Assembly (NCBI RefSeq): GCF_022129445.1 | Contig: NZ_JADQAQ010000005.1 | Coordinates: 11,322-75,321 of the forward strand | DNA: 64,000 nucleotides | Direction: 5' to 3' | Source: Photobacterium sp. Ph5 | GTDB lineage: Bacteria > Pseudomonadota > Gammaproteobacteria > Enterobacterales > Vibrionaceae | Shown: in pieces, positions 1 through 64,000 of the stretch | Layout of the letters: every line of letters starts with the position of its first letter | Position numbering within the stretch: the first letter of the stretch is position 1 | The notes under the pieces: generated by a model | Told to the model about the DNA's origin: nothing | The model's input: the letters and a program-made list of their open reading frames with translations, nothing else | Database searches by the model: none | Translations under genes and position numbers: made by a program

Positions 1-470
1 TCGGATCAACGTTTTCAGCTTCAACTTCAGGTTTTGATTCAGCTTGTGCCTCTGCTTGTTGTGCGGCTTTTCTTGCTTTAGCACGAGCGACGGCAGCAGC
101 GACAGCGGCTTTTTTCGGATCAACGTTTTCAGCTTCAACTTCAGGTTTTGATTCAGCTTGTGCCTCTGCCTGTTGTGCGGCTTTTCTTGCTTTAGCACGG
201 GCAACGGCAGCAGCAACAGCAGCTTTTTTCGGATCAACGTTTTCAGCTATAGGTTCAGGTGCTGATTCAGCTTGTGCCTCTGATTGTTGTGCGGCTTTTC
301 TTGCTTTAGCGCGAGCCACGGCAGCAGCAACAGCGGCTTTCTTAGGATCAACGCTTTCAGTTTCAACTACAGGTTCAGTTGTTGATTCAGCTTGTGCCTC
401 TGATTGTTGTGCGGCTTGTCTTGCTTTAGCACGAGCGACGGCGGCTGCGACAGCATCTTTTTTACTGTCA
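1..470 (-). repeat. Four 114-bp in-frame tandem repeats in rsxC tail
   Basis: The block starting TCGGATCAACG recurs at 1, 115 and 229, and in changed form at 343; a degenerate fifth start is near 457. The period is exactly 114 bp, so the frame is kept. On the coding strand each unit encodes 38 residues, a helical Ala-rich stretch (such as AAVAAAVARAKARKAAQQ) followed by an acidic linker ending ENVDP. The first three units are nearly identical, which suggests recent duplication and probable copy-number variation between strains. The array may extend beyond position 1. Confidence 0.95.
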
Positions 471-2224
471 TTTTCAGCAGCGGGTTGGTTACTTGCTGTA
501 GCTTCTTTTTCAGCCTTACGTTCACGAGCTTGACGTTTACGCTCTTCACGTAATTTCGCCATTTCACTGTTATCTGGCAGGCTTTCTGAAGTTGCATCTT
601 GTGCTGAAGCTGCTTGTTTTGCTTTTGCTTTTGCAATCGCTGCTGCAACAGCAGGTTTCACTTCAGTTGTATCTGCTTTAGCGGCTGCTGCTTGTTTGGC
701 TTTTACGCGGGCAATAGCAGCAGCGACTGCATCATCACCCCCAGTTTTCGCCATTTCATCACGACGAGAATCAGCAGCTTTTTTAAAGCGGTTTTCACGC
801 TCTGCTTTATCGCGTTCCATACGAGCTTGTTTGGCTTCAAAGCGCTGGCGAGCACGTTCAGCATTTATTTCATCTTGACTACGAGCCCAGATCTCGGCTT
901 TGGCTTGGCGATAATATTGAACTAAAGGAATTTCACTTGGGCATACATACGCACAAGCACCGCATTCAATGCAGTCTTGTAAGTTGTATTCTTCGCATTT
1001 ATCGTAGTTTTGATCTTTGGCATACCATTGTAATTGCTGTGGAAGTAATGATGATGGGCAAACATCCGCACAAGCAGAACAACGAATACATGCCATTTCA
1101 TAGGTATGTAGTGGCAGCTCTTTACGTTTTGGAGCCAGAATACAGTTTGTTATTTTGGTAATTGGAACATTGGAGTGCGGGAGTGTAAATCCCATTAATG
1201 ATCCACCAATGATCACTCGTGGATGTTTCTTATCTGCTTTATAGCCAAACTTGTCTAATAAATAGGCAATCGGCGTGCCTAGCATGGCAAAAACATTACC
1301 ACGTTGTTTAAAGGCTTCACCCGTTAACGTTACAACACGCTCAATCAGTGGTTCACCGTCGATAATGGCGCGCTTAATCGCAAAAGCAGTACCTATGTTT
1401 TGCATGATAACGCCAACAGAAGTTGAACGTGACTGACTTGGTACTTCTCTGCCAGTTAGGATTTTCACTAACTGCTTTGAGCTACCTGATGGATATTTTG
1501 TTGGCACAACACGGATCAGAATGTTGTCTGCTTCGGTGACATGCTGTTCAAGGGCTTTAATTGCTTCAGGTTTGTTATCTTCAATACCGATGATTGTGAG
1601 CTTTGGGCTAATAATATGGCGAAGAATACGCACACCTTCGATCACTTCTTCAGCATAATCGCGCATCAGTCGATCATCGGCAGTAATGTATGGCTCACAC
1701 TCGGCCGCGTTGATAATTAAAATATCGACATTACCTAAACCGCCTTGGAGTTTTCTTGCGGTAGGGAAACCTGCGCCACCTAATCCTGCAATACCACTTA
1801 AACGGATTGTTTCGATCAGTTCAGCTGGATCACGATCTTCATAATCTGTATAGGTTGTTTTCTCTCCCCAAGTATCAGTGTGATCGGGGTGAAGCACGAT
1901 ACATAAATCGCTTAAACCTGATGGATGAGCAGTGGTACGTTGCTCAATGGCTATTACTGTACCAGATGTGGGCGCATGAACAGGGACACACATTGCAATG
2001 TCGCCTTGTGTCAGAGCTTGACCTTTTTGTACTTTGTCACCAACGGCAACGATAATGTCGCCTTTAGAACCGATATGTTGTTTAAGCGGTAAAACGAGCT
2101 CTTGTGGAATGCCAGCACTCACGATAGGTGCTTGATTTGAGATTTTTTTATTTTCAGCGGGATGAATACCGCCATGGAAATCCCACAACTTACCTTGTTT
2201 AATTTGTTCAATGATAGATAGCAT
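1..2224 (-). CDS. rsxC: Electron transport complex subunit RsxC/RnfC (3' part beyond window)
   Basis: RsxC (RnfC) is the peripheral NADH/flavin and Fe-S subunit of the membrane Rsx/Rnf complex, which in gamma-proteobacteria helps keep SoxR reduced or couples ferredoxin/NADH oxidation to ion movement. The ATG at 2224 lies 2 nt after the rsxB stop and the product begins MLSIIEQIKQGKLWDFHGGI, typical of the family. 741 codons are visible without a stop. Two ferredoxin-type motifs are seen: CIRCSACADVCP near residue 379 and CIECGACAYVCP near 418. From about residue 435 the chain becomes a charged Ala/Lys/Arg/Glu-rich tail. From about residue 585 to the window edge it consists of tandem 38-residue repeats (114 bp). 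Long repetitive tails are known in Vibrionaceae RnfC, but length and copy number vary. The C-terminus and rsxD are outside the window. Confidence 0.95.
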   Translation of the reverse strand, partial: MLSIIEQIKQGKLWDFHGGIHPAENKKISNQAPIVSAGIPQELVLPLKQHIGSKGDIIVAVGDKVQKGQALTQGDIAMCVPVHAPTSGTVIAIEQRTTAHPSGLSDLCIVLHPDHTDTWGEKTTYTDYEDRDPAELIETIRLSGIAGLGGAGFPTARKLQGGLGNVDILIINAAECEPYITADDRLMRDYAEEVIEGVRILRHIISPKLTIIGIEDNKPEAIKALEQHVTEADNILIRVVPTKYPSGSSKQLVKILTGREVPSQSRSTSVGVIMQNIGTAFAIKRAIIDGEPLIERVVTLTGEAFKQRGNVFAMLGTPIAYLLDKFGYKADKKHPRVIIGGSLMGFTLPHSNVPITKITNCILAPKRKELPLHTYEMACIRCSACADVCPSSLLPQQLQWYAKDQNYDKCEEYNLQDCIECGACAYVCPSEIPLVQYYRQAKAEIWARSQDEINAERARQRFEAKQARMERDKAERENRFKKAADSRRDEMAKTGGDDAVAAAIARVKAKQAAAAKADTTEVKPAVAAAIAKAKAKQAASAQDATSESLPDNSEMAKLREERKRQARERKAEKEATASNQPAAENDSKKDAVAAAVARAKARQAAQQSEAQAESTTEPVVETESVDPKKAAVAAAVARAKARKAAQQSEAQAESAPEPIAENVDPKKAAVAAAVARAKARKAAQQAEAQAESKPEVEAENVDPKKAAVAAAVARAKARKAAQQAEAQAESKPEVEAENVDP

Positions 2225-2226
2225 AA

Positions 2227-2811
2227 CTACGACTCTACCTTTTCTGTACTCGATGCATCACTGATATTTACGACTGGAATTTGGTTTAGCTGCCATTTCC
2301 AGTTTTCAGGCGTTTCTTTTACTGGGATCATTTCGATACAGTCAGTAGGGCAGGGGGCAACACAGAGATCACAACCTGTACATTCGTCTTTGATGACTGT
2401 ATGCATAGATTTAGTGCCGCCAACAATGGCATCGACAGGGCATGCCTGAATGCATTTAGTACAGCCAATACACATGTCTTCATGAATAAAAGCGACTTTT
2501 TTAATGCTTTTTTCTGCATCTGGAGCTGAATCAGGAACATCAACACCCATTAAGTCAGCTAATTTTTCTATGGTAACTTGACCGCCAGGAGGACACTTAT
2601 TGATCACATCGCCATTGGCAATCGCTTCTGCATAAGGGCGACAGCCAGGATAACCACATTGACCACATTGGGTCTGTGGAAGAATATTGTCGATCTGTTC
2701 AACGATTGGATCGGCTTCAACTTTAAATTTAACCGAAGCAAAACCAAGAATTAGTCCGAAAATGGCAGCTAGAATAGCAACCGCAATGACTGCGATAAGG
2801 ATCCCGCTCAT
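2227..2811 (-). CDS. rsxB: Electron transport complex subunit RsxB/RnfB
   Basis: RsxB is the Fe-S electron-transfer subunit of the Rsx/Rnf complex at the inner face of the cytoplasmic membrane. The 194-residue product has one N-terminal membrane helix (about residues 5-26). It then has the cluster motif CGQCGYPGC near residues 49-57, and two 4Fe-4S ferredoxin motifs, [12 protein letters not shown] and [12 protein letters not shown], in the second half. Its ATG overlaps the rsxA stop by one base (TAATG) and its stop is 2 nt before rsxC, so the three genes are translationally coupled. Length and motifs match the family. Confidence 0.97.
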
Positions 2812-3392
2812 TACAATTTCACCAATCCAGTAAAGCCCATAAATGCTAGAGACATAAGTCCAGCTGTGATCATTGCAATGGATGCACCTTTAAAGGGTTC
2901 TGGTACATCAGCTGCGGCAATGCGTTCACGCATAGAGGCAAATAAAACAAGCACAAGTGAGAACCCCACGGCAGCACCAAAACCATAAATCACGGATTCA
3001 ATAAAGTTATGACGCTCATTTATGTTTAATAGGGCAACACCCAGCACAGCACAGTTAGTAGTAATAAGTGGTAGGAAAATACCTAATAAACGATAAAGCG
3101 TTGGGCTTGTTTTATGCACGACCATTTCTGTGAATTGCACAACAACGGCAATAACTAAAATAAAGCTAAGTGTGCGTAAGTACTGAATCCCTAATGGATC
3201 CAAAATGTAAGTTTCAACAAGATAGGCACACACAGAAGCAAGCGTTAGCACAAAGGTAGTTGCTAAGCCCATTCCAATAGCAGTTTCTAATTTTTTAGAT
3301 ACGCCCATAAAAGGGCATAAGCCTAAAAATTTAACGAGTACAAAGTTGTTAACCAACACAGTACCAATAAGTAATAGGAGGTATTCAGTCAT
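2811..3392 (-). CDS. rsxA: Electron transport complex subunit RsxA/RnfA
   Basis: RsxA is a polytopic inner-membrane subunit of the Rsx/Rnf complex, related to NqrE. The 193-residue product begins [20 protein letters not shown], shows about six hydrophobic segments, and carries the conserved cysteine-containing stretches [12 protein letters not shown] and [14 protein letters not shown] found in RnfA/NqrE proteins. It is the first gene of the minus-strand operon rsxA-rsxB-rsxC. No close gene lies upstream, so the operon promoter should be in 3393-3785. Confidence 0.97.
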
Positions 3393-3785
3393 ACCGGCTT
3401 CATTATTATTGCAAGAGATCTAAACATTATCTGATTTTGTTGCCGTTATAACAACTCCTGAGGCGTAGGGTTTTAGCTATTATTGTGTTTTTCGTAAACA
3501 CAGAACATGAAATATAAGTTTTTATCTTAATTATTACGTCATTCTTTCGCTGTGTGATCAAAAAACTGCCATTTCCATATAACGCGAAAGTTATCAGCAT
3601 TTATTTTTGTGTGCATTAAATGTTACTTGTTTGTGTGTGCAAGCCTTAAAGCTTGTGATGATGAGTTAAGTTTTCGCAAAATATGTTTGGATAACTTGTA
3701 AAGCTGTTTTAAACCACGTTTTATGTCAGAGGACTTGTGATCATCATGCAAGATGATGACATCATTGAATGAGCATAGGATAGAA
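3393..3785. other. Divergent intergenic region rsxA / pepE
   Basis: About 390 AT-rich bases separate the divergent rsx operon and pepE, so both promoters must lie here. I find no terminator, repeat or convincing operator. Short reading frames inside have no ribosome-binding site or recognisable product. Confidence 0.5.
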
Positions 3786-4526
3786 ATGATGGATATTTTA
3801 TTATTGAGTAACGGTAAAATTGCGGGCAATACTCATGTGATGGAATTTGCAGGTGATGCGATTGTTGAGCAGGTTAAGCGAACGGGCGCTAAGCATTTTC
3901 TTGTTATTCCTTATGCTGTGATTCGTTCAAGCCATGATGATCGTGTTGCTATGGTTCAAGCGACATTTGATCGTTTAGGTCTTGATTGTGTTGCTACTGG
4001 TATTCATCAAGCAACTGATCCTGTGAAAGCAATTGAAGAAGCCGAAGGGGTTATTGTTAGTGGTGGTAATACTTGGGTCTTAAATAAAAAACTTCATGAC
4101 TTAGGTTTAGTTGGACCGCTACGTAAGGCGGTATTAGCGAAAGGTATTCCTTATATTGGTTGGAGTGCAGGTACCAATATTGGTTGTCCAACGATTCGTA
4201 CCACTAACGATATGCCGATTGTCACTAGTGCAGTGCTAAGCTCACTTAACTTTGTTCCTTTCCAAATAAACCCGCATTATCTAGAAGCGTCAGTTGAAGG
4301 CCATATGGGAGAAACCCGTGATGAGCGTATTCAAGAGTTTTTAGAAGTGAATAAGCATGAGCCTGTTGTGGGTATCCCAGAAGGGACATGGCTGCAATTA
4401 TTAGACGGGAAGTTAAGTTATCACACAGCTAATGGTAAGCCATTAAAATTATTCCATTATGGTGTTGAGCCTGTGTATTTTGAGGCAGGGCAAGATATTC
4501 AATTTATGATGGAATATAGCTGTTAA
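3786..4526 (+). CDS. pepE: Dipeptidase E (alpha-aspartyl dipeptidase)
   Basis: PepE is a cytoplasmic serine peptidase (family S51) that splits dipeptides with N-terminal aspartate. The 246-residue product shows the nucleophile motif GWSAGTNIGCPTIRTTNDMP, nearly identical to the enterobacterial enzyme. The conserved NPHY histidine and the PEG glutamate complete the Ser-His-Glu triad. The start at 3786 (MMDILLLSN) is chosen because AGGA at 3777-3780 precedes it and family members begin just before DILLLSN; the ATG at 3789 is equally possible. The reading frame is open further upstream without a ribosome-binding site. The gene stands alone and ends at a strong terminator. Confidence 0.95.
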   Translation: MMDILLLSNGKIAGNTHVMEFAGDAIVEQVKRTGAKHFLVIPYAVIRSSHDDRVAMVQATFDRLGLDCVATGIHQATDPVKAIEEAEGVIVSGGNTWVLNKKLHDLGLVGPLRKAVLAKGIPYIGWSAGTNIGCPTIRTTNDMPIVTSAVLSSLNFVPFQINPHYLEASVEGHMGETRDERIQEFLEVNKHEPVVGIPEGTWLQLLDGKLSYHTANGKPLKLFHYGVEPVYFEAGQDIQFMMEYSC

Positions 4527-4551
4527 GACATCTGCTACATTGGATGAAAGA

Positions 4552-4576
4552 AAAGCCAGCATTCGCTGGTTTTTTT
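4552..4576 (+). terminator. Rho-independent terminator of pepE
   Basis: CCAGC-ATTC-GCTGG core extended by A-T and G-U pairs, followed by seven T (4570-4576), 25 nt after the pepE stop. Confidence 0.9.
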
Positions 4577-5685
4577 GTTTTAGTTATATATAAGCCTACA
4601 TTTTACATATTTGCATTTAGATGCATATAAAATAAAGCTTGATTTTTAGGATAGTAGATTTGACCTGTGTTTTACTTAGTTACCCACAAAAACTGTGGAT
4701 AAGTGTGTTGATTTCATCTTGTAAACTTATTTGATAGCGATGACTTGAGTTTATAGACTTTTTATATATAAGGGAGATGTACGATAAAAAGGTACTAATT
4801 TCAAACACTATTATTGACTAGATTGATACCTATATGTGTTATTGCTTAGTAAACAGACAAGATGAGGGGATATTTTTCAGTAAGTAAAAACATTGAACAG
4901 AATAGGGATAAGCTGTGGATGTAAAGACTAATATTTAATTGTTTGTGAAAAGTTAACGATATAAATCTGGAGTGTATCTTTTAGGGAGAAGCATAATACG
5001 TCTTACAACATAGTTGGTCAATTGTTCTAGATTCATTTTTATATGTTATTTTGATGTTTGGATAATAATTTCATAAAAAGAGATAAAAAAGATCAGATAT
5101 TTTTTAACATTTTTTCTCGTTGTGAAATTCACTGTTTAATTATAAAACGTATAATAGATTAAATAATCAATGAGTTAGGTTTTTATTTTTACGATAGAAA
5201 GCATGTGTTTTCTGAAATTCAGAATGATACATAAGTCTAGATTATTTATTCTTTCTTTATATTCACACTGTCACTTTTACCTTGTCCATTATTCTCTTTA
5301 TGATTCATTCCACATTAAGTTCCTGGATTCGAGTCAGGCCTTTAAACTTATGATTAAGATAAGGGTACTTAATGCTCTACACGTCAAATTTAGCTTAACG
5401 TTTTGCTTATAAGTTGAGTTAGCTTGTAACAATGTAATGTTGTTTTGCTTCAATATTAGTTAGTTAAGACCCAAAGGGGGCTATTTACAGACTGTTGTAT
5501 ATAGTTGTGGTCTTTTATTCTGTGAGTCATGTTTGGTGTTCAAGCTCTCAGTGTTTATGTAACTAATATTGGAGCTATTTTTTTATCTGCAATTTAGTTT
5601 CTTCATTTCAATGATTTCCAGTAGTTGACATTACTAATGGTCTATCCACAATGTAACCAGTAATTTATTGCTGGATATGTAATTT
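4577..5685. other. 1.1-kb AT-rich gap upstream of uvrB
   Basis: This is unusually long for this part of the genome. No reading frame has a good ribosome-binding site or a recognisable product. It contains DnaA-box-like sites (listed separately) and must hold the uvrB promoter. A hairpin-like CCAGTAA-TTTA-TTGCTGG sits at 5658-5675, just before the uvrB start. No complete LexA box is visible; only a left half, ACTGT, followed by an AT-rich stretch near 5490. Confidence 0.6.
4680..4702. promoter_or_regulatory. Inverted pair of DnaA-box-like sites
   Basis: TTACCCACA (4680-4688, one mismatch to TTATCCACA) and, in the opposite orientation, TGTGGATAA (4694-4702, perfect complement of TTATCCACA), 5 bp apart. 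A further one-mismatch site, CTATCCACA, is at 5642-5650 close to uvrB, and a weaker one, TGTGGATGT, is at 4914-4922. Function is inferred only. Confidence 0.45.
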
Positions 5686-7713
5686 ATGAGCGACTTATTT
5701 TCTCTTGCTTCTGAATATTCTCCGTCAGGTGATCAACCTACCGCTATTGCTCAATTGGTTGATGGTTTAGATTCAGGGCTTGCGCACCAAACGTTACTTG
5801 GCGTAACAGGTTCAGGTAAAACGTTTACCGTTGCTAATGTTATTGCTCAAGCTAATAGACCGACTCTGATCCTTGCGCCAAATAAAACATTAGCTGCGCA
5901 GTTATATGGTGAGATGAAAGAGTTCTTTCCAAATAGCGCCGTAGAATACTTTGTATCCTACTATGACTATTACCAGCCCGAAGCGTATGTGCCTACAACG
6001 GACACATTCATTGAAAAGGATGCGTCGGTTAATGCTCATATTGAGCAAATGCGACTATCAGCAACCAAAGCTTTAATGGAAAGACGCGATGTTATTATTA
6101 TCGCTTCTGTGTCTGCGATTTATGGTTTGGGCGATCCTGATTCTTACTTAAAGATGATGTTGCATGTCAGACGTGGCGATTTCTTAGATCAACGAGACAT
6201 TCTTCGCCGCCTAGCTGAATTGCAATATACCCGTAATGATATGGCTTTTGAGCGTGGTACTTTTCGCGTTCGAGGGGAAGTGATTGATATTTTCCCAGCA
6301 GAGTCTGAAAAAGAAGCGATCCGTCTTGAGTTATTTGATGATGAAGTGGAATGTATTTCATCTTTTGATCCATTAACGGGGAGTATTACGCATCGTGATA
6401 TGCCACGTACTACTATTTATCCCAAAACGCACTACGTGACGCCACGAGAAAAAATCTTAGACGCGATTGAAGGGATAAAAAAAGAACTGGTTTCACGCAA
6501 AGAGCAGTTTTTAGATAACAATAAACTCGTAGAAGAGCAAAGAATTAGTCAGCGTACACAATTTGATATTGAGATGATGAATGAGCTAGGTTTCTGTTCA
6601 GGTATTGAAAACTACTCACGTTATCTTAGTGGGCGTGCTGAGGGTGAGCCACCACCAACACTGTTTGATTACTTACCTGCTGATGGCTTACTGATCATTG
6701 ATGAATCACACGTGACGGTGTCTCAAATTGGCGCAATGTATCGTGGTGATCGTTCTCGCAAAGAAAACTTAGTCGAATATGGATTTCGTCTTCCTTCTGC
6801 GCTTGATAACCGACCGATGAAGTTTGAAGAATTTGAATCGTTAGCGCCTCAAACGATTTATGTTTCTGCAACACCAGGTAATTATGAGATTGAAAAGTCG
6901 GGGAATGATATCGCAGAGCAAGTAGTACGCCCAACGGGGTTACTTGATCCTGAAATTGAAGTACGTCCTGTTGGTACACAAGTGGACGATTTACTCTCTG
7001 AAATTCATATTAGAGAGAAAAAAGGTGAGCGTGTATTGGTTACAACTCTCACTAAGCGTATGGCAGAAGATCTCACTGAATACCTCACAGAGCATGGTGT
7101 GAAAGTGCGTTACTTGCACTCAGACATTGATACCGTAGAGCGTGTAGAAATTATTCGCGACTTACGATTAGGTGAGTTTGATGTATTAGTTGGTATTAAC
7201 TTGTTGCGTGAAGGGCTAGATATGCCTGAAGTATCGTTGGTTGCGATTCTAGATGCAGATAAAGAAGGCTTCTTACGATCTGAACGTTCATTAATACAAA
7301 CGATTGGTCGAGCAGCTCGTAACATTGAAGGTAGAGCCATTCTTTATGGTGATCGTATAACAGGCTCAATGGAGCGTGCTATTAACGAAACCCAACGCCG
7401 TCGTGAAAAACAAATTGAATATAACCTTGAGCACGGTATTACACCTCAGAAGTTGAACAAGAAAATCGGTGATATTCTTGAACTTGGTGCTTCGAGTTCT
7501 CGTGGTAAATCGCGAAATAAAGCGGCAGATCTTCACAAAGTGGCAGAAAGTAAAGGAACATATTCAGCGCTTTCTCCACAAGAGCTAGAATCACAAATAC
7601 AAGTATTGGAAAAGCAAATGTATGACTTTGCACAAAACTTGGAATTTGAACAGGCGGCAGAAACGCGCGATAAGATCCATAAACTAAGACAGCAATTTAT
7701 CGCCAATAGCTAA
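5686..7713 (+). CDS. uvrB: Excinuclease ABC subunit B
   Basis: UvrB is the damage-verifying helicase-like subunit of nucleotide excision repair; it is loaded by UvrA and then recruits UvrC. The 675-residue product has the Walker A motif GVTGSGKTF near residue 40. It also has the beta-hairpin region [12 protein letters not shown] near 93-104, the DEAD-like motif LLIIDESH, helicase motif [11 protein letters not shown], and a C-terminal UVR domain ([22 protein letters not shown]) that binds UvrC. Length matches the family (about 670). The ATG at 5686 has only a weak upstream GGA. The gene is monocistronic; the Qrr RNA converges on its 3' end. Confidence 0.98.
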
Positions 7714-7756
7714 TTGGTTATATGGCTACTTTTCTTATGAAGCTTGAATTTTAGGC

Positions 7757-7861
7757 AAAAAAAAGCCAACCGATAAATAGGTTCGGTTGGCGTCATTGTT
7801 TTAGTGAAAAAAATCCACAAACAACGTCAGTTGGCTAGGTTGACTCTTAACTTAAGAGTCA
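7757..7861 (-). ncRNA. qrr1: Quorum-regulatory small RNA Qrr
   Basis: Read on the minus strand from 7861, the RNA starts with a perfect 21-nt hairpin (TGACTCTTAAG and its complement). It then carries the conserved Qrr core CTAGCCAACTGACGTTG, the segment that pairs with hapR/luxR-type and other mRNAs. It ends in a terminator whose GCCAACCG / CGGTTGGC stem is followed by eight U. The predicted length of about 105 nt fits known Qrr RNAs (about 95-110 nt). Its place between uvrB and luxO, divergent from luxO, is the known location of Qrr1 in Vibrio and Aliivibrio. Together with Hfq it is expected to repress the LuxR/HapR-type master regulator at low cell density. Confidence 0.95.
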
Positions 7862-7872
7862 CGTTATATAAA

Positions 7873-7888
7873 GCATGTAGTGTGCCAA
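7873..7888 (-). promoter_or_regulatory. Sigma-54 promoter of qrr1
   Basis: The minus strand reads TGGCACACTACATGC, with GG (7886-7885) and GC (7874-7873) separated by exactly 10 bp as required for -24/-12 promoters. The base 12 nt past the GC is 7861, precisely the predicted 5' end of the Qrr hairpin. LuxO is a sigma-54 activator, so promoter and regulator agree. Confidence 0.9.
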
Positions 7889-7981
7889 CTTTTTAAAATT
7901 GTATTTTTTTATACAATCCTGCGTGTTTCCTGCCTTTGAGTAGCACTTATTTATTTGTACTACAGCACAAATAAAAACAAT

Positions 7982-8000
7982 AATTCGCAAAATGCGAATT
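7982..8000. promoter_or_regulatory. Putative LuxO binding site (enhancer)
   Basis: A perfect inverted repeat AATTCGCA-AAA-TGCGAATT. Its core TCGCA-N3-TGCGA differs by one base per arm from the published LuxO consensus TTGCA-N3-TGCAA and keeps the 3-bp spacer. It lies about 100 bp upstream of the qrr1 -24 element and about 100 bp upstream of luxO, a suitable enhancer distance that could also allow luxO autoregulation. A further half site TTTGCAA is at 8003-8009. Confidence 0.75.
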
Positions 8001-8103
8001 AATTTGCAAACCAATATGAGATTATTGAAAAAAGAGAAATCTATCCCCCATATTTTTTTCTATTGATTACAATTAGTTTAAGGGGCTTGTTTTGGGAGGA
8101 GCA

Positions 8104-9558
8104 ATGGAGAGCAGAATGCAGCAACGCCAAGTATTAATGGTTGAAGATACAGCGTCAGTTGCGGCCTTGTACAAATCTTACTTAAACCCTCTTGGACTTA
8201 ATGTAAGCATTGTTGGTACAGGGAAGGAAGCACTGAGCTTTATTCAAGATATTATTCCTGATCTCATTTTATTAGATCTCCGTTTACCTGACATGACGGG
8301 AATGGAAGTGCTTGAACGTGTAAGAAAAGAGCATGGTAATGTTCCTGTTGTAATAATGACCGCACATGGTTCTATTGATATAGCTGTTGAAGCTATTCGT
8401 TATGGCGCACAAGATTTTTTAATCAAACCTTGTGAGGCAGATCGATTACGCATTACTGTAAACAAAGCACTTAAAGCCGAAAGTAAATCGAATACCAGTA
8501 ATCAATCTAAACAATCTGATGGAGCACAATACCAAGGATTTATTGGTAATAGTTTACCGATGCAGGCGGTATACCGTGTTATTGAATCTGCTGCTTCAAG
8601 TAAAGCAACGGTATTTATCACGGGTGAAAGCGGTACGGGTAAAGAAGTGTGCGCAGAAGCGATCCATGCTGCAAGCCCACGCCATGACAAACCGTTTATA
8701 GCTCTAAACTGTGCTGCTATTCCTAAAGATTTAATTGAAAGTGAATTGTTTGGGCATGTCAAAGGTGCCTTCACTGGCGCATCAACAGAACGACAAGGTG
8801 CCGTTGAAATGGCACATAATGGTACGCTAATGCTTGATGAGCTCTGTGAAATGGATCTTGATTTGCAAAGTAAATTACTACGATTTATTCAAACAGGAAC
8901 CTATCAAAAAGTTGGCTCCTCAAAAATGAGCAGTGTTGATGTCCGTTTTGTTTGTGCGACTAATCGAAATCCTTGGGAAGAAGTTCAAGAGGGGCGATTC
9001 AGAGAAGATCTTTACTACCGCTTACATGTTATTCCTATCTCTTTACCGCCGTTGCGAGAACGTGGCGGAGATATTATAGAGATTGCTCACGCACTACTAG
9101 GTTTGATGTCGTTAGAAGAAGGCAAAAGCTTTAGTCGTTTTTCTGAGCCAGTTTTGCGATTATTTGAGTCCTACTCTTGGCCTGGTAACGTTCGTGAATT
9201 GCAGAATGTGATCCGTAATATTGTTGTTTTAAATACTGATGATGAAGTCAAACTTGAAATGGTTCCACCACCTATTAATGCGATTAACGGCGTAGAAATT
9301 GCATCTTATCCCAAGGCTATACCTGAAAAAGTACAGAGAGAAAGCCTTGCTGATGAATCTATTTATTCACATGATCATCATAAAAATAAAATAGAGCCGC
9401 TCTGGGTTGTAGAAAAAAGAGCGATACAATGGGCGATTGATGCTTGCGATGGCAATATTCCAAGAGCTGCAGGCTTACTTGAAGTAAGTCCATCAACGAT
9501 ATATCGTAAATTGCAATCTTGGCAAGACACTAATGGCAGTGCTAGGGAGATGGATTAA
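8104..9558 (+). CDS. luxO: Quorum-sensing sigma-54-dependent response regulator LuxO
   Basis: LuxO is the NtrC-type regulator that, when phosphorylated through LuxU at low cell density, activates qrr transcription with sigma-54. The receiver domain covers about residues 8-125 with the phosphoacceptor Asp58 ([13 protein letters not shown]). The AAA+ domain (about 145-385) has Walker A GESGTGKE, the sigma-54 contact loop [13 protein letters not shown] and Walker [13 protein letters not shown] Fis-type helix-turn-helix ends the protein ([21 protein letters not shown]). The start at 8104 follows GGGAGGA at 8094-8100; the spacing is short, and the ATG at 8116 ([11 protein letters not shown]) is a reasonable alternative. 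The stop touches the luxU start. Confidence 0.97.
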
Positions 9559-9918
9559 ATGGCAACAATGATAAATTCTGAGACAATTAAGCGCCTTGCT
9601 GATGAAGTTGGTGAGGATACTGTGTCATTGCTATTAAATGTTTTCAGTGATGAACTAGAACAGTATTCAAAACAATTGTCGGCACATCCTTCTGTTGATC
9701 AAATTGGCGAAATAAGTCATGCAATAAAAAGCAGCGCCGCCAGTTTTGGTGCGGATGATTTAGCATTAATGGCACAAGAATGTGAATATCGAGTAAAACA
9801 AGGACAAGATGATTGGATGATTGACCATTTGTCTGAATTTAGACAAATGGTCGAAGGTATGGTGGTTGAATATAAGCAATTAGCTGGAAGCAATGAGCTT
9901 ATCAACCGCATGCTTTAA
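9559..9918 (+). CDS. luxU: Phosphorelay protein LuxU
   Basis: LuxU is the single-domain histidine phosphotransferase that passes phosphate from the hybrid quorum sensor kinases to LuxO. The 119-residue product carries the HPt motif HAIKSSAASFGA with the phosphorylated His54 in a four-helix domain. Length fits the family (about 115). The ATG follows the luxO TAA directly, so the genes are co-transcribed and probably translationally coupled. Its last 39 bp overlap the 3' end of the convergent ybhK gene. An internal ATG three codons in is an alternative start. Confidence 0.95.
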   Translation: MATMINSETIKRLADEVGEDTVSLLLNVFSDELEQYSKQLSAHPSVDQIGEISHAIKSSAASFGADDLALMAQECEYRVKQGQDDWMIDHLSEFRQMVEGMVVEYKQLAGSNELINRML

Positions 9919-10776
9919 CTTGTCTCGGTCATGTCGCCACTCATGATTACTGGATGCAAGATCTTCAATTTGTAGATTAAATTTATTATTTAAATCTGTA
10001 TGAAGTTTATCCGTTAATATTGTGTCTATCTTGCGTCCATTCATTGCTCTTTCGCACCAATGTAGCATTGTCTCTAGTGGCATTTTACCTGCTGGACCAT
10101 GCTCTTTATCTAGGTTAGTAATAAATACAATTTGCGCATTACTGTTTTTTAACGCGATACCTAAGTCACGTAACAGTAAGGTTGGCATAACGCTTGTTAA
10201 GAAACTACCAGGGCCGAGTAATATTAAATCAGCTTGATTAATAGCATTTAATGCTTCTTTTGTTGCTGGCACTGCTGGTTCAAGATAAAGGCGTTTAGGT
10301 ATTTCTTGTAATTCATCAACACTGGTTTCACCATTTATAATCTCGCCACTGTAGGTTATTGCAGCAAGATCTGATGGATGCTCTGACATTGGAATGATCT
10401 GAGTTTCAACATTTAACATATCTCGGATCAGGTTAATGGCATCAAGTGGGCGAATCGAGAGGTTGTCTAATGCCGTTAGCATTAAATTACCTAGGTTATG
10501 ACCATTCAGCTCACCATTACCTTTAAAACGGTATTCAAAAATCATCGAACCAATCGAGGGCTCTGTAATTAATTGATTGATACAGTTGCGCATATCGCCC
10601 CAAGCTATGCCGCCTTGGCAAGCCCTAATACGACCCGTTGAACCACCGTTATCTGTAGTTGCAACAATTCCCGTTACTTTTGAGCCGTAACAAGAAAGAG
10701 AGGATAAGATCCGTCCTAGGCCATGACCGCCACCGATAGCAACAATATTCTTTTTCAATTTATCTGCCTTAAGCAT
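9880..10776 (-). CDS. ybhK: YvcK/YbhK family protein (gluconeogenesis factor-like)
   Basis: The 298-residue product belongs to the CofD-related YvcK/YbhK family. Bacillus YvcK binds UDP-GlcNAc and is needed for growth on gluconeogenic carbon sources; the enterobacterial YbhK role is unsettled. Visible family motifs are VAIGGGHGLGRILSSL near residue 12, VATTDNGGSTGRIR, GDMRNC, the GNGELNGHNLGNLML block and LILLGPGSFLTSV. In E. coli this gene also lies between uvrB and moaA; here luxO-luxU are inserted. Its 3' end overlaps luxU by 39 bp in convergent orientation. The ATG at 10776 has a weak ribosome-binding site; an in-frame TTG a few codons on, preceded by AAGG, is an alternative. Confidence 0.9.
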   Translation of the reverse strand: MLKADKLKKNIVAIGGGHGLGRILSSLSCYGSKVTGIVATTDNGGSTGRIRACQGGIAWGDMRNCINQLITEPSIGSMIFEYRFKGNGELNGHNLGNLMLTALDNLSIRPLDAINLIRDMLNVETQIIPMSEHPSDLAAITYSGEIINGETSVDELQEIPKRLYLEPAVPATKEALNAINQADLILLGPGSFLTSVMPTLLLRDLGIALKNSNAQIVFITNLDKEHGPAGKMPLETMLHWCERAMNGRKIDTILTDKLHTDLNNKFNLQIEDLASSNHEWRHDRDKLKHAVDKLIASS

Positions 10777-10880
10777 AGTGTTGGCTTTATTATATATTTA
10801 TAAGCAATTAGGTTACCAAAGAAAGCATTCTGTTGCATTTGTTGCAGTGTAAATTATCTGTAATATCTCACATAAAAAAA

Positions 10881-11456
10881 TTAGTGGCTTGTTTTGATCA
10901 TACTCATTAAATAATCGTAAGTGTTTAAACAGGTTGGTTTATTAAGTAAATTCTGTTTATCTATGGTCGGTAGTGGCAATATTTCTAACCAGCGCTGACA
11001 TAACCAACTGAGATTATTGAAGTCTTTGCATTTATAGAGTTCATCAAGATCAGGGAATTTTTCAAACATTTTCTTCAGCCGAATCGCAAGTAATTGTTGC
11101 TCTTTATTGATAGCGATCTCTTCCCAACAGGGTAGAGATGTTGTCTCTCCCCAAAATACACCATCTGTTGTTTGTTTTATCGACTGGATCTTAAAGTTAT
11201 TATGGCCTGAAACGGTGAGTTTTATTAACGGAGACTCTCGATCTTGGTTGAAATCATCAATTGTGACACGGGTACCGATATGAAATAAATGTTGAGCTTC
11301 TTTTTTATCGCTATACATACAGATCCCCAACCCATCTTTTGATGCAAGTACCGCTTTTAAGGTTGGTGTCTGATCTACTGGTGAGATATAGATTTGCATC
11401 CGACCAGTAGGAAGAACATGGCGCTTTTGAAAAAGTAGCGGTAATACTTTAGCCAT
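10881..11456 (-). CDS. LON substrate-binding-domain protein
   Basis: The 191-residue product matches the stand-alone LON N-terminal (substrate-binding, PUA-like) domain family: it begins MAKVLPLLFQKRHVLPTGRM and has no ATPase or protease part. The biochemical role of these proteins is not established. The start at 11456 is preferred over an upstream in-frame GTG (11468) because GTGGAG sits 6 nt before it and the hydrophobic PLLF start of the domain follows at once. It is on the same strand as ybhK, about 100 bp upstream of it, and may share a transcript. Confidence 0.8.
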   Translation of the reverse strand: MAKVLPLLFQKRHVLPTGRMQIYISPVDQTPTLKAVLASKDGLGICMYSDKKEAQHLFHIGTRVTIDDFNQDRESPLIKLTVSGHNNFKIQSIKQTTDGVFWGETTSLPCWEEIAINKEQQLLAIRLKKMFEKFPDLDELYKCKDFNNLSWLCQRWLEILPLPTIDKQNLLNKPTCLNTYDYLMSMIKTSH

Positions 11457-11668
11457 AATGAACTCCACAGTAAGATTTGCAATGCCTAGTTATATAGACA
11501 ATGCAAAACTAATGCCGACTAAAAGTTCAGGCGTTCATCTGGCTTTGTCATTGACTTTATAATCTTTTTAATCAAACTGCGACGCTTCTTCATTTTATTT
11601 TAAATCAGTAAGACTTATTATTCATTGCAGTTTGAAAACCAATATTTGCAAATCACATTCTTCCTGTG

Positions 11669-11896
11669 TCATTTTTGACGCTCAATTATTGATAACGCAG
11701 TATCAGTCGGAAGCAGTTCTAAATGGCCTAATTCATCAAAATACCAACCTTTGATCAGTCCTTTATCACGCATGTCTATAAAACCATCAATGACTTGCTG
11801 TGCAGCATTTTGTGCTGAGTCTGCATCAATACCGTCTTCTCGTTGTAAATAGAGTGCAATATCTTCGATTGAAGCTGATTCCATTATATTTGCCAT
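11669..11896 (-). CDS. Small protein of unknown function (75 aa)
   Basis: An acidic 75-residue protein with a good ribosome-binding site (GAGGGT 3 nt before the ATG). It has no signal peptide, membrane segment, cysteine or motif I recognise. The middle is probably helical and alanine/glutamine-rich (AQNAAQQVIDGFIDMRDKGL). It lies upstream of the LON-domain gene on the same strand and is divergent from the moa operon. Codon use looks like that of its neighbours, so it is probably a real gene. Confidence 0.65.
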   Translation of the reverse strand: MANIMESASIEDIALYLQREDGIDADSAQNAAQQVIDGFIDMRDKGLIKGWYFDELGHLELLPTDTALSIIERQK

Positions 11897-12087
11897 AATA
11901 CCCTCACTTTTATTAGTAAATTGCGGCTTAAATTATTAACTAGTATTGTCGTGATCCTACTCGAAAGGTAGAATACAGACTGTTTTTTTCCGTTATTTGT
12001 CAAATATGGAAAAACTCTGATACTTTTATATATAAGAAATGCTGTTGTGTAATATTCTCTCAAGGATTGATTTGCTTTGCATAACTG

Positions 12088-12236
12088 CCATAACTCCGAG
12101 CATTTTTCACTAAGTTGCTAAGTGATGTTGGACGTTTATATATACGTTCAAAAGTTGATAGGTGATTAATGCCAGTGACGATTTGTCACCAGGGTTGATT
12201 TAGAAATGAATTGACCTCCCGTATTTGGAAAGGTGT
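12088..12236 (+). ncRNA. Molybdenum cofactor (Moco) riboswitch
   Basis: The moaA leader contains the conserved blocks of the Moco RNA motif in order: ACTCCGAGC (12093-12101), a hairpin GTGAC/GTCAC (12175-12189) followed by CAGGG, a GAAA tetraloop near 12203, and the block CCTCCCGTATTTGGAAAGGTG running into the moaA ribosome-binding site. The last block is almost identical to the E. coli moaA leader as I recall it. The AAAGGTG ribosome-binding site (12229-12235) is part of the conserved 3' strand, so cofactor binding would hide it and reduce moaA translation. Confidence 0.88.
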
Positions 12237-12239
12237 TCC

Positions 12240-13229
12240 GTGGCGAAACAATTAGAAGATAGTTTCCATCGCAAGTTTTACTACTTGCGACTTTCAGTTA
12301 CAGATGTCTGTAACTTCAAATGTACCTATTGCTTGCCAGATGGCTACCATCCAACAGAAAAGAAAAAACCTTCCTTTCTAACATTGGATGAAATTCAGCG
12401 AGTTGCTTCTGCGTTTGCAGAATGTGGAACCAGTAAAATACGTATCACCGGTGGTGAGCCGAGTTTACGTCGAGATTTTACTGAGATCATCAAGACTGTG
12501 GCTGAAATCCCTGGGATCAATAAAGTCGCGACAACCACTAATGGTTATCGTATGGCTAAACACGTCCACGAATGGCGTGATGCTGGCTTAACGCATATCA
12601 ATGTAAGTGTTGATAGTCTTGATCCTAAGATGTTTTATCAAATTACCGGTGAGAATATGTTCCATCAGGTAATGGATGGCATTGATGCCGCTTTTGATGC
12701 TGGCTTTGAGCAAGTTAAAATCAATACGGTCCTCCTAAAAGATCTTAATTCACAAGAACTCCCTAAATTTTTAGAGTGGATTAAAACTCGTCCAATTCAA
12801 TTACGTTTTATCGAATTGATGCAAACTGGCGAAATGGACAGTCTTTTTCAAAATCATCACCTTTCAGGGGTGAGTATTCGTAATCATTTGATCGCTAATG
12901 GTTGGCTACTGAAAATAAAAGGTAGTAATGACGGTCCAGCACAAGTTTTTTGTCACCCCGATTATATGGGCGAAATTGGCTTGATCATGCCTTACGAAAA
13001 GAATTTCTGTCAAAGTTGCAACCGTTTACGTATTTCTGCGAAAGGCAAGCTACATCTTTGTTTGTTTGGTGAACAAGGTGTTGAATTACGCGATTTACTT
13101 GCAAGTGATGATCAAAAAGAATCATTAATTGCACGTATTCAAGCAGGGCTAGGTGAAAAAGCGGTTAGCCATTTCTTGGATGAAGGTAAAACGGGTATGA
13201 CGCCAAACCTAGCATCTATTGGCGGTTAA
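12240..13229 (+). CDS. moaA: GTP 3',8-cyclase MoaA (radical SAM)
   Basis: MoaA performs the first step of molybdopterin synthesis, converting GTP to 3',8-cyclo-GTP. The 329-residue product has the radical-SAM motif CNFKCTYC near residue 24. It also has the SAM-binding [10 protein letters not shown], the second Fe-S cluster cysteines CQSCNRLR...C near the C-terminus, and the required C-terminal Gly-Gly. GTG at 12240 is chosen: it aligns with the E. coli start, the AAAGGTG site is 5 nt upstream, and the length equals the E. coli enzyme. An upstream in-frame TTG lies inside the riboswitch. It is the first gene of moaA-C-D-E. Confidence 0.97.
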
Positions 13230-13256
13230 TTCAGTCTACTTTTCCTAATTTTAGTG

Positions 13257-13287
13257 AGCTTAGTTGAGAAGACGTCTCAACTAAGCT
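13257..13287 (+). repeat. Perfect 13-bp inverted repeat between moaA and moaC
   Basis: AGCTTAGTTGAGA (13257-13269) and its exact complement (13275-13287) enclose a 5-nt loop. No T run follows, so it is not a standard terminator. It may stabilise the 3' end of the moaA segment, impede ribosomes or RNases, or cause partial termination. Confidence 0.85.
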
Positions 13288-13318
13288 TCGTATCGCTTCG
13301 TTGAGGAACGATTAAATA

Positions 13319-13798
13319 ATGAACCAATTTACACATATTAATGCATCTGGTGAAGCTAACATGGTTGATGTTTCTGCTAAAGCGGAAACCGTTCGTGAAG
13401 CTCGTGCAGAAGCTTTTGTTCATATGGCAGCAGAAACGTTAGAGCTGATTGTATCAGGTCAGCATCATAAAGGTGATGTGTTCGCAACTGCGCGTATTGC
13501 TGGCATTCAAGCGGCAAAAAAAACCTGGGATCTGATCCCACTTTGTCATCCGCTACTCCTTTCGAAAGTAGAAGTACAGTTAGAAGCGATTCCTGCTGAA
13601 AACAAAGTGCGTATTGAGTCTTGTTGTAAGCTAGCGGGTAAGACTGGTGTGGAGATGGAAGCATTAACAGCAGCTTCTGTTGCTGCATTAACGATTTACG
13701 ATATGTGTAAAGCGGTACAAAAAGATATGGTGATTAGCCAAGTGCGTCTGTTAGAAAAAACAGGCGGTAAATCAGGTCACTTTAAGGTAGAAGCATGA
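13319..13798 (+). CDS. moaC: Cyclic pyranopterin monophosphate synthase MoaC
   Basis: MoaC converts 3',8-cyclo-GTP to cyclic pyranopterin monophosphate, the second part of step one of molybdopterin synthesis. The 159-residue product has the family motifs [22 protein letters not shown] near residue 75 and the active-site region [28 protein letters not shown] lies upstream of the ATG. It follows moaA after 89 bp without an intervening moaB, and overlaps moaD by 4 nt (ATGA). Confidence 0.98.
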
Positions 13799-14040
13799 TT
13801 AAGGTTCTCTTTTTTGCACAAGTGAAAGAACTTGTAGGTATTGATAGCCTTGAAGTTGATGCAATTTACTCTACTGCTGATACGTTGCGTGCGGCATTGG
13901 CAACACGTGGCGACAAATGGCAATTGGCATTAGAATCAGGCAAGTTACTTGTTGCTGTCAATCAAACTATTTGTTCACTAGATACGCCATTAACCGATGG
14001 TGATGAAGTAGCATTTTTTCCACCAGTAACAGGGGGATAA
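13795..14040 (+). CDS. moaD: Molybdopterin synthase sulfur-carrier subunit MoaD
   Basis: MoaD is the ubiquitin-like small subunit of molybdopterin synthase; its C-terminal glycine is activated by MoeB and carries the thiocarboxylate. The 81-residue product ends FFPPVTGG, the expected Gly-Gly tail, and has the beta-grasp pattern. Its start overlaps the moaC stop and its stop directly precedes moaE, so the subunits are translationally coupled. Confidence 0.97.
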
Positions 14041-14043
14041 GTG

Positions 14044-14487
14044 ATGATTTCTGTTCAGTTTGATGATTTCTCGGTTGCTGATGAATATGAAAAATTAGCG
14101 GAAGGCACTGAAGCTGGCGCTGTTGTAACTTTTATCGGTAAAGTACGTGACTTTAATCAAGGTGATGCCGTGACCGGGCTATCTTTAGAGCATTACCCTG
14201 GAATGACGGAAAAATCGCTTCAAGAGATCGTTGATCAAGCATGCCAACGTTGGCCATTGCTGAAAACACGAGTTATTCATCGTGTTGGTGATTTAGCATT
14301 GGGCGATCAAATTGTTTTTGTGGGTGTAACAAGTGCTCACCGTGGCGCTGCTTTTGAAGCGTGCGAGTTCATTATGGATTTTTTAAAAACCCGTGCGCCA
14401 TTTTGGAAAAAAGAACAAACACCAGAGCAAAGTCGTTGGGTAGATGCTCGAGAAACAGATACTTCAGCTGCTGATCGCTGGAAATAA
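14044..14487 (+). CDS. moaE: Molybdopterin synthase catalytic subunit MoaE
   Basis: MoaE is the large catalytic subunit that transfers sulfur from MoaD to cyclic pyranopterin monophosphate. The 147-residue product shows GAVVTFIGKVRDFNQG, LEHYPGM and the active-site stretch KTRAPFWKKE with the essential lysines. ATG at 14044 (MISVQF) is preferred to the GTG directly after the moaD stop because GGGGG in the moaD end is at a better distance. It is the last gene of the moa operon and is followed by a terminator. Confidence 0.97.
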   Translation: MISVQFDDFSVADEYEKLAEGTEAGAVVTFIGKVRDFNQGDAVTGLSLEHYPGMTEKSLQEIVDQACQRWPLLKTRVIHRVGDLALGDQIVFVGVTSAHRGAAFEACEFIMDFLKTRAPFWKKEQTPEQSRWVDARETDTSAADRWK

Positions 14488-14503
14488 GCGCATAAATTAA
14501 AAG

Positions 14504-14531
14504 AAAAGGAGCCGAAAGGCTCCTTTTTTAT
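14504..14531 (+). terminator. Terminator of the moa operon
   Basis: AGGAGCC-GAAA-GGCTCCT stem with a tetraloop followed by a run of T, 17 nt after the moaE stop. Confidence 0.95.
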
Positions 14532-14556
14532 TTATAAAATAGCAGATTATTCTAGG

Positions 14557-14670
14557 TTATTGCGATTTGTCACTCTTCTTGTTCTTATCACGTGGTATCA
14601 CACTTGATGGAACGTAATTAGGGCGAAAACGTGATGGGCTTGGGCGTGACGCACAACCTACTGGTCTCAT
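14557..14670 (-). CDS. Small basic protein of unknown function (37 aa)
   Basis: A 37-codon frame begins with MRPVGCASRPSPSRFRPN and ends in a lysine/serine-rich tail (RDKNKKSDKSQ). It is basic and proline/serine-rich, with no membrane segment. The ribosome-binding site is weak (AAGAG 8 nt before the ATG). Its composition is unlike random AT-rich intergenic sequence here, and the surrounding DNA has no other gene on either strand, which favours a real small gene. I cannot name a family or function. Confidence 0.5.
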   Translation of the reverse strand: MRPVGCASRPSPSRFRPNYVPSSVIPRDKNKKSDKSQ

Positions 14671-14693
14671 AGGATACTCTTAAAAATTAAATA

Positions 14694-14766
14694 GAGGGGT
14701 TATTCTTCAATCTTTGCTAAATAAAGCATAAATACTTTACATTAATAATATTACCCCTCTTTTTTA
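14694..14766 (+). terminator. Long-loop hairpin with T tract
   Basis: GAGGGG-TTATT near 14694-14704 pairs imperfectly with AATATTACCCCTC ending at 14759, followed by seven T. The loop of about 40 nt holds a smaller possible stem (CTTTGCTAAATAAAG). It lies upstream of the 37-aa frame and no plus-strand gene feeds into it, so it may terminate an unseen small RNA or be a minus-strand leader structure. Confidence 0.45.
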
Positions 14767-15019
14767 TGTTTTGTATGTTAATAATGTAGATAAATATGTC
14801 GATATAATAAAAATATCTATCAGCATGATTGTTAATTGTTTTTAGTTATTTAAATAATCATAAAAGAAACTTTTATGGCAGATTAGAAGCGAATTGTGTA
14901 GATGTGTGCCATATTTTAATTGCGGTTAGTTATTAAATAGAAATTGATTGCTGGTGTTAGACCAAGTAGGAAAAGTGGTAATTGAGGTTCACTGGCATAG
15001 CTTGACAGCGGAGGGTTCA

Positions 15020-15184
15020 ATGAAGCACAGACGCGTAACCAATAAAAAAATGAAGCAAATTATGCATGATATTGGTATGACAGATCAGCCCGAGGATGAT
15101 GAGTCTCAATTGTTATTAGAGCAAAGAGAACAATCAGTAAATGTAGATAAACAATTGATTAAATTAGATAGCGAAAATAAGTAA
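15020..15184 (+). CDS. Small charged protein of unknown function (54 aa)
   Basis: The frame is open from 14948, but the ATG at 15020 has a strong ribosome-binding site (GGAGGG, 4 nt spacing) and is the likely start. The 54-residue product has a basic N-terminus (MKHRRVTNKKMKQIM) and an acidic, glutamine-rich C-terminal half. It has no cysteine, signal or membrane segment. A terminator follows directly, so it is an independent unit. I recognise no family. Confidence 0.65.
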   Translation: MKHRRVTNKKMKQIMHDIGMTDQPEDDESQLLLEQREQSVNVDKQLIKLDSENK

Positions 15185-15204
15185 TTCCCATACAAATTTT
15201 GAAC

Positions 15205-15237
15205 AAAAAAACATCGATAGTATCGGTGTTTTTTTTT
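15205..15237 (+). terminator. Terminator of the 54-aa gene
   Basis: ACATCGATAGTATCGGTGT hairpin flanked by A and followed by nine or more T, 20 nt after the stop. Confidence 0.9.
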
Positions 15238-15239
15238 GT

Positions 15240-15634
15240 CTGAAATTTAATTGTAAATAAAATGTTATTGTTTGGTGTTTATTGTTTGGTTTTTTGAGCT
15301 GATAATGTGATCTTGTGTGAATAATATAGCTGTTAATTGACCTATATAATAGTTATTTATAGTGTTATTTACTGTTAATTAAGAGTTTATGGAGATGAAA
15401 ATTTGGAAGATAAGTTGTTATTAGTATTTATAACTTAACTATAACTAATTTATCAGCATAAAATCACTTTTAAATGTTAAAATATGGTAAAAATATTTAT
15501 ATTCTGGTAACGTTTTGAATAATTCTTCGGTTTGATTGGTCGGTTTTAAGGTAAAAGCTAACCAATGTAGCTACTTATAGATAGCCAGGTGAAGAACGTC
15601 ACGGACGTAATAAACTGATGTATTGGAGTAATGC
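15240..15634 (+). promoter_or_regulatory. Long upstream region of the opp operon
   Basis: About 395 bases of strongly AT-rich DNA with no supported gene. The opp promoter must be here. The sequence just before the start (15570-15634) is less AT-rich and probably forms the leader; GGAG at 15624-15627 is the oppA ribosome-binding site. No specific operator could be identified. Confidence 0.5.
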
Positions 15635-17266
15635 ATGTACAAGAATAAAATCACACAGGCACTCATGATGAGTGCTAGTTTTGCTGTTGCCGCCACTTCT
15701 TTTTCCTCTTTTGCGGCACAAGTTCCTTCAGATGTAAAACTTGCAGATAAGCAAGAACTTGTTCGCGGTAATGGAACAGAGCCAGAATCGCTAGATCCTC
15801 AAAAAGTATCAGGTGTACCTGAATCAAATGTTATTCGCGATTTACTTGAAGGGTTAGTCAACCAAGATAGTAAAGGTAACTTAGTACCTGGTGCGGCGAA
15901 GTCGTGGGAAACTGCAGATAATAAAACGTGGATCTTCCACCTTCGTGAAGATGCAAAATGGTCTAATGGCGATCCTGTAACAGCTGAAGATTTTGTTTAT
16001 ACATGGCGTCGTTTAGCGGATCCAAAAACAGCATCTCCTTACGCGTCATATATTCAAATGACAACAATGGCAAACGCTGAGGATATTATTGCAGGGAAAA
16101 AACCAGCAGATACATTAGGTGTTGAAGCGGTTGATGCACATACTTTAAAAGTAACATTGGATAAGCCAGTATCTTACTTTGCATCGATGCTTGTTCACAC
16201 TTCAATGAAACCAGTAAACCAAAAAACGGTTGAAAAGTTTGGTGATGATTGGACGAAAGTAGGTAATTACGTATCTAATGGCGCATACAAGTTAGATAAG
16301 TGGGTTGTTAACGAGCGTATTGTGTTAACTCGTAATGAAAATTACTGGGACAACAAAGATACGGTTATTAATAAAGTAACGTTTTTGCCAATTGAAAACC
16401 AAGTTGCAGCAATGAACCGCTTCTTAGCGGGTGAGTTAGATATGACGTATGAAATGCCAAACGAGCACTTTAAACGTCTGCAAAAAGAATACCCACAAGA
16501 TGTGAAGGTAACGCCATATCTATGTTCGTACTACTACGAATTTAATATGACACGTAAACCTTTTGATGATGCAAACGTACGTAAAGCACTGTCATATGCG
16601 ATTGATCGTGATGTACTGGCGAAGTTTATTGTAGGTAAAGGCGAAACGCCTGCTTACAACTTTACACCATTGGCAACCAATGGTTTAGATGTTGATATGC
16701 CTGAGTATTCGAAGCTTGATCAAAAGCAACGCTTAGCGAAAGCAAAAGAGCTATTGAAAGCGTCGGGTTATGATCAAAATAATCCTCTGAAATTTAGCCT
16801 GCTTTACAACACATCTGAAAACCACAAGAAAGTGGCTGTTGCGATAGCTTCCATGTGGAAAAAAGGCTTAGGTGTTACTGCGATGCTAGAAAACCAAGAA
16901 TGGAAGAGCTACCTCGATGCTAAACGTCAGGGTAACTTTGATGTTTCACGTGCCGGTTGGTGTGGTGATTACAATGAAGCGTCAACATTCCTAGCAATTA
17001 TGCGAAGTGATCACTCACAAAACTACCCGAAATATTCAAGTGCTGATTACGATAAAGCAATTGATGATGCGGTACTAGCAACAACAGATGCGCAGCGTTC
17101 TGCTGATTATAAACTGGCTGAATCAAAGCTTGCTGCAGATATGCCTATCATGCCTATTTATCACTATGTTAATGCTCGCTTGGTTAACCCTCAATTAGGT
17201 GGTTACCCAATGGAAAACCCTGAAGATAACATTTACTCAAAAGATATGTACTTCACAGCGAAATAA
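15635..17266 (+). CDS. oppA: Oligopeptide ABC transporter periplasmic binding protein OppA
   Basis: OppA is the periplasmic peptide-binding protein that delivers oligopeptides to OppBCDF. The 543-residue product has a cleavable signal peptide (about residues 1-28, ending SSFAA) and the SBP family-5 features GTEPESLDPQK, WTFHLR-like WIFHLREDAKWSNGDPVTAEDF and the C-terminal hinge segments. Length fits E. coli OppA (543). The stable hairpin after its stop with only a short T run probably lets it be made in excess over the permease genes. Confidence 0.96.
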   Translation: MYKNKITQALMMSASFAVAATSFSSFAAQVPSDVKLADKQELVRGNGTEPESLDPQKVSGVPESNVIRDLLEGLVNQDSKGNLVPGAAKSWETADNKTWIFHLREDAKWSNGDPVTAEDFVYTWRRLADPKTASPYASYIQMTTMANAEDIIAGKKPADTLGVEAVDAHTLKVTLDKPVSYFASMLVHTSMKPVNQKTVEKFGDDWTKVGNYVSNGAYKLDKWVVNERIVLTRNENYWDNKDTVINKVTFLPIENQVAAMNRFLAGELDMTYEMPNEHFKRLQKEYPQDVKVTPYLCSYYYEFNMTRKPFDDANVRKALSYAIDRDVLAKFIVGKGETPAYNFTPLATNGLDVDMPEYSKLDQKQRLAKAKELLKASGYDQNNPLKFSLLYNTSENHKKVAVAIASMWKKGLGVTAMLENQEWKSYLDAKRQGNFDVSRAGWCGDYNEASTFLAIMRSDHSQNYPKYSSADYDKAIDDAVLATTDAQRSADYKLAESKLAADMPIMPIYHYVNARLVNPQLGGYPMENPEDNIYSKDMYFTAK

Positions 17267-17292
17267 TTCGCAATAAATAAAAATAATAATAT

Positions 17293-17320
17293 GCAGCCTT
17301 CGGGAGTGAAGGCTGCTTTT
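17293..17320 (+). terminator. Attenuating hairpin between oppA and oppB
   Basis: A perfect 9-bp stem GCAGCCTTC / GAAGGCTGC with a 6-nt loop followed by only four T. This is expected to give partial termination or 3'-end protection of oppA mRNA, a common way to set binding protein above permease. Confidence 0.85.
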
Positions 17321-17349
17321 GCACTCACAGCAATGACACGGTAGCGTTT

Positions 17350-18270
17350 ATGTTTAAATTTATAGCTAAACGGATTTTAGAAGCCATACCGACCTTATTG
17401 GTATTGATCACGATTTCCTTTTTTTTGATGCGCTTTGCTCCTGGTAATCCTTTTTCAAGTGATCGTCCTCTTCCTCCTGAGGTTATGGCAAATATCGAAG
17501 CGAAATATGGTTTAGATAAACCAGTTTTAGAACAATACACCACTTATCTTGGCAATATTGTCCAAGGGGATTTTGGGCCTTCTTTTAAATATAAAGATTT
17601 CACTGTTAACGAGTTGGTGGCAAAAGCCTTACCTGTTTCAGCAAAAATTGGCTTTTTTGCCTTTATTTTTGCGTTGGTGATGGGGGTAACTGTTGGCACT
17701 ATTGCAGCGTTGAAACAAAATACCTGGCTCGATTATACAATCATGTCTACTGCGATGGCGGGGGTGGTCATGCCGTCCTTCATTCTCGCACCTGTTCTTA
17801 TCTACATATTCTCGATTAAGCTGCAGTGGCTACCTGCTGGTGGTTGGCAAGACGGTTCAACTAAATTCATTTTGTTACCAATGTTTGGTATGGCGTTGTT
17901 ATATGTTGCCACGTTTGCCCGTATTACTCGTGGTAGCATGATTGAAACGTTAAACAGTAACTTCATTCGTACTGCGCGTGCGAAAGGCTTAAGTTATCCT
18001 TATATTGTCATTAAACATGCGTTAAAACCTGCACTTCTTCCTGTTGTTTCGTATATGGGACCTGCTTTTGTTGGCATCATTACAGGCTCTGTCGTTATCG
18101 AAACCATTTTTGGTTTACCGGGTATTGGTAAGTTATTCGTTAATGCAGCGTTTAACCGTGACTATTCTTTAGTACTTGGTATTACTATTTTGATTGGTTC
18201 ATTAACCATTATCTTTAACGCCATTGTGGATATTGTTCTCGCAACAATTGATCCTAAGATCCGTTACTAA
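17350..18270 (+). CDS. oppB: Oligopeptide ABC transporter permease OppB
   Basis: OppB is one of the two inner-membrane permeases of the oligopeptide importer. The 306-residue product begins MFKFIAKRILEAIPTLLVLITISFF, shows six hydrophobic segments, and has the EAA-loop region RTARAKGLSYPYIVIKHALKPALLP that contacts the ATPases. Length equals E. coli OppB (306). It lies 83 bp after oppA and 13 bp before oppC. Confidence 0.96.
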   Translation: MFKFIAKRILEAIPTLLVLITISFFLMRFAPGNPFSSDRPLPPEVMANIEAKYGLDKPVLEQYTTYLGNIVQGDFGPSFKYKDFTVNELVAKALPVSAKIGFFAFIFALVMGVTVGTIAALKQNTWLDYTIMSTAMAGVVMPSFILAPVLIYIFSIKLQWLPAGGWQDGSTKFILLPMFGMALLYVATFARITRGSMIETLNSNFIRTARAKGLSYPYIVIKHALKPALLPVVSYMGPAFVGIITGSVVIETIFGLPGIGKLFVNAAFNRDYSLVLGITILIGSLTIIFNAIVDIVLATIDPKIRY

Positions 18271-18283
18271 GAGGCTAATAATT

Positions 18284-19198
18284 ATGATGTTAATGAAAAA
18301 AGATAGTGTAGAAGCCTTAGAGAACTTTTCAGAAAACTTGGAAATTGAAGGCCGTAGTTTATGGCAAGATGCGCGTGTGCGTTTCATGCGAAATAAAGCG
18401 GCAATGATTTCTTTAGCTATTTTATTCTTAATTACCTTTGCCGTTATTTTTGGCCCAATGTTTAGCCAATATGCGTTTGATGATACTGACTGGTATGCGT
18501 TACATGCCGCGCCATCATTCGGTGCTGAAGGACACTTTTTTGGTACTGATAGTTTGGGGCGGGATTTATATACTCGAACCCTTATTGGTGGGCGTATCTC
18601 ACTGATGGTCGGGATTTTAGGTGCATTAGTCGCGGTGGTGATTGGTACGCTATATGGTGCAGCATCGGGATTCATTGGCGGTCGAACTGATCGCATTATG
18701 ATGCGTATTCTAGAGATTTTATATTCAATCCCATTTATGTTTTTCGTGATTGTTTTAGTGACGTTTTTTGGTCGTAACATCATGTTGATCTTTATTGCGA
18801 TTGGTGCCATTTCATGGCTCGACATGGCCCGTATTGTTCGCGGTCAAACCCTGTCTTTACGTGGCAAAGAGTTTATTGAAGCGGCACATGTTTGTGGCGT
18901 GAGTCGCTGGCGTATTATCACTCGTCATATTGTGCCTAACGTATTAGGTATTGTGGCGGTTTACTCAACATTACTTGTTCCGTCAATGATTCTGACTGAA
19001 TCCTTTCTTAGCTTCCTTGGTTTAGGGGTACAAGAGCCGATGACTAGTTGGGGAGCACTGTTACAAGAAGGATCGCAAACAATGGAAGTGGCTATTTGGC
19101 AGTTGATATTCCCAGCAAGTTTCATGGTTGTGACATTGTTCTGTTTTAACTACGTGGGTGATGGTCTACGTGACGCATTAGATCCAAAAGATAGATAA
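18284..19198 (+). CDS. oppC: Oligopeptide ABC transporter permease OppC
   Basis: OppC is the second permease, paired with OppB. The 304-residue product has the N-terminal OppC region (SLWQDARVRFMRNKAAMISL), a conserved GTDSLGRDLYTR motif, six hydrophobic segments and the EAA-loop EAAHVCGVSRWRIITRHIVPN. ATG at 18284 is used because GAGG follows the oppB stop at a suitable distance; the frame is open into oppB but has no site there. Length fits E. coli OppC (302). Confidence 0.95.
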   Translation: MMLMKKDSVEALENFSENLEIEGRSLWQDARVRFMRNKAAMISLAILFLITFAVIFGPMFSQYAFDDTDWYALHAAPSFGAEGHFFGTDSLGRDLYTRTLIGGRISLMVGILGALVAVVIGTLYGAASGFIGGRTDRIMMRILEILYSIPFMFFVIVLVTFFGRNIMLIFIAIGAISWLDMARIVRGQTLSLRGKEFIEAAHVCGVSRWRIITRHIVPNVLGIVAVYSTLLVPSMILTESFLSFLGLGVQEPMTSWGALLQEGSQTMEVAIWQLIFPASFMVVTLFCFNYVGDGLRDALDPKDR

Positions 19199-19278
19199 GA
19201 GGGTGAAGCAAGGCAAGAAACAAAATGGTTAACAATAATAAAGTTTCCAATGCTTAGTTTCATTTATAAGGACGTAAT

Positions 19279-20244
19279 ATGAGCTTATTAGATGTAAAAG
19301 ATCTGCGTGTCGAATTTACTACCCCAGATGGTATTGTTACTGCAGTTAATGACTTAAATTTCTCGCTGAACCTTGGTGAAACTTTGGGTATTGTGGGTGA
19401 ATCAGGTTCAGGCAAAAGCCAAACTGTTTTTGCCATCATGGGTTTACTCGCTAAAAACGGTAAGATCAGTGGCAGTGCTAAATTTGAAGGCAATGAAATT
19501 TTAAACATGCCTGAAAAGGCGCTGAATAAAATTCGTGCAGAACAAATCGCGATGATTTTCCAAGACCCGATGACATCGCTAAATCCCTATATGAAAGTGA
19601 GCGATCAGCTCATGGAAGTATTAATGCTGCACAAAAATATGAGTAAGTCTGAAGCGTTTGAAGAGTCTGTTCGCATGTTAGATGCGGTTAAGATCCCTGA
19701 AGCACGTAAACGGATTAGCATGTACCCGCATGAATTTTCGGGCGGTATGCGCCAGCGTGTGATGATCGCAATGGCGCTATTGTGTCGTCCTAAGTTGTTG
19801 ATTGCAGATGAACCGACAACAGCACTTGATGTAACTGTCCAAGCGCAGATCATGGAGTTACTCAATGATTTGAAGAAAGATTTCAATACTTCAATCATTA
19901 TGATCACTCATGATCTTGGTGTCGTTGCTGGAAGTTGTGACAAGGTACTTGTGATGTACGCAGGTCGAACGATGGAATACGGTAAGATCAATGATATCTA
20001 TTATCAGCCAAGCCATCCTTATACCGAAGGTTTATTACGCGCAATTCCTCGTTTAGATACTGAAGGGGAAGAGTTACCCACCATTCCTGGCAATCCGCCG
20101 AATTTATTACGTTTACCTACGGGGTGTCCATACCAAGATCGATGTCATCGTGTATCTGCACGTTGTAAACAAGAGTCACCTATCTTAACTCCGTTTGATG
20201 ATGGTCGTTTACGTGCATGTTTTTCTGATATGGGGACGTGGTAA
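19279..20244 (+). CDS. oppD: Oligopeptide ABC transporter ATP-binding protein OppD
   Basis: OppD is one of the two ATPases that drive peptide import. The 321-residue product has Walker [11 protein letters not shown] near residue 41. It also has the signature FSGGMRQRV, Walker [13 protein letters not shown], and the C-terminal oligopeptide-transporter extension with the cysteine pattern CPYQDRC...C...C. That pattern binds an Fe-S cluster in some relatives. It starts 80 bp after oppC with AAGGACG upstream, and its stop overlaps oppF by one base. Confidence 0.96.
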
Positions 20245-21233
20245 TGACTACAGAAAAGAAATTATTGCTAGATGTGAATGATCTTAAAGTTCACTTTAAC
20301 ATTGCAGCTAAGTCAGCATGGCCATGGACACCACCACTTAAATTAAAAGCGGTTGATGGTATCAATATCCGTATTTATGAAGGTGAAACGCTGGGCGTTG
20401 TTGGTGAATCGGGCTGTGGTAAATCAACGTTTGCTCGAGCAGTGATTGGTTTGGTTGAGGCTACTGATGGGCAAGTTGTTTGGCTTGGGCAAGATTTGAC
20501 GACATTGAAGCGGGAAGCATTACGTGAAAAACGTAAAGAAATTCAAATGATCTTTCAAGATCCATTGGCATCACTGAACCCACGTATGACGGTGGGTGAA
20601 ATTATTGCCGAGCCGCTAAAAGCATTTTATCCAAAGCTTTCACCAGATGATGTGAAGCAGCAAGTACAAGCGATGATGACAAAAGTTGGTTTGTTACCTA
20701 ATGTGATTAATCGTTATCCTCATGAATTCTCTGGTGGTCAGTGTCAGCGAATTGGTATTGCACGTGCGCTTATCTTAAAACCGAAAATGATCATTTGTGA
20801 TGAGCCAGTATCTGCACTTGACGTTTCGATTCAGGCTCAAGTTGTTAACTTGCTTAAATCGTTACAAAAAGAGATGGGGCTTAGCTTGATCTTTATTGCT
20901 CATGATCTTTCTGTTGTAAAGCATATCTCTGATCGTGTGTTAGTGATGTATCTTGGTAATGCAGTAGAGATGGGAGAAAGTGATGCGTTATTTGCGGATC
21001 CTAAACACCCTTATACCAAAGCATTAATGTCGGCAGTACCGATTCCTGATCCAGAGTTAGAGCGTAATAAACATGTGGAGTTGCTAGAAGGAGATTTACC
21101 TTCACCGATGAATCCGCCTTCAGGCTGTGTATTTAGAACTCGTTGTCCAAATGCAACTTCGTTATGCGCAGAGCAAAAACCACAGCTACAAGGTGGCGAT
21201 GTACATGCGGTATCGTGTCTTCATGTTGCTTAA
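20244..21233 (+). CDS. oppF: Oligopeptide ABC transporter ATP-binding protein OppF
   Basis: OppF is the second ATPase of the importer. The 329-residue product has Walker A GESGCGKST near residue 57, signature FSGGQCQRIGIARAL, Walker B MIICDEPVSALD and the C-terminal cysteine extension CVFRTRCPNATSLC. Start at 20244 overlaps the oppD stop (TAATG), showing translational coupling of the two ATPases; a GTG two codons upstream is less likely. Last gene of the operon, followed by a terminator. Confidence 0.96.
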   Translation: MTTEKKLLLDVNDLKVHFNIAAKSAWPWTPPLKLKAVDGINIRIYEGETLGVVGESGCGKSTFARAVIGLVEATDGQVVWLGQDLTTLKREALREKRKEIQMIFQDPLASLNPRMTVGEIIAEPLKAFYPKLSPDDVKQQVQAMMTKVGLLPNVINRYPHEFSGGQCQRIGIARALILKPKMIICDEPVSALDVSIQAQVVNLLKSLQKEMGLSLIFIAHDLSVVKHISDRVLVMYLGNAVEMGESDALFADPKHPYTKALMSAVPIPDPELERNKHVELLEGDLPSPMNPPSGCVFRTRCPNATSLCAEQKPQLQGGDVHAVSCLHVA

Positions 21234-21254
21234 TAGCTGAGAAATAAATAAAAC

Positions 21255-21285
21255 GCGGCTTTTGTATTGAACAGAAGCCGCTTTT
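21255..21285 (+). terminator. Terminator of the opp operon
   Basis: GCGGCTTTTGT / ACAGAAGCCGC stem (one G-U) followed by TTTT. It lies between oppF and the convergent GGDEF gene. Confidence 0.85.
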
Positions 21286-21308
21286 AATGATTAATTACTA
21301 ATATTTAG

Positions 21309-22847
21309 TTAGATGTTCAGTAAATTTTTATTCTTCTTGTTTTGATATAAAACATTGTCAGCGCGATTTAGCGCATAAGATAAGCTTTCATTTGTGGCAA
21401 CCTCAACGCAACCAACCGTAATACTGGTATGGACCTTGTGCTCACAAAATCGACTATTGCTGATTGCAATAGATAGTCTATTCGCCATTTTCTTCGCTTT
21501 ATCTAAGGTACATTGTGGCAATATCAGACAAAACTCATCGCCTCCTAGTCGAATACCTATATCCGCTTTACGACTTAAATGTGAAATATTATTGGCTATA
21601 TGAGTCAGTGCCTTATCACCAATATCATGACCGTAGGTATCATTTATGGTTTTAAAATCATTAGCATCAATGATGATAATTGAAATAGCAATTTTCTTGT
21701 CTTGATATTCATTGATGAGTTTGGGCAGTATTTTTTCCATAATACGGCGATTAAATAGCCCCGTTAGAGAATCGCTGAATGCTTCTAACTGAAAGTGATT
21801 TTTTTGGAATCTATATTTTTTGAGTAGAGAATACATGTAATTTAATAAAAAAATAATCATTAATCCGATAATGATATTTTGCATTACGACACTTAGGAAA
21901 AACAAAATCGACAGGTGTGCGCAAATCGCGTTTTGATCGTCAATATCGACTTTCATTGTGAGGTAAGGACCTAACGCCGTTTTACTGCCTTGTAAGACAT
22001 TAATCTGGCTGTCTTCTGCTTTGTTATTAAAAAACAAGGTGAGATAAGCCTTAAAATTACGAGGTAGAGTGATCGCACGGCGTAGTGATGCAATTGGAAT
22101 ATCTACACCAATATCACCAATTACTTGCTGATCTTTATAGACAGGTGATTTTAACGTGATCACTTTTTCATGGGTAATATAGTCTGTATAAGGTGCAGTA
22201 AAGTAAAAGCCTTCCTTATTCTGATATTGTTTGTTGGTATCTGAGCGATAGTGGGTATATAACGAAGTCGAAAAAAAATGTTTACGCGTATTAAAATCAC
22301 TTACTGAATACTTGGTTGATAAATAGAAATACTTCGATGTATGCGAAATGTAGTAATAATTATACTTAATTGAATTTTGGTGTTGTTGGCTCCAGAGATC
22401 ATCTAAAAAAGGGAAAAAATTGGTTTCCTTTTTTATCTCATCAGTCGGTTTACCTGCACCAATAAGACTACCGTTGAGTAGATTGCTTGCGTAGATATTA
22501 CGGTTAAAGCCAAATTCATTCAGTTCAGGATAGTAATGCACATCAACTAAAGCAGAGGTCTGTGATGCTTGTAATCTGGTTATTTGCTTAGAAAAAGTAC
22601 GCGCATAACGCTCATTACGATAAGCCAATGAAATAATACTTTTCTTTATTTGGTTTAGGTTACCTTGCACGTATTCTTTTGCAGCACTGATCTCTTGCTG
22701 TGTATTCATCACGACCAGAAAAGTCAGCAGTAATACATTGATGGATAAAACAATCATACGGTTTAATAGATAATGGCTTACGACAAAATGTTTGGTAAAC
22801 CAATTTGCTTGTTGTTCTTCTAAAATACTGTGATTGTTGTTATTCAT
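21309..22847 (-). CDS. Membrane diguanylate cyclase (GGDEF)
   Basis: The 512-residue product is a membrane c-di-GMP synthase. A membrane helix near residues 33-50 is followed by a long periplasmic part (about 50-310, Cache-like by position). A second membrane helix lies near 320-345, and a C-terminal GGDEF domain starts near 370 (SDSLTGLFNRRIMEK). The active site is the canonical RLGGDEFCLILP, and RKAD five residues before it is a product-inhibition I-site (RxxD). The start at 22847 (MNNNNHS) is chosen over a longer frame because it lies in the overlap with the upstream EAL gene: the last 8 bases of that gene include this ATG. The pair is thus translationally coupled. Confidence 0.9.
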   Translation of the reverse strand: MNNNNHSILEEQQANWFTKHFVVSHYLLNRMIVLSINVLLLTFLVVMNTQQEISAAKEYVQGNLNQIKKSIISLAYRNERYARTFSKQITRLQASQTSALVDVHYYPELNEFGFNRNIYASNLLNGSLIGAGKPTDEIKKETNFFPFLDDLWSQQHQNSIKYNYYYISHTSKYFYLSTKYSVSDFNTRKHFFSTSLYTHYRSDTNKQYQNKEGFYFTAPYTDYITHEKVITLKSPVYKDQQVIGDIGVDIPIASLRRAITLPRNFKAYLTLFFNNKAEDSQINVLQGSKTALGPYLTMKVDIDDQNAICAHLSILFFLSVVMQNIIIGLMIIFLLNYMYSLLKKYRFQKNHFQLEAFSDSLTGLFNRRIMEKILPKLINEYQDKKIAISIIIIDANDFKTINDTYGHDIGDKALTHIANNISHLSRKADIGIRLGGDEFCLILPQCTLDKAKKMANRLSIAISNSRFCEHKVHTSITVGCVEVATNESLSYALNRADNVLYQNKKNKNLLNI

Positions 22848-24420
22848 CAGTAGTAAACTCCTGACAAATACGGCTGAATGGCTGTGGTTTGCTATAAAGA
22901 AAACCTTGGTGATAATGAATTCCCATAGCAATTAAGCAGTCTGCCTGCTCTGCTGTTTCTACGCCTTCAGCAACTACTTCTACTTCAGCTTTCTCAGCAA
23001 AAGCGACGAGAGAGCTCACAATGGTATTCTTGTTATTACAATCGAGTTCATCAATGAATATTTTATCGATTTTAATCGTTGTTGCTTGTAGTTTTTGTAG
23101 TGCTAGAAAATCACAATAGCCATTGCCCACATCATCGAGTTTGATTTGAATCCCCATAGCATTAAGTTGCTGGCAAACTTGGCTAGCGAGTTCAATATCT
23201 TTAATTGGCGAGCGCTCCGTTAACTCAAACGCTATGTTATGTGCAGCAATTTTATAATGTTGTAGTGCTTCACGGGTGATCTGCACAAGCTCAGGATCTT
23301 GCAATACACTGGCACTTAAATTAATGCTGAAATAGAAAGGTAAAGGCTTGCCATGATGCAGAATTTCAAGCTTTCGAATATCTTTCGCAACAGTATTAAT
23401 TAGTTGGAAAGTAAGAGGCGTGATTGCTCCATTTTCTTCACATTGTGGAATAAACTCATCTGGTAAGATCACTTTACCTTTTTTTGTTTCCCAGCGGATC
23501 AGGACTTCATAACCGCAAATTTGCTGTTTATCGGCATCAACAATCGCTTGGTAATAAGGCACCAGATGATTTTGTTTAATCGCATTTTCAATCAAGAACT
23601 TTATGATACTAGTACTGTGATAACGACGGTAACACAGGTAGATCAAGGCACTAGAAAACAGCGCAAGTAAAAAGAGTAAATAAGGCTTAATAATATTGCG
23701 ATAAGTCTTAATTGCTTCAGGAGTCGCATAATATTTTAGCCATGCTTTATTATTTAACGACATGGATAAAATGGGTTTGACGATATGATTAACATCATTT
23801 GCGGTAATATCTTTTGAGAATATTTCGTTAGGTGAGCCTTTTCGATTGCCCGTAAATAATGCGGCATTATTGCCTTCAATAATTTGAATCCAACTATTTT
23901 TAGGCAATCCAGCAAGTAAAGGATTAACAGGCTGTTGAGCAATATCAACAATAACGTTGCCGCCTAAAATATGCTTTTTGTATTGGACAATCGACTTATT
24001 ATTTTTCTTATTAGCAATGAGAATAATTTGCGGATCTAATTCGATAATTTGAAGAGGATGAGCATATAACGCATCGATATCACGGTGATCACTACATTTT
24101 AAACCGTTATTAGTAATAAGTTGAATTGATGCAATCTGAGGCGAGTAGTAACTGATTTTTTCAAGTTCAGCGATATCTTGAGCATCGCAGGTATAAGAAA
24201 GACTATATTGTAGGTTATCAAGTAGCACTGAAGTCTTTTTTACTTGATCGATATAGTCATAAAAACGTTGGTTTTCGAGAAACTTAAGATGAGTTTGGAA
24301 TAGCTGAGTGCTGATTTGTTCCGATGACAAGGTAGCTAAAACGAGCACTATAGCCAAGCTAAGAAAGCCAACCGCACAATTAAAAAAAGTAAAAGAAAGA
24401 CGTTTTAACTTTACGATCAT
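22840..24420 (-). CDS. Membrane c-di-GMP phosphodiesterase (EAL), CSS-like sensor
   Basis: The 526-residue product has an N-terminal membrane helix, a periplasmic region of about 200 residues with cysteines (TCDAQD, LKCSD) like CSS-motif phosphodiesterases, a second helix near residue 245 and a C-terminal EAL domain. Catalytic elements are present: EVLIRW (EAL motif), SINLSAS, ELTERS, LDDVGNGY, IKIDKIF, VAEGVET and HQGFLYSKP, so hydrolysis of c-di-GMP is expected. DDV replaces the usual DDF, but both aspartates remain. ATG at 24420 is used; a TTG three codons earlier is possible. It is first in a two-gene unit with the diguanylate cyclase and divergent from the pilus operon. Confidence 0.9.
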   Translation of the reverse strand: MIVKLKRLSFTFFNCAVGFLSLAIVLVLATLSSEQISTQLFQTHLKFLENQRFYDYIDQVKKTSVLLDNLQYSLSYTCDAQDIAELEKISYYSPQIASIQLITNNGLKCSDHRDIDALYAHPLQIIELDPQIILIANKKNNKSIVQYKKHILGGNVIVDIAQQPVNPLLAGLPKNSWIQIIEGNNAALFTGNRKGSPNEIFSKDITANDVNHIVKPILSMSLNNKAWLKYYATPEAIKTYRNIIKPYLLFLLALFSSALIYLCYRRYHSTSIIKFLIENAIKQNHLVPYYQAIVDADKQQICGYEVLIRWETKKGKVILPDEFIPQCEENGAITPLTFQLINTVAKDIRKLEILHHGKPLPFYFSINLSASVLQDPELVQITREALQHYKIAAHNIAFELTERSPIKDIELASQVCQQLNAMGIQIKLDDVGNGYCDFLALQKLQATTIKIDKIFIDELDCNNKNTIVSSLVAFAEKAEVEVVAEGVETAEQADCLIAMGIHYHQGFLYSKPQPFSRICQEFTTDE

Positions 24421-25006
24421 GATACTCAACCAAGGTGTAGTGCTTTAAAGCGACAATATAAAGTTTGAAGTATTAATACGCTACTAAATAGCTCTGAAAA
24501 AATCTGAACATAAAATTTATGTGAGAGAAATTATTTTTATGTTTATTTATATAGTTATTTCCTCTGTTTTTATCACTCTCATTTGTTTTATTAATTTAAT
24601 TGGTAGTACTAAGTTGCTTTGTGAATGGATTTAACTGTAACCAAAGTATATTTTTGTTTATGCATTTAAGTATTAAGGTTGACTGAAATTTAACAAACCT
24701 ACTTGTAGATATTTTAATGGCGGCAAAGAATCTAAATATTAAAACATATTAATTTTTTGATTGGAGTGAGTTAAAAAGCTATATATATCAATGCATTTTT
24801 GATTAATTATTTTCATCATGCTTAATCATAATTAATAACTATCGGATACGAATTTTCCTGTGGCTAAATGTAGTCACTCGAAAGGCAAGGTGCTTTTAAG
24901 GAGCTCATCAAGCGCTTATCTGCACATCATCGCGAATCACGAATGTCAGAAGACATGCTTTGCCTTTCAAGCTACGACTAAAAAATTTACATAAAGGAAA
25001 ATAGAT
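24421..25006 (+). promoter_or_regulatory. Divergent regulatory region of EAL/GGDEF pair and pilus operon
   Basis: About 585 bases without a gene. The first 400 are strongly AT-rich and should hold both promoters. The last 140, just before the pilin start, are less AT-rich and strongly structured (see the hairpin at 24871-24980). AAAGGAAA at 24993-25000 is the pilin ribosome-binding site. No promoter could be fixed with certainty. Confidence 0.55.
24871..24980 (+). other. Long-range hairpin in the pilin leader
   Basis: CTCGAAAGGCAA (24877-24888) pairs with TTGCCTTTCAAG (24960-24971) with one mismatch. The outer bases TAGTC (24871-24875) pair with GACTA (24976-24980). Inside is a smaller hairpin ATGTC-AGAA-GACAT (24943-24956) and the palindrome AAGCGCTT. 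The element ends 26 nt before the major pilin ATG and has no T tract, so it is a leader structure rather than a terminator. Confidence 0.6.
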
Positions 25007-25561
25007 ATGAAATTCAATAAGACTCTTGTTGCTCTAGCTGCTGTTGCGTTCCCAATGATGGCTTCTGCTGCTACTTCAGGCGCTACAGGTACAACAGAAG
25101 TTCAAGGCGGCCAAGTACGTTTTGAAGGTGAAGTAGTTAATGCAGCTTGTGCAGTTGATAACGAGTCTCGTGACAAGCTAGTTCAAATGGGCCAAGTTCG
25201 TGTGGCTGACTTTGCTTCACCAGGTGATGAAGCGGGTGGTAACTCTTTCACGCTTTCTTTAGTAGATTGTGATACATCAGTTCAAACTACTGCTGCGATT
25301 AACTTCCAAGGTAATGTTGCTGCAACTGATACTCAAGCATTAGCAATTAATACCCTAGCGGGCTCAGCTAAAGGTGTAGGTATTCACCTTTACAATGAAG
25401 ATGGTAGTGCAGTTACATTCAATGAAGCTTCGTCTTATTCGAAAGCTCTAATTGACGGTACTAACGTATTTAACTACCGCGCAACGTATGTATCAACTGA
25501 TACGACAGTAGAGCCTGGCGTAGCAAACGCAGTAGCACAATTTACTGTTACTTACTCATAA
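25007..25561 (+). CDS. Major fimbrial subunit (type 1-like pilin)
   Basis: A 184-residue pilin with a clear signal peptide (MKFNKTLVALAAVAFPMMASA). It has the FimA-type fold: an N-terminal beta strand (GGQVRFEGEVVNAACAV), a disulfide pair (Cys near 47 and the VDCD cysteine near 89) and a C-terminal strand FTVTYS for donor-strand exchange. Its codon use is much more like highly expressed genes than the AT-rich pilus genes after it, and a partial terminator follows, so it is the probable shaft subunit made in excess. Confidence 0.92.
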   Translation: MKFNKTLVALAAVAFPMMASAATSGATGTTEVQGGQVRFEGEVVNAACAVDNESRDKLVQMGQVRVADFASPGDEAGGNSFTLSLVDCDTSVQTTAAINFQGNVAATDTQALAINTLAGSAKGVGIHLYNEDGSAVTFNEASSYSKALIDGTNVFNYRATYVSTDTTVEPGVANAVAQFTVTYS

Positions 25562-25598
25562 GGGTTAAGTTGGCGTAAATATAGCTAACTAAGATAGG

Positions 25599-25640
25599 GT
25601 GCTTACCTTTATTCATCGTATTAAGGGTGAGCACTTTCTT
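25599..25640 (+). terminator. Attenuating terminator after the major pilin
   Basis: A 12-bp stem GTGCTTACCTTT / AAGGGTGAGCAC (two G-U pairs) with a 12-nt loop followed by TTTCTT. It probably lets only part of the transcripts continue into the minor pilin and assembly genes. Confidence 0.75.
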
Positions 25641-25664
25641 ATCAATAAGTAATAAGTAGGTTAG

Positions 25665-26165
25665 ATGAAATATTACATATTAATATTATCGATTGTTACT
25701 TATTCTCATTTTGCATTTAGCAAAGATATGCCTGTAACTGCAGATGGAATTGTCAACATTGAAGGCATGGTGGTTAATCAAACCTGTGTGACTAATTATG
25801 ATAACAACCATGAAGAAACCACTATATCGAAACATAATAATAATGATATAGATGACATTTTTAACTTTAATATTTTATTTGAAGAGTGCATTGCAGATAT
25901 TAAAAAAAATATTGATTTAGGTTTTACTGGGATAAAAGACATCAAAGATGTGAATGCTTTTAAAGCCGGTAGTAACAAAAACGGCATTGCGATTGTTATT
26001 ACTGATATTTACGGTAAACCATTCTTACCCAATACTAATAACCGTGTGGTATTGGATAAGAATAAAGAAAAAGTTGATATGGTTTTAAAATACAAAAGCA
26101 CGCAAAAGAAAGTTGTCCCAAGCTCAACAAACAGTAAACTTTTAATTCGAGTTATCTATCCATGA
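25665..26165 (+). CDS. Minor fimbrial subunit
   Basis: A 166-residue secreted protein with a signal peptide (MKYYILILSIVTYSHFAFS). A pilin-like start follows (VNIEGMVVNQTCV), with a second cysteine near residue 75 (EECIADIK) and a C-terminal strand LLIRVIYP. It is divergent from the major pilin and AT-rich. Its place between major pilin and chaperone resembles FimI, but no function can be assigned. It overlaps the chaperone gene by 4 nt (ATGA). Confidence 0.75.
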   Translation: MKYYILILSIVTYSHFAFSKDMPVTADGIVNIEGMVVNQTCVTNYDNNHEETTISKHNNNDIDDIFNFNILFEECIADIKKNIDLGFTGIKDIKDVNAFKAGSNKNGIAIVITDIYGKPFLPNTNNRVVLDKNKEKVDMVLKYKSTQKKVVPSSTNSKLLIRVIYP

Positions 26166-26851
26166 TGAAATTTAAAAAAAGAAAAGCAGTATTATTATTA
26201 TCATTGCTTGCTCCAATTTGTTCTTATGCTGGTGGTGTTTCATTAGGAGCAACGCGGGTAATATTTAAAGAATCAAACTCACAGCAATCGTTAAATATTA
26301 ATAATTCTGATCAAGATAACAAATTCTTAATTCAGTCATGGATTGAAAACGATAAAGGTGAAAAGACCAATGATTTCACCATTACACCGCCTTTATTTGT
26401 TGTTGATAAAAATACAGAAAATAAAATCAGGATCATTCGAGTTAAAAACAGCGCAGCGTTCGAACCTAAAAAAGAGCAAGTGTATTGGATCAATGTAAAA
26501 GCGATCCCACCAAAAGACGAAAAGAAGAAAAATACCTTGCAGCTGGCGATTGTCTCGCGGATCAAAATGTTCTATCGCCCTGATTATGTAGCGCATGCCG
26601 CAGGTATGGTGGACGTACCATTACAAGCCAAATATAAAGATAGTCGACATATTGAATTAGTGAATGACTCTATTTTCCATCAATCATTGATTAATGTGAA
26701 AACGGGAAAAAATAAGCCTGAAGCAATTATGTTAGCACCTAAATCAACCACAAGTTTTGATTGTAATGATTGTAAAAATACCAATCTGCAATATCAAAGC
26801 ATTAATGATTATGGTGCGATTTCTGATAAGTTAACCTTGAAAGTAATGTAA
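26162..26851 (+). CDS. Periplasmic pilus chaperone (FimC/PapD family)
   Basis: The 229-residue product has a signal peptide (ending APICSYA) and the immunoglobulin-like chaperone fold. Visible family features are GVSLGATRVIFKE, the alternating hydrophobic G1 strand region with VYWINVKAIPP (conserved YWINV motif) and IKMFYRPDYV (conserved IK.FYRP). It binds pilin subunits by donor-strand complementation in the periplasm. Two cysteines near the end (CNDC) are an unusual detail. Start overlaps the minor pilin; stop overlaps the usher by one base. Confidence 0.95.
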   Translation: MMKFKKRKAVLLLSLLAPICSYAGGVSLGATRVIFKESNSQQSLNINNSDQDNKFLIQSWIENDKGEKTNDFTITPPLFVVDKNTENKIRIIRVKNSAAFEPKKEQVYWINVKAIPPKDEKKKNTLQLAIVSRIKMFYRPDYVAHAAGMVDVPLQAKYKDSRHIELVNDSIFHQSLINVKTGKNKPEAIMLAPKSTTSFDCNDCKNTNLQYQSINDYGAISDKLTLKVM

Positions 26852-29292
26852 TGATGACACTACGACTAAATAAAGTAGCCTACTGCCTGTTATTATGTAT
26901 GACGCAATCAACAGTCACGGTTAATGCTGAAACATTTGATGCCGCCTTTCTTTCTGAAGGTGATGGTGCAGCAGTGGATCTCTCTTCATTTAGTCGTAGT
27001 TCTATTTTACCTGGCCAATATATCTTTGATATTTACGTTAATGATAAATATTTAACCAATGAAGAGATTGTATTTAAAAATCATGATGACAGCATTGAAC
27101 CTTGTCTTTCATTAGAGGAATTATCTTCATTAGGGTTAGATTTAACGAAGCTGGGTGAGCAACACTTTGATCTTAAAAGTTGTTTTTCTTATAAAGAAAT
27201 TAACGATCTTGGCATTGACGTAGATACTTCAAAACAAGCCCTGTCTATTTCTATTCCTCAAGCATACCTTGATAAAAATGTGAGAGGATTCGTTGATCCT
27301 AGCCGTTGGGATAATGGTATTAATTCAGCATATATGAATTATCATTTATCTGGTCGTAATAGCCGTTATCAAGGCAATGCATCTAATAATTTATCTGCGA
27401 ACGTATTACTCGGAGCTAATTTTAACGAGTGGCGTTACCGCGGTAGTCTTTTTGTTAGTGATATAACTGGCTCACCAGATGTCAATATTAGTAATAACTA
27501 TATTTATAAAGTGATCCCAGCGATTGAATCGAAGCTGAAAGTGGGTGAGTTAAATTCCAGTGGCAGGGTATTCTCTTCTAATCGTTATGATGGGGTTCAG
27601 CTTGTAACTGATAAAAATTTAATGCCAGAAAGTCAGCAAGGTTTTGCCCCTGTGATTAAAGGGATCGCTAAATCGAATGCATTAGTCACTGTAAAACAAG
27701 GTAATAGCACCATTTATCAAACCTCGGTGCAGCCGGGTCCGTTTGTTATTGATGATCTTTATTCAACAGGATCAAGCGGTGACTTACATGTTGAAGTGAA
27801 AGAAGAAGATAATACAGTTAGCTCATTTATTGTCCCTTTTTCAACTTTACCGTCATTGCAACGTGCGGGTCACCTAGGTTACGAAATGAACCTTGGTAAA
27901 TTGAAAGATGCGAATGATCTAAAAGACGGATTATTTTTAGACAGTAATTTTTATTACGGTTTCAATAACACGTTTACCGTGTATAACGCTGTGCAATTAA
28001 ATACCAATTATCAAGCATTATCACTCGGTGTGGCAGCGAATATTGGTCAATTTGGTGCCTTTTCGATTAATACATCCTATGCAAAAAGTCAGTTTGAAAA
28101 CAGTGATGCGGAAGGTGTGTCTACTAGTATTCTTTATTCTAAATCACTAACAAGCACAGGCATGAACGTAAGTTTAGCTGGTTACCGTTATTCATCAAAA
28201 GGGTTTTATGAGCTGTCGGATGTGATCCAAGAAAATAGTACTAAAGATCATATTAATAATAAAAAAGCCAAAGCAAATATTACTGTTAATCAATCACTAG
28301 GAAAATATGGCAGCTTATATACTAACTATTATAAGCAGTCTTATTGGGATGGCAGTAAAGAAAATAATTTCTTAATTGGTTATAACGCAACCATCAAGAA
28401 CGTTACATTGGGTTTATCTTATTCTCAGGTTGACAATGATAGTCAATATTCAAACAGTGATAAGATGATTTCATTGAATGCATCGATTCCAATTAATTAT
28501 ATGGATGATAAAAATACATTATCAACCTCATATGTAAATTACAGTATGGATTCAGATTTAGATGGTCATGTTGCGCATCGTGCTTCGGTCTCTGGGGCGC
28601 TATTAGAAAATAAAGAGTTGCAATACTCAGCCTCAACCCGTGTTGATAGCCGTGATTTTTCGGGCAACGTGAATTTAAATTATTCCTCATCTCATGCGGA
28701 ATATGATGTTGGTTACTCGAAAAATGGTGATAGCCAAACTATAAACTATTCCATGAAAGGCGGCATTATTCTCCATGAGGGGGGGATCACCTTTGGGCAA
28801 AACGTGGGTAACACCAGTGTATTAGTGTCTACGAATGGCGTGGCTAATGTACCGCTTTATAACCAACGTAATGTTGTTACAGATAGTCAGGGTTATGCCA
28901 TTGTTTCTTATGCTCGTCCATATAAAGAAAATACGGTTGAGGTTGATGTTAACCACCTTGATGATAACTTGGAAATTGAAAAATCAGTGAAGAAAGCCGT
29001 ACCAACTGATGGTGCGATTGCTCAATTAACCTTTGATATTAAGAAAGGTTATAAGGCCCTGATCAACGTTAAATATCAAGGGAAGTGGTTACCATTTGGC
29101 AGTTCGGTATTAGATAAAGACAATAACCAAGCATCCATTGTGGGTGATGAAGGTAAAATTTATTTATCTGGCTTGCAAGAGAAACAATCTTACCAAATTC
29201 AATGGGGACGTGATAAATCATGTCAATTAGATATTGAATTAAACGATCTTAAAGAAGGGCGTATTTATTATGGGCAGAAAGATTGTATCTAA
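26851..29292 (+). CDS. Outer-membrane usher (FimD/PapC family)
   Basis: The 813-residue product is the beta-barrel assembly platform and pore for the pilus. It has a signal peptide and the usher N-domain (FDAAFLSEGDGAAVDLSSFSR). The barrel includes the family stretches PGQYIFDIYVND and PESQQGFAPVIKGIAKSNALV. The plug region has YQTSVQPGPFVIDDLYSTG, and the C-terminal domains end CQLDIEL...GRIYYGQKDC with a conserved cysteine pair. Slightly shorter than E. coli FimD (about 830-880). ATG overlaps the chaperone stop (TAATG); the last 23 bp overlap the next pilin gene. Confidence 0.95.
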   Translation: MMTLRLNKVAYCLLLCMTQSTVTVNAETFDAAFLSEGDGAAVDLSSFSRSSILPGQYIFDIYVNDKYLTNEEIVFKNHDDSIEPCLSLEELSSLGLDLTKLGEQHFDLKSCFSYKEINDLGIDVDTSKQALSISIPQAYLDKNVRGFVDPSRWDNGINSAYMNYHLSGRNSRYQGNASNNLSANVLLGANFNEWRYRGSLFVSDITGSPDVNISNNYIYKVIPAIESKLKVGELNSSGRVFSSNRYDGVQLVTDKNLMPESQQGFAPVIKGIAKSNALVTVKQGNSTIYQTSVQPGPFVIDDLYSTGSSGDLHVEVKEEDNTVSSFIVPFSTLPSLQRAGHLGYEMNLGKLKDANDLKDGLFLDSNFYYGFNNTFTVYNAVQLNTNYQALSLGVAANIGQFGAFSINTSYAKSQFENSDAEGVSTSILYSKSLTSTGMNVSLAGYRYSSKGFYELSDVIQENSTKDHINNKKAKANITVNQSLGKYGSLYTNYYKQSYWDGSKENNFLIGYNATIKNVTLGLSYSQVDNDSQYSNSDKMISLNASIPINYMDDKNTLSTSYVNYSMDSDLDGHVAHRASVSGALLENKELQYSASTRVDSRDFSGNVNLNYSSSHAEYDVGYSKNGDSQTINYSMKGGIILHEGGITFGQNVGNTSVLVSTNGVANVPLYNQRNVVTDSQGYAIVSYARPYKENTVEVDVNHLDDNLEIEKSVKKAVPTDGAIAQLTFDIKKGYKALINVKYQGKWLPFGSSVLDKDNNQASIVGDEGKIYLSGLQEKQSYQIQWGRDKSCQLDIELNDLKEGRIYYGQKDCI

Positions 29293-29785
29293 ACTTATTA
29301 TGTTATTGGTCTTATTTTCATCGAATTGTTTTGCTTACGATGTTTTGATCAATATCAATGGCCGTATTATTGAGAATACATGTACGATATCTCCATTAGA
29401 TCAAAATAAATTAGTGTCATTTGGCACAGTAGATAAAAAAGAATTTGGTTCAGTAGGGGATCAAATCAAAAGAACACCAATCACGATTAATTTTGAAAAT
29501 TGCAGTGAAAGTATTCAGGCTGTGAAACTTAATTTAAAAGGTGATGCAGATAAAACGGATGTTAATACATTAAATATTAATGGTGATGCAGATATGGGTT
29601 TTAGCATTGCTTTTTTCACTCCAAATGATGAGCAGATAAAATTAAATGGTAGTAGTGAAGTTATTAATTTTGATTCTAGTGATAGTCAATCTATTACTTT
29701 TTCCGCTTCGTTAAAGAAAACAGAAACAGATGTTGCTGAAGGTGCTTTTTCTGCAACAGCGACATTAGAGGTTGAATATTTATAA
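29270..29785 (+). CDS. Fimbrial subunit (FimF/G-like adaptor)
   Basis: A 171-residue pilin with a signal peptide (hydrophobic MLLVLFSSNCFA) and the pattern VLININGRIIENTCTISP, a second cysteine near residue 75 (FENCSES), and a C-terminal strand ATLEVEYL. It overlaps the usher end by 23 bp and precedes the putative adhesin, the position of tip adaptor subunits in type 1 operons. Adaptor function is inferred from position. Confidence 0.85.
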   Translation: MGRKIVSKLIMLLVLFSSNCFAYDVLININGRIIENTCTISPLDQNKLVSFGTVDKKEFGSVGDQIKRTPITINFENCSESIQAVKLNLKGDADKTDVNTLNINGDADMGFSIAFFTPNDEQIKLNGSSEVINFDSSDSQSITFSASLKKTETDVAEGAFSATATLEVEYL

Positions 29786-29786
29786 A

Positions 29787-30833
29787 ATGAAAAAAATACT
29801 ATTATGTATATGTTTGTTTATATCTTGTCCTGTTTTAGCTAGTAATATTATTAACCACTCCGATGAGCAATTAGGTGCGATCCCATTACATATAGATCCA
29901 TCGGCTAACTTTGCTGCATTAAAAGGTAAACCCATAAATGGCGTATATTCATATACTCAATCAACACTCGATGATCCTACTTTTAAGTGTTCAAATAATG
30001 ATAAATGTATTGTTAAAGGATATCTAGCTCAGTTGTTAGGTGTTGCCGTACCTGGCATTAGTTACGTGGATGATGAAGGTAATAGTCATGCAGTGTATCC
30101 AACTAATGTAACGGGAATTGGTTTCTCTGTTAGTGCTATAGATGAAAAAACAGCTACTTATAAACCATTACAAGCAAATACTCCGTTAGTGATACATGAA
30201 GGGGCAACAAGTAAGTTAACTTTTAGTGTTAGGCTTATTTACATTTATACAGGGGATCCTATCAGTGCGGGAAGTCATATTATTTCAGGATTGCCAAATT
30301 TTGATGAAGTTGCGAGGCTCTATGCTGATACCAGTGATAGTAAAAATGAAAACGTGCCTGTTATTATTGGTAAAGGTGACGTTATCGTTAATGCACATTC
30401 TTGTGAGATTTCATCAGAGAAAGAATTTACGCTAGATCTTGGTGAGCACAATATTAACGAATTTCCTTCTGTTGGCTCATTGGCTGAAGGTAAAAGCCTA
30501 TCAGTTCGGTTGAGTTGCAAGAATGAAACGGTTGTATCTGCTGTGATGACAGATCAATCATCTCCAGGTAACACATCTAATACTTTAACATTAACCGATA
30601 CTTCAACAGCGAAAGGGGTTGGTATTCAGTTTTTCCACAAGGATGATCCTAAAGCGATTGTTTACGGGCCTGATAATAATACGGCTGATCAATCGAATAA
30701 ATGGTATATAGCAACCGCAGATAAAGATGAAGATTTAATTGATGTGAATCTTACTGCGAAATATGTACGAACAGGCGATATCACTGTTGGGGAAGCATCA
30801 GGAATTGCGAGTGTCACATTTATTTATGAGTAA
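29787..30833 (+). CDS. Putative two-domain tip adhesin
   Basis: The 348-residue product has a signal peptide (MKKILLCICLFISCPVLA), an N-terminal domain of about 180 residues with one cysteine pair (KCSNNDKC), and a C-terminal pilin domain. That domain starts near residue 195 (VNAHSCEISSEKEFTLDLG) and ends GIASVTFIYE. This two-domain layout and the terminal position match FimH-type adhesins. The N-terminal domain is not recognisable as a known lectin, so the receptor is unknown. ATG at 29787 lies 1 nt after the preceding stop. Confidence 0.8.
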   Translation: MKKILLCICLFISCPVLASNIINHSDEQLGAIPLHIDPSANFAALKGKPINGVYSYTQSTLDDPTFKCSNNDKCIVKGYLAQLLGVAVPGISYVDDEGNSHAVYPTNVTGIGFSVSAIDEKTATYKPLQANTPLVIHEGATSKLTFSVRLIYIYTGDPISAGSHIISGLPNFDEVARLYADTSDSKNENVPVIIGKGDVIVNAHSCEISSEKEFTLDLGEHNINEFPSVGSLAEGKSLSVRLSCKNETVVSAVMTDQSSPGNTSNTLTLTDTSTAKGVGIQFFHKDDPKAIVYGPDNNTADQSNKWYIATADKDEDLIDVNLTAKYVRTGDITVGEASGIASVTFIYE

Positions 30834-30836
30834 CGT

Positions 30837-31589
30837 TTGGCTGTGATTAATGCGCAATTTTTTTATAAACAATGGGTTAAGCGAGAGATTAAAAGGAACG
30901 TATATGTTCCTTTTTTTCAAGGTATTTATAATTTTGAAAAAAGATCTATAAAAGGTATGGAGGTATTAGCACGAAAAAAGGTAAAGGGAAGATATTTGTC
31001 TCCAGCTGCTTTCTTATCTGAGATTGAAAGTTCTGAATTAATGAGTGAATTTACACAGTCTATTATTTATCAGTCGCTGACGTTACTTAATAATATCAAC
31101 ATATCTAATACGCTAGATATTAGTATTAATGTTCCCCCCTCATTAATTGAAGAGCAATCGTTTATTCAATTTATACAAACCAAGGTGGTGGGTTGCTATG
31201 ATGCAGATAAATTTAATCTCATTTTAGAACTGACAGAAAGTTCTAGAATTACGAATAGAACCATATTCACCAAGAATATTAAGTTACTTCAAAAATATGG
31301 TCTTAAGTTTTATATCGACGATTTTGGCAAAGATTATTGTGACTTTGATACTTATTTTTCTGACTTAAAGATAAAAGATATAAAGATTGATAGGTCGATT
31401 GTTAATGGCTCGCAGAATACACTACAAGCCGTGATTAACTTTGCGGATACGCTTTCAGCTGATCTGATAGCAGAGGGGGTTGAAACTCGAGAGAAATCGC
31501 AAGAGTTACTTAAGCTGGGTATTAAACATCACCAAGGTTTTCTATATTCAAAACCATCAGTAATAGAAAAAGTAGCACTAAGTATTTAG
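30837..31589 (+). CDS. Cytoplasmic EAL phosphodiesterase of the pilus operon
   Basis: A 250-residue stand-alone EAL domain with no membrane or sensor part. Catalytic elements are kept: EVLARK (EAL motif), ISINVPP, LELTES, IDDFGKDY, IKIDRS, IAEGVET and HHQGFLYSKP, so it should hydrolyse c-di-GMP. It begins 3 nt after the adhesin stop, probably at TTG 30837 or GTG 30843, and therefore belongs to the pilus transcript. Klebsiella MrkJ, a stand-alone EAL protein next to type 3 fimbriae genes, is a known parallel. Its stop lies inside a terminator hairpin. Confidence 0.88.
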   Translation: MAVINAQFFYKQWVKREIKRNVYVPFFQGIYNFEKRSIKGMEVLARKKVKGRYLSPAAFLSEIESSELMSEFTQSIIYQSLTLLNNINISNTLDISINVPPSLIEEQSFIQFIQTKVVGCYDADKFNLILELTESSRITNRTIFTKNIKLLQKYGLKFYIDDFGKDYCDFDTYFSDLKIKDIKIDRSIVNGSQNTLQAVINFADTLSADLIAEGVETREKSQELLKLGIKHHQGFLYSKPSVIEKVALSI

Positions 31590-31599
31590 TGCTTTTTTT
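31574..31599 (+). terminator. Terminator overlapping the EAL stop codon
   Basis: AGCACTAA-GTAT-TTAGTGCT stem followed by seven T. The hairpin spans the EAL stop and the 3' end of the convergent gene (4-nt overlap) and may act in both directions, since the minus strand also shows a T-rich stretch after it. Confidence 0.9.
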
Positions 31600-32029
31600 G
31601 ATTGTGTACGATTAAATTTTTAATATGATAAGACCTTTTTATAAGTTCCTTATCAAAAAGCGTGAACTCTATTCTATCATCGTATTTAAAAAATGGAGCG
31701 ATATTTACTCCTCGATTCAACACATCTGTATTTAACGTTTCTCCTTTTAAGTGGTAGTTGATCATTTTTTCATTGAGTTTTATCAGCGCACTTTTAGTAC
31801 CATAGTTTAAGTACAAACCACTATTATGCCGAATACTACCATCGGGAAAGTAATGGTATAGATCGTAGATACCATTCTTACATATAAACTTGAACTCACG
31901 TTCAGGTAGAACAATCTTTCCCTCAGCGGTATAAGCACATTGGTTTCCATTATAAAAAGCAGGAATTAGTAAATATAATGGAATGAAAAAAATAAAAATA
32001 TTGATATATAAGAAAGTTTTATTATTCAT
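31586..32029 (-). CDS. Small membrane-anchored protein, ToxS-like position
   Basis: A 147-residue protein with one N-terminal membrane helix (about residues 7-26) and a periplasmic remainder holding two cysteines (NQCAY and FICKNG), so a disulfide is possible. I see no clear family match. It starts in the stop of the upstream membrane winged-helix gene (TAATG), as ToxS follows ToxR and TcpH follows TcpP. By that analogy it may stabilise the regulator. Very AT-rich. Confidence 0.6.
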   Translation of the reverse strand: MNNKTFLYINIFIFFIPLYLLIPAFYNGNQCAYTAEGKIVLPEREFKFICKNGIYDLYHYFPDGSIRHNSGLYLNYGTKSALIKLNEKMINYHLKGETLNTDVLNRGVNIAPFFKYDDRIEFTLFDKELIKRSYHIKNLIVHNQKKH

Positions 32030-32514
32030 TAGTAAAATAATTTATAGATATATTTAGATACCATAAAGCTGCATAAGATATTTATCATAGTAAGCATGCT
32101 CAATATAGTAAAGCTTAGTTTTGATATGGTTTTTATGGTGCTGTTATTTTCAATTATATCTTCACTGGTTGGGTCATGAATTGATTCCTGAGTATCTTTA
32201 AATGATGCATTAAATATATATCCAATAGTAGGTACAGTATTTATTGATAAGTTGCTATCAATATCATTAGCAAGAAAAATTTTTCTTATATTAGCAACTG
32301 CAACATTTAGGGAGCTCATACTTACTGATTTATATGGCCATCCAATATTAATCAGTTCCTTACGCGTTATTTCTTGATTTATATTGTGAGTAAAGTGTCC
32401 CATAATGTTTAATTCAGCCGTAGATAATTTAGATAGATCTATCTTTTTATTATATTTTTCAGAAATAATGATAATTGCTCGTTCATTTTTTGAAAAGGTG
32501 ATATTAGCAGACAT
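32029..32514 (-). CDS. ToxR-like membrane winged-helix regulator
   Basis: The 161-residue product has an N-terminal OmpR/ToxR-type winged-helix domain (about residues 5-105). The helix-turn-helix region is TRKELINIGWPYKSVSMSSLNVAVANIRKIF and the wing is SINTVPTIGYIF. A linker and one membrane helix near residues 130-155 follow, with almost no periplasmic part. This is the layout of ToxR/TcpP/CadC regulators, but with a minimal periplasmic end. It is coupled to the small membrane gene after it, is convergent with the pilus operon and divergent from the giant repeat-protein gene, so either could be its target. Confidence 0.8.
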   Translation of the reverse strand: MSANITFSKNERAIIIISEKYNKKIDLSKLSTAELNIMGHFTHNINQEITRKELINIGWPYKSVSMSSLNVAVANIRKIFLANDIDSNLSINTVPTIGYIFNASFKDTQESIHDPTSEDIIENNSTIKTISKLSFTILSMLTMINILCSFMVSKYIYKLFY

Positions 32515-32947
32515 ATTTATTCGCCATTGATTTGATGTAATATTATATAAGCTAAATTACTTATATTCTAGATGTGTGTATATAAAATTATAAAAAATAT
32601 TGTATATATTATCCTTTGTAATTACATGTTTTTTAGTTGTTGTAAATGACTTTTTAACCAGATTTTTTTTGGTATTAACACTTATTAAATTTGATTTTTT
32701 GCTTTGTTAGTTTCTTTAATTTAGCTTTTTTTATTTTAATTTAAGTTAGCATTTGTTTGTAAAGTCTTGTTTTTGTTGGTTAATATTTTTTGTTTGATGG
32801 TTGTGTTCCCAGTTTAAAAGTGCTTTTAAAAAATGACGGCTTGTTCTGATTTTTCAATTCATTATTATTCATAACATATGAGTTAACCCTGTATCTTTCT
32901 CTTGTTAATGTTTATTCATAGGGGCACCTAGTCAGCATTAATAAGGT
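32515..32947. promoter_or_regulatory. Divergent region between ToxR-like gene and giant exoprotein
   Basis: About 430 very AT-rich bases with T-rich tracts, compatible with H-NS binding. It must hold the promoters of both flanking genes. At 32878-32890 is ATGAGTTAACCCT, repeated exactly upstream of the barrel gene. No terminator or small gene is seen. Confidence 0.55.
32878..32890 (+). promoter_or_regulatory. Shared 13-bp motif, copy 1
   Basis: ATGAGTTAACCCT, 57 bp before the GTG of the giant gene. Identical to 44635-44647 upstream of the barrel gene. Contains the palindrome GTTAAC. Role as a regulator site is inferred. Confidence 0.5.
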
Positions 32948-35900
32948 GTGAAAATAATTAATAAGAAGATATACGGAAAGCTTATGCCTTTGTTATCAAC
33001 ATTAGTAAGATTCATATTATCTTTATTGATATGTATAACTGGTTTATCTGTGCTTCCTGCACAAGCTAATATTACCGATGATTTGGTGGTAACAATAAGT
33101 GCACCAAAGAATTATGATGCAGGTTCATCAGTTAAATATACATTAACCATTAAAAATAATTCTGAAGTTACTACTTATAAAAATATAAAGTTAAATGCAT
33201 CAATTGCAGATATCACTACGATGCTTGATTCCGGAGAAGAAGGTAATGCCTTTTCTTCTGTTTCTAATAAAGTCGATACTATTGGTGATAATAGTGATGC
33301 TGGTGTATTTAATACTTCTGGAAATCTAGCGTCGACAAATATTATTGTTGCTCCTTCTGAGTCAATTACTTATATCATTACAGCTAAGACTGTTGAAAAT
33401 GCTATCGGCGATATTAATACCAGTGATCATGTTTCATTTAAAAAGGGTTTCTGGTTTAAAAAGGAATTAGATGCGGTTGTCACTCAATATCTACAGCCAG
33501 ATCTTTCTATTACTAAAACCGTTGCTAATACGGCATATCAAACAGGGAAGAAAATTACCTATACTGTTGTGGTTGAAAATGCTGCTCATGCAGGTACTGC
33601 ACGTCATTATCATGTGATTGATACGCTTTCATCTATCCAGTCACAAGCGGCAAATAATAATATCGACGACAATAATAACTGGTCACATACCGATGAAGAT
33701 AAGTCTAACCCATTTACAACGTGGGATATTGCTGTTGCTGTTGAAAACGGTGCTGACTCTTCATTATCTTCTCCTCTTAAAGATACTGATCTTGATGACA
33801 CAGTGACATTACCTGCAAAGGGTAAAATTACCTATACAGTGACAGCGACAACAACAACTGTTGCTATTGCAGAGATCAGTAATAAAGCGCTGTTGCTTGA
33901 TGCAAAAAAACAACAAATTGCTGAAACGGCATTAGTGAATACAAATACCCAGCTTGTAAATACGACACAGAATACGAAAAGAGTGATTGAAAGTGAGTAT
34001 TCACCGGGTAACGAAATCACTTATAAATTAAGAGTTAAAAATACAGATAAGCATAAGTTTGCTAATAACATCAGTTTATTAGATAAGCTGATGACATGTC
34101 CTACCACTACGCAATCGACAGGTGCAGATGAGGCGCCATTTGAGTATTGGTATATCGACAGTATTGATGCAGAAAATACTGCTAAAGGTACTGATGCAGG
34201 TGTTGCTGCGAATAACCCGTCGGCACATCGAACGGATAACATTAACTTTGTGGTCGATTTAGCGCCAAATTCTTATATCGAATATACGATCAAAGCAAAA
34301 GTGAAAGACACCACGATTGGACATATTCAAGATTCTAATGCTTGTGGTGATGACTTTGATGAATCTGGCTCTGGTATTGATATGCCAAAGGGTAAGATCC
34401 AAATTAAGAAATCGGTAGATCAAGACAAGTTCACTCCGGGTGAAGATATTACTTATACCATTGAAGTAAAAAACCCATCGAATGGTTTGTTACTTGATAT
34501 TCCTGTGGTTGATAAATTAAATGAAATCACGGCAGAGAATGCTGACGGTAAGATGGTATATCCATTTGTTGAAGGGAGTATTCGTGTAACTACAGATCAA
34601 GGTAAACATTCAAACCCTGATGTTAATGGTGATTTAAATAAAAATCCTATTGATGTAAAAGCAACTATTTTTCCGAATGAGTCGGTGAAATACATTGTTA
34701 CCGCTAAAACCAAGCAAGACATTGTCGGTGTTATCTCTAATACGGCTTATGCAGGTGAAGGAACACAACAAGGTAAATCGACTGTTATTACTACGCCTCG
34801 TTTAGAAAATTTAAACATAGAGAAGCATGTTAAAGGTGCAAATAGTGATGGATGGCGTGCGTACGGTTATAAGGATGATGAGTTTACTTACACCATTAAA
34901 GTCACGAACCCAGCACCTGCGGGCTTTGCTCAAAATGTCACAGTGACGGATGCTATATCTCAAATAAAAGCAGAGTTACTTGAAAAAGCGGGTGAAGAAG
35001 TACCTGTATTCACGTCATGGACAGTATCTACAGCTACTGACGGTGGGGCGGAAGTTGTTACAGCGCCTGAAAATAATAAAGATTTAGAGAGTGTTATTAA
35101 TGTTCCAGCTGATAGTTCGGTAACATTTACTGTAACTGCCAATATTGACCCACGTCGTAAAGATCACGTGATTTGGGGCAAGTTTACTAACCAAGCACAA
35201 GCTAAATTGGCACGTACAGGCGAAGTTATCAAAACAGCTAACGTTGATGTTGTTCCTGCTGAACCTCGTTTACGTTTGCGTAAGTTAGTGTCGAACAGTG
35301 TTTATACGGTTGGACAACCACTTGAGTACACCATTGATATTCAAAATTATGATCGTGATGGTTATGTGAATGATGGTCGTGTATCTGATTCAATTTCATC
35401 ATTGAGTATTTTTGATCAATGGAAAGTTTGGTGGGAAGTCATTGATGATGAAAAGAACCCTGCAACCACTGATCGTGGACAAGGAACAGAACTATTTGGT
35501 TACCCAACCACAGAAGCAAGTGCGAGTGAAAGTACCAAAGATATTAATAATGCTCGCTTTGATTTAGCACCGCATCAAACATTACGTATTCATGTAAAAG
35601 GCTTAGTGTCTGAAAAGGCAGTTGGTAAAGGTAAGATCACTAACGTTGTAACTGCAACGGATAATGCAGGTGATCATTTTGATGCCTCTGTTGATGTCAA
35701 TGAAGATAATACATCGGTCAATAGCATTAGTATCTACAAATACGGTGATCCTGACTTTAAACGTTATCACCCAGGTGACAAGTACACTTGGACGGTACGT
35801 GTTGTAAATAACAGTGCGAATGCTGTCGACAATGTTGTAGTGAACGACAAGATCATCGGTATAGATGTTTTGCTAGCTAATAACGGCGACAACAAGTATG

Positions 35901-38900
35901 CCGATATTACTGGTACACCTTACCGTTCATGGACGATTACCAAGCAAGTTGGTGAGGGAAGTGAAGAACATTTTTCTGATGATGTTGATTTACATAATGA
36001 ATTGAAATTGGCGAAAAAAGGTGAGGCTGGCGACAATGCAACTTACCGAATTACGGCCATTATTAAAGATAATGTCGTTGATGAGTGGTTAAACAACGTC
36101 GCAGATGTGACTTACCTTACCCTGAGAAATGGCAAGATGGAGCCAATCACGGCATACGCTAAAGCTTCTGTACAGCGTGCGTCTACAGGTGGTGATGTCA
36201 CTCGTCATTTGAATGAAACACAGTATATTCCTGGTAAAACAAAAATCGTTTATACCATCACGGCATCTTCAAACTTAGGCTATATGAACAATAAAGCTAT
36301 TTTGGAGAACCTTGAAGGTCTAACGGTTAAAACCATTAATAAAGATGGTACAACTTCAGAAGGTAACCCGTTTGATCATGGCTCTGGCCCTGAATTCACC
36401 GTATCAGTAGAGAAGTCAGAAGTAACAGGACACGACGTACCATCGACTTCTACTGATGGCACGTTAGACGGCACTGTTGCTGATAATAAAAATATTGATA
36501 CGACTATTGATGTCGCGCCAAAAGATAAAGTGATTTATACCGTTACAGGTACGGTACGTGACGATGCTGTTGGTGATATTACTTTTAATAACGATCCTGA
36601 CTTAGTGGTTGAACCTTATGAGTCGAAATTAGAAATTGAAAAGAAGGTTGATCAGAAAAGCTATGAACCAGGTAAACCATTACATTACACCTTAACCGTT
36701 AAAAACACGGGTAAAGCCCATGCCTTTGATGTACATGTTAAGGATCTACTTGCTGACGTGAAAGTGCTAGATGTTAATGGTAATCAAGCGCCTGCGTTCT
36801 CGTCTGTGACAACAACTGATAAATACAGCGGTGAATATAAAACATGGTATTTCGCAGGTCACTATGACAAAACTGGCAGCATTAATACAACGGATACCAT
36901 TATTCCTTTAGGTGGTACTGCTGTTTATAGCGTTAATGCTGTTGTTAACAAAGATGCGGTTGGCCCAATTACCAATGCCTTAGATGTAAATGGTAATACC
37001 ACCGAAGTGGTTACTAACCCTGTTACTGCAAAATACATTGCTAACAAGACGATTGTTGCTTACTACGATGACGAGAAAAATAAACTGCCGGATCTTAAAG
37101 GTTATATGCCGGGTGGTTACATTGAGTATCAGGTGACGGTTACTAACCAAAGCACTGCGAATATTGATGATTTATCGATAAAAGACGATCTATCTACTAT
37201 CACAGCAAAAACCGTAGATGGTGGAGAAGAGCCTGTTTTTGATGATGTATTGATTGACTATGCTTTTGTTCGTCAAGATGCATTTAGTAAAGTGGCAGGC
37301 TTTGCATCTTCAACTCAAGTACTTGATACAAAAGTTGATATTGGCCCTGAAAATGCGGTGACGTTTAATATTAAAGCGCATATTAAGCCTACCATTGTTG
37401 GTACTTTCCAAAATGAGGCAAATATTGGAGACAGGCTACACCCTAAATCTCCTATCTCTAAGATGCTACCAGCTAATGTTGAGCTAACGAAAATTGTTAT
37501 GGATAGTGCAGGTAAGGAAATAAAGACTTACCAACCAGGCCAAAAAATCCAATACAAAATTGAGTTATCAAATAAAGGCTACGGTACGAGTTACACTGTG
37601 GCATTGAAAGATGAGCTAAGTAAATTACTTACCAACGTAGCTGAATTATCAGGTGACGGTAAGCAAGATCCAACAGCTACTCCTTTCAGTCATTGGATTG
37701 TTCATGAGCCTGTATTTGATGGTGGTATTACAACAATCCCACTGACAACTGGGCAGAATGATATTAAAGCTAAGGCTGTGCTTGCACCTAAAGTTGGCAA
37801 AATAACGATTTTAGTGGATGCAACCATTAGCGATGATGCATTGGGGGATATTACCAATACCGCAGTGTTTGGTAAGAAGAGTGATGATGCTGTATTAACA
37901 CCTGAGCCTAAAGATATTAGAGCGTCAAAAAATGTGATTGAACTTGATGGTAAGCCGTTTACATCGAATAGCTATTATCTTCCAGGACAAAAAGCGACAT
38001 ATGAAATTAAAGTTAAAAATAGTTCAAATAACTGGGCAAATGACATCACAGTTAAAGACGTTGTATCACATGTAAACGTTGATGTAGCGGGCGATAAGAA
38101 TGAGCCAGCTTATAGCAACTATCGCATTACTTATCGTGTTGAAGGTGGTGTATCTTGTTTGCCTGATACCTTTGTACCTGTAAATACGCCTTTAGATAAT
38201 AAGCAGCTTGATACTGAACTGGATATTGCACCACAACAAACCGTGTACTTTACCGTTGAAGCAATGATTAAAGATACTGCGGTTGGTGTGATTGAACCTA
38301 ACCATGCATTTGTTAATGATTTAGACAACACATCGCAGGAGATCCCACCGCAAAACAGTGACTTTGTTATTCATAAAAAGGTGGCAGATGAAGATAAAAC
38401 CTTCACGCCAGGGCAAGAGATCAACTACACCATCACAGTAGAAAATACAGGTGACGCGTGGCTGAATGATTTACCGATCAAAGATGAATTGACAGCGATT
38501 ACAGCTGATATTGCTCATGATGCGACATCATCTACGACAGGCTCGGCTTTTAGCTCAGTATCAGTTGAAGCGAAAGCTACTGATGGTTCATTTGTTACAA
38601 GCAATGCTTCAGACAACATTGACGCTGTGGCTGATATTAAACCGAAAGGCTCTGTGACATTCACAGTGACTGCTGTCGTTGCAGATAACGTTATTGGTGA
38701 AATTGATAATACCGCTTATGCAGGAAGTGATAATACGCCTTCTGAAAAGGTCACTATCACGCCTAAGCAAGGTGATTTTGAGTTAACTAAAACAGCAGAT
38801 ACTGAGACATATGTAACCGGTCAAGAAGTAACGTACAGTGTGACGTTAAGCAATAGTAGTGATGCTTGGATTTCTGATATTTCTCTTCAAGATCAAGTAT

Positions 38901-41900
38901 CAAAGATTGTTGCTGACTCTCATGCTGGGGTAAAAGCACCTGCATTTGACGCATCTAGTATTAACTTTACTTGGGCATCAGAAGGTGCAATTAAGAGCTT
39001 TGTCGATGTTAACTCTGTGAATGAATCAGCGACGGTATCTTTAGCGCCAAAAGGCAAAGTGATCTTTACCATTAAGGCGAAAGTAGCTGACAACATTGTC
39101 GGTGACATTACCAATGAAGCGATAGCCAATGATAAAACTGCAGATGTAACAATTACACCAAAAGTAAGTGAATTCGATATTCATAAAGCAGCGGATATTG
39201 AAACATTTGTACCGGGACAAGTTGTTACCTACACCGTTACCGTAAATAACACAGGCGGCACTTGGTTAGATGATCTTCCAATTAAGGATGATCTAAAAGC
39301 AATCCAAACGGATGTAATTGGAACTTCAGGCAGTAAAGAGAAAGGCAATGCCTTTAGTGCAATTGAAGTAACAGCATCTGCAACGCCAGATTCAACAGTT
39401 ACTAACACAGCAGCCGATACTATTGATGCAACGGCTGACATTAAGCCGCAAGGCAGTGTGACATTTACGGTTAAAGCAACGGTTGCCGCGAATGTTATTG
39501 GCAATATCGATAACACAGCCTATGCAGGTAATGACAACACACCATCAGAGACGGTGACAATTACACCAGAATCAGGTGATTTTACGTTAACGAAAACGGC
39601 CGATATTGCTGAGTTCGTGACAGGTCAGGAAGTGACTTATGTGGTGACACTTGAAAATAGCAGTGATAGCTGGATCACTGATATTCAGTTGTCAGATAAA
39701 GTCTCTAAGATCATGGCTCTATCTCACGATGGTAATGATGAAAATGCATTTGAATCGTCAAGTATTAGCTATGAGTGGCATGTAAAAGGCACAGATAAAA
39801 GCTATATCGAATCTGATCTTGCTAATGAATCAGCGGTAGTGAATCTTGCGCCAAAAGGTATTGTTGATCTAACAATCAAAGCGAAAGTCGCTGAAAACGT
39901 GGTTGGCGATATTACCAATGTCGCAACGGCAAATGATAAAACGGCAGAGGTAACGATTGATCCTAAGCGTGGTGACTTTACTATTACTAAATCGGTTAAT
40001 AAGGCAACCTTTGTGCCGGGTAAACCAGTCACTTATACAGTAACAGTAAAAAATACTGGTGGTACATGGTTAGATAACTTCCCGATTAAAGATGATCTAA
40101 AAGCGATTGAAGCTGATATCGCACATAGCGCGAGTTCACCCGTTAAAGGTGTGGCATTTAACACTGTATCAGTAGTAGCTAAAGCATCTGATGGCTCATC
40201 TGTAACCAATAGCGTTACTGACAATATTGATGCTATTGCAGATATTAAACCTGACGGTGACGTTACTTTTACGGTTGAGGCTACTGTTGCTGATAACGTG
40301 ATTGGCGCAATTGATAACACCGCTTATGCAGGTGAAGAAAATACGCCATCTGAAACGGTAACTATCACGCCAGAGCAAGGGGACTTTGCGTTAACTAAGA
40401 GCGCTGATACTGATACCTTTATTCAAGGTCAGAAGATCACTTACACAGTGACATTGTCAAATGATTCTGATAGTTGGGTAACGGATGTACTGCTAAAAGA
40501 TGAAGTATCGAAAATCGAAGCACTTGATCCAACAGGCACAAAAGTAGCTGCGTTTGATCCTGCCACGATTAAGGTTTCAGCAACATCTGAAGGTAGCCTT
40601 GATAGCTTTGTTGATATCAATACAGCTAGTGAATCGGCAACGGTAAGTCTTGCGCCACATGGCAAAGTGCACTTTGACATTGAGGCGAATGTTGCCAGCA
40701 ATATTGTTGGGGATATTACTAACGTGGCAATGGCGGGAAATAAATCTGCTGAAGCGACAATTACCCCAACGCAAGGTGAATTTACGCTAGAGAAAGCCGT
40801 AAACAAACCAACGTTTGTACCTAATGACACCATGACGTACAGCCTAACTCTGAAGAATAATTCAGAAGCATGGGTAACAAATGTAAAAGTGACTGATGCA
40901 TTTAATACCATTACAACTGAACTTGCAGGTCATCGAACAGGATTAGCTTTTGATAAATCATCAATCAAAGTGACATCTGGCAAGATCACTGCTGGTGAAG
41001 GTTATGTGAAACCTAATCCTGATGGTAGTGCATCTGCATTAGTGGATTTAGCACCAAACAGTGAAGCGGTGATAACAGTGGATGCCCAGGTTGCAAGCGA
41101 TGTTGTCGGTAATATTGCCAATACTGCCTATGCGAATGATCAAGCATCGAATGAAGTGGTGATCACGCCTGAAGCATCTGAAATCACGATAGAGAAAACA
41201 GCTGATATTAGCGAGTTTGTTCCGGGTCAAACCGTGAATTACACAGTGACAGTGAATAACACCAAAGCGAGTTGGGCAACAGGCGTTAATATCAAAGATG
41301 AAGTGTCTAAAATTGAAGCTGAAATTGCTGGTGGTACGCCAACGTCACCATTAACAGGCAGTGCTTTTGATGCTAATTCGATTGTGACGAAAATTGTTGA
41401 CTTAGGTGATAGCAAAGTTGTTAAGCAAGAAAGCAATGAAAGTATCATTTTAGATATCGCGCCTAACGCTTCAGTGGTGGTAAATATTGCTGCGAATGTG
41501 AATAAGAACGTGATTGGTTCTATTACCAATATCGCTCATGCGATTGATAATAATGGTGACGACCATAATGCTGAAGTGACAATCGAACCTATTGAAGGTG
41601 CAGTAATTTTAACTAAAGAAGCTATCTACGCGACTTATAAGAACGGTGGTGAAGTAGGTTTTGATATTAAAGTTGAAAATACAGGTGCAGGTTTTGCCGC
41701 TAATGTGACGCTTGAAGATTTAATCAGCAAGATAGAAGCAACAACAAACTTAGGTCAGCCAACCCCCGCATTAACACATTGGAAAGTGAGTTATGTCGCT
41801 GGTGATGAAAACACCAAAGTGATGGATGTTGCTTTAAACAAGCTAAAACAAAACTTACCTGAAGATAAAGACGTGAATGTGGTGATGGATATTGCACCGC

Positions 41901-44056
41901 AAGATACAGTGACATTCACCGTAATGGGTACTGCTGCTGATGACATTGTTGATGATATTACTAATACCGCGAGCATGACATTTGGTGAGAACAAACAGGA
42001 TGCAACGGCAACTGTTAAGCCTGAGCAAACCAATTTTGAAGCAACCAAAGCGAGCGTTGAATCGTATTACACCATCAATAAGGATGTGAGCTTTGAGCTA
42101 AGTATCACCAACACATCGAACAATATTATCAATGACATGGTGGTTAATGATGATATGAGTGGAATAAAGGTGAAATATCGCGATGGTTCAATAGGTCCCG
42201 CTTTTGTAAAAGATAGCACTAAGTTTGTTGTAGAAACCGTTCCACAAGGCGCACAGGTTCAAGCGCAAACAGAGAGTCAGTTCTTGGTTGATCTACTACC
42301 TAAGCAAACTATTACTTTTAAAGTAACAGGTAAGGTTGTAGATAGTGCTAATGGCATGATTCAAAATGTCGCGCAGGTAAATGATCAAGATGTACCAAGT
42401 AATTTTGTCCCACCATTGGAGCCTGAAATTACAGGTACGATTGTTACGACAACGGATTACGATGATGACAATGTAGGTGAAGACGAAAATATCTATGTAC
42501 CGGGTGGAACCGTGGTTTACACCATCACGCTAGAAAACAACACTGATGCGTTTGCTAACAATGTTGGCTTTATGAGTGAGTTCTCAAAGGTTAGTTCAGA
42601 AGATTATAACGGTCGTCAAATTCATGCTTATACCGATTGGAAGATCGCAACCAAAGCAACAGGTACGGAGCGTGGTACTACAGTAGGTAGTTACACTGAT
42701 GGTAAAGATGTACAAACGGGATTACACATCGCACCACACAGTAAAGTGGTTTATACCTTTACCACTCAAGTTGATAAGAACCTTGTTAATGTTATCGACT
42801 ATGCTGCGTTTTACATTGATAGAAAAGTGATAGGGCATATTGATGTACATAACTTGTCGGTTACTAAGCTTGAGTCTGAAGTGAAACCTATGCTGCCAGA
42901 GTACGATTTGAAGCTGACAAAAACAGCATCAAAAGCAACGGCACAAGTCGGTGATGTCGTTGAATACGAAGTGATGGTAGAAAACGACAACAAAGCGAAT
43001 TTCTACGATGTATCAGTTGTTGACCATTACCCAGCAGGTTTCCAATATGTGACGGGTTCAACCCAAATCGTGCATAGTGGTCCTGATGGTGAGTTTGATA
43101 CCAAAGATGATCAATCACTAAGCCAAGAGCCTGTGATGTCAGGACAATTAACCTTTAGAAAGGTTAACCTGAAATCAAACGAGAAAGTGCGTGTCCGTTA
43201 CCTTATGCGTGTTAGTACCGGGGTGACATTTGGTAAATATGTGAATACCGCCGTTGCGCAGATCCGTGGTGAAGATAAATCGAATGTCGATAAAGCCGTG
43301 GTGGAAATTGAAGCGGATAAGTTATTTGATACCGCATCTATCATAGGTAAAGTATTTGAAGACTTAAATGGCGATGGTTTCCAAGCCGATGCAACTGCCA
43401 AAGGCATTACTGTAAAAATAGACTTACCGAAAGGGGATTATGTTGCCAATTCAACAACCTTAATGCGTGACGGTAAAACGACAGTAGTGAGTGATGCAAA
43501 ACAAGCAGCGCCTATTAACCGTGGTATTACAGTTAAAACGTTGATGGGCCAATCGCAAAACCGAACCTTGAAGCAAAGTAATAAAGCTGTGATCCGTTTT
43601 AAAACGACAACAGCTACACCGTTTGCCTTTAGCGTAACAACAAGCAATGGTACTCATGTTCATTTTGGAACTGATAGTAAGATCACGCGCACATTAACGG
43701 GTGATACCAAACAAGGACTTTCAGCAGAGAACCTCAATGTGACACGTAATCTATACCAAGCGAAAACAGGTTATGTTTGGGAGATCGTAATTGAAAACTT
43801 GGGTATCTATGAAGATGGTATTCCTGGGGTTCGCTTAATTACCACTGAAGGGATTAAGATCGAAACCGATCAATTTGGTCGTTACCATATTCCAGATCAG
43901 TGGGTGAAAGATAAGAAAGGTAAGAACTTCCTTGTGAAAGTTGATACTGATTCTTTACCAACAGGAATGAAAGTGATCAGTGAAAACCCGAAAGTACAGC
44001 GTATAACACCGAATGCACTGGCTAAGTTTAACTTTAGTGTTCAAACCAAACATTAA
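32948..44056 (+). CDS. Giant DUF11-repeat exoprotein (3702 aa)
   Basis: One uninterrupted frame of 3702 codons. It has an N-terminal signal peptide (hydrophobic LSLLICITGLSV, ending PAQA near residue 39). About 24 tandem Ig-like repeats of the DUF11 / conserved-repeat type follow, each about 130-150 residues. Their typical phrases are ITKTV..., GQEVTYTVTVENT, APKGSVTFTV and ...GDITNTA. Near residues 3470-3700 is an SdrD/carboxypeptidase-regulatory-like module (FEDLNGDGF; ETDQFGRYHIPD). The protein is acidic and almost cysteine-free. There is no LPXTG, autotransporter barrel or obvious type I secretion tail. GTG at 32948 has AAGG immediately before it; ATG 32984 (GGAAAG upstream) is an alternative that leaves a shorter signal. 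Likely a long surface filament or adhesin; the export route is unknown. Confidence 0.85.
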   Translation: MKIINKKIYGKLMPLLSTLVRFILSLLICITGLSVLPAQANITDDLVVTISAPKNYDAGSSVKYTLTIKNNSEVTTYKNIKLNASIADITTMLDSGEEGNAFSSVSNKVDTIGDNSDAGVFNTSGNLASTNIIVAPSESITYIITAKTVENAIGDINTSDHVSFKKGFWFKKELDAVVTQYLQPDLSITKTVANTAYQTGKKITYTVVVENAAHAGTARHYHVIDTLSSIQSQAANNNIDDNNNWSHTDEDKSNPFTTWDIAVAVENGADSSLSSPLKDTDLDDTVTLPAKGKITYTVTATTTTVAIAEISNKALLLDAKKQQIAETALVNTNTQLVNTTQNTKRVIESEYSPGNEITYKLRVKNTDKHKFANNISLLDKLMTCPTTTQSTGADEAPFEYWYIDSIDAENTAKGTDAGVAANNPSAHRTDNINFVVDLAPNSYIEYTIKAKVKDTTIGHIQDSNACGDDFDESGSGIDMPKGKIQIKKSVDQDKFTPGEDITYTIEVKNPSNGLLLDIPVVDKLNEITAENADGKMVYPFVEGSIRVTTDQGKHSNPDVNGDLNKNPIDVKATIFPNESVKYIVTAKTKQDIVGVISNTAYAGEGTQQGKSTVITTPRLENLNIEKHVKGANSDGWRAYGYKDDEFTYTIKVTNPAPAGFAQNVTVTDAISQIKAELLEKAGEEVPVFTSWTVSTATDGGAEVVTAPENNKDLESVINVPADSSVTFTVTANIDPRRKDHVIWGKFTNQAQAKLARTGEVIKTANVDVVPAEPRLRLRKLVSNSVYTVGQPLEYTIDIQNYDRDGYVNDGRVSDSISSLSIFDQWKVWWEVIDDEKNPATTDRGQGTELFGYPTTEASASESTKDINNARFDLAPHQTLRIHVKGLVSEKAVGKGKITNVVTATDNAGDHFDASVDVNEDNTSVNSISIYKYGDPDFKRYHPGDKYTWTVRVVNNSANAVDNVVVNDKIIGIDVLLANNGDNKYADITGTPYRSWTITKQVGEGSEEHFSDDVDLHNELKLAKKGEAGDNATYRITAIIKDNVVDEWLNNVADVTYLTLRNGKMEPITAYAKASVQRASTGGDVTRHLNETQYIPGKTKIVYTITASSNLGYMNNKAILENLEGLTVKTINKDGTTSEGNPFDHGSGPEFTVSVEKSEVTGHDVPSTSTDGTLDGTVADNKNIDTTIDVAPKDKVIYTVTGTVRDDAVGDITFNNDPDLVVEPYESKLEIEKKVDQKSYEPGKPLHYTLTVKNTGKAHAFDVHVKDLLADVKVLDVNGNQAPAFSSVTTTDKYSGEYKTWYFAGHYDKTGSINTTDTIIPLGGTAVYSVNAVVNKDAVGPITNALDVNGNTTEVVTNPVTAKYIANKTIVAYYDDEKNKLPDLKGYMPGGYIEYQVTVTNQSTANIDDLSIKDDLSTITAKTVDGGEEPVFDDVLIDYAFVRQDAFSKVAGFASSTQVLDTKVDIGPENAVTFNIKAHIKPTIVGTFQNEANIGDRLHPKSPISKMLPANVELTKIVMDSAGKEIKTYQPGQKIQYKIELSNKGYGTSYTVALKDELSKLLTNVAELSGDGKQDPTATPFSHWIVHEPVFDGGITTIPLTTGQNDIKAKAVLAPKVGKITILVDATISDDALGDITNTAVFGKKSDDAVLTPEPKDIRASKNVIELDGKPFTSNSYYLPGQKATYEIKVKNSSNNWANDITVKDVVSHVNVDVAGDKNEPAYSNYRITYRVEGGVSCLPDTFVPVNTPLDNKQLDTELDIAPQQTVYFTVEAMIKDTAVGVIEPNHAFVNDLDNTSQEIPPQNSDFVIHKKVADEDKTFTPGQEINYTITVENTGDAWLNDLPIKDELTAITADIAHDATSSTTGSAFSSVSVEAKATDGSFVTSNASDNIDAVADIKPKGSVTFTVTAVVADNVIGEIDNTAYAGSDNTPSEKVTITPKQGDFELTKTADTETYVTGQEVTYSVTLSNSSDAWISDISLQDQVSKIVADSHAGVKAPAFDASSINFTWASEGAIKSFVDVNSVNESATVSLAPKGKVIFTIKAKVADNIVGDITNEAIANDKTADVTITPKVSEFDIHKAADIETFVPGQVVTYTVTVNNTGGTWLDDLPIKDDLKAIQTDVIGTSGSKEKGNAFSAIEVTASATPDSTVTNTAADTIDATADIKPQGSVTFTVKATVAANVIGNIDNTAYAGNDNTPSETVTITPESGDFTLTKTADIAEFVTGQEVTYVVTLENSSDSWITDIQLSDKVSKIMALSHDGNDENAFESSSISYEWHVKGTDKSYIESDLANESAVVNLAPKGIVDLTIKAKVAENVVGDITNVATANDKTAEVTIDPKRGDFTITKSVNKATFVPGKPVTYTVTVKNTGGTWLDNFPIKDDLKAIEADIAHSASSPVKGVAFNTVSVVAKASDGSSVTNSVTDNIDAIADIKPDGDVTFTVEATVADNVIGAIDNTAYAGEENTPSETVTITPEQGDFALTKSADTDTFIQGQKITYTVTLSNDSDSWVTDVLLKDEVSKIEALDPTGTKVAAFDPATIKVSATSEGSLDSFVDINTASESATVSLAPHGKVHFDIEANVASNIVGDITNVAMAGNKSAEATITPTQGEFTLEKAVNKPTFVPNDTMTYSLTLKNNSEAWVTNVKVTDAFNTITTELAGHRTGLAFDKSSIKVTSGKITAGEGYVKPNPDGSASALVDLAPNSEAVITVDAQVASDVVGNIANTAYANDQASNEVVITPEASEITIEKTADISEFVPGQTVNYTVTVNNTKASWATGVNIKDEVSKIEAEIAGGTPTSPLTGSAFDANSIVTKIVDLGDSKVVKQESNESIILDIAPNASVVVNIAANVNKNVIGSITNIAHAIDNNGDDHNAEVTIEPIEGAVILTKEAIYATYKNGGEVGFDIKVENTGAGFAANVTLEDLISKIEATTNLGQPTPALTHWKVSYVAGDENTKVMDVALNKLKQNLPEDKDVNVVMDIAPQDTVTFTVMGTAADDIVDDITNTASMTFGENKQDATATVKPEQTNFEATKASVESYYTINKDVSFELSITNTSNNIINDMVVNDDMSGIKVKYRDGSIGPAFVKDSTKFVVETVPQGAQVQAQTESQFLVDLLPKQTITFKVTGKVVDSANGMIQNVAQVNDQDVPSNFVPPLEPEITGTIVTTTDYDDDNVGEDENIYVPGGTVVYTITLENNTDAFANNVGFMSEFSKVSSEDYNGRQIHAYTDWKIATKATGTERGTTVGSYTDGKDVQTGLHIAPHSKVVYTFTTQVDKNLVNVIDYAAFYIDRKVIGHIDVHNLSVTKLESEVKPMLPEYDLKLTKTASKATAQVGDVVEYEVMVENDNKANFYDVSVVDHYPAGFQYVTGSTQIVHSGPDGEFDTKDDQSLSQEPVMSGQLTFRKVNLKSNEKVRVRYLMRVSTGVTFGKYVNTAVAQIRGEDKSNVDKAVVEIEADKLFDTASIIGKVFEDLNGDGFQADATAKGITVKIDLPKGDYVANSTTLMRDGKTTVVSDAKQAAPINRGITVKTLMGQSQNRTLKQSNKAVIRFKTTTATPFAFSVTTSNGTHVHFGTDSKITRTLTGDTKQGLSAENLNVTRNLYQAKTGYVWEIVIENLGIYEDGIPGVRLITTEGIKIETDQFGRYHIPDQWVKDKKGKNFLVKVDTDSLPTGMKVISENPKVQRITPNALAKFNFSVQTKH
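38353..40775 (+). repeat. Three 804-bp higher-order repeats in the giant gene
   Basis: Within the giant gene two kinds of DUF11 domain alternate. Type A (IHKKVADE..., VENTG...WL.DLPIKD) starts near 38353, 39163 and 39967. Type B (LTKTAD..., SNSSD.WI.DI) starts near 38768, 39572 and 40376. The type B starts are exactly 804 bp apart, so an A+B pair of 268 residues has been copied, and DNA similarity between copies is high. Such units can expand or contract by recombination. Confidence 0.85.
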
Positions 44057-44074
44057 TTAGTTAGACGATGAATC

Positions 44075-44108
44075 AAAGGCTGATGAATTCTCATCAGCCT
44101 TTTTTTAT
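44075..44108 (+). terminator. Terminator of the giant exoprotein gene
   Basis: AAAGGCTGATGA-ATTC-TCATCAGCCTTT, a 12-bp perfect stem followed by a T run. Confidence 0.95.
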
Positions 44109-44634
44109 ATCAAAGAGTCGCTTCCATATCTATTAATATAACGAACACTGGTTCATCATTTATCTTGCCATGAATAACAGTGCGCGTATTAATCAATCTA
44201 TTGCTGTTGTTCTATATCCCTAGATGTATTTCACTATGTGCTTTAATGAGTATAAAGACCTATCTATGAGAGGTTAAATATTTGATAGGTTAATTGATAC
44301 AGCGAAGTCATTTTCATTTTTTGAAATTACAGTAAGAGATAATAATAACCATGATTTTTAGATGGAAATAACAAGGAGAAGTGAAAATATTACAGTTATT
44401 GGAGTTTTAATATTGTTCTGAAAGTTGGGTTCAAAACGCTTTGTTATTATAAAAATATACGATATCTGGCTTTAATTGTATGATTTTAAACGTTTATGTT
44501 TTTTTATATTAAGGTGATTAAATTCTGCTTCTCTTCATTTTTCATGATGATTTTATCTTTTCCTGTCTTTTATATTAATTGACGTAAACAGTGTTTTTTT
44601 CTCTGAAATTCAAAATCAAAATATTTCAATGTTT

Positions 44635-44647
44635 ATGAGTTAACCCT
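44635..44647 (+). promoter_or_regulatory. Shared 13-bp motif, copy 2
   Basis: ATGAGTTAACCCT, identical to 32878-32890, 170 bp before the barrel gene start. Suggests a common regulator for the giant and barrel genes. Confidence 0.5.
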
Positions 44648-44817
44648 TTTAAGAGCAATTGTTAGCCTGTCTACATATTAATTATGTATCCATTTTGTTC
44701 ACAGATAACACCTATATGTCGTGTTCAAAATTAAGGAAGTAAAGACAGAAGAATTGCTATTCACCCGACTGAATATTGATTCTTTTATATCAGGCGTGGT
44801 TGCCAAAAGAGGTTAAA

Positions 44818-47800
44818 GTGAAACAGTTTAAACTAAGTAAAATAACACTATTAATCATTACGGCGTTGCCTTTAATTGCTCAAGCTCAATCTGTAAATAC
44901 GTCAGAAAACTCATCAACAATCGATTCTGAGCTGATATTAATTAGCTCAGAATCTACCGATGTTAAAACCGATATTCACACACAGAAAGATAACTCCCGC
45001 ATATATTTAGATGAAGGTGCGATCTGGGCTACCCGGGACATTACCAAATTTTCACCTGTGCTTAATATTGATCTCAGTGATGAGGTTGAAGTTGAACACA
45101 ATAAAGTGACAGATAGCCTTCGATTTAATATCCAAACTAATTACTCTCATTACATTAAGCGTTGGCAGCTTGCGGTATACCGTGGCAAAGATCGCCATTT
45201 ATCTCAGCCATTAAAAGTGCTGACTGGTGATGAACTGAGTAATGATTTTGATATTGAATGGGACGGAAAAACTGAAACGAACTATCAGTTTAAAGCTGGG
45301 GAGCAACTGATCTTTAGGCTCAAGGTTTGGGATAAAGATAATAATATGGATGTATCGACACTCGGTGTTACCGATTTGGTTCATGCTGATAAACAAGTGG
45401 AAATCGATAAACTTGATAATGATGACAACAATGAAAAGCGCACTTATGGTCGTGCAACATTGATGCGTCATAACATTCCCACGTCTTCAGGCATGGCAAA
45501 AATGATGGGCACGGGGCTAAAGGGCGTTGATACTGTCACCATTGGTGAAGATGAATACACGGTGGAAGATGGCAAATTATATGTAGAAAAGTATTTGCCA
45601 ACAGATGCCTACATGTTCCCAGTGAAAGTGAAATATGACGATGGCAAAGAGCGTGACTACCAGCTATTTGTTCGTATTCCTGATACTTACTATGCTCAAG
45701 CTGGTTTAGTGGATCTGTATTTTGGTAAAAACCATGTTTCCGGTAATAAAGATGTGCTGGGCGTGGATGATCAATACCAAGGTGATATTTATAACCGAGG
45801 TCGCTTAGCCTATTTCGGTCAAGGTAAGTTTGGCGACAAGCTTCAGGTTGTTGCCCATGTTGATACCAAAGAATCAGCGTTAAAAGATATGTTCAAACAT
45901 CCGTTTGCCGCAGACGACACAACGGTATTTGATATCTTAGACGATGACGACGAAATGTATTACGGCAACTATGGTGATGAAGCCAATATTGAAAAAGTCG
46001 TTAATACAAAAGGTAAAGTCTATCTGGATGTGCAATATGACAAATCCAGTGCCATGTGGGGTAATTTCAATACTGGGTTAACTGGTACTGAAAATGCAGA
46101 CTACAGCCGTAGCTTATATGGTTTTAAAGGGGATTATCGTACGCGTCAAACCACGTCATTTGGTGATGATCGTCTTGCTGTCACCGCTTTTGCTTCACAG
46201 GCCGATACGCTTTCTTCACATGATGAATTCTTAGGTACTGGTGGTAGCTTATACAGCACTCGTCACGGTGAAATTGTACCTGGCAGCGACAAAGTCACTC
46301 TCGTTGTGCGTAACAGTAAAACAGGTGTTGTGGAAAGCCGTAAAACCTTGCAATCGGGTCGTGATTACACCATTAACCCGTTCCAAGGTCGTATTGTACT
46401 GAATAAACCATTAAGTCAGCAGTCACAATCTGGTGGTGATGGAGTATTAGATTCATCAACCAATAACGATCTCGAAAACTACTTATCGGTTGATTATGAA
46501 TATGTGCCAAACGGTAGCGAAGCACTAGAGCAAATGACTACGGGTGGACGTGTTAAAGGCTGGCTTACTGATAACATTGCCCTTGGTAGTACCTATGTTC
46601 AAGAGCAAAAAGATAATCAGAATTATCAATTATCAGGGGCTGACTTAACCTTAAAAGCCACTGAAGGGAGCTATTTAACGGCGGAATTTTCTCACTCTGA
46701 AGGGCAGCAAACTGACAGTAATTATTTGTCAAAAGATGGTGGTTTAAGCTTCGATAAAATTGAAAACACCGATCCAAGCGCAAAACGTCAAGGTGATATG
46801 ATCCAAGTACATGCAGTCGCGAGTTTGTACGATCTTATGCCTGATACCTTTGGTGCTGTCGGTAACGATATTGAAGCTTGGTATCGTGATAAAGATTTAG
46901 GTTATTCCTATGCCAGCCAAGACGATAACTTGGCACAGTTAGCTTATGGCTCGAAGCTACGTTTGCAGTTTGGCGATCGAACACAATTAACTACTCGATT
47001 TGATCATTTAGATGAGCAAGACAGCAGCGGTAAAACAGTTACTGATACCGAACGTGTTGAAGTTGAAGGTCAATACCGAATTACCGATCATTTAAAAATT
47101 GCCACAGCTGGTCGTCATGTCAATGAGCTTAATAATGACGATCAGCAAAGCTCTGGTGATTTGGTAGGCGTTCGTGCCGATTATGAATTTAACGATGACA
47201 ATAGTGTTTACGTTAAAGGGCAGAAAACCGTTAATGCTAGTCAGAGTTTTGATCAGGACGATAGCGTAGCTGTTGGGGCTGAGTTTGCACTGAATGATGA
47301 TTGGACGCTATCCGGTGAATATGCCACGGGTGATCGCGGCGATTCACTGCAAGCGAAAGTGGATTACCAAGTTAACGATTACTACTCTACTTACGCGAGT
47401 TATATCCAAGAAGATTACGATAACGAAAACAATATTGTCTTTGGTCAGAAAGCGGATCTCACCGATACCTTGTCGTTCTATCAAGAAAATCAGTTTGTGG
47501 ATGATAACAATGGCAAAGGTAAAGTGAACTCGTTTGGCTTTGATTATGATGTTAATGATGACGTTGACGCAGGTATTGCCTTTGAAAAGAGTAACTTAAA
47601 AAGCACAGATAATGGTGATATTGAGCGAAGTGGGATTAGTGTTTATACCTCGGTTGATAAAGACGATTACAGCTTAAAGAATAAAGTGGAATACCGTGTC
47701 GATAAAGGTGATAGCAAAGTCACTCAATTTGTTACCACTAACCGTTATGTTCATCACCTTAGCGATGAATACACCTTGTTTGGTAAGTTTAATTACTCGA

Positions 47801-48357
47801 AATCTAAAGATGAAACCAAAAACGAAGTCGTTGAACGCTACACAGAAAGTAGTGTGGGTTTAGCTTATCGTCCTATTTTTAATGATCGCTTGAACTTCTT
47901 AACTCGTTACACCTATTTAGAAGATTACGATCAAACTGACCGTTCCAAAGAGCAAGATACCAATAATGAGAAGAGCCATATTGTTGAAGGTGAAACGATT
48001 TATTCGGTTAATGCCCATGTTGATCTTGGTTTGAAAGGGGCTTACAAGAAAAAATCTGAGCTTTATAAACGTAAAGACACTAGTGATGTGCCCGTAAAGA
48101 ACGAGATCTTCCTAACTGGTGTCAGTGCCAGCTATAAAGTGATGAAAGACTGGGATGTATCTGGTGAGTATCACTGGAAAAAAGATCGTGTGACCGATGA
48201 TTTAGAGCAAGGTGCATTAGTGTCTGTGAATAAACATATTAATGATAATGTGAAAATTGGTGTGGGTTATAACTTTTCTAAATTTGATGATGATTTAGTA
48301 CATAACGATGATTACAACGCGAAAGGCGTCTTCATTAACTTAGTAGGTAAATTCTAA
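44818..48357 (+). CDS. Outer-membrane beta-barrel partner of the DUF11 exoprotein (1179 aa)
   Basis: The product has a signal peptide (MKQFKLSKITLLIITALPLIAQA). A periplasmic-type N-terminal region of about 250 residues follows, including a FlgD/Ig-like stretch (IEWDGKTETNYQFKAGEQLIFRLKVWD). About 850 residues of alternating beta strands rich in Tyr, Asp and Asn come next, and the C-terminus is FINLVGKF, ending in Phe as in BAM-assembled barrels. The phrase DEFLGTGGSLYSTRHGEIVPG, followed by a GRDYTINPFQGRI block, resembles the barrel part of single-chain DUF11/OmpA proteins as I recall them. GTG at 44818 is chosen for its AGAGG site; the frame is open slightly upstream. Its stop overlaps the lipoprotein gene (TAATG). 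It could be exporter, anchor or receptor of the giant protein. Confidence 0.8.
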   Translation: MKQFKLSKITLLIITALPLIAQAQSVNTSENSSTIDSELILISSESTDVKTDIHTQKDNSRIYLDEGAIWATRDITKFSPVLNIDLSDEVEVEHNKVTDSLRFNIQTNYSHYIKRWQLAVYRGKDRHLSQPLKVLTGDELSNDFDIEWDGKTETNYQFKAGEQLIFRLKVWDKDNNMDVSTLGVTDLVHADKQVEIDKLDNDDNNEKRTYGRATLMRHNIPTSSGMAKMMGTGLKGVDTVTIGEDEYTVEDGKLYVEKYLPTDAYMFPVKVKYDDGKERDYQLFVRIPDTYYAQAGLVDLYFGKNHVSGNKDVLGVDDQYQGDIYNRGRLAYFGQGKFGDKLQVVAHVDTKESALKDMFKHPFAADDTTVFDILDDDDEMYYGNYGDEANIEKVVNTKGKVYLDVQYDKSSAMWGNFNTGLTGTENADYSRSLYGFKGDYRTRQTTSFGDDRLAVTAFASQADTLSSHDEFLGTGGSLYSTRHGEIVPGSDKVTLVVRNSKTGVVESRKTLQSGRDYTINPFQGRIVLNKPLSQQSQSGGDGVLDSSTNNDLENYLSVDYEYVPNGSEALEQMTTGGRVKGWLTDNIALGSTYVQEQKDNQNYQLSGADLTLKATEGSYLTAEFSHSEGQQTDSNYLSKDGGLSFDKIENTDPSAKRQGDMIQVHAVASLYDLMPDTFGAVGNDIEAWYRDKDLGYSYASQDDNLAQLAYGSKLRLQFGDRTQLTTRFDHLDEQDSSGKTVTDTERVEVEGQYRITDHLKIATAGRHVNELNNDDQQSSGDLVGVRADYEFNDDNSVYVKGQKTVNASQSFDQDDSVAVGAEFALNDDWTLSGEYATGDRGDSLQAKVDYQVNDYYSTYASYIQEDYDNENNIVFGQKADLTDTLSFYQENQFVDDNNGKGKVNSFGFDYDVNDDVDAGIAFEKSNLKSTDNGDIERSGISVYTSVDKDDYSLKNKVEYRVDKGDSKVTQFVTTNRYVHHLSDEYTLFGKFNYSKSKDETKNEVVERYTESSVGLAYRPIFNDRLNFLTRYTYLEDYDQTDRSKEQDTNNEKSHIVEGETIYSVNAHVDLGLKGAYKKKSELYKRKDTSDVPVKNEIFLTGVSASYKVMKDWDVSGEYHWKKDRVTDDLEQGALVSVNKHINDNVKIGVGYNFSKFDDDLVHNDDYNAKGVFINLVGKF

Positions 48358-48857
48358 TGAAAAAATCACTCTTCGTATTATGTTTATTAGCGTTATTGAG
48401 TGGTTGCTCAACGGATACTTATGTTAGCCAAGAAAACATCAATAAGTTTGATGATCTCACTGTGAAGAAGTTTTTAATTGCAGAGCTTAAGCCGAAAACA
48501 ATAGCGGAAGATAAGAAGATATACTTGTCTTTGATCTCGCATTTTGACTTTGATAAAGCGGTTTTAAAACCACAAGACATTAAAGAGTTAGATGACTTTA
48601 TAGCTAAAATCCAGTCACTTTCAGGTGATATATTAATTGCAGGTCATACCGACTATCAAGGTAGTGATAGCTATAATGAAGCTTTATCGCTGCGTCGCTC
48701 ACATGCGATTGAAAGCTATTTAAAAGCGCGAATTGATGAAAGTCATTATCATTTTGAAGTGAAATATTTTGGCGAGAAGAATCCCATCGTGAAAGGGCAC
48801 AGCTTAAAAGCCAATGCATTGAACCGTCGTGGTTTGGTGATGTTCACGGAAGTCTAA
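48357..48857 (+). CDS. OmpA-like peptidoglycan-binding lipoprotein
   Basis: The 166-residue product has a lipoprotein signal (LLALLSGC, lipidated Cys17) and an OmpA C-terminal domain of about 110 residues. Its features are FDFDKAVLKPQDIKELDDF and the peptidoglycan-binding stretch GHTDYQGSDSYNEALSLRR with the conserved Asp and Arg. It resembles Pal but lies in the barrel operon (1-nt overlap), so it probably ties the barrel to the cell wall. A strong terminator follows. Confidence 0.9.
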   Translation: MKKSLFVLCLLALLSGCSTDTYVSQENINKFDDLTVKKFLIAELKPKTIAEDKKIYLSLISHFDFDKAVLKPQDIKELDDFIAKIQSLSGDILIAGHTDYQGSDSYNEALSLRRSHAIESYLKARIDESHYHFEVKYFGEKNPIVKGHSLKANALNRRGLVMFTEV

Positions 48858-48877
48858 TCGATAAATTCGAGATAAAG

Positions 48878-48914
48878 AAAAGGCGAGAAAGGTAACCCTT
48901 CTCGCCTTTTTAAT
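48878..48914. terminator. Bidirectional terminator of the OmpA-like and purB genes
   Basis: AAAAGGCGAGAA / TTCTCGCCTTTT stem with a 9-nt loop; T run on the plus side and complementary T run on the minus side. It separates the convergent lipoprotein gene and purB. Confidence 0.95.
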
Positions 48915-48930
48915 TCCGTTTGTAGCGAAA

Positions 48931-50346
<1,416 letters not shown>

Positions 50347-50395
50347 CTAGGGGGTTAGCCAAAGCTAGATGTTATGAATATTTACATCGTCGCTT

Positions 50396-51013
50396 TTAGT
50401 TTCGAGCAAGCAAGATTTTTGCTTGCTCGATCATTTGTTTACGACCAAACAAGAGGTGGCGACGTTTACCACCGACTTGACGCCAAAGTACCGCACCACG
50501 AACAGCTGCAAGTAACAACGCACGCACTTTATGTTGTACGTGAGATTGTTGTAGCTGCGCAGGTGTGCCTGATACCTGAATACGAGGGCCAAGAGGGCTA
50601 ATAATATCAAGGTAAACGCTCGCGATATTACTTAGCATCTGCTCGTCAAGTAGCTCGAAATGATCACGTTGACGTTTAAGCATATCAATACGATCCCCAA
50701 GCTGTGACATGCTATCTCGACGGCTTTCCAACTTACGTTCTAGTGCCATTACGCTGACTAAGTAGCGAGTAATTTCGCTACCTGACGTGCTATTGTCGAT
50801 ATCACGTACCATGGACTCTAAGCCCATACGTAGGTTTTCTTCATTTCCATATACAGCAATGGTATTGTTTGGTGTTGTCTCAACAATACTATTTAATGTT
50901 GCGGCTAGAATATCGTTGTCACAGCTACCATTTTTGGCAACTTCCTGTACTAGTTTTACCGCTTGGCAAATACCAGCAAAAGCGATTGTTCGGTCATAAA
51001 CAGTGTAAGCCAC
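50396..51013 (-). CDS. hflD: High-frequency lysogenization protein HflD homolog
   Basis: HflD is a small helical membrane-associated protein first found through its effect on lambda CII in E. coli; its cellular role is unclear. The 205-residue product starts [22 protein letters not shown] and shows the family pattern [16 protein letters not shown] and [10 protein letters not shown]. Length fits E. coli HflD (213). It lies 14 bp after mnmA and about 97 bp before purB, the conserved mnmA-hflD-purB order. Confidence 0.95.
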
Positions 51014-51027
51014 GGGTGAAAACTCCT

Positions 51028-52158
<1,131 letters not shown>

Positions 52159-52361
52159 CTAATTTAGTGTTAAGGGCGTAATTCTAACAGAAAGCATTGA
52201 GCTGAAACAGATCGAGAGCAGAATCACACTTCAATAAATAAGTGACATAACTTTGTGTGTTAGGTGTAAACTAAAACACCCTCAAAAAAACACTTTAAAT
52301 ACAATAAGTAATGATAAAAGTCACCAATAAAAAAGAGGGTGTATGTTTAGATTTAAACCCA

Positions 52362-52377
52362 ACGCAAACGTTTGCTA
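52362..52377. promoter_or_regulatory. PurR operator
   Basis: ACGCAAACGTTTGCTA matches the PurR consensus ACGCAAACGTTTGCGT at 14 of 16 positions. It lies upstream of mnmA-hflD-purB, and purB is a PurR-repressed gene in E. coli, so purine repression of the whole unit is likely. Confidence 0.8.
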
Positions 52378-52459
52378 TTTGTTTGGATGATAATAGATAT
52401 AGTGATGAATGTGTAGTTTTTTTAGTAGGAAAGAGTGTTTTACATTTTGAATAATAATT

Positions 52460-52490
52460 TGTGTGTTCCTTTTTATAAAAGAAACACACA
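52460..52490 (-). terminator. Possible terminator of rluE
   Basis: TGTGTGTTCCTTTT / AAAAGAAACACACA forms a 14-bp stem with one mismatch, 15 nt after the rluE stop. The following minus-strand stretch (AATTATTATT) is only moderately T-rich, so termination may be incomplete. Confidence 0.5.
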
Positions 52491-52504
52491 GATCAAACGC
52501 AGAG

Positions 52505-53155
52505 TTAGACTGGGGACGTTGTTGTAAGGGGGACTTCACGCCATTCACCTGGGGCTAAATCATCAACCGTCCATTGTGCCATTTGATAGCGAATTAGACG
52601 CAATGTTGGATAACCGATATGGGCAGTCATACGACGAACTTGGCGATTACGCCCTTCTTTTAATGTAATAGCAAGCCAGGTTGTTGGAATGTTTTTACGT
52701 TCACGAATCGGCGGATTGCGATCCCATACTGTGGGGGACTCAATGACTTCGACACCAGCGGGTAATGTCATACCATCTTTTAATTCTACGCCATCACGTA
52801 AAGCTTGTAGATCAGCTTCAGCAGGTATGCCTTCAACTTGTACCCAATATACTTTTGCTTGCTTTGATTTAGGTTGAGTTAACCGTGCTTGTAAAACACC
52901 ATCATTGGTTAGAACTAATAAACCTTCACTGTCTTTATCTAAGCGCCCAGCAGGGTAAACATCTTTTACTGGAATGAAATCTGCGAGGGTGCTATCGCCC
53001 GGTTCGCCCGAAAATTGAGTCAGAGTATTAAAGGGTTTGTTAAATAAAATGATCTTTTGTGGGCCGCGAGATCGTTTCGGTTTATTTAATTTTCTTGATG
53101 CCCTGCGCTCATTATTGGCACGTTTAGGTTGACGAATCGTGGTATTTGGCTTCAT
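52505..53155 (-). CDS. rluE: 23S rRNA pseudouridine synthase RluE (RsuA family)
   Basis: RluE makes pseudouridine 2457 in 23S rRNA. The 216-residue product has a basic N-terminus, then [15 protein letters not shown], the catalytic motif [19 protein letters not shown] with the essential Asp, and [22 protein letters not shown]. There is no S4 domain, as in RluE. Start at 53155 ([12 protein letters not shown]) is preferred; the longer frame begins with a hydrophobic stretch foreign to the family. Divergent from icd, the E. coli arrangement. Confidence 0.93.
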
Positions 53156-53295
53156 AAATACTGCCGTAATGGAGATTTGTAATATAGACAGGCCTATTAT
53201 ACGCGAAAATAACACAATTGGCGTGTCGTTAAAATTTCAAGTATGATTTGCTCGCATCTTACAAAAAGATAACAAATGGACGCTAGGAGATTAAA

Positions 53296-54549
53296 ATGGA
53301 TAGTAAAGTAGTTGTACCAGTTGAAGGTCAGAAAATTACCCTAGATTCTGATGGCAAATTGGTCGTTCCTAACAACCCAGTCATTCCTTATATTGAAGGT
53401 GATGGTATTGGTGTTGATGTAAGCCCTGCAATGATTAAAGTTGTAGATGCAGCTGTAAAGAAAGCCTATGCTGGCGATCGTAAAATTGAGTGGATGGAAA
53501 TCTACACAGGTGAGAAGTCGACGCAAATTTACGGTGAAGATGCTTGGTTACCTCAAGAAACATTAGACTTTATCCGTGACTATAAAGTAGCGATTAAAGG
53601 CCCACTGACAACGCCTGTTGGCGGTGGTATTCGCTCACTGAATGTAGCATTACGCCAAGAGCTAGATTTATACATCTGTGCTCGTCCTGTTCGCTACTTT
53701 GATGGTGTTCCAAGCCCACTTAAGCAACCAGAGCTAACTGACATGGTTATTTACCGTGAAAACTCTGAAGATATCTATGCGGGTGTTGAATTCCAAGCAG
53801 GTACTGCTGAAGCGGATAAAGTGATTAAATTCCTACAAGAAGAAATGGGTGCAACTAAAATCCGTTTCCCACAACAATGTGGTGTAGGTATCAAACCTGT
53901 ATCTGAAGAAGGTACTAAGCGTTTAGTTCGTGCTGCAATTCAATACACAATCGATAACGATCGTGACTCACTAACATTGGTACACAAAGGTAACATCATG
54001 AAGTTCACCGAAGGTGCCTTCAAAGATTGGGGTTACGAAGTTGCACTACAAGAGTTTGGTGCTGAACTACTTGATGGCGGCCCATGGATGACTTTAAAGA
54101 ATCCAAATACGGGTAAAGAAATCGTCGTTAAAGATTGTATTGCTGATGCATTCTTGCAGCAAATTCTACTTCGTCCTGCTGAGTACGATGTAATTGCAAC
54201 AATGAACCTTAACGGTGACTACGTATCTGATGCACTAGCGGCACAGGTTGGTGGTATCGGTATTGCACCTGGCGCTAACATCGGTGATGGTATTGCACTG
54301 TTTGAAGCAACGCACGGTACTGCACCTAAGTACGCAGGCCAGGATAAAGTAAACCCTGGTTCACTGATCCTTTCTGCTGAAATGATGCTGCGTCACCTAG
54401 GTTGGGTTGAAGCTGCAGATCTAATTATCAGTTCAATGGAAGCGGCAATTAGCAATAAAACAGTAACTTATGATTTTGAGCGTTTAATGGATGGCGCAAC
54501 ACTACGTAAGTGTTCTGAATTTGCTGATGATATGATTGAACAAATGTAA
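53296..54549 (+). CDS. icd: Isocitrate dehydrogenase (NADP+)
   Basis: Icd oxidises isocitrate to 2-oxoglutarate in the TCA cycle. The 417-residue product closely resembles the E. coli enzyme (416). It has [13 protein letters not shown] near residue 115 with the substrate-binding serine that AceK phosphorylates, [11 protein letters not shown] near 160, the metal ligands in [17 protein letters not shown], and the NADP site [14 protein letters not shown] precedes the ATG. Monocistronic, followed by a strong terminator. Confidence 0.98.
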
Positions 54550-54572
54550 TTGACTCCTTGCATTATAGATAT

Positions 54573-54597
54573 GAGCCCAGCATTGCTGGGCTTTTTT
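54573..54597 (+). terminator. Terminator of icd
   Basis: GCCCAGC-ATT-GCTGGGC stem followed by six T, about 25 nt after the stop. Confidence 0.95.
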
Positions 54598-54969
54598 GTG
54601 TGCAATTAGTACAGCTTGTCTGCTAATCAAGCATTTAGATGAATAGTTCGTGCTGAAGATCTCAAAGGTGATATTTGACCATAATTCAATGGTTTTCATC
54701 GTTAATTATTTCGCATATGATAAAAATAAAGAGAGGTAATTGTTAATAATATGTTTGAATTTTACTTGTGGTAGGGATTTTTTGATTATTCACTATTTAT
54801 TCAAAAGTATTGAGTAATATTCGTTTCTACATCACAAGGTTAGCGAATAATCATGCGATAGGCGTACTTTTAATGTTCATTGAGTCAGTTGGCCATAGAC
54901 AAGTAAACACATTATTATTATTGTTTATTAGTAATGCTGTAGATGTTGAGATAGAAGGGAATATCAAGA
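54598..54969. other. Gap between icd and cspD
   Basis: AT-rich DNA between two convergent genes. No frame with a plausible ribosome-binding site or product is seen. It could carry a small RNA, but nothing in the sequence shows one. Confidence 0.5.
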
Positions 54970-54970
54970 A

Positions 54971-54999
54971 AAATTAAAGGCGAGCGGTACTCACCTTTA
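54971..54999 (-). terminator. Terminator of cspD
   Basis: On the minus strand AAAGGTGAG-(5 nt)-CTCGCCTTT, then AATTTTTC, about 25 nt after the cspD stop. One internal mismatch. Confidence 0.75.
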
Positions 55000-55025
55000 T
55001 TATACACAATGTGGTAGATACAAGA

Positions 55026-55247
55026 TTACTTAGCTTCATCACCTTCAGCGAGGACGATTTCGCTAGCATGATAGCCTTTAGGGCCAGTTTGCACTTCATA
55101 GTTAACTTGTTGTCCTGCCTTAAGTGTTCTGTATCCTTCCATCTGGATTGTAGAGTAGTGGGCGAAGATATCATCTTCTCCATCCTCAGGGCAGATGAAA
55201 CCAAATCCTTTGGCGTTATTGAACCATTTCACTGTACCTGTTGCCAT
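55026..55247 (-). CDS. cspD: Cold-shock-domain protein CspD
   Basis: CspD is a single-stranded-nucleic-acid-binding protein that in E. coli inhibits replication in stationary or starved cells. The 73-residue product has the RNP1-type motif KGFGFICPEDGEDDIFAH (RNP1 KGFGFI, RNP2 DIFAHY) after MATGTVKWFNNA. The CspD assignment rather than another Csp rests on its place next to clpS-clpA, divergent from them, and on length. ATG 55247 follows GAGGG. Confidence 0.93.
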   Translation of the reverse strand: MATGTVKWFNNAKGFGFICPEDGEDDIFAHYSTIQMEGYRTLKAGQQVNYEVQTGPKGYHASEIVLAEGDEAK

Positions 55248-55471
55248 GCTATTACATCCCTCTTGCATTCAACTTCCATTTGGCATTAGTTATATACCAA
55301 TATATTTGATAATTTGCATACTAATGCGTTTTGATGCAGATTATATCTACTACAGGTAACACTTTAGTAAAAAGAGCAAGTCAGTCAAGTGTTCTTTGTA
55401 ACATTTTGATAAAATCTTTTTTGTTGGCTTCGCTATAGCCAGCTTGTGAACTAATGAACTAAGATGAAACT

Positions 55472-55792
55472 ATGAGTAAGTTATACGAATGGATTAGCCC
55501 TGACTCCGATATTTTAGAAGAGGAAGAGATTCAGGTTAAGCCACCATCGATGTACAAAGTAATTTTAAATAATGATGATTACACCCCGATGGATTTTGTG
55601 ATAGAAGTGTTACAAACTTTCTTCTCCATGGATCTGGAGAAAGCTGCTCAGTTAATGCTCGCTGTGCATTATGAAGGTAAAGCTATTTGTGGAACTTTCA
55701 CGGCAGAAGTAGCAGAAACAAAAGTAGCGCAAGTAATGATGTACGCACGCGAACATGAACATCCGCTGTTGTGTACTATGGAAAAAGCATAA
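55472..55792 (+). CDS. clpS: ClpAP adaptor ClpS
   Basis: ClpS binds proteins with N-degron residues (Leu, Phe, Tyr, Trp) and delivers them to ClpAP. The 106-residue product has the substrate-pocket motif [19 protein letters not shown] and the ClpA-contacting region [21 protein letters not shown]. Length equals E. coli ClpS (106). It precedes clpA by 47 bp; the leucyl/phenylalanyl transferase and Bpt that make N-degrons are also in this window. Confidence 0.97.
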
Positions 55793-55839
55793 TCTTTTTC
55801 CGGCACGCCATTTTTAGTGGTTTTTAGGGGAGGTGCCTT

Positions 55840-58107
55840 ATGCTAAACAAAGAACTTGAAGCGAGCCTAAACGGTGCATTTGCCCGTGCGCGAGAAAAGC
55901 GCCATGAGTTTATGACTGTAGAACATCTATTGATGGCTCTATTAGATAATGTAGCAGCTCAAGAGGCTTTATTAGCGTGCCGCGCTGATTTAGACCAATT
56001 GCGTCGTGAACTTGATTCCTTTATTGAACAAACTACGCCATTAATTCCGGTTGATGATGAAAGCCGTGAAACACAACCTACGCTAAGTTTTCAGCGTGTC
56101 TTACAACGTGCCGTTTTCCATGTTCAGTCATCCGGACGTAGTGAAGTTACGGGTGCTAATGTTCTTGTTGCTATTTTTAGTGAACAAGAGTCTCACGCCG
56201 CTTACCTATTAAAGAAAAGTGATATTAGTCGCCTAGACGTTGTTAATTTTATCTCGCATGGCACTGTTAAAGACAGTGATAATGATGATGTTAATTCATC
56301 AGATATGGGAAATAGCGAAGAACAGCGCGCAGAAGCGAGCTCTGAAGATAAGCTAGAGAACTTTGCAACTAACCTTAACCATCTTGCAAAAGCTGGCGGT
56401 ATTGATCCATTAATTGGGCGAGATAAAGAGTTAGAGCGTACCGTTCAAGTGTTATGCCGTCGTCGTAAAAATAACCCACTATTGGTTGGTGAAGCTGGAG
56501 TCGGTAAAACAGCGATAGCAGAAGGGTTAGCATGGCGTATTGTTGAAGGACAGGTGCCAGAGATTATCAAAGATTGTGTGATCTACTCTCTTGATATTGG
56601 CTCGCTACTCGCGGGAACTAAATATCGTGGTGACTTTGAAAAACGTTTTAAAGGTATTTTAAAGCAGTTAGAAAAAGAAGATCATGCCGTGCTATTTATC
56701 GATGAGATCCACACTATTATTGGTGCCGGTGCTGCATCGGGTGGTCAAGTTGATGCTGCGAACTTAATTAAGCCGTTACTAAGCAGTGGCAAGTTACGTT
56801 GCATGGGGTCAACGACCTATCAAGAGTACAGCAATATTTTTGAGAAAGAGCGTGCACTTTCACGCCGTTTCCAAAAAATTGATGTGATTGAACCATCTCT
56901 TGATGATACAACCAAGATCTTAATGGGCTTGAAGCCGAAATATGAAGCACACCATGAAGTACGTTTTACTAATAAAGCAATTCGTGCAGCAGTAGAGTTA
57001 TCGGCAAAATATATCAATGAACGCCATTTACCAGATAAAGCGATTGATGTGATTGATGAAGCGGGAGCTCGTTGTCGTCTAGCTCCAGCTAACCGTCGTA
57101 AGAAAACGGTGAACGTAGGTGATATTGAAGCCATGATTGCTAAAATGGCACGTATTCCTGAGAAGTCGATTTCATCGAGCGATCGTGATGTACTTCAGCA
57201 TCTTGATGACAAATTGAAGATGCTAGTCTTCGGTCAAGATAATGCAATTGATGTACTTACTGAAGCAATTAAGCTCAGTCGTGCAGGTTTAGGAGCTGAG
57301 AATAAACCGGTAGGTTCTTTCTTGTTTGCAGGCCCTACAGGTGTTGGTAAAACAGAAGTGACTGTTCAGCTTGCACGTACGTTAGGCATTGAGCTGTTAC
57401 GTTTTGATATGTCAGAGTATATGGAGCGTCATACTGTTAGCCGTTTAATCGGTGCTCCTCCTGGTTATGTGGGTTATGACCAAGGTGGTTTATTAACGGA
57501 CGCCGTGATTAAAAATCCACACTCAGTAGTACTACTGGATGAGATTGAAAAAGCACACCCTGATGTATTTAATCTACTACTGCAGGTAATGGATAATGGT
57601 ACGTTAACAGATAATAATGGTCGTAAAGCGGATTTCCGTAATGTGATTTTTGTGATGACGACCAATGCGGGTGTTACCGAGACAGTACGTAAATCTATTG
57701 GCCTTATACAACAAGACCATAGCCATGATGCGATGACTGAAATCAAACGTGTATTTACACCTGAATTCAGAAACCGTTTAGACAATATCATTTGGTTTAA
57801 CCACCTAGAGAAAGATGTTATTGGTCAAGTGGTAGATAAGTTTATTGTTGAACTGCAAGCCCAACTTGATGCGCGTGGTGTATCGATGGAAGTCTCTGAG
57901 CGCGCACGTAACTGGATGTCAGATAAAGGTTATGATAAATCAATGGGTGCTCGTCCGATGGCTCGTGTGATTCAAGATAACTTGAAAAAGCCGCTGGCGA
58001 ATGAATTACTGTTTGGTTGTTTAGTGAATGGTGGTTCTGTACGTGTTGACTTTATTAATGATGAGCTTGATTTCCAATTCAGTAGTGAGATGGAACCTGC
58101 GCATTAG
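55840..58107 (+). CDS. clpA: ATP-dependent Clp protease ATP-binding subunit ClpA
   Basis: ClpA is the AAA+ unfoldase of the ClpAP protease. The 755-residue product has the N-domain ([31 protein letters not shown]) that binds ClpS. AAA-1 has Walker [10 protein letters not shown] near residue 218, and AAA-2 has GPTGVGKTE near 500. The ClpP-docking IGL loop (KSIGLIQQ) lies between motifs of AAA-2. A very strong GGGGAGG site precedes the ATG. Length matches E. coli ClpA (758). Confidence 0.98.
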
Positions 58108-58130
58108 TGATTAAATGCGATAAAACTAGA

Positions 58131-58166
58131 ACGCCGCAGACTATATAAGTCTGCGGCGTTTTTTTA
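58131..58166 (+). terminator. Terminator of clpS-clpA
   Basis: ACGCCGCAGACT / AGTCTGCGGCGT, a 12-bp perfect stem followed by eight T. Confidence 0.97.
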
Positions 58167-58194
58167 TCTACGCAAAAAGATTATTTGATAGATA

Positions 58195-58222
58195 AAATAA
58201 AACCCAGCAATTAGCTGGGTTT
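58195..58222 (-). terminator. Terminator of infA
   Basis: On the minus strand AAACCCAGC-TAATT-GCTGGGTTT followed by TATTTTA, 27 nt after the infA stop. Confidence 0.92.
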
Positions 58223-58249
58223 CACTGCATCGTTAATTTTGAAAGAAAA

Positions 58250-58477
<228 letters not shown>

Positions 58478-58668
58478 TTAGGCTACCAGCCATTCATCTT
58501 GATCGGGCTGGATAATGCCTCGAAACTGTTTAAGTGTAAAGTTTAGGTGGTAATTTTACCCTTGCCAGTTGTCTTTGTCAGCTTTTGTTCGCGATTAATA
58601 CGTATTTTCTACGTAAATTGACTTTTGTTTGATGTGTTCAGTTTGTATTGCTTTAGATTTAAGCAAAC

Positions 58669-59358
58669 TTATTGCCATATACCATCAATAAGTTTTTGAT
58701 GAGGGGAAAAACGTGTTTTGTAATTCATAGCCTTACAAGCATCGATTTGAAACCCTGGATATAGCCACTGACGCTTTGATTGACGACAGAACTCGATTTG
58801 AAAAAGTACACACAAGGTTCCGAGTGAAAGAGAATGCTCTGGCTCAAAAAAGCTATACACAGCACTTAATGCGTCAGGAAATACATCTGTGACTGCAATG
58901 GCGATAAGTTTGTCATCTTCATAAACATGCAAAAATGCGGTTGCCATCCAAGGTGCAGTTACAAATTCAAAAAATTGCTCTTTATTAGCTGGAAACATGG
59001 AGCCTGTAGAGTGACGAATACGGATGTATTTTTCATATAATGTAAACCAGTTTTCATCTAGCTTTGTTTTAAATTCGAAGCGCAGATTTCGCATTTGAGC
59101 TTGTTGACGCTTTTGACTTCTTGATGGTGTGAATCCTTGGCAATCAATACGTAAAGGGGTGCAGGCTGAACAAGCAATACACATAGGCTTATAAATGGCA
59201 CGGCTACTGCGACGGTAACCTGAAGCTATTAATAAATCGTAGCCTTCGGGTGATAGCCACTGTGGCTCAATAACTACCCCTAATCGCTCTGTTTCATTAG
59301 GTAAGTAGCTGCAATTAGATTCTGGTGTTAGACCAATTTGTAGTGATAACTGATTCAT
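58669..59358 (-). CDS. bpt: Leucyltransferase Bpt (aspartate/glutamate N-end)
   Basis: Bpt transfers leucine from Leu-tRNA to proteins with N-terminal Asp or Glu, creating ClpS-ClpAP substrates; it was described in Vibrio vulnificus and is absent from E. coli. The 229-residue product has the ATE family cysteines (NCSYLP; MCIACSACTPLR), the SGYRRS motif, RHSTGSM, and the C-terminal WLYPGFQIDACKAMNYKTRF. The older label is arginyl-tRNA-protein transferase. It follows aat with a 3-nt gap, so the two N-degron transferases are co-expressed. Confidence 0.93.
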   Translation of the reverse strand: MNQLSLQIGLTPESNCSYLPNETERLGVVIEPQWLSPEGYDLLIASGYRRSSRAIYKPMCIACSACTPLRIDCQGFTPSRSQKRQQAQMRNLRFEFKTKLDENWFTLYEKYIRIRHSTGSMFPANKEQFFEFVTAPWMATAFLHVYEDDKLIAIAVTDVFPDALSAVYSFFEPEHSLSLGTLCVLFQIEFCRQSKRQWLYPGFQIDACKAMNYKTRFSPHQKLIDGIWQ

Positions 59359-59361
59359 TGG

Positions 59362-60075
59362 TTAGGCCTGTGCAACCGGTAAAACGTGAGAAAGATAGGT
59401 TTCTACTGGCAGTATAATATCTCGCTGCTGGTAAAGATGGTCTAAAAATAGCGAACGCTCAAAGGTTTCTGCGCCTAAGGATTCAAGGTGTGGGTTCATC
59501 ATTTGGCAATCAATTAATGTACCACCAACCTCAGAGAAATAACGACAAAACTGCCATAGTGCAATTTTAGATGCATTATCAGCCAATGAAAACATCGACT
59601 CACCACAAAAAACAGTTCCTATTTCAACACCATAAAAACCACCTACTAGTTTTTCATTAGACCAAACCTCTACAGAGTGACAAATACCTAACGTATGTAG
59701 TCTTTGATAGGCTGAAATCATTTCTTCGGTGATCCACGTTTGTTCAGGCCCACGGCAACTTGCACAGTGGTGAATCACATCATGGCATGCTTTATTGATT
59801 GTAATGGTATAGCCTGATTTGCGGAAAAACTTTTTCAGGCTTTTACTTGGCATAAAAGCATGTGGATGAAAAACGCCACGAGGGGTAGGGCTCCACCAAA
59901 GAAGAGGTTCACCTTCAGAAAACCAAGGAAAAATACCTTCACGATAGGCGGTTTGTAAGCGTTTTGGGCTGAGATCACCTCCCATAGCCAGTAACCCATT
60001 AGGCTCTGATAAGGCGTTTGATGGGTGAGGGAATTGGTAAGCGTTGCTATCGATCTCTGGTAAATAAATAGTCAT
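59362..60075 (-). CDS. aat: Leucyl/phenylalanyl-tRNA-protein transferase
   Basis: Aat adds Leu or Phe to proteins with N-terminal Lys or Arg, marking them for ClpS-ClpAP. The 237-residue product has FPHPSNALSEPNGLLAMGGD, the LQTAYREGIFPWFSEGEPLLWWSP block, and the catalytic region GGFYGVEIGTVFCGESMFS. Length equals E. coli Aat (234). The aat-bpt unit sits downstream of cydC and upstream of infA; together with clpS and clpA it makes a complete N-degron pathway within 5 kb. Confidence 0.97.
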   Translation of the reverse strand: MTIYLPEIDSNAYQFPHPSNALSEPNGLLAMGGDLSPKRLQTAYREGIFPWFSEGEPLLWWSPTPRGVFHPHAFMPSKSLKKFFRKSGYTITINKACHDVIHHCASCRGPEQTWITEEMISAYQRLHTLGICHSVEVWSNEKLVGGFYGVEIGTVFCGESMFSLADNASKIALWQFCRYFSEVGGTLIDCQMMNPHLESLGAETFERSLFLDHLYQQRDIILPVETYLSHVLPVAQA

Positions 60076-60146
60076 ACTTTACTGATAGTAGTGGTAAATC
60101 TTAAATGATTATATCGCAGTTGATAGTGAGATGAGACAGATAATAA

Positions 60147-60174
60147 AAAGGCGATACACTCAGGTATCGCCTTT
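60147..60174 (-). terminator. Terminator of cydDC
   Basis: On the minus strand AAAGGCGATAC-(6 nt)-GTATCGCCTTT followed by TTATTATC, 25 nt after the cydC stop. Confidence 0.93.
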
Positions 60175-60198
60175 ATTTATTTTTAGCTCTTACAGTAC

Positions 60199-61920
60199 TT
60201 AAATACGATTACACAATTCTGCGTAACGACCGTTTTGTGCCAGTAATGCTTGGTGTTTACCGCGTTCGATGATTTCCCCTTCATCCATTAAACAGATTTG
60301 ATCCATTTGATCGAGTCCAACTAATCGGTGGGTGATAAAGAGTACGGTTTTATCTTTTGCATGTTCGAGTAACAAGGCTAATATTTGTTGCTCAGTTCGG
60401 CGATCAAGACCTTCTGTTGGCTCATCCATTAGTAGGATAGGCGCATCATGAAGCAGTGCGCGAGCGATACCTAAGCGGCGTCTTTCACCACCAGAGATTT
60501 GACGTCCGCCTTCACCTAACCAAGTATCTAACCCTTTATCTTCAAGTAGGGGAGATAGGCCGACTTGAATTAATGCTTCTGTAAATTCAGCATCAGTGCC
60601 GTTAGGTTTCGCTAACACAAGGTTTTCACGCAATGAACCGTTGAAGATATCAACACGTTGGCTAACCACGGTAATTGCTTTACGTAGAGCGCCTTCACTC
60701 CATGCAGGAAGTGGTTTGCCATCAATTGAAATTTGACCTTGCTGAGGATCCCAACTACGCGTGAGCAGTTGAAGTAAGGTTGATTTACCACAACCTGTTC
60801 GCCCTAGTAATGCCAGTTTTTCACCTTGTTTTAAGTCTATTGATACATTCTTCACAACAGTCTGAGTGCTACCGTAGTAGGTGTAGCTGACATTTTCAAT
60901 CTTCAGCTCACCTTGTGCATCACAGTGGTAACCGTTTGGATCAAAGACCGTATCTGGCGTAGCTTCAATGATTTCATTTAAGCGTTTTGCTGACGTTATG
61001 GTTTGTCCTAGGTATTGGAAAGCACCAGCAACGGGCATCATCATCTCAAAGCTTGCCATGGTTGCAAATGCGACCATAGCTACAAATGGATCGGGCGCAT
61101 GGCCACCAATACCATCAGCAGCAATCCATAGAATGACCACTAAGGTCCAGCCTGTAGCTGCCATCAACATACCATTCGCAATACCTGTTAAACTCGCCAT
61201 TTTGCGTTGAGCTGCAAGCAGTTGGTCTTGCTCTGCTTCTGCTTGTTGGCGGTAACGAGGTTCTGCATTAAACAGCAAGAGTTCTGCATGGCCTTGCAAC
61301 CAATCTAGTAGTTTTATACGGTAGTTCGCTTTTGCAACTGTCAGTTGTTCACCGTTACGTTTACCTAAGCGGTAAAAGATAATAGGTAATATAAACATTA
61401 ATGAGAGTAATATCCCACCAAGTGTTAAGCCTATCTTTGGATCAAACCATGATAAAAATGCGGTAATCGCAGCAATACCCAGTACGCCAATCACTAAAGG
61501 ACTAACCAATCTTAGATAGATGTGATCCATCGCATCAACATCAGCAACTAAACGGTTCAGCAAATCAGCATCACGTAGGTTCGCTTGACGACCTGGGATC
61601 AGTGGTGTGAGCTTTCTAAAGAAAAATAAACGTAGATCGGCAAGGAGCTTAAACGTTGCATTGTGGCTAACAACGCGTTCCCCCCAGCGACCGGCTGTAC
61701 GTGCCATAGAGAAACCACGAACACCTGCACCGGGTAGCATGTAATTGAATGTTTCTCTGGCTATGGTTAAACCTGCAACAGCAGAAGCGGCAATAAACCA
61801 TCCCGATAAAGTTAATAGACTTATAGCGGCAAGAATTGTAGCTAAACCTAAGAGCATACCGAGTGTTAAGCCAAACCAATGCTTACGGTAAAGTTTTAGG
61901 TAAGGGATTAAATCACGCAT
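60199..61920 (-). CDS. cydC: Cysteine/glutathione ABC exporter subunit CydC
   Basis: CydC pairs with CydD in a heterodimeric ABC exporter of cysteine and glutathione needed for cytochrome bd assembly. The 573-residue product has six membrane segments in the first 310 residues, Walker A GRTGCGKST near 370, signature ISGGERRRLGIARALL and Walker B ILLMDEPTEGLD. Length equals E. coli CydC (573). Its start lies inside the cydD end (8-nt overlap), so the two are translationally coupled. Confidence 0.96.
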   Translation of the reverse strand: MRDLIPYLKLYRKHWFGLTLGMLLGLATILAAISLLTLSGWFIAASAVAGLTIARETFNYMLPGAGVRGFSMARTAGRWGERVVSHNATFKLLADLRLFFFRKLTPLIPGRQANLRDADLLNRLVADVDAMDHIYLRLVSPLVIGVLGIAAITAFLSWFDPKIGLTLGGILLSLMFILPIIFYRLGKRNGEQLTVAKANYRIKLLDWLQGHAELLLFNAEPRYRQQAEAEQDQLLAAQRKMASLTGIANGMLMAATGWTLVVILWIAADGIGGHAPDPFVAMVAFATMASFEMMMPVAGAFQYLGQTITSAKRLNEIIEATPDTVFDPNGYHCDAQGELKIENVSYTYYGSTQTVVKNVSIDLKQGEKLALLGRTGCGKSTLLQLLTRSWDPQQGQISIDGKPLPAWSEGALRKAITVVSQRVDIFNGSLRENLVLAKPNGTDAEFTEALIQVGLSPLLEDKGLDTWLGEGGRQISGGERRRLGIARALLHDAPILLMDEPTEGLDRRTEQQILALLLEHAKDKTVLFITHRLVGLDQMDQICLMDEGEIIERGKHQALLAQNGRYAELCNRI

Positions 61921-63685
61921 CGAGATCCCTCTTATCTGTATGACTTAGCATATCTGCCAGTAAGCCATGTTGACTAATTTCTATGAACGAACCGTTTTGA
62001 ACAAGTTTGCCATTCTCCATTACAAGAACACGATCCATTGCATGTAATTGATCTAAACGGTGGCTAACCATTAATGTGGTGTGTTGCTCAACAGCACGAC
62101 CTAAACTTTCAAGGACTAAGCGTTCACTGTTAGCATCAAGGCTGGCTGTGGGTTCATCTAAAATCCAAAACGCACCCTGTTGTAACATCGCACGAGCAAC
62201 AGCAATACGCTGCGCTTGACCTACAGATAAACCACCAGAACGATCACCCACATGATGTTGATAACCTTTTTCTAAGCGATTAATGAATTCGTCAGCGTAA
62301 GCTTCTTTTGCAACTTGAGTCACTTTTGTTTGTTCCGCTAACTGATCACCCAATGTGATGTTTTCATAAATCGTACCGTGAACAAGTAACGGGTTTTGAC
62401 CAACCCAGCTAATTGCTTGACGCCATTCACTATGGTTAAGCTCTTTTAATTCCACATCATTAACTTTGATACTGCCACGGTAGGGAAGGAAACCCAGTAA
62501 TGCATTTAGCAAACTGGTTTTACCTGCTCCACTAGGCCCAACCAATGCCACATGCTCATTGACATTAATATTAAATGTCAGTGGACCTGCAAGCTTTTGA
62601 CCTTCAGGGCTGAGTACTTCTAAATCAGTAACAGAAATTTGAATTTTTTCAGGATTCACTAATGCTTTTGAACCATCCGTCATTTCGTCTGCTTCAATAT
62701 TAAGAAACTCAACGATAGACTCTGCAGCACCAATAGCTTGTGCCTTTGCATGATAGAAAGTACCAAGATCACGTAGCGGTTGATAAAACTCAGGTGCAAG
62801 CACCAGAATGAACAAACCAGTAAATAAAGTAATAGGAATACCGTAGTTACCGAAATTTAATTCACCGATAAAAGCAAAACCGAAGTAAACCGCAACAATA
62901 GCAACAGAAATAGCAGAGAAGAACTCTAATACTGCTGAAGATAAGAAAGCAAGACGAAGGACTTCCATTGTACGTTTACGAAGTACGTGTGAAGCTGCAT
63001 GAAGATTTTCTGCTTCAGCCTCTGCACGATCAAATAAACGTAGGGTAGAGAGTCCTTGAAGGCGATCGTAAAAGTGACCGGATAAGCGTTGTAATGCCTT
63101 AAAGTTTCGACGGTTAGCATCTGCAGCACCTAAGCCAACCAGTGCCATGAATAAAGGAACAAGTGGTGCGGTGAGTAAGAAAATTAACCCTGCAGCCCAG
63201 TTTAGAGGGAAAACGACAAATAAAATGACGACAGGAATAAGAACGGATAACGACATCTGGGGTAGATAACGTGCAAAGAAATCTTGCATTTCTTCTACTT
63301 GTTCTAGGACAAGGCTTGCCCATGTTCCTGCAGGTTTTCCTTTAATATAAGCGGGGCCCAAACTTTGTAGGCGATTAAGAATTAATTGGCGTATATGTAA
63401 GCGTATTTGTTCGCCACAACGGTAGCCAAAAATTTCTCTCCCCCAACTACATAGAGCACGCAAACCGATAATGGCAAATAAACCAATAAATTGATTAATA
63501 AGAGAGTATTTATCAGCATGTTCAATAATTAGTTGATGCAGAATGCTTGCAAGTAACGCCGCTTGTCCAACAAGTAGTAAACCAGACAAAAAGCCTAATC
63601 CAATACTTAGCATAAGCCAGCGTTTTGCTAACTTGCTTTGAGATTTAAGCCACTTGGTTAAATCGCGCTGTAATTGTTTATCCAT
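61913..63685 (-). CDS. cydD: Cysteine/glutathione ABC exporter subunit CydD
   Basis: CydD is the partner of CydC. The 590-residue product has an N-terminal exporter domain with six membrane segments, Walker A GPSGAGKTS near residue 380, signature LSVGQAQRIAVARAML (Val replaces the second Gly of SGGQ, as is common for CydD) and Walker B FWILDEPTASLD. Length equals E. coli CydD (588). It lies downstream of trxB, as in E. coli. Confidence 0.96.
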   Translation of the reverse strand: MDKQLQRDLTKWLKSQSKLAKRWLMLSIGLGFLSGLLLVGQAALLASILHQLIIEHADKYSLINQFIGLFAIIGLRALCSWGREIFGYRCGEQIRLHIRQLILNRLQSLGPAYIKGKPAGTWASLVLEQVEEMQDFFARYLPQMSLSVLIPVVILFVVFPLNWAAGLIFLLTAPLVPLFMALVGLGAADANRRNFKALQRLSGHFYDRLQGLSTLRLFDRAEAEAENLHAASHVLRKRTMEVLRLAFLSSAVLEFFSAISVAIVAVYFGFAFIGELNFGNYGIPITLFTGLFILVLAPEFYQPLRDLGTFYHAKAQAIGAAESIVEFLNIEADEMTDGSKALVNPEKIQISVTDLEVLSPEGQKLAGPLTFNINVNEHVALVGPSGAGKTSLLNALLGFLPYRGSIKVNDVELKELNHSEWRQAISWVGQNPLLVHGTIYENITLGDQLAEQTKVTQVAKEAYADEFINRLEKGYQHHVGDRSGGLSVGQAQRIAVARAMLQQGAFWILDEPTASLDANSERLVLESLGRAVEQHTTLMVSHRLDQLHAMDRVLVMENGKLVQNGSFIEISQHGLLADMLSHTDKRDLDA

Positions 63686-63803
63686 ATAAGGGTTTCATTA
63701 CGGTATTAACGGTGGGTAGCTCATAGTTAAATGGTGAGCATACATTTAACTATGAGATAAACAAACCGCCACTTATTTAAGTTGCGGTTTGGACACTTAC
63801 TGA

Positions 63804-64000
<197 letters not shown>

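Follow-up and report, generated by a model that had tools for sequence, protein, structure and literature searches.

Fibrillar adhesins are marked by great length and a stalk of repeated domains, and DUF11 is described as one such stalk domain in the available text of PMC9210967. A survey of these adhesins reports, in its available sections, nearly half of the candidates without a known anchor, all phyla taken together (PMC8286594), and the title of PDB entry 9ifr refers to a domain of a Gram-negative fibrillar adhesin, an 'OmpA-like domain-containing protein'. The window analysed here, a 64,000-nucleotide stretch of Photobacterium sp. Ph5, encodes a giant protein whose 3702 residues and 24 DUF11 repeats agree with this description. 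The shared length and DUF11 stalk are set against two differences: a dedicated barrel and a closing module go unmentioned in the available parts of both papers (PMC8286594, PMC9210967), and no adhesive domain was found among the giant's Pfam matches, although absence from Pfam alone cannot exclude one. The barrel, closing module and OmpA domain of this locus may together be a candidate anchor of the kind that the survey found missing.

Secretion types Va and Vb likewise combine a passenger bearing a signal peptide with a dedicated outer-membrane barrel, either fused (Va-like) or encoded by a neighbouring gene (Vb-like). Autotransporter and two-partner barrels have 12–16 strands, whereas the barrel predicted here would be several times larger, and an OmpA wall anchor belongs to the system. 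In contrast to type Va, passenger and barrel lie on separate genes in the window, with one chain in 23 of the 116 classifiable loci of the family. The Pfam autotransporter barrel domain had no match in the window barrel (E up to 0.1) or in seven relatives (0.01), and POTRA (type Vb) had no Pfam match in the same proteins. Type Ve, represented by intimin, also places an Ig-like stalk on a barrel with a wall-binding domain near it, but the order is reversed, the stalk here being N-terminal to the barrel (passenger then barrel in fused chains). Intimin-type inverse autotransporters use LysM as the wall-binding domain, whereas OmpA is found here, and the IAT_beta model (type Ve) has no Pfam match in the window barrel. 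AtaA of Acinetobacter, a trimeric autotransporter, forms a fibre on the cell surface and has its OmpA-domain partner, TpgA, as a separate protein, a pairing that resembles the one described here; the TpgA model scores 22.9 bits on the lipoprotein against a cut-off of 350. SlpA/OmpM proteins are likewise large barrels tied to peptidoglycan, but the tie here is an OmpA domain, a giant surface-type repeat chain is added, and no SLH domain matched in the three proteins (Pfam). SprA has no sequence match to the window barrel in the PDB, with porins scoring alike structurally, and the usher domain PF00577 is absent from the barrel protein (Pfam). The locus thus lacks the features examined for type Va, Vb and Ve secretion, ushers and TonB receptors, and fits fibrillar adhesins in stalk and length. 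By analogy, the system would work like an autotransporter with separable parts.

Three neighbouring proteins of the window

The locus comprises the following features:

32877..32907, + strand: bipartite box TATGAGTTAACCC-N12-TTGTTA ahead of the giant gene, shared with the barrel gene
32948..44056, + strand: giant protein of DUF11 repeats, 3702 aa (start codon GTG; signal peptide at the N-terminus, judged by eye)
33107..43204, + strand: 24 DUF11-type repeats, residues 54–3419 (self-built profile)
42914..44053, + strand: closing module, residues 3323–3702 (last DUF11 repeat and an SdrD_B/CnaB-like domain with an insert)
44075..44102, + strand: intrinsic terminator between the giant and barrel genes (1 found against 0.1 expected from shuffles)
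44634..44664, + strand: the same bipartite box again, identical (TATGAGTTAACCC-N12-TTGTTA), ahead of the barrel gene
44818..48357, + strand: outer-membrane barrel protein, 1179 aa (GTG start; ORF open from TTG 44776)
45685..48354, + strand: predicted barrel, residues 290–1179, about 40 strands (AlphaFold2 model and structure comparison)
48357..48857, + strand: OmpA-domain lipoprotein, 166 aa (Pfam OmpA domain; one-base overlap with the barrel stop)

The original prediction of about 24 DUF11-type repeats in a 3702-residue chain was borne out, with the open reading frame in place and a count of 24 from a profile made from the giant's own repeats; among curated models, Pfam DUF11 matched 16 stretches and TIGR01451 matched 17. 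The isopeptide-domain model TIGR04226 matched six stretches of the giant, where cross-links would be possible, and the mature protein contains three cysteines. Por_Secre_tail, the type 9 cargo domain, had no match on the giant (Pfam, E up to 0.1), and a phmmer search of the PDB with the whole giant as query returned nothing at 0.001. Repeat number varies from 24 in the window and P. angustum to 22 in two relatives and 19 in one genome (G016), yet the barrel of the latter is 98–100% identical over residues 61–1179. Against V. splendidus, identity was 32–42% in the repeat region, part of which low value may be due to out-of-register repeat alignment, compared with 60% over the last 252 residues and 54–70% over barrel residues 61–1179. 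The repeats diverge faster than the closing module and the barrel, and the barrel is kept while the repeat number shifts. We read the fast divergence, the varying repeat number and the few cysteines as signs that the giant is probably exposed at the surface, short of proving its export. An antisense ORF of 156 aa lies within the repeat region (40441–40911, − strand), with one of the same length in the P. angustum giant gene (L180, 3617–4087), and is probably a by-product of codon use.

The closing module is 380 residues long, and the GRYHIPD / SENPKVQRITP ending that had been noted for the giant is indeed present and strongly conserved. AlphaFold gave this module a mean pLDDT of 89.2, but a pTM of 0.57, and the matches listed for the predicted structure include a pilin, SdrD and other Ig-like structures, though a family's absence from the VIA list does not exclude it. 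Aureispira belongs to a different phylum. Its grappling hook protein GhpA, a 5898-aa chain (PDB 9flp), likewise has DUF11-like domains and scored best among PDB entries with the closing-module profile (whole-sequence E 7.5e-6, with no single stretch passing; best 0.24), but the DUF11 part of the closing module alone matches it.

The separate 1179-residue protein with a C-terminal Phe that had been proposed downstream was found, starting at GTG 44818, the start common to its relatives; the closest barrel among the named relatives is that of P. lucens (98% identity). Structure prediction of the barrel alone, as originally recommended, agreed with the barrel fold: an AlphaFold2 model from 68 sequences (mean pLDDT 76.6, pTM 0.71) predicts a large beta-barrel with fair confidence. 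From residue 290 onward, the model has 44 strands of at least seven residues, two of which (492–511) probably form an inserted small domain, so that about 40 would be membrane strands. A barrel of about 40 strands would fall in the size class of the 36-strand SprA. A 2020 review, in the part available, calls SprA the largest barrel identified, with an inner width of about 7 nm and room for folded cargo (PMC7463736), and the available text of another paper gives predicted 38-strand barrels in Deinococcus and describes SlpA as a 30-strand barrel linked to peptidoglycan (PMC9388160).

VIA-align matched the barrel model to SprA, porins, SlpA and ushers, in lists from which the absence of a family does not exclude it. 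The scores, among which gaps under 1 count as ties, were 16.7 for LamB (293 residues), 16.5 and 15.3 for SprA (528 and 594 residues; rmsd 12.8 and 13.8), 15.3 for Deinococcus SDBC, 14.4 for FimD and about 14 for porins. Foldseek ranked SprA first with TM-scores under 0.2, and SlpA/SDBC appeared among the structure matches of both programs. Because of these ties, with porins reaching the same Z as SprA, the model is best described as a large porin-like barrel; its likeness to SprA is unspecific, and we make no claim of kinship. Porin alignments reach both ends of the model (290..1179), an indication that the first and last strands are neighbours and that the predicted barrel is closed. At E up to 0.1 for the window barrel and up to 0.01 for seven relatives, Pfam showed no match to any secretion family. 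The FlgD label once given to the front of this protein was not confirmed: no FlgD-type Pfam model matched (E up to 0.1), although beta domains are predicted ahead of the barrel at about 61–189 and 215–287 (AlphaFold2).

The third protein is, as had been reported, a probable lipoprotein with an OmpA domain whose gene at 48357–48857 overlaps the barrel gene by one base. Its OmpA domain (PF00691, E 1.5e-13) contains TD...N..LS..R, which we take to be the peptidoglycan-binding motif of OmpA domains. The lipobox LSGC was recognised by eye, and Pfam LPAM_1 scored 19.6 bits, just below the cut-off of 20. Each of the three proteins in the window has its own signal sequence, as judged by eye.

Linkage, spread and gene boundaries

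Within the genus, the barrel was present in nine of 36 genomes, and the closing module and the OmpA gene lay alongside in all nine. A class sample of 369 genomes contained 50 with the barrel, 52 with the closing module and 44 with both (Fisher p 4e-42, the genomes not being independent). No partner match was found in eight of the 52 closing-module genomes and six of the 50 barrel genomes, and these 14 single-part genomes include some cut contigs or short DUF11-only matches. Among plasmid records, 20 had the closing module and 21 the barrel, with 20 common to both; in all 20, the barrel lay just downstream of the closing module on the same strand, with 198–1336 bp between listed match ends, and the match in the 21st barrel record spans only 40% of the query. 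Barrel matches, partial ones counted, also occurred in 58 of 398 genomes of a phylum sample. The giant, barrel and OmpA parts were adjacent wherever the stretch was long enough, except at one locus (L170) with an ORF between them, and at all classifiable loci the barrel was partnered by a giant chain of filament type. Because the gene set is conserved in other genera, classes and phyla, it is more than a chance arrangement. The original view of the three genes as components of a single system is thereby supported, and we hold it more firmly than the display mechanism proposed below.

Relatives of the system seem widespread and apparently undescribed, as no description of this gene set was recognised in the available portions of the open-licence PMC literature. 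Seven of the 21 plasmid barrel relatives are annotated 'TonB-dependent receptor' and others include 'hypothetical protein', names under which the family is partly hidden. Two system copies occur on one contig of Vibrio jasicida (L064 and L073), their barrels about 17 kb apart. On plasmid pSG53 of Sulfitobacter guttiformis (L184), an 18.6-kb DUF11 gene is followed 10 bp later by the barrel gene, here annotated as a TonB-dependent receptor, and the system takes up about 22 of the 53 kb.

We sorted 122 loci, with a gap limit of 900 bp between parts and an OmpA profile, into 93 split, 23 fused and 6 unclassified ones, the 116 classifiable loci being a biased sample. The bias in the split share arises because the 79 named loci, drawn from the best 80 of 239 relatives, were ranked by likeness to the split barrel of the window. 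A further 49 class genomes had a barrel match, and 40 of them contributed one place each, with nine genomes and all second places left out; these 40 loci of the class sample alone gave 18 fused, 17 split and 5 unclassified. Five of the six unclassified loci were cut by a contig end, and the sixth is L170 with its intervening ORF. Fused versions had been expected elsewhere and were found, one of them on contig 94 of the same genome. The suggestion that the split is something special was not upheld: division is common and one of several arrangements (93 of 116 loci in the biased collection, 17 of 35 in the class sample), and the idea that it is peculiar to this locus was dropped.

The OmpA domain of the 93 split loci was located on the giant in 37, on a downstream gene in 36 and on the barrel chain in 12, and was undetected in 8; for the 23 fused loci, it was inside the chain in 17, on a downstream gene in 2 and undetected in 4. 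Fused chains with OmpA run from repeats through closing module and OmpA to the barrel, one of them (L169) with an extra weak closing-module match past OmpA. As fused chains carry the same modules in one order, they appear to be the same machine with different gene boundaries. The longest fused frame, of 11777 aa (L140, genome G171), is a single chain with repeats, closing module, OmpA and barrel, of which only part was fetched. The fused chain on contig 94, 2221 aa long, is a distant relative: a one-to-one BLAST comparison with the window barrel gave 21% identity over 935 alignment columns (E 1e-16). A gene with an OmpA domain follows this chain after 13 bp, and four secreted proteins lie near it (L027, 194–14239, and L017), 923, 1122, 164 and 2439 aa long, of which the longest matches DUF11.

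A FastTree tree of 107 rows, from which the 6 unclassified loci and 9 near-copies were omitted, was midpoint-rooted and has long branches and a warning from the program itself. On this quick tree, at least four changes between split and fused forms are seen, without a direction of fission or fusion. The three-gene form (27 rows kept) makes up one side of a fully locally supported branch, whose members are Vibrionaceae, one Psychromonas and one MAG labelled Fusobacteriia; judged by this tree, it is one Vibrionaceae-centred group. Barrel relatives occur in three Fusobacteria-labelled records (L086, L093 and L100), with L086 within the Vibrionaceae group, and either gene transfer or mis-binned contigs would account for them.

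Proposed export and anchoring, and competing explanations

The modules, their order, their linkage and co-occurrence, and a common upstream box are observed features of this system. We consider it rather likely that they belong to an outer-membrane display machine of three parts, with the barrel bearing and probably exporting the DUF11 filament, the closing module anchoring it and the OmpA protein holding the wall. The Sec pathway would deliver all three proteins to the periplasm, and the barrel protein, whose fold and approximate size are predicted, would insert in the outer membrane as a single very large beta-barrel. The 24-repeat DUF11 chain would then move outward, most likely via that barrel, to form a thin surface filament, perhaps 100 nm long, with the N-terminus at its distal end; such a filament might serve attachment or biofilm formation. 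Its C-terminal closing module, held at the barrel, would be the anchor, and the OmpA lipoprotein would fix the base to peptidoglycan. The OmpA domain is fused to the C-terminus of the giant in 37 of the 93 split loci, which argues that this end is in the periplasm. The display machine thus provides the DUF11 giants of Gram-negative bacteria with a specific candidate for their anchor and perhaps their exporter.

More tentatively, the system could be its own class of secretion and display, with a dedicated barrel of about 40 strands, SprA-sized or larger, that would pass folded Ig-like repeats, a portable closing module acting as a stop-and-anchor signal, and OmpA as the wall tie; we incline to doubt this stronger reading. 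If true, it would account for the export and retention of many Gram-negative DUF11 giants. If the barrel truly has about 40 strands with one known partner, the crossing of the outer membrane by folded domains outside type 9 secretion becomes testable.

Co-occurrence of giant and barrel does not by itself make the barrel the pore. The barrel could be a membrane anchor only, with the giant exported otherwise (type II secretion, BAM/TAM help) and docking via its closing module while OmpA braces the base, an arrangement that linkage and fusion fit equally well and with which the separate signal sequences of the three proteins agree. However, fused chains carry the barrel on the C-terminal side of the passenger, an order shared with autotransporters, and the predicted barrel is far bigger than anchoring requires, so we think an anchor-only role unlikely. 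A periplasmic DUF11 chain that, with barrel and OmpA, ties the outer membrane to peptidoglycan, like SlpA in Deinococcus, seems distinctly improbable: it would explain the OmpA domain in or beside most loci and the SlpA/SDBC structure matches, SlpA being a peptidoglycan-tied 30-strand barrel in the available text of PMC9388160, but 24 stretched Ig-like domains by our estimate far exceed the width of the periplasm, repeat number and sequence change fast, and a barrel in just nine of 36 genus genomes is unlike a core envelope part.

The annotation of 7 of 21 plasmid barrels as TonB-dependent receptors raises the further idea that the barrel takes up nutrients, as a TonB-type receptor or a large porin, while the DUF11 protein catches them at the surface. 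In line with uptake, porins align well with parts of the barrel model, and an operon for oligopeptide ABC transport lies at 15635–21233, 12–17 kb upstream in the window, with apparent counterparts 2–10 kb upstream in relatives. We nevertheless regard this idea as highly improbable, as Pfam models of TonB-dependent receptors and plugs matched neither the window barrel, at E up to 0.1, nor seven relatives, at 0.01, and a giant filament-type partner is present at every classifiable locus.

Transcription signals and genomic surroundings

The stop of the giant gene and the start of the barrel gene are about 760 bp apart in the window, and only the terminator and the box stood out between them: sigma-70-like sites numbered 5 against 5.9 in shuffles, without excess, and no RNA families were found in 32000–49500. 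The stem region of the terminator is largely retained in three relatives, and the giant and barrel are apparently transcribed separately in the window. Across the 4.46-Mb genome, the 13-mer of the box occurs exactly at three places: in the two boxes and within a coding frame on contig 69. The composite box occurs in exactly two copies (giant and barrel) in five of nine genomes and in none of the other four, and its reversed control pattern was absent from all nine. This distribution suggests that the giant and barrel may be under dedicated joint expression where they are transcribed apart. In three named box-less genomes, only 98 bp separate the two genes, so one transcript is possible there.

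A chaperone-usher fimbrial operon, with a true usher at 26851–29292, an EAL gene and a wHTH gene occupy 25007–32514, between a GGDEF/EAL pair (21309–24429) and the giant. In five relatives, the usher, fimbrial subunit and wHTH protein had no match in the fetched sequence next to the giant, and the block therefore looks like an insertion here. The GGDEF/EAL pair encodes c-di-GMP enzymes near the giant. EAL-type proteins also lie close to the giant in four of the five relatives, a hint of c-di-GMP control.
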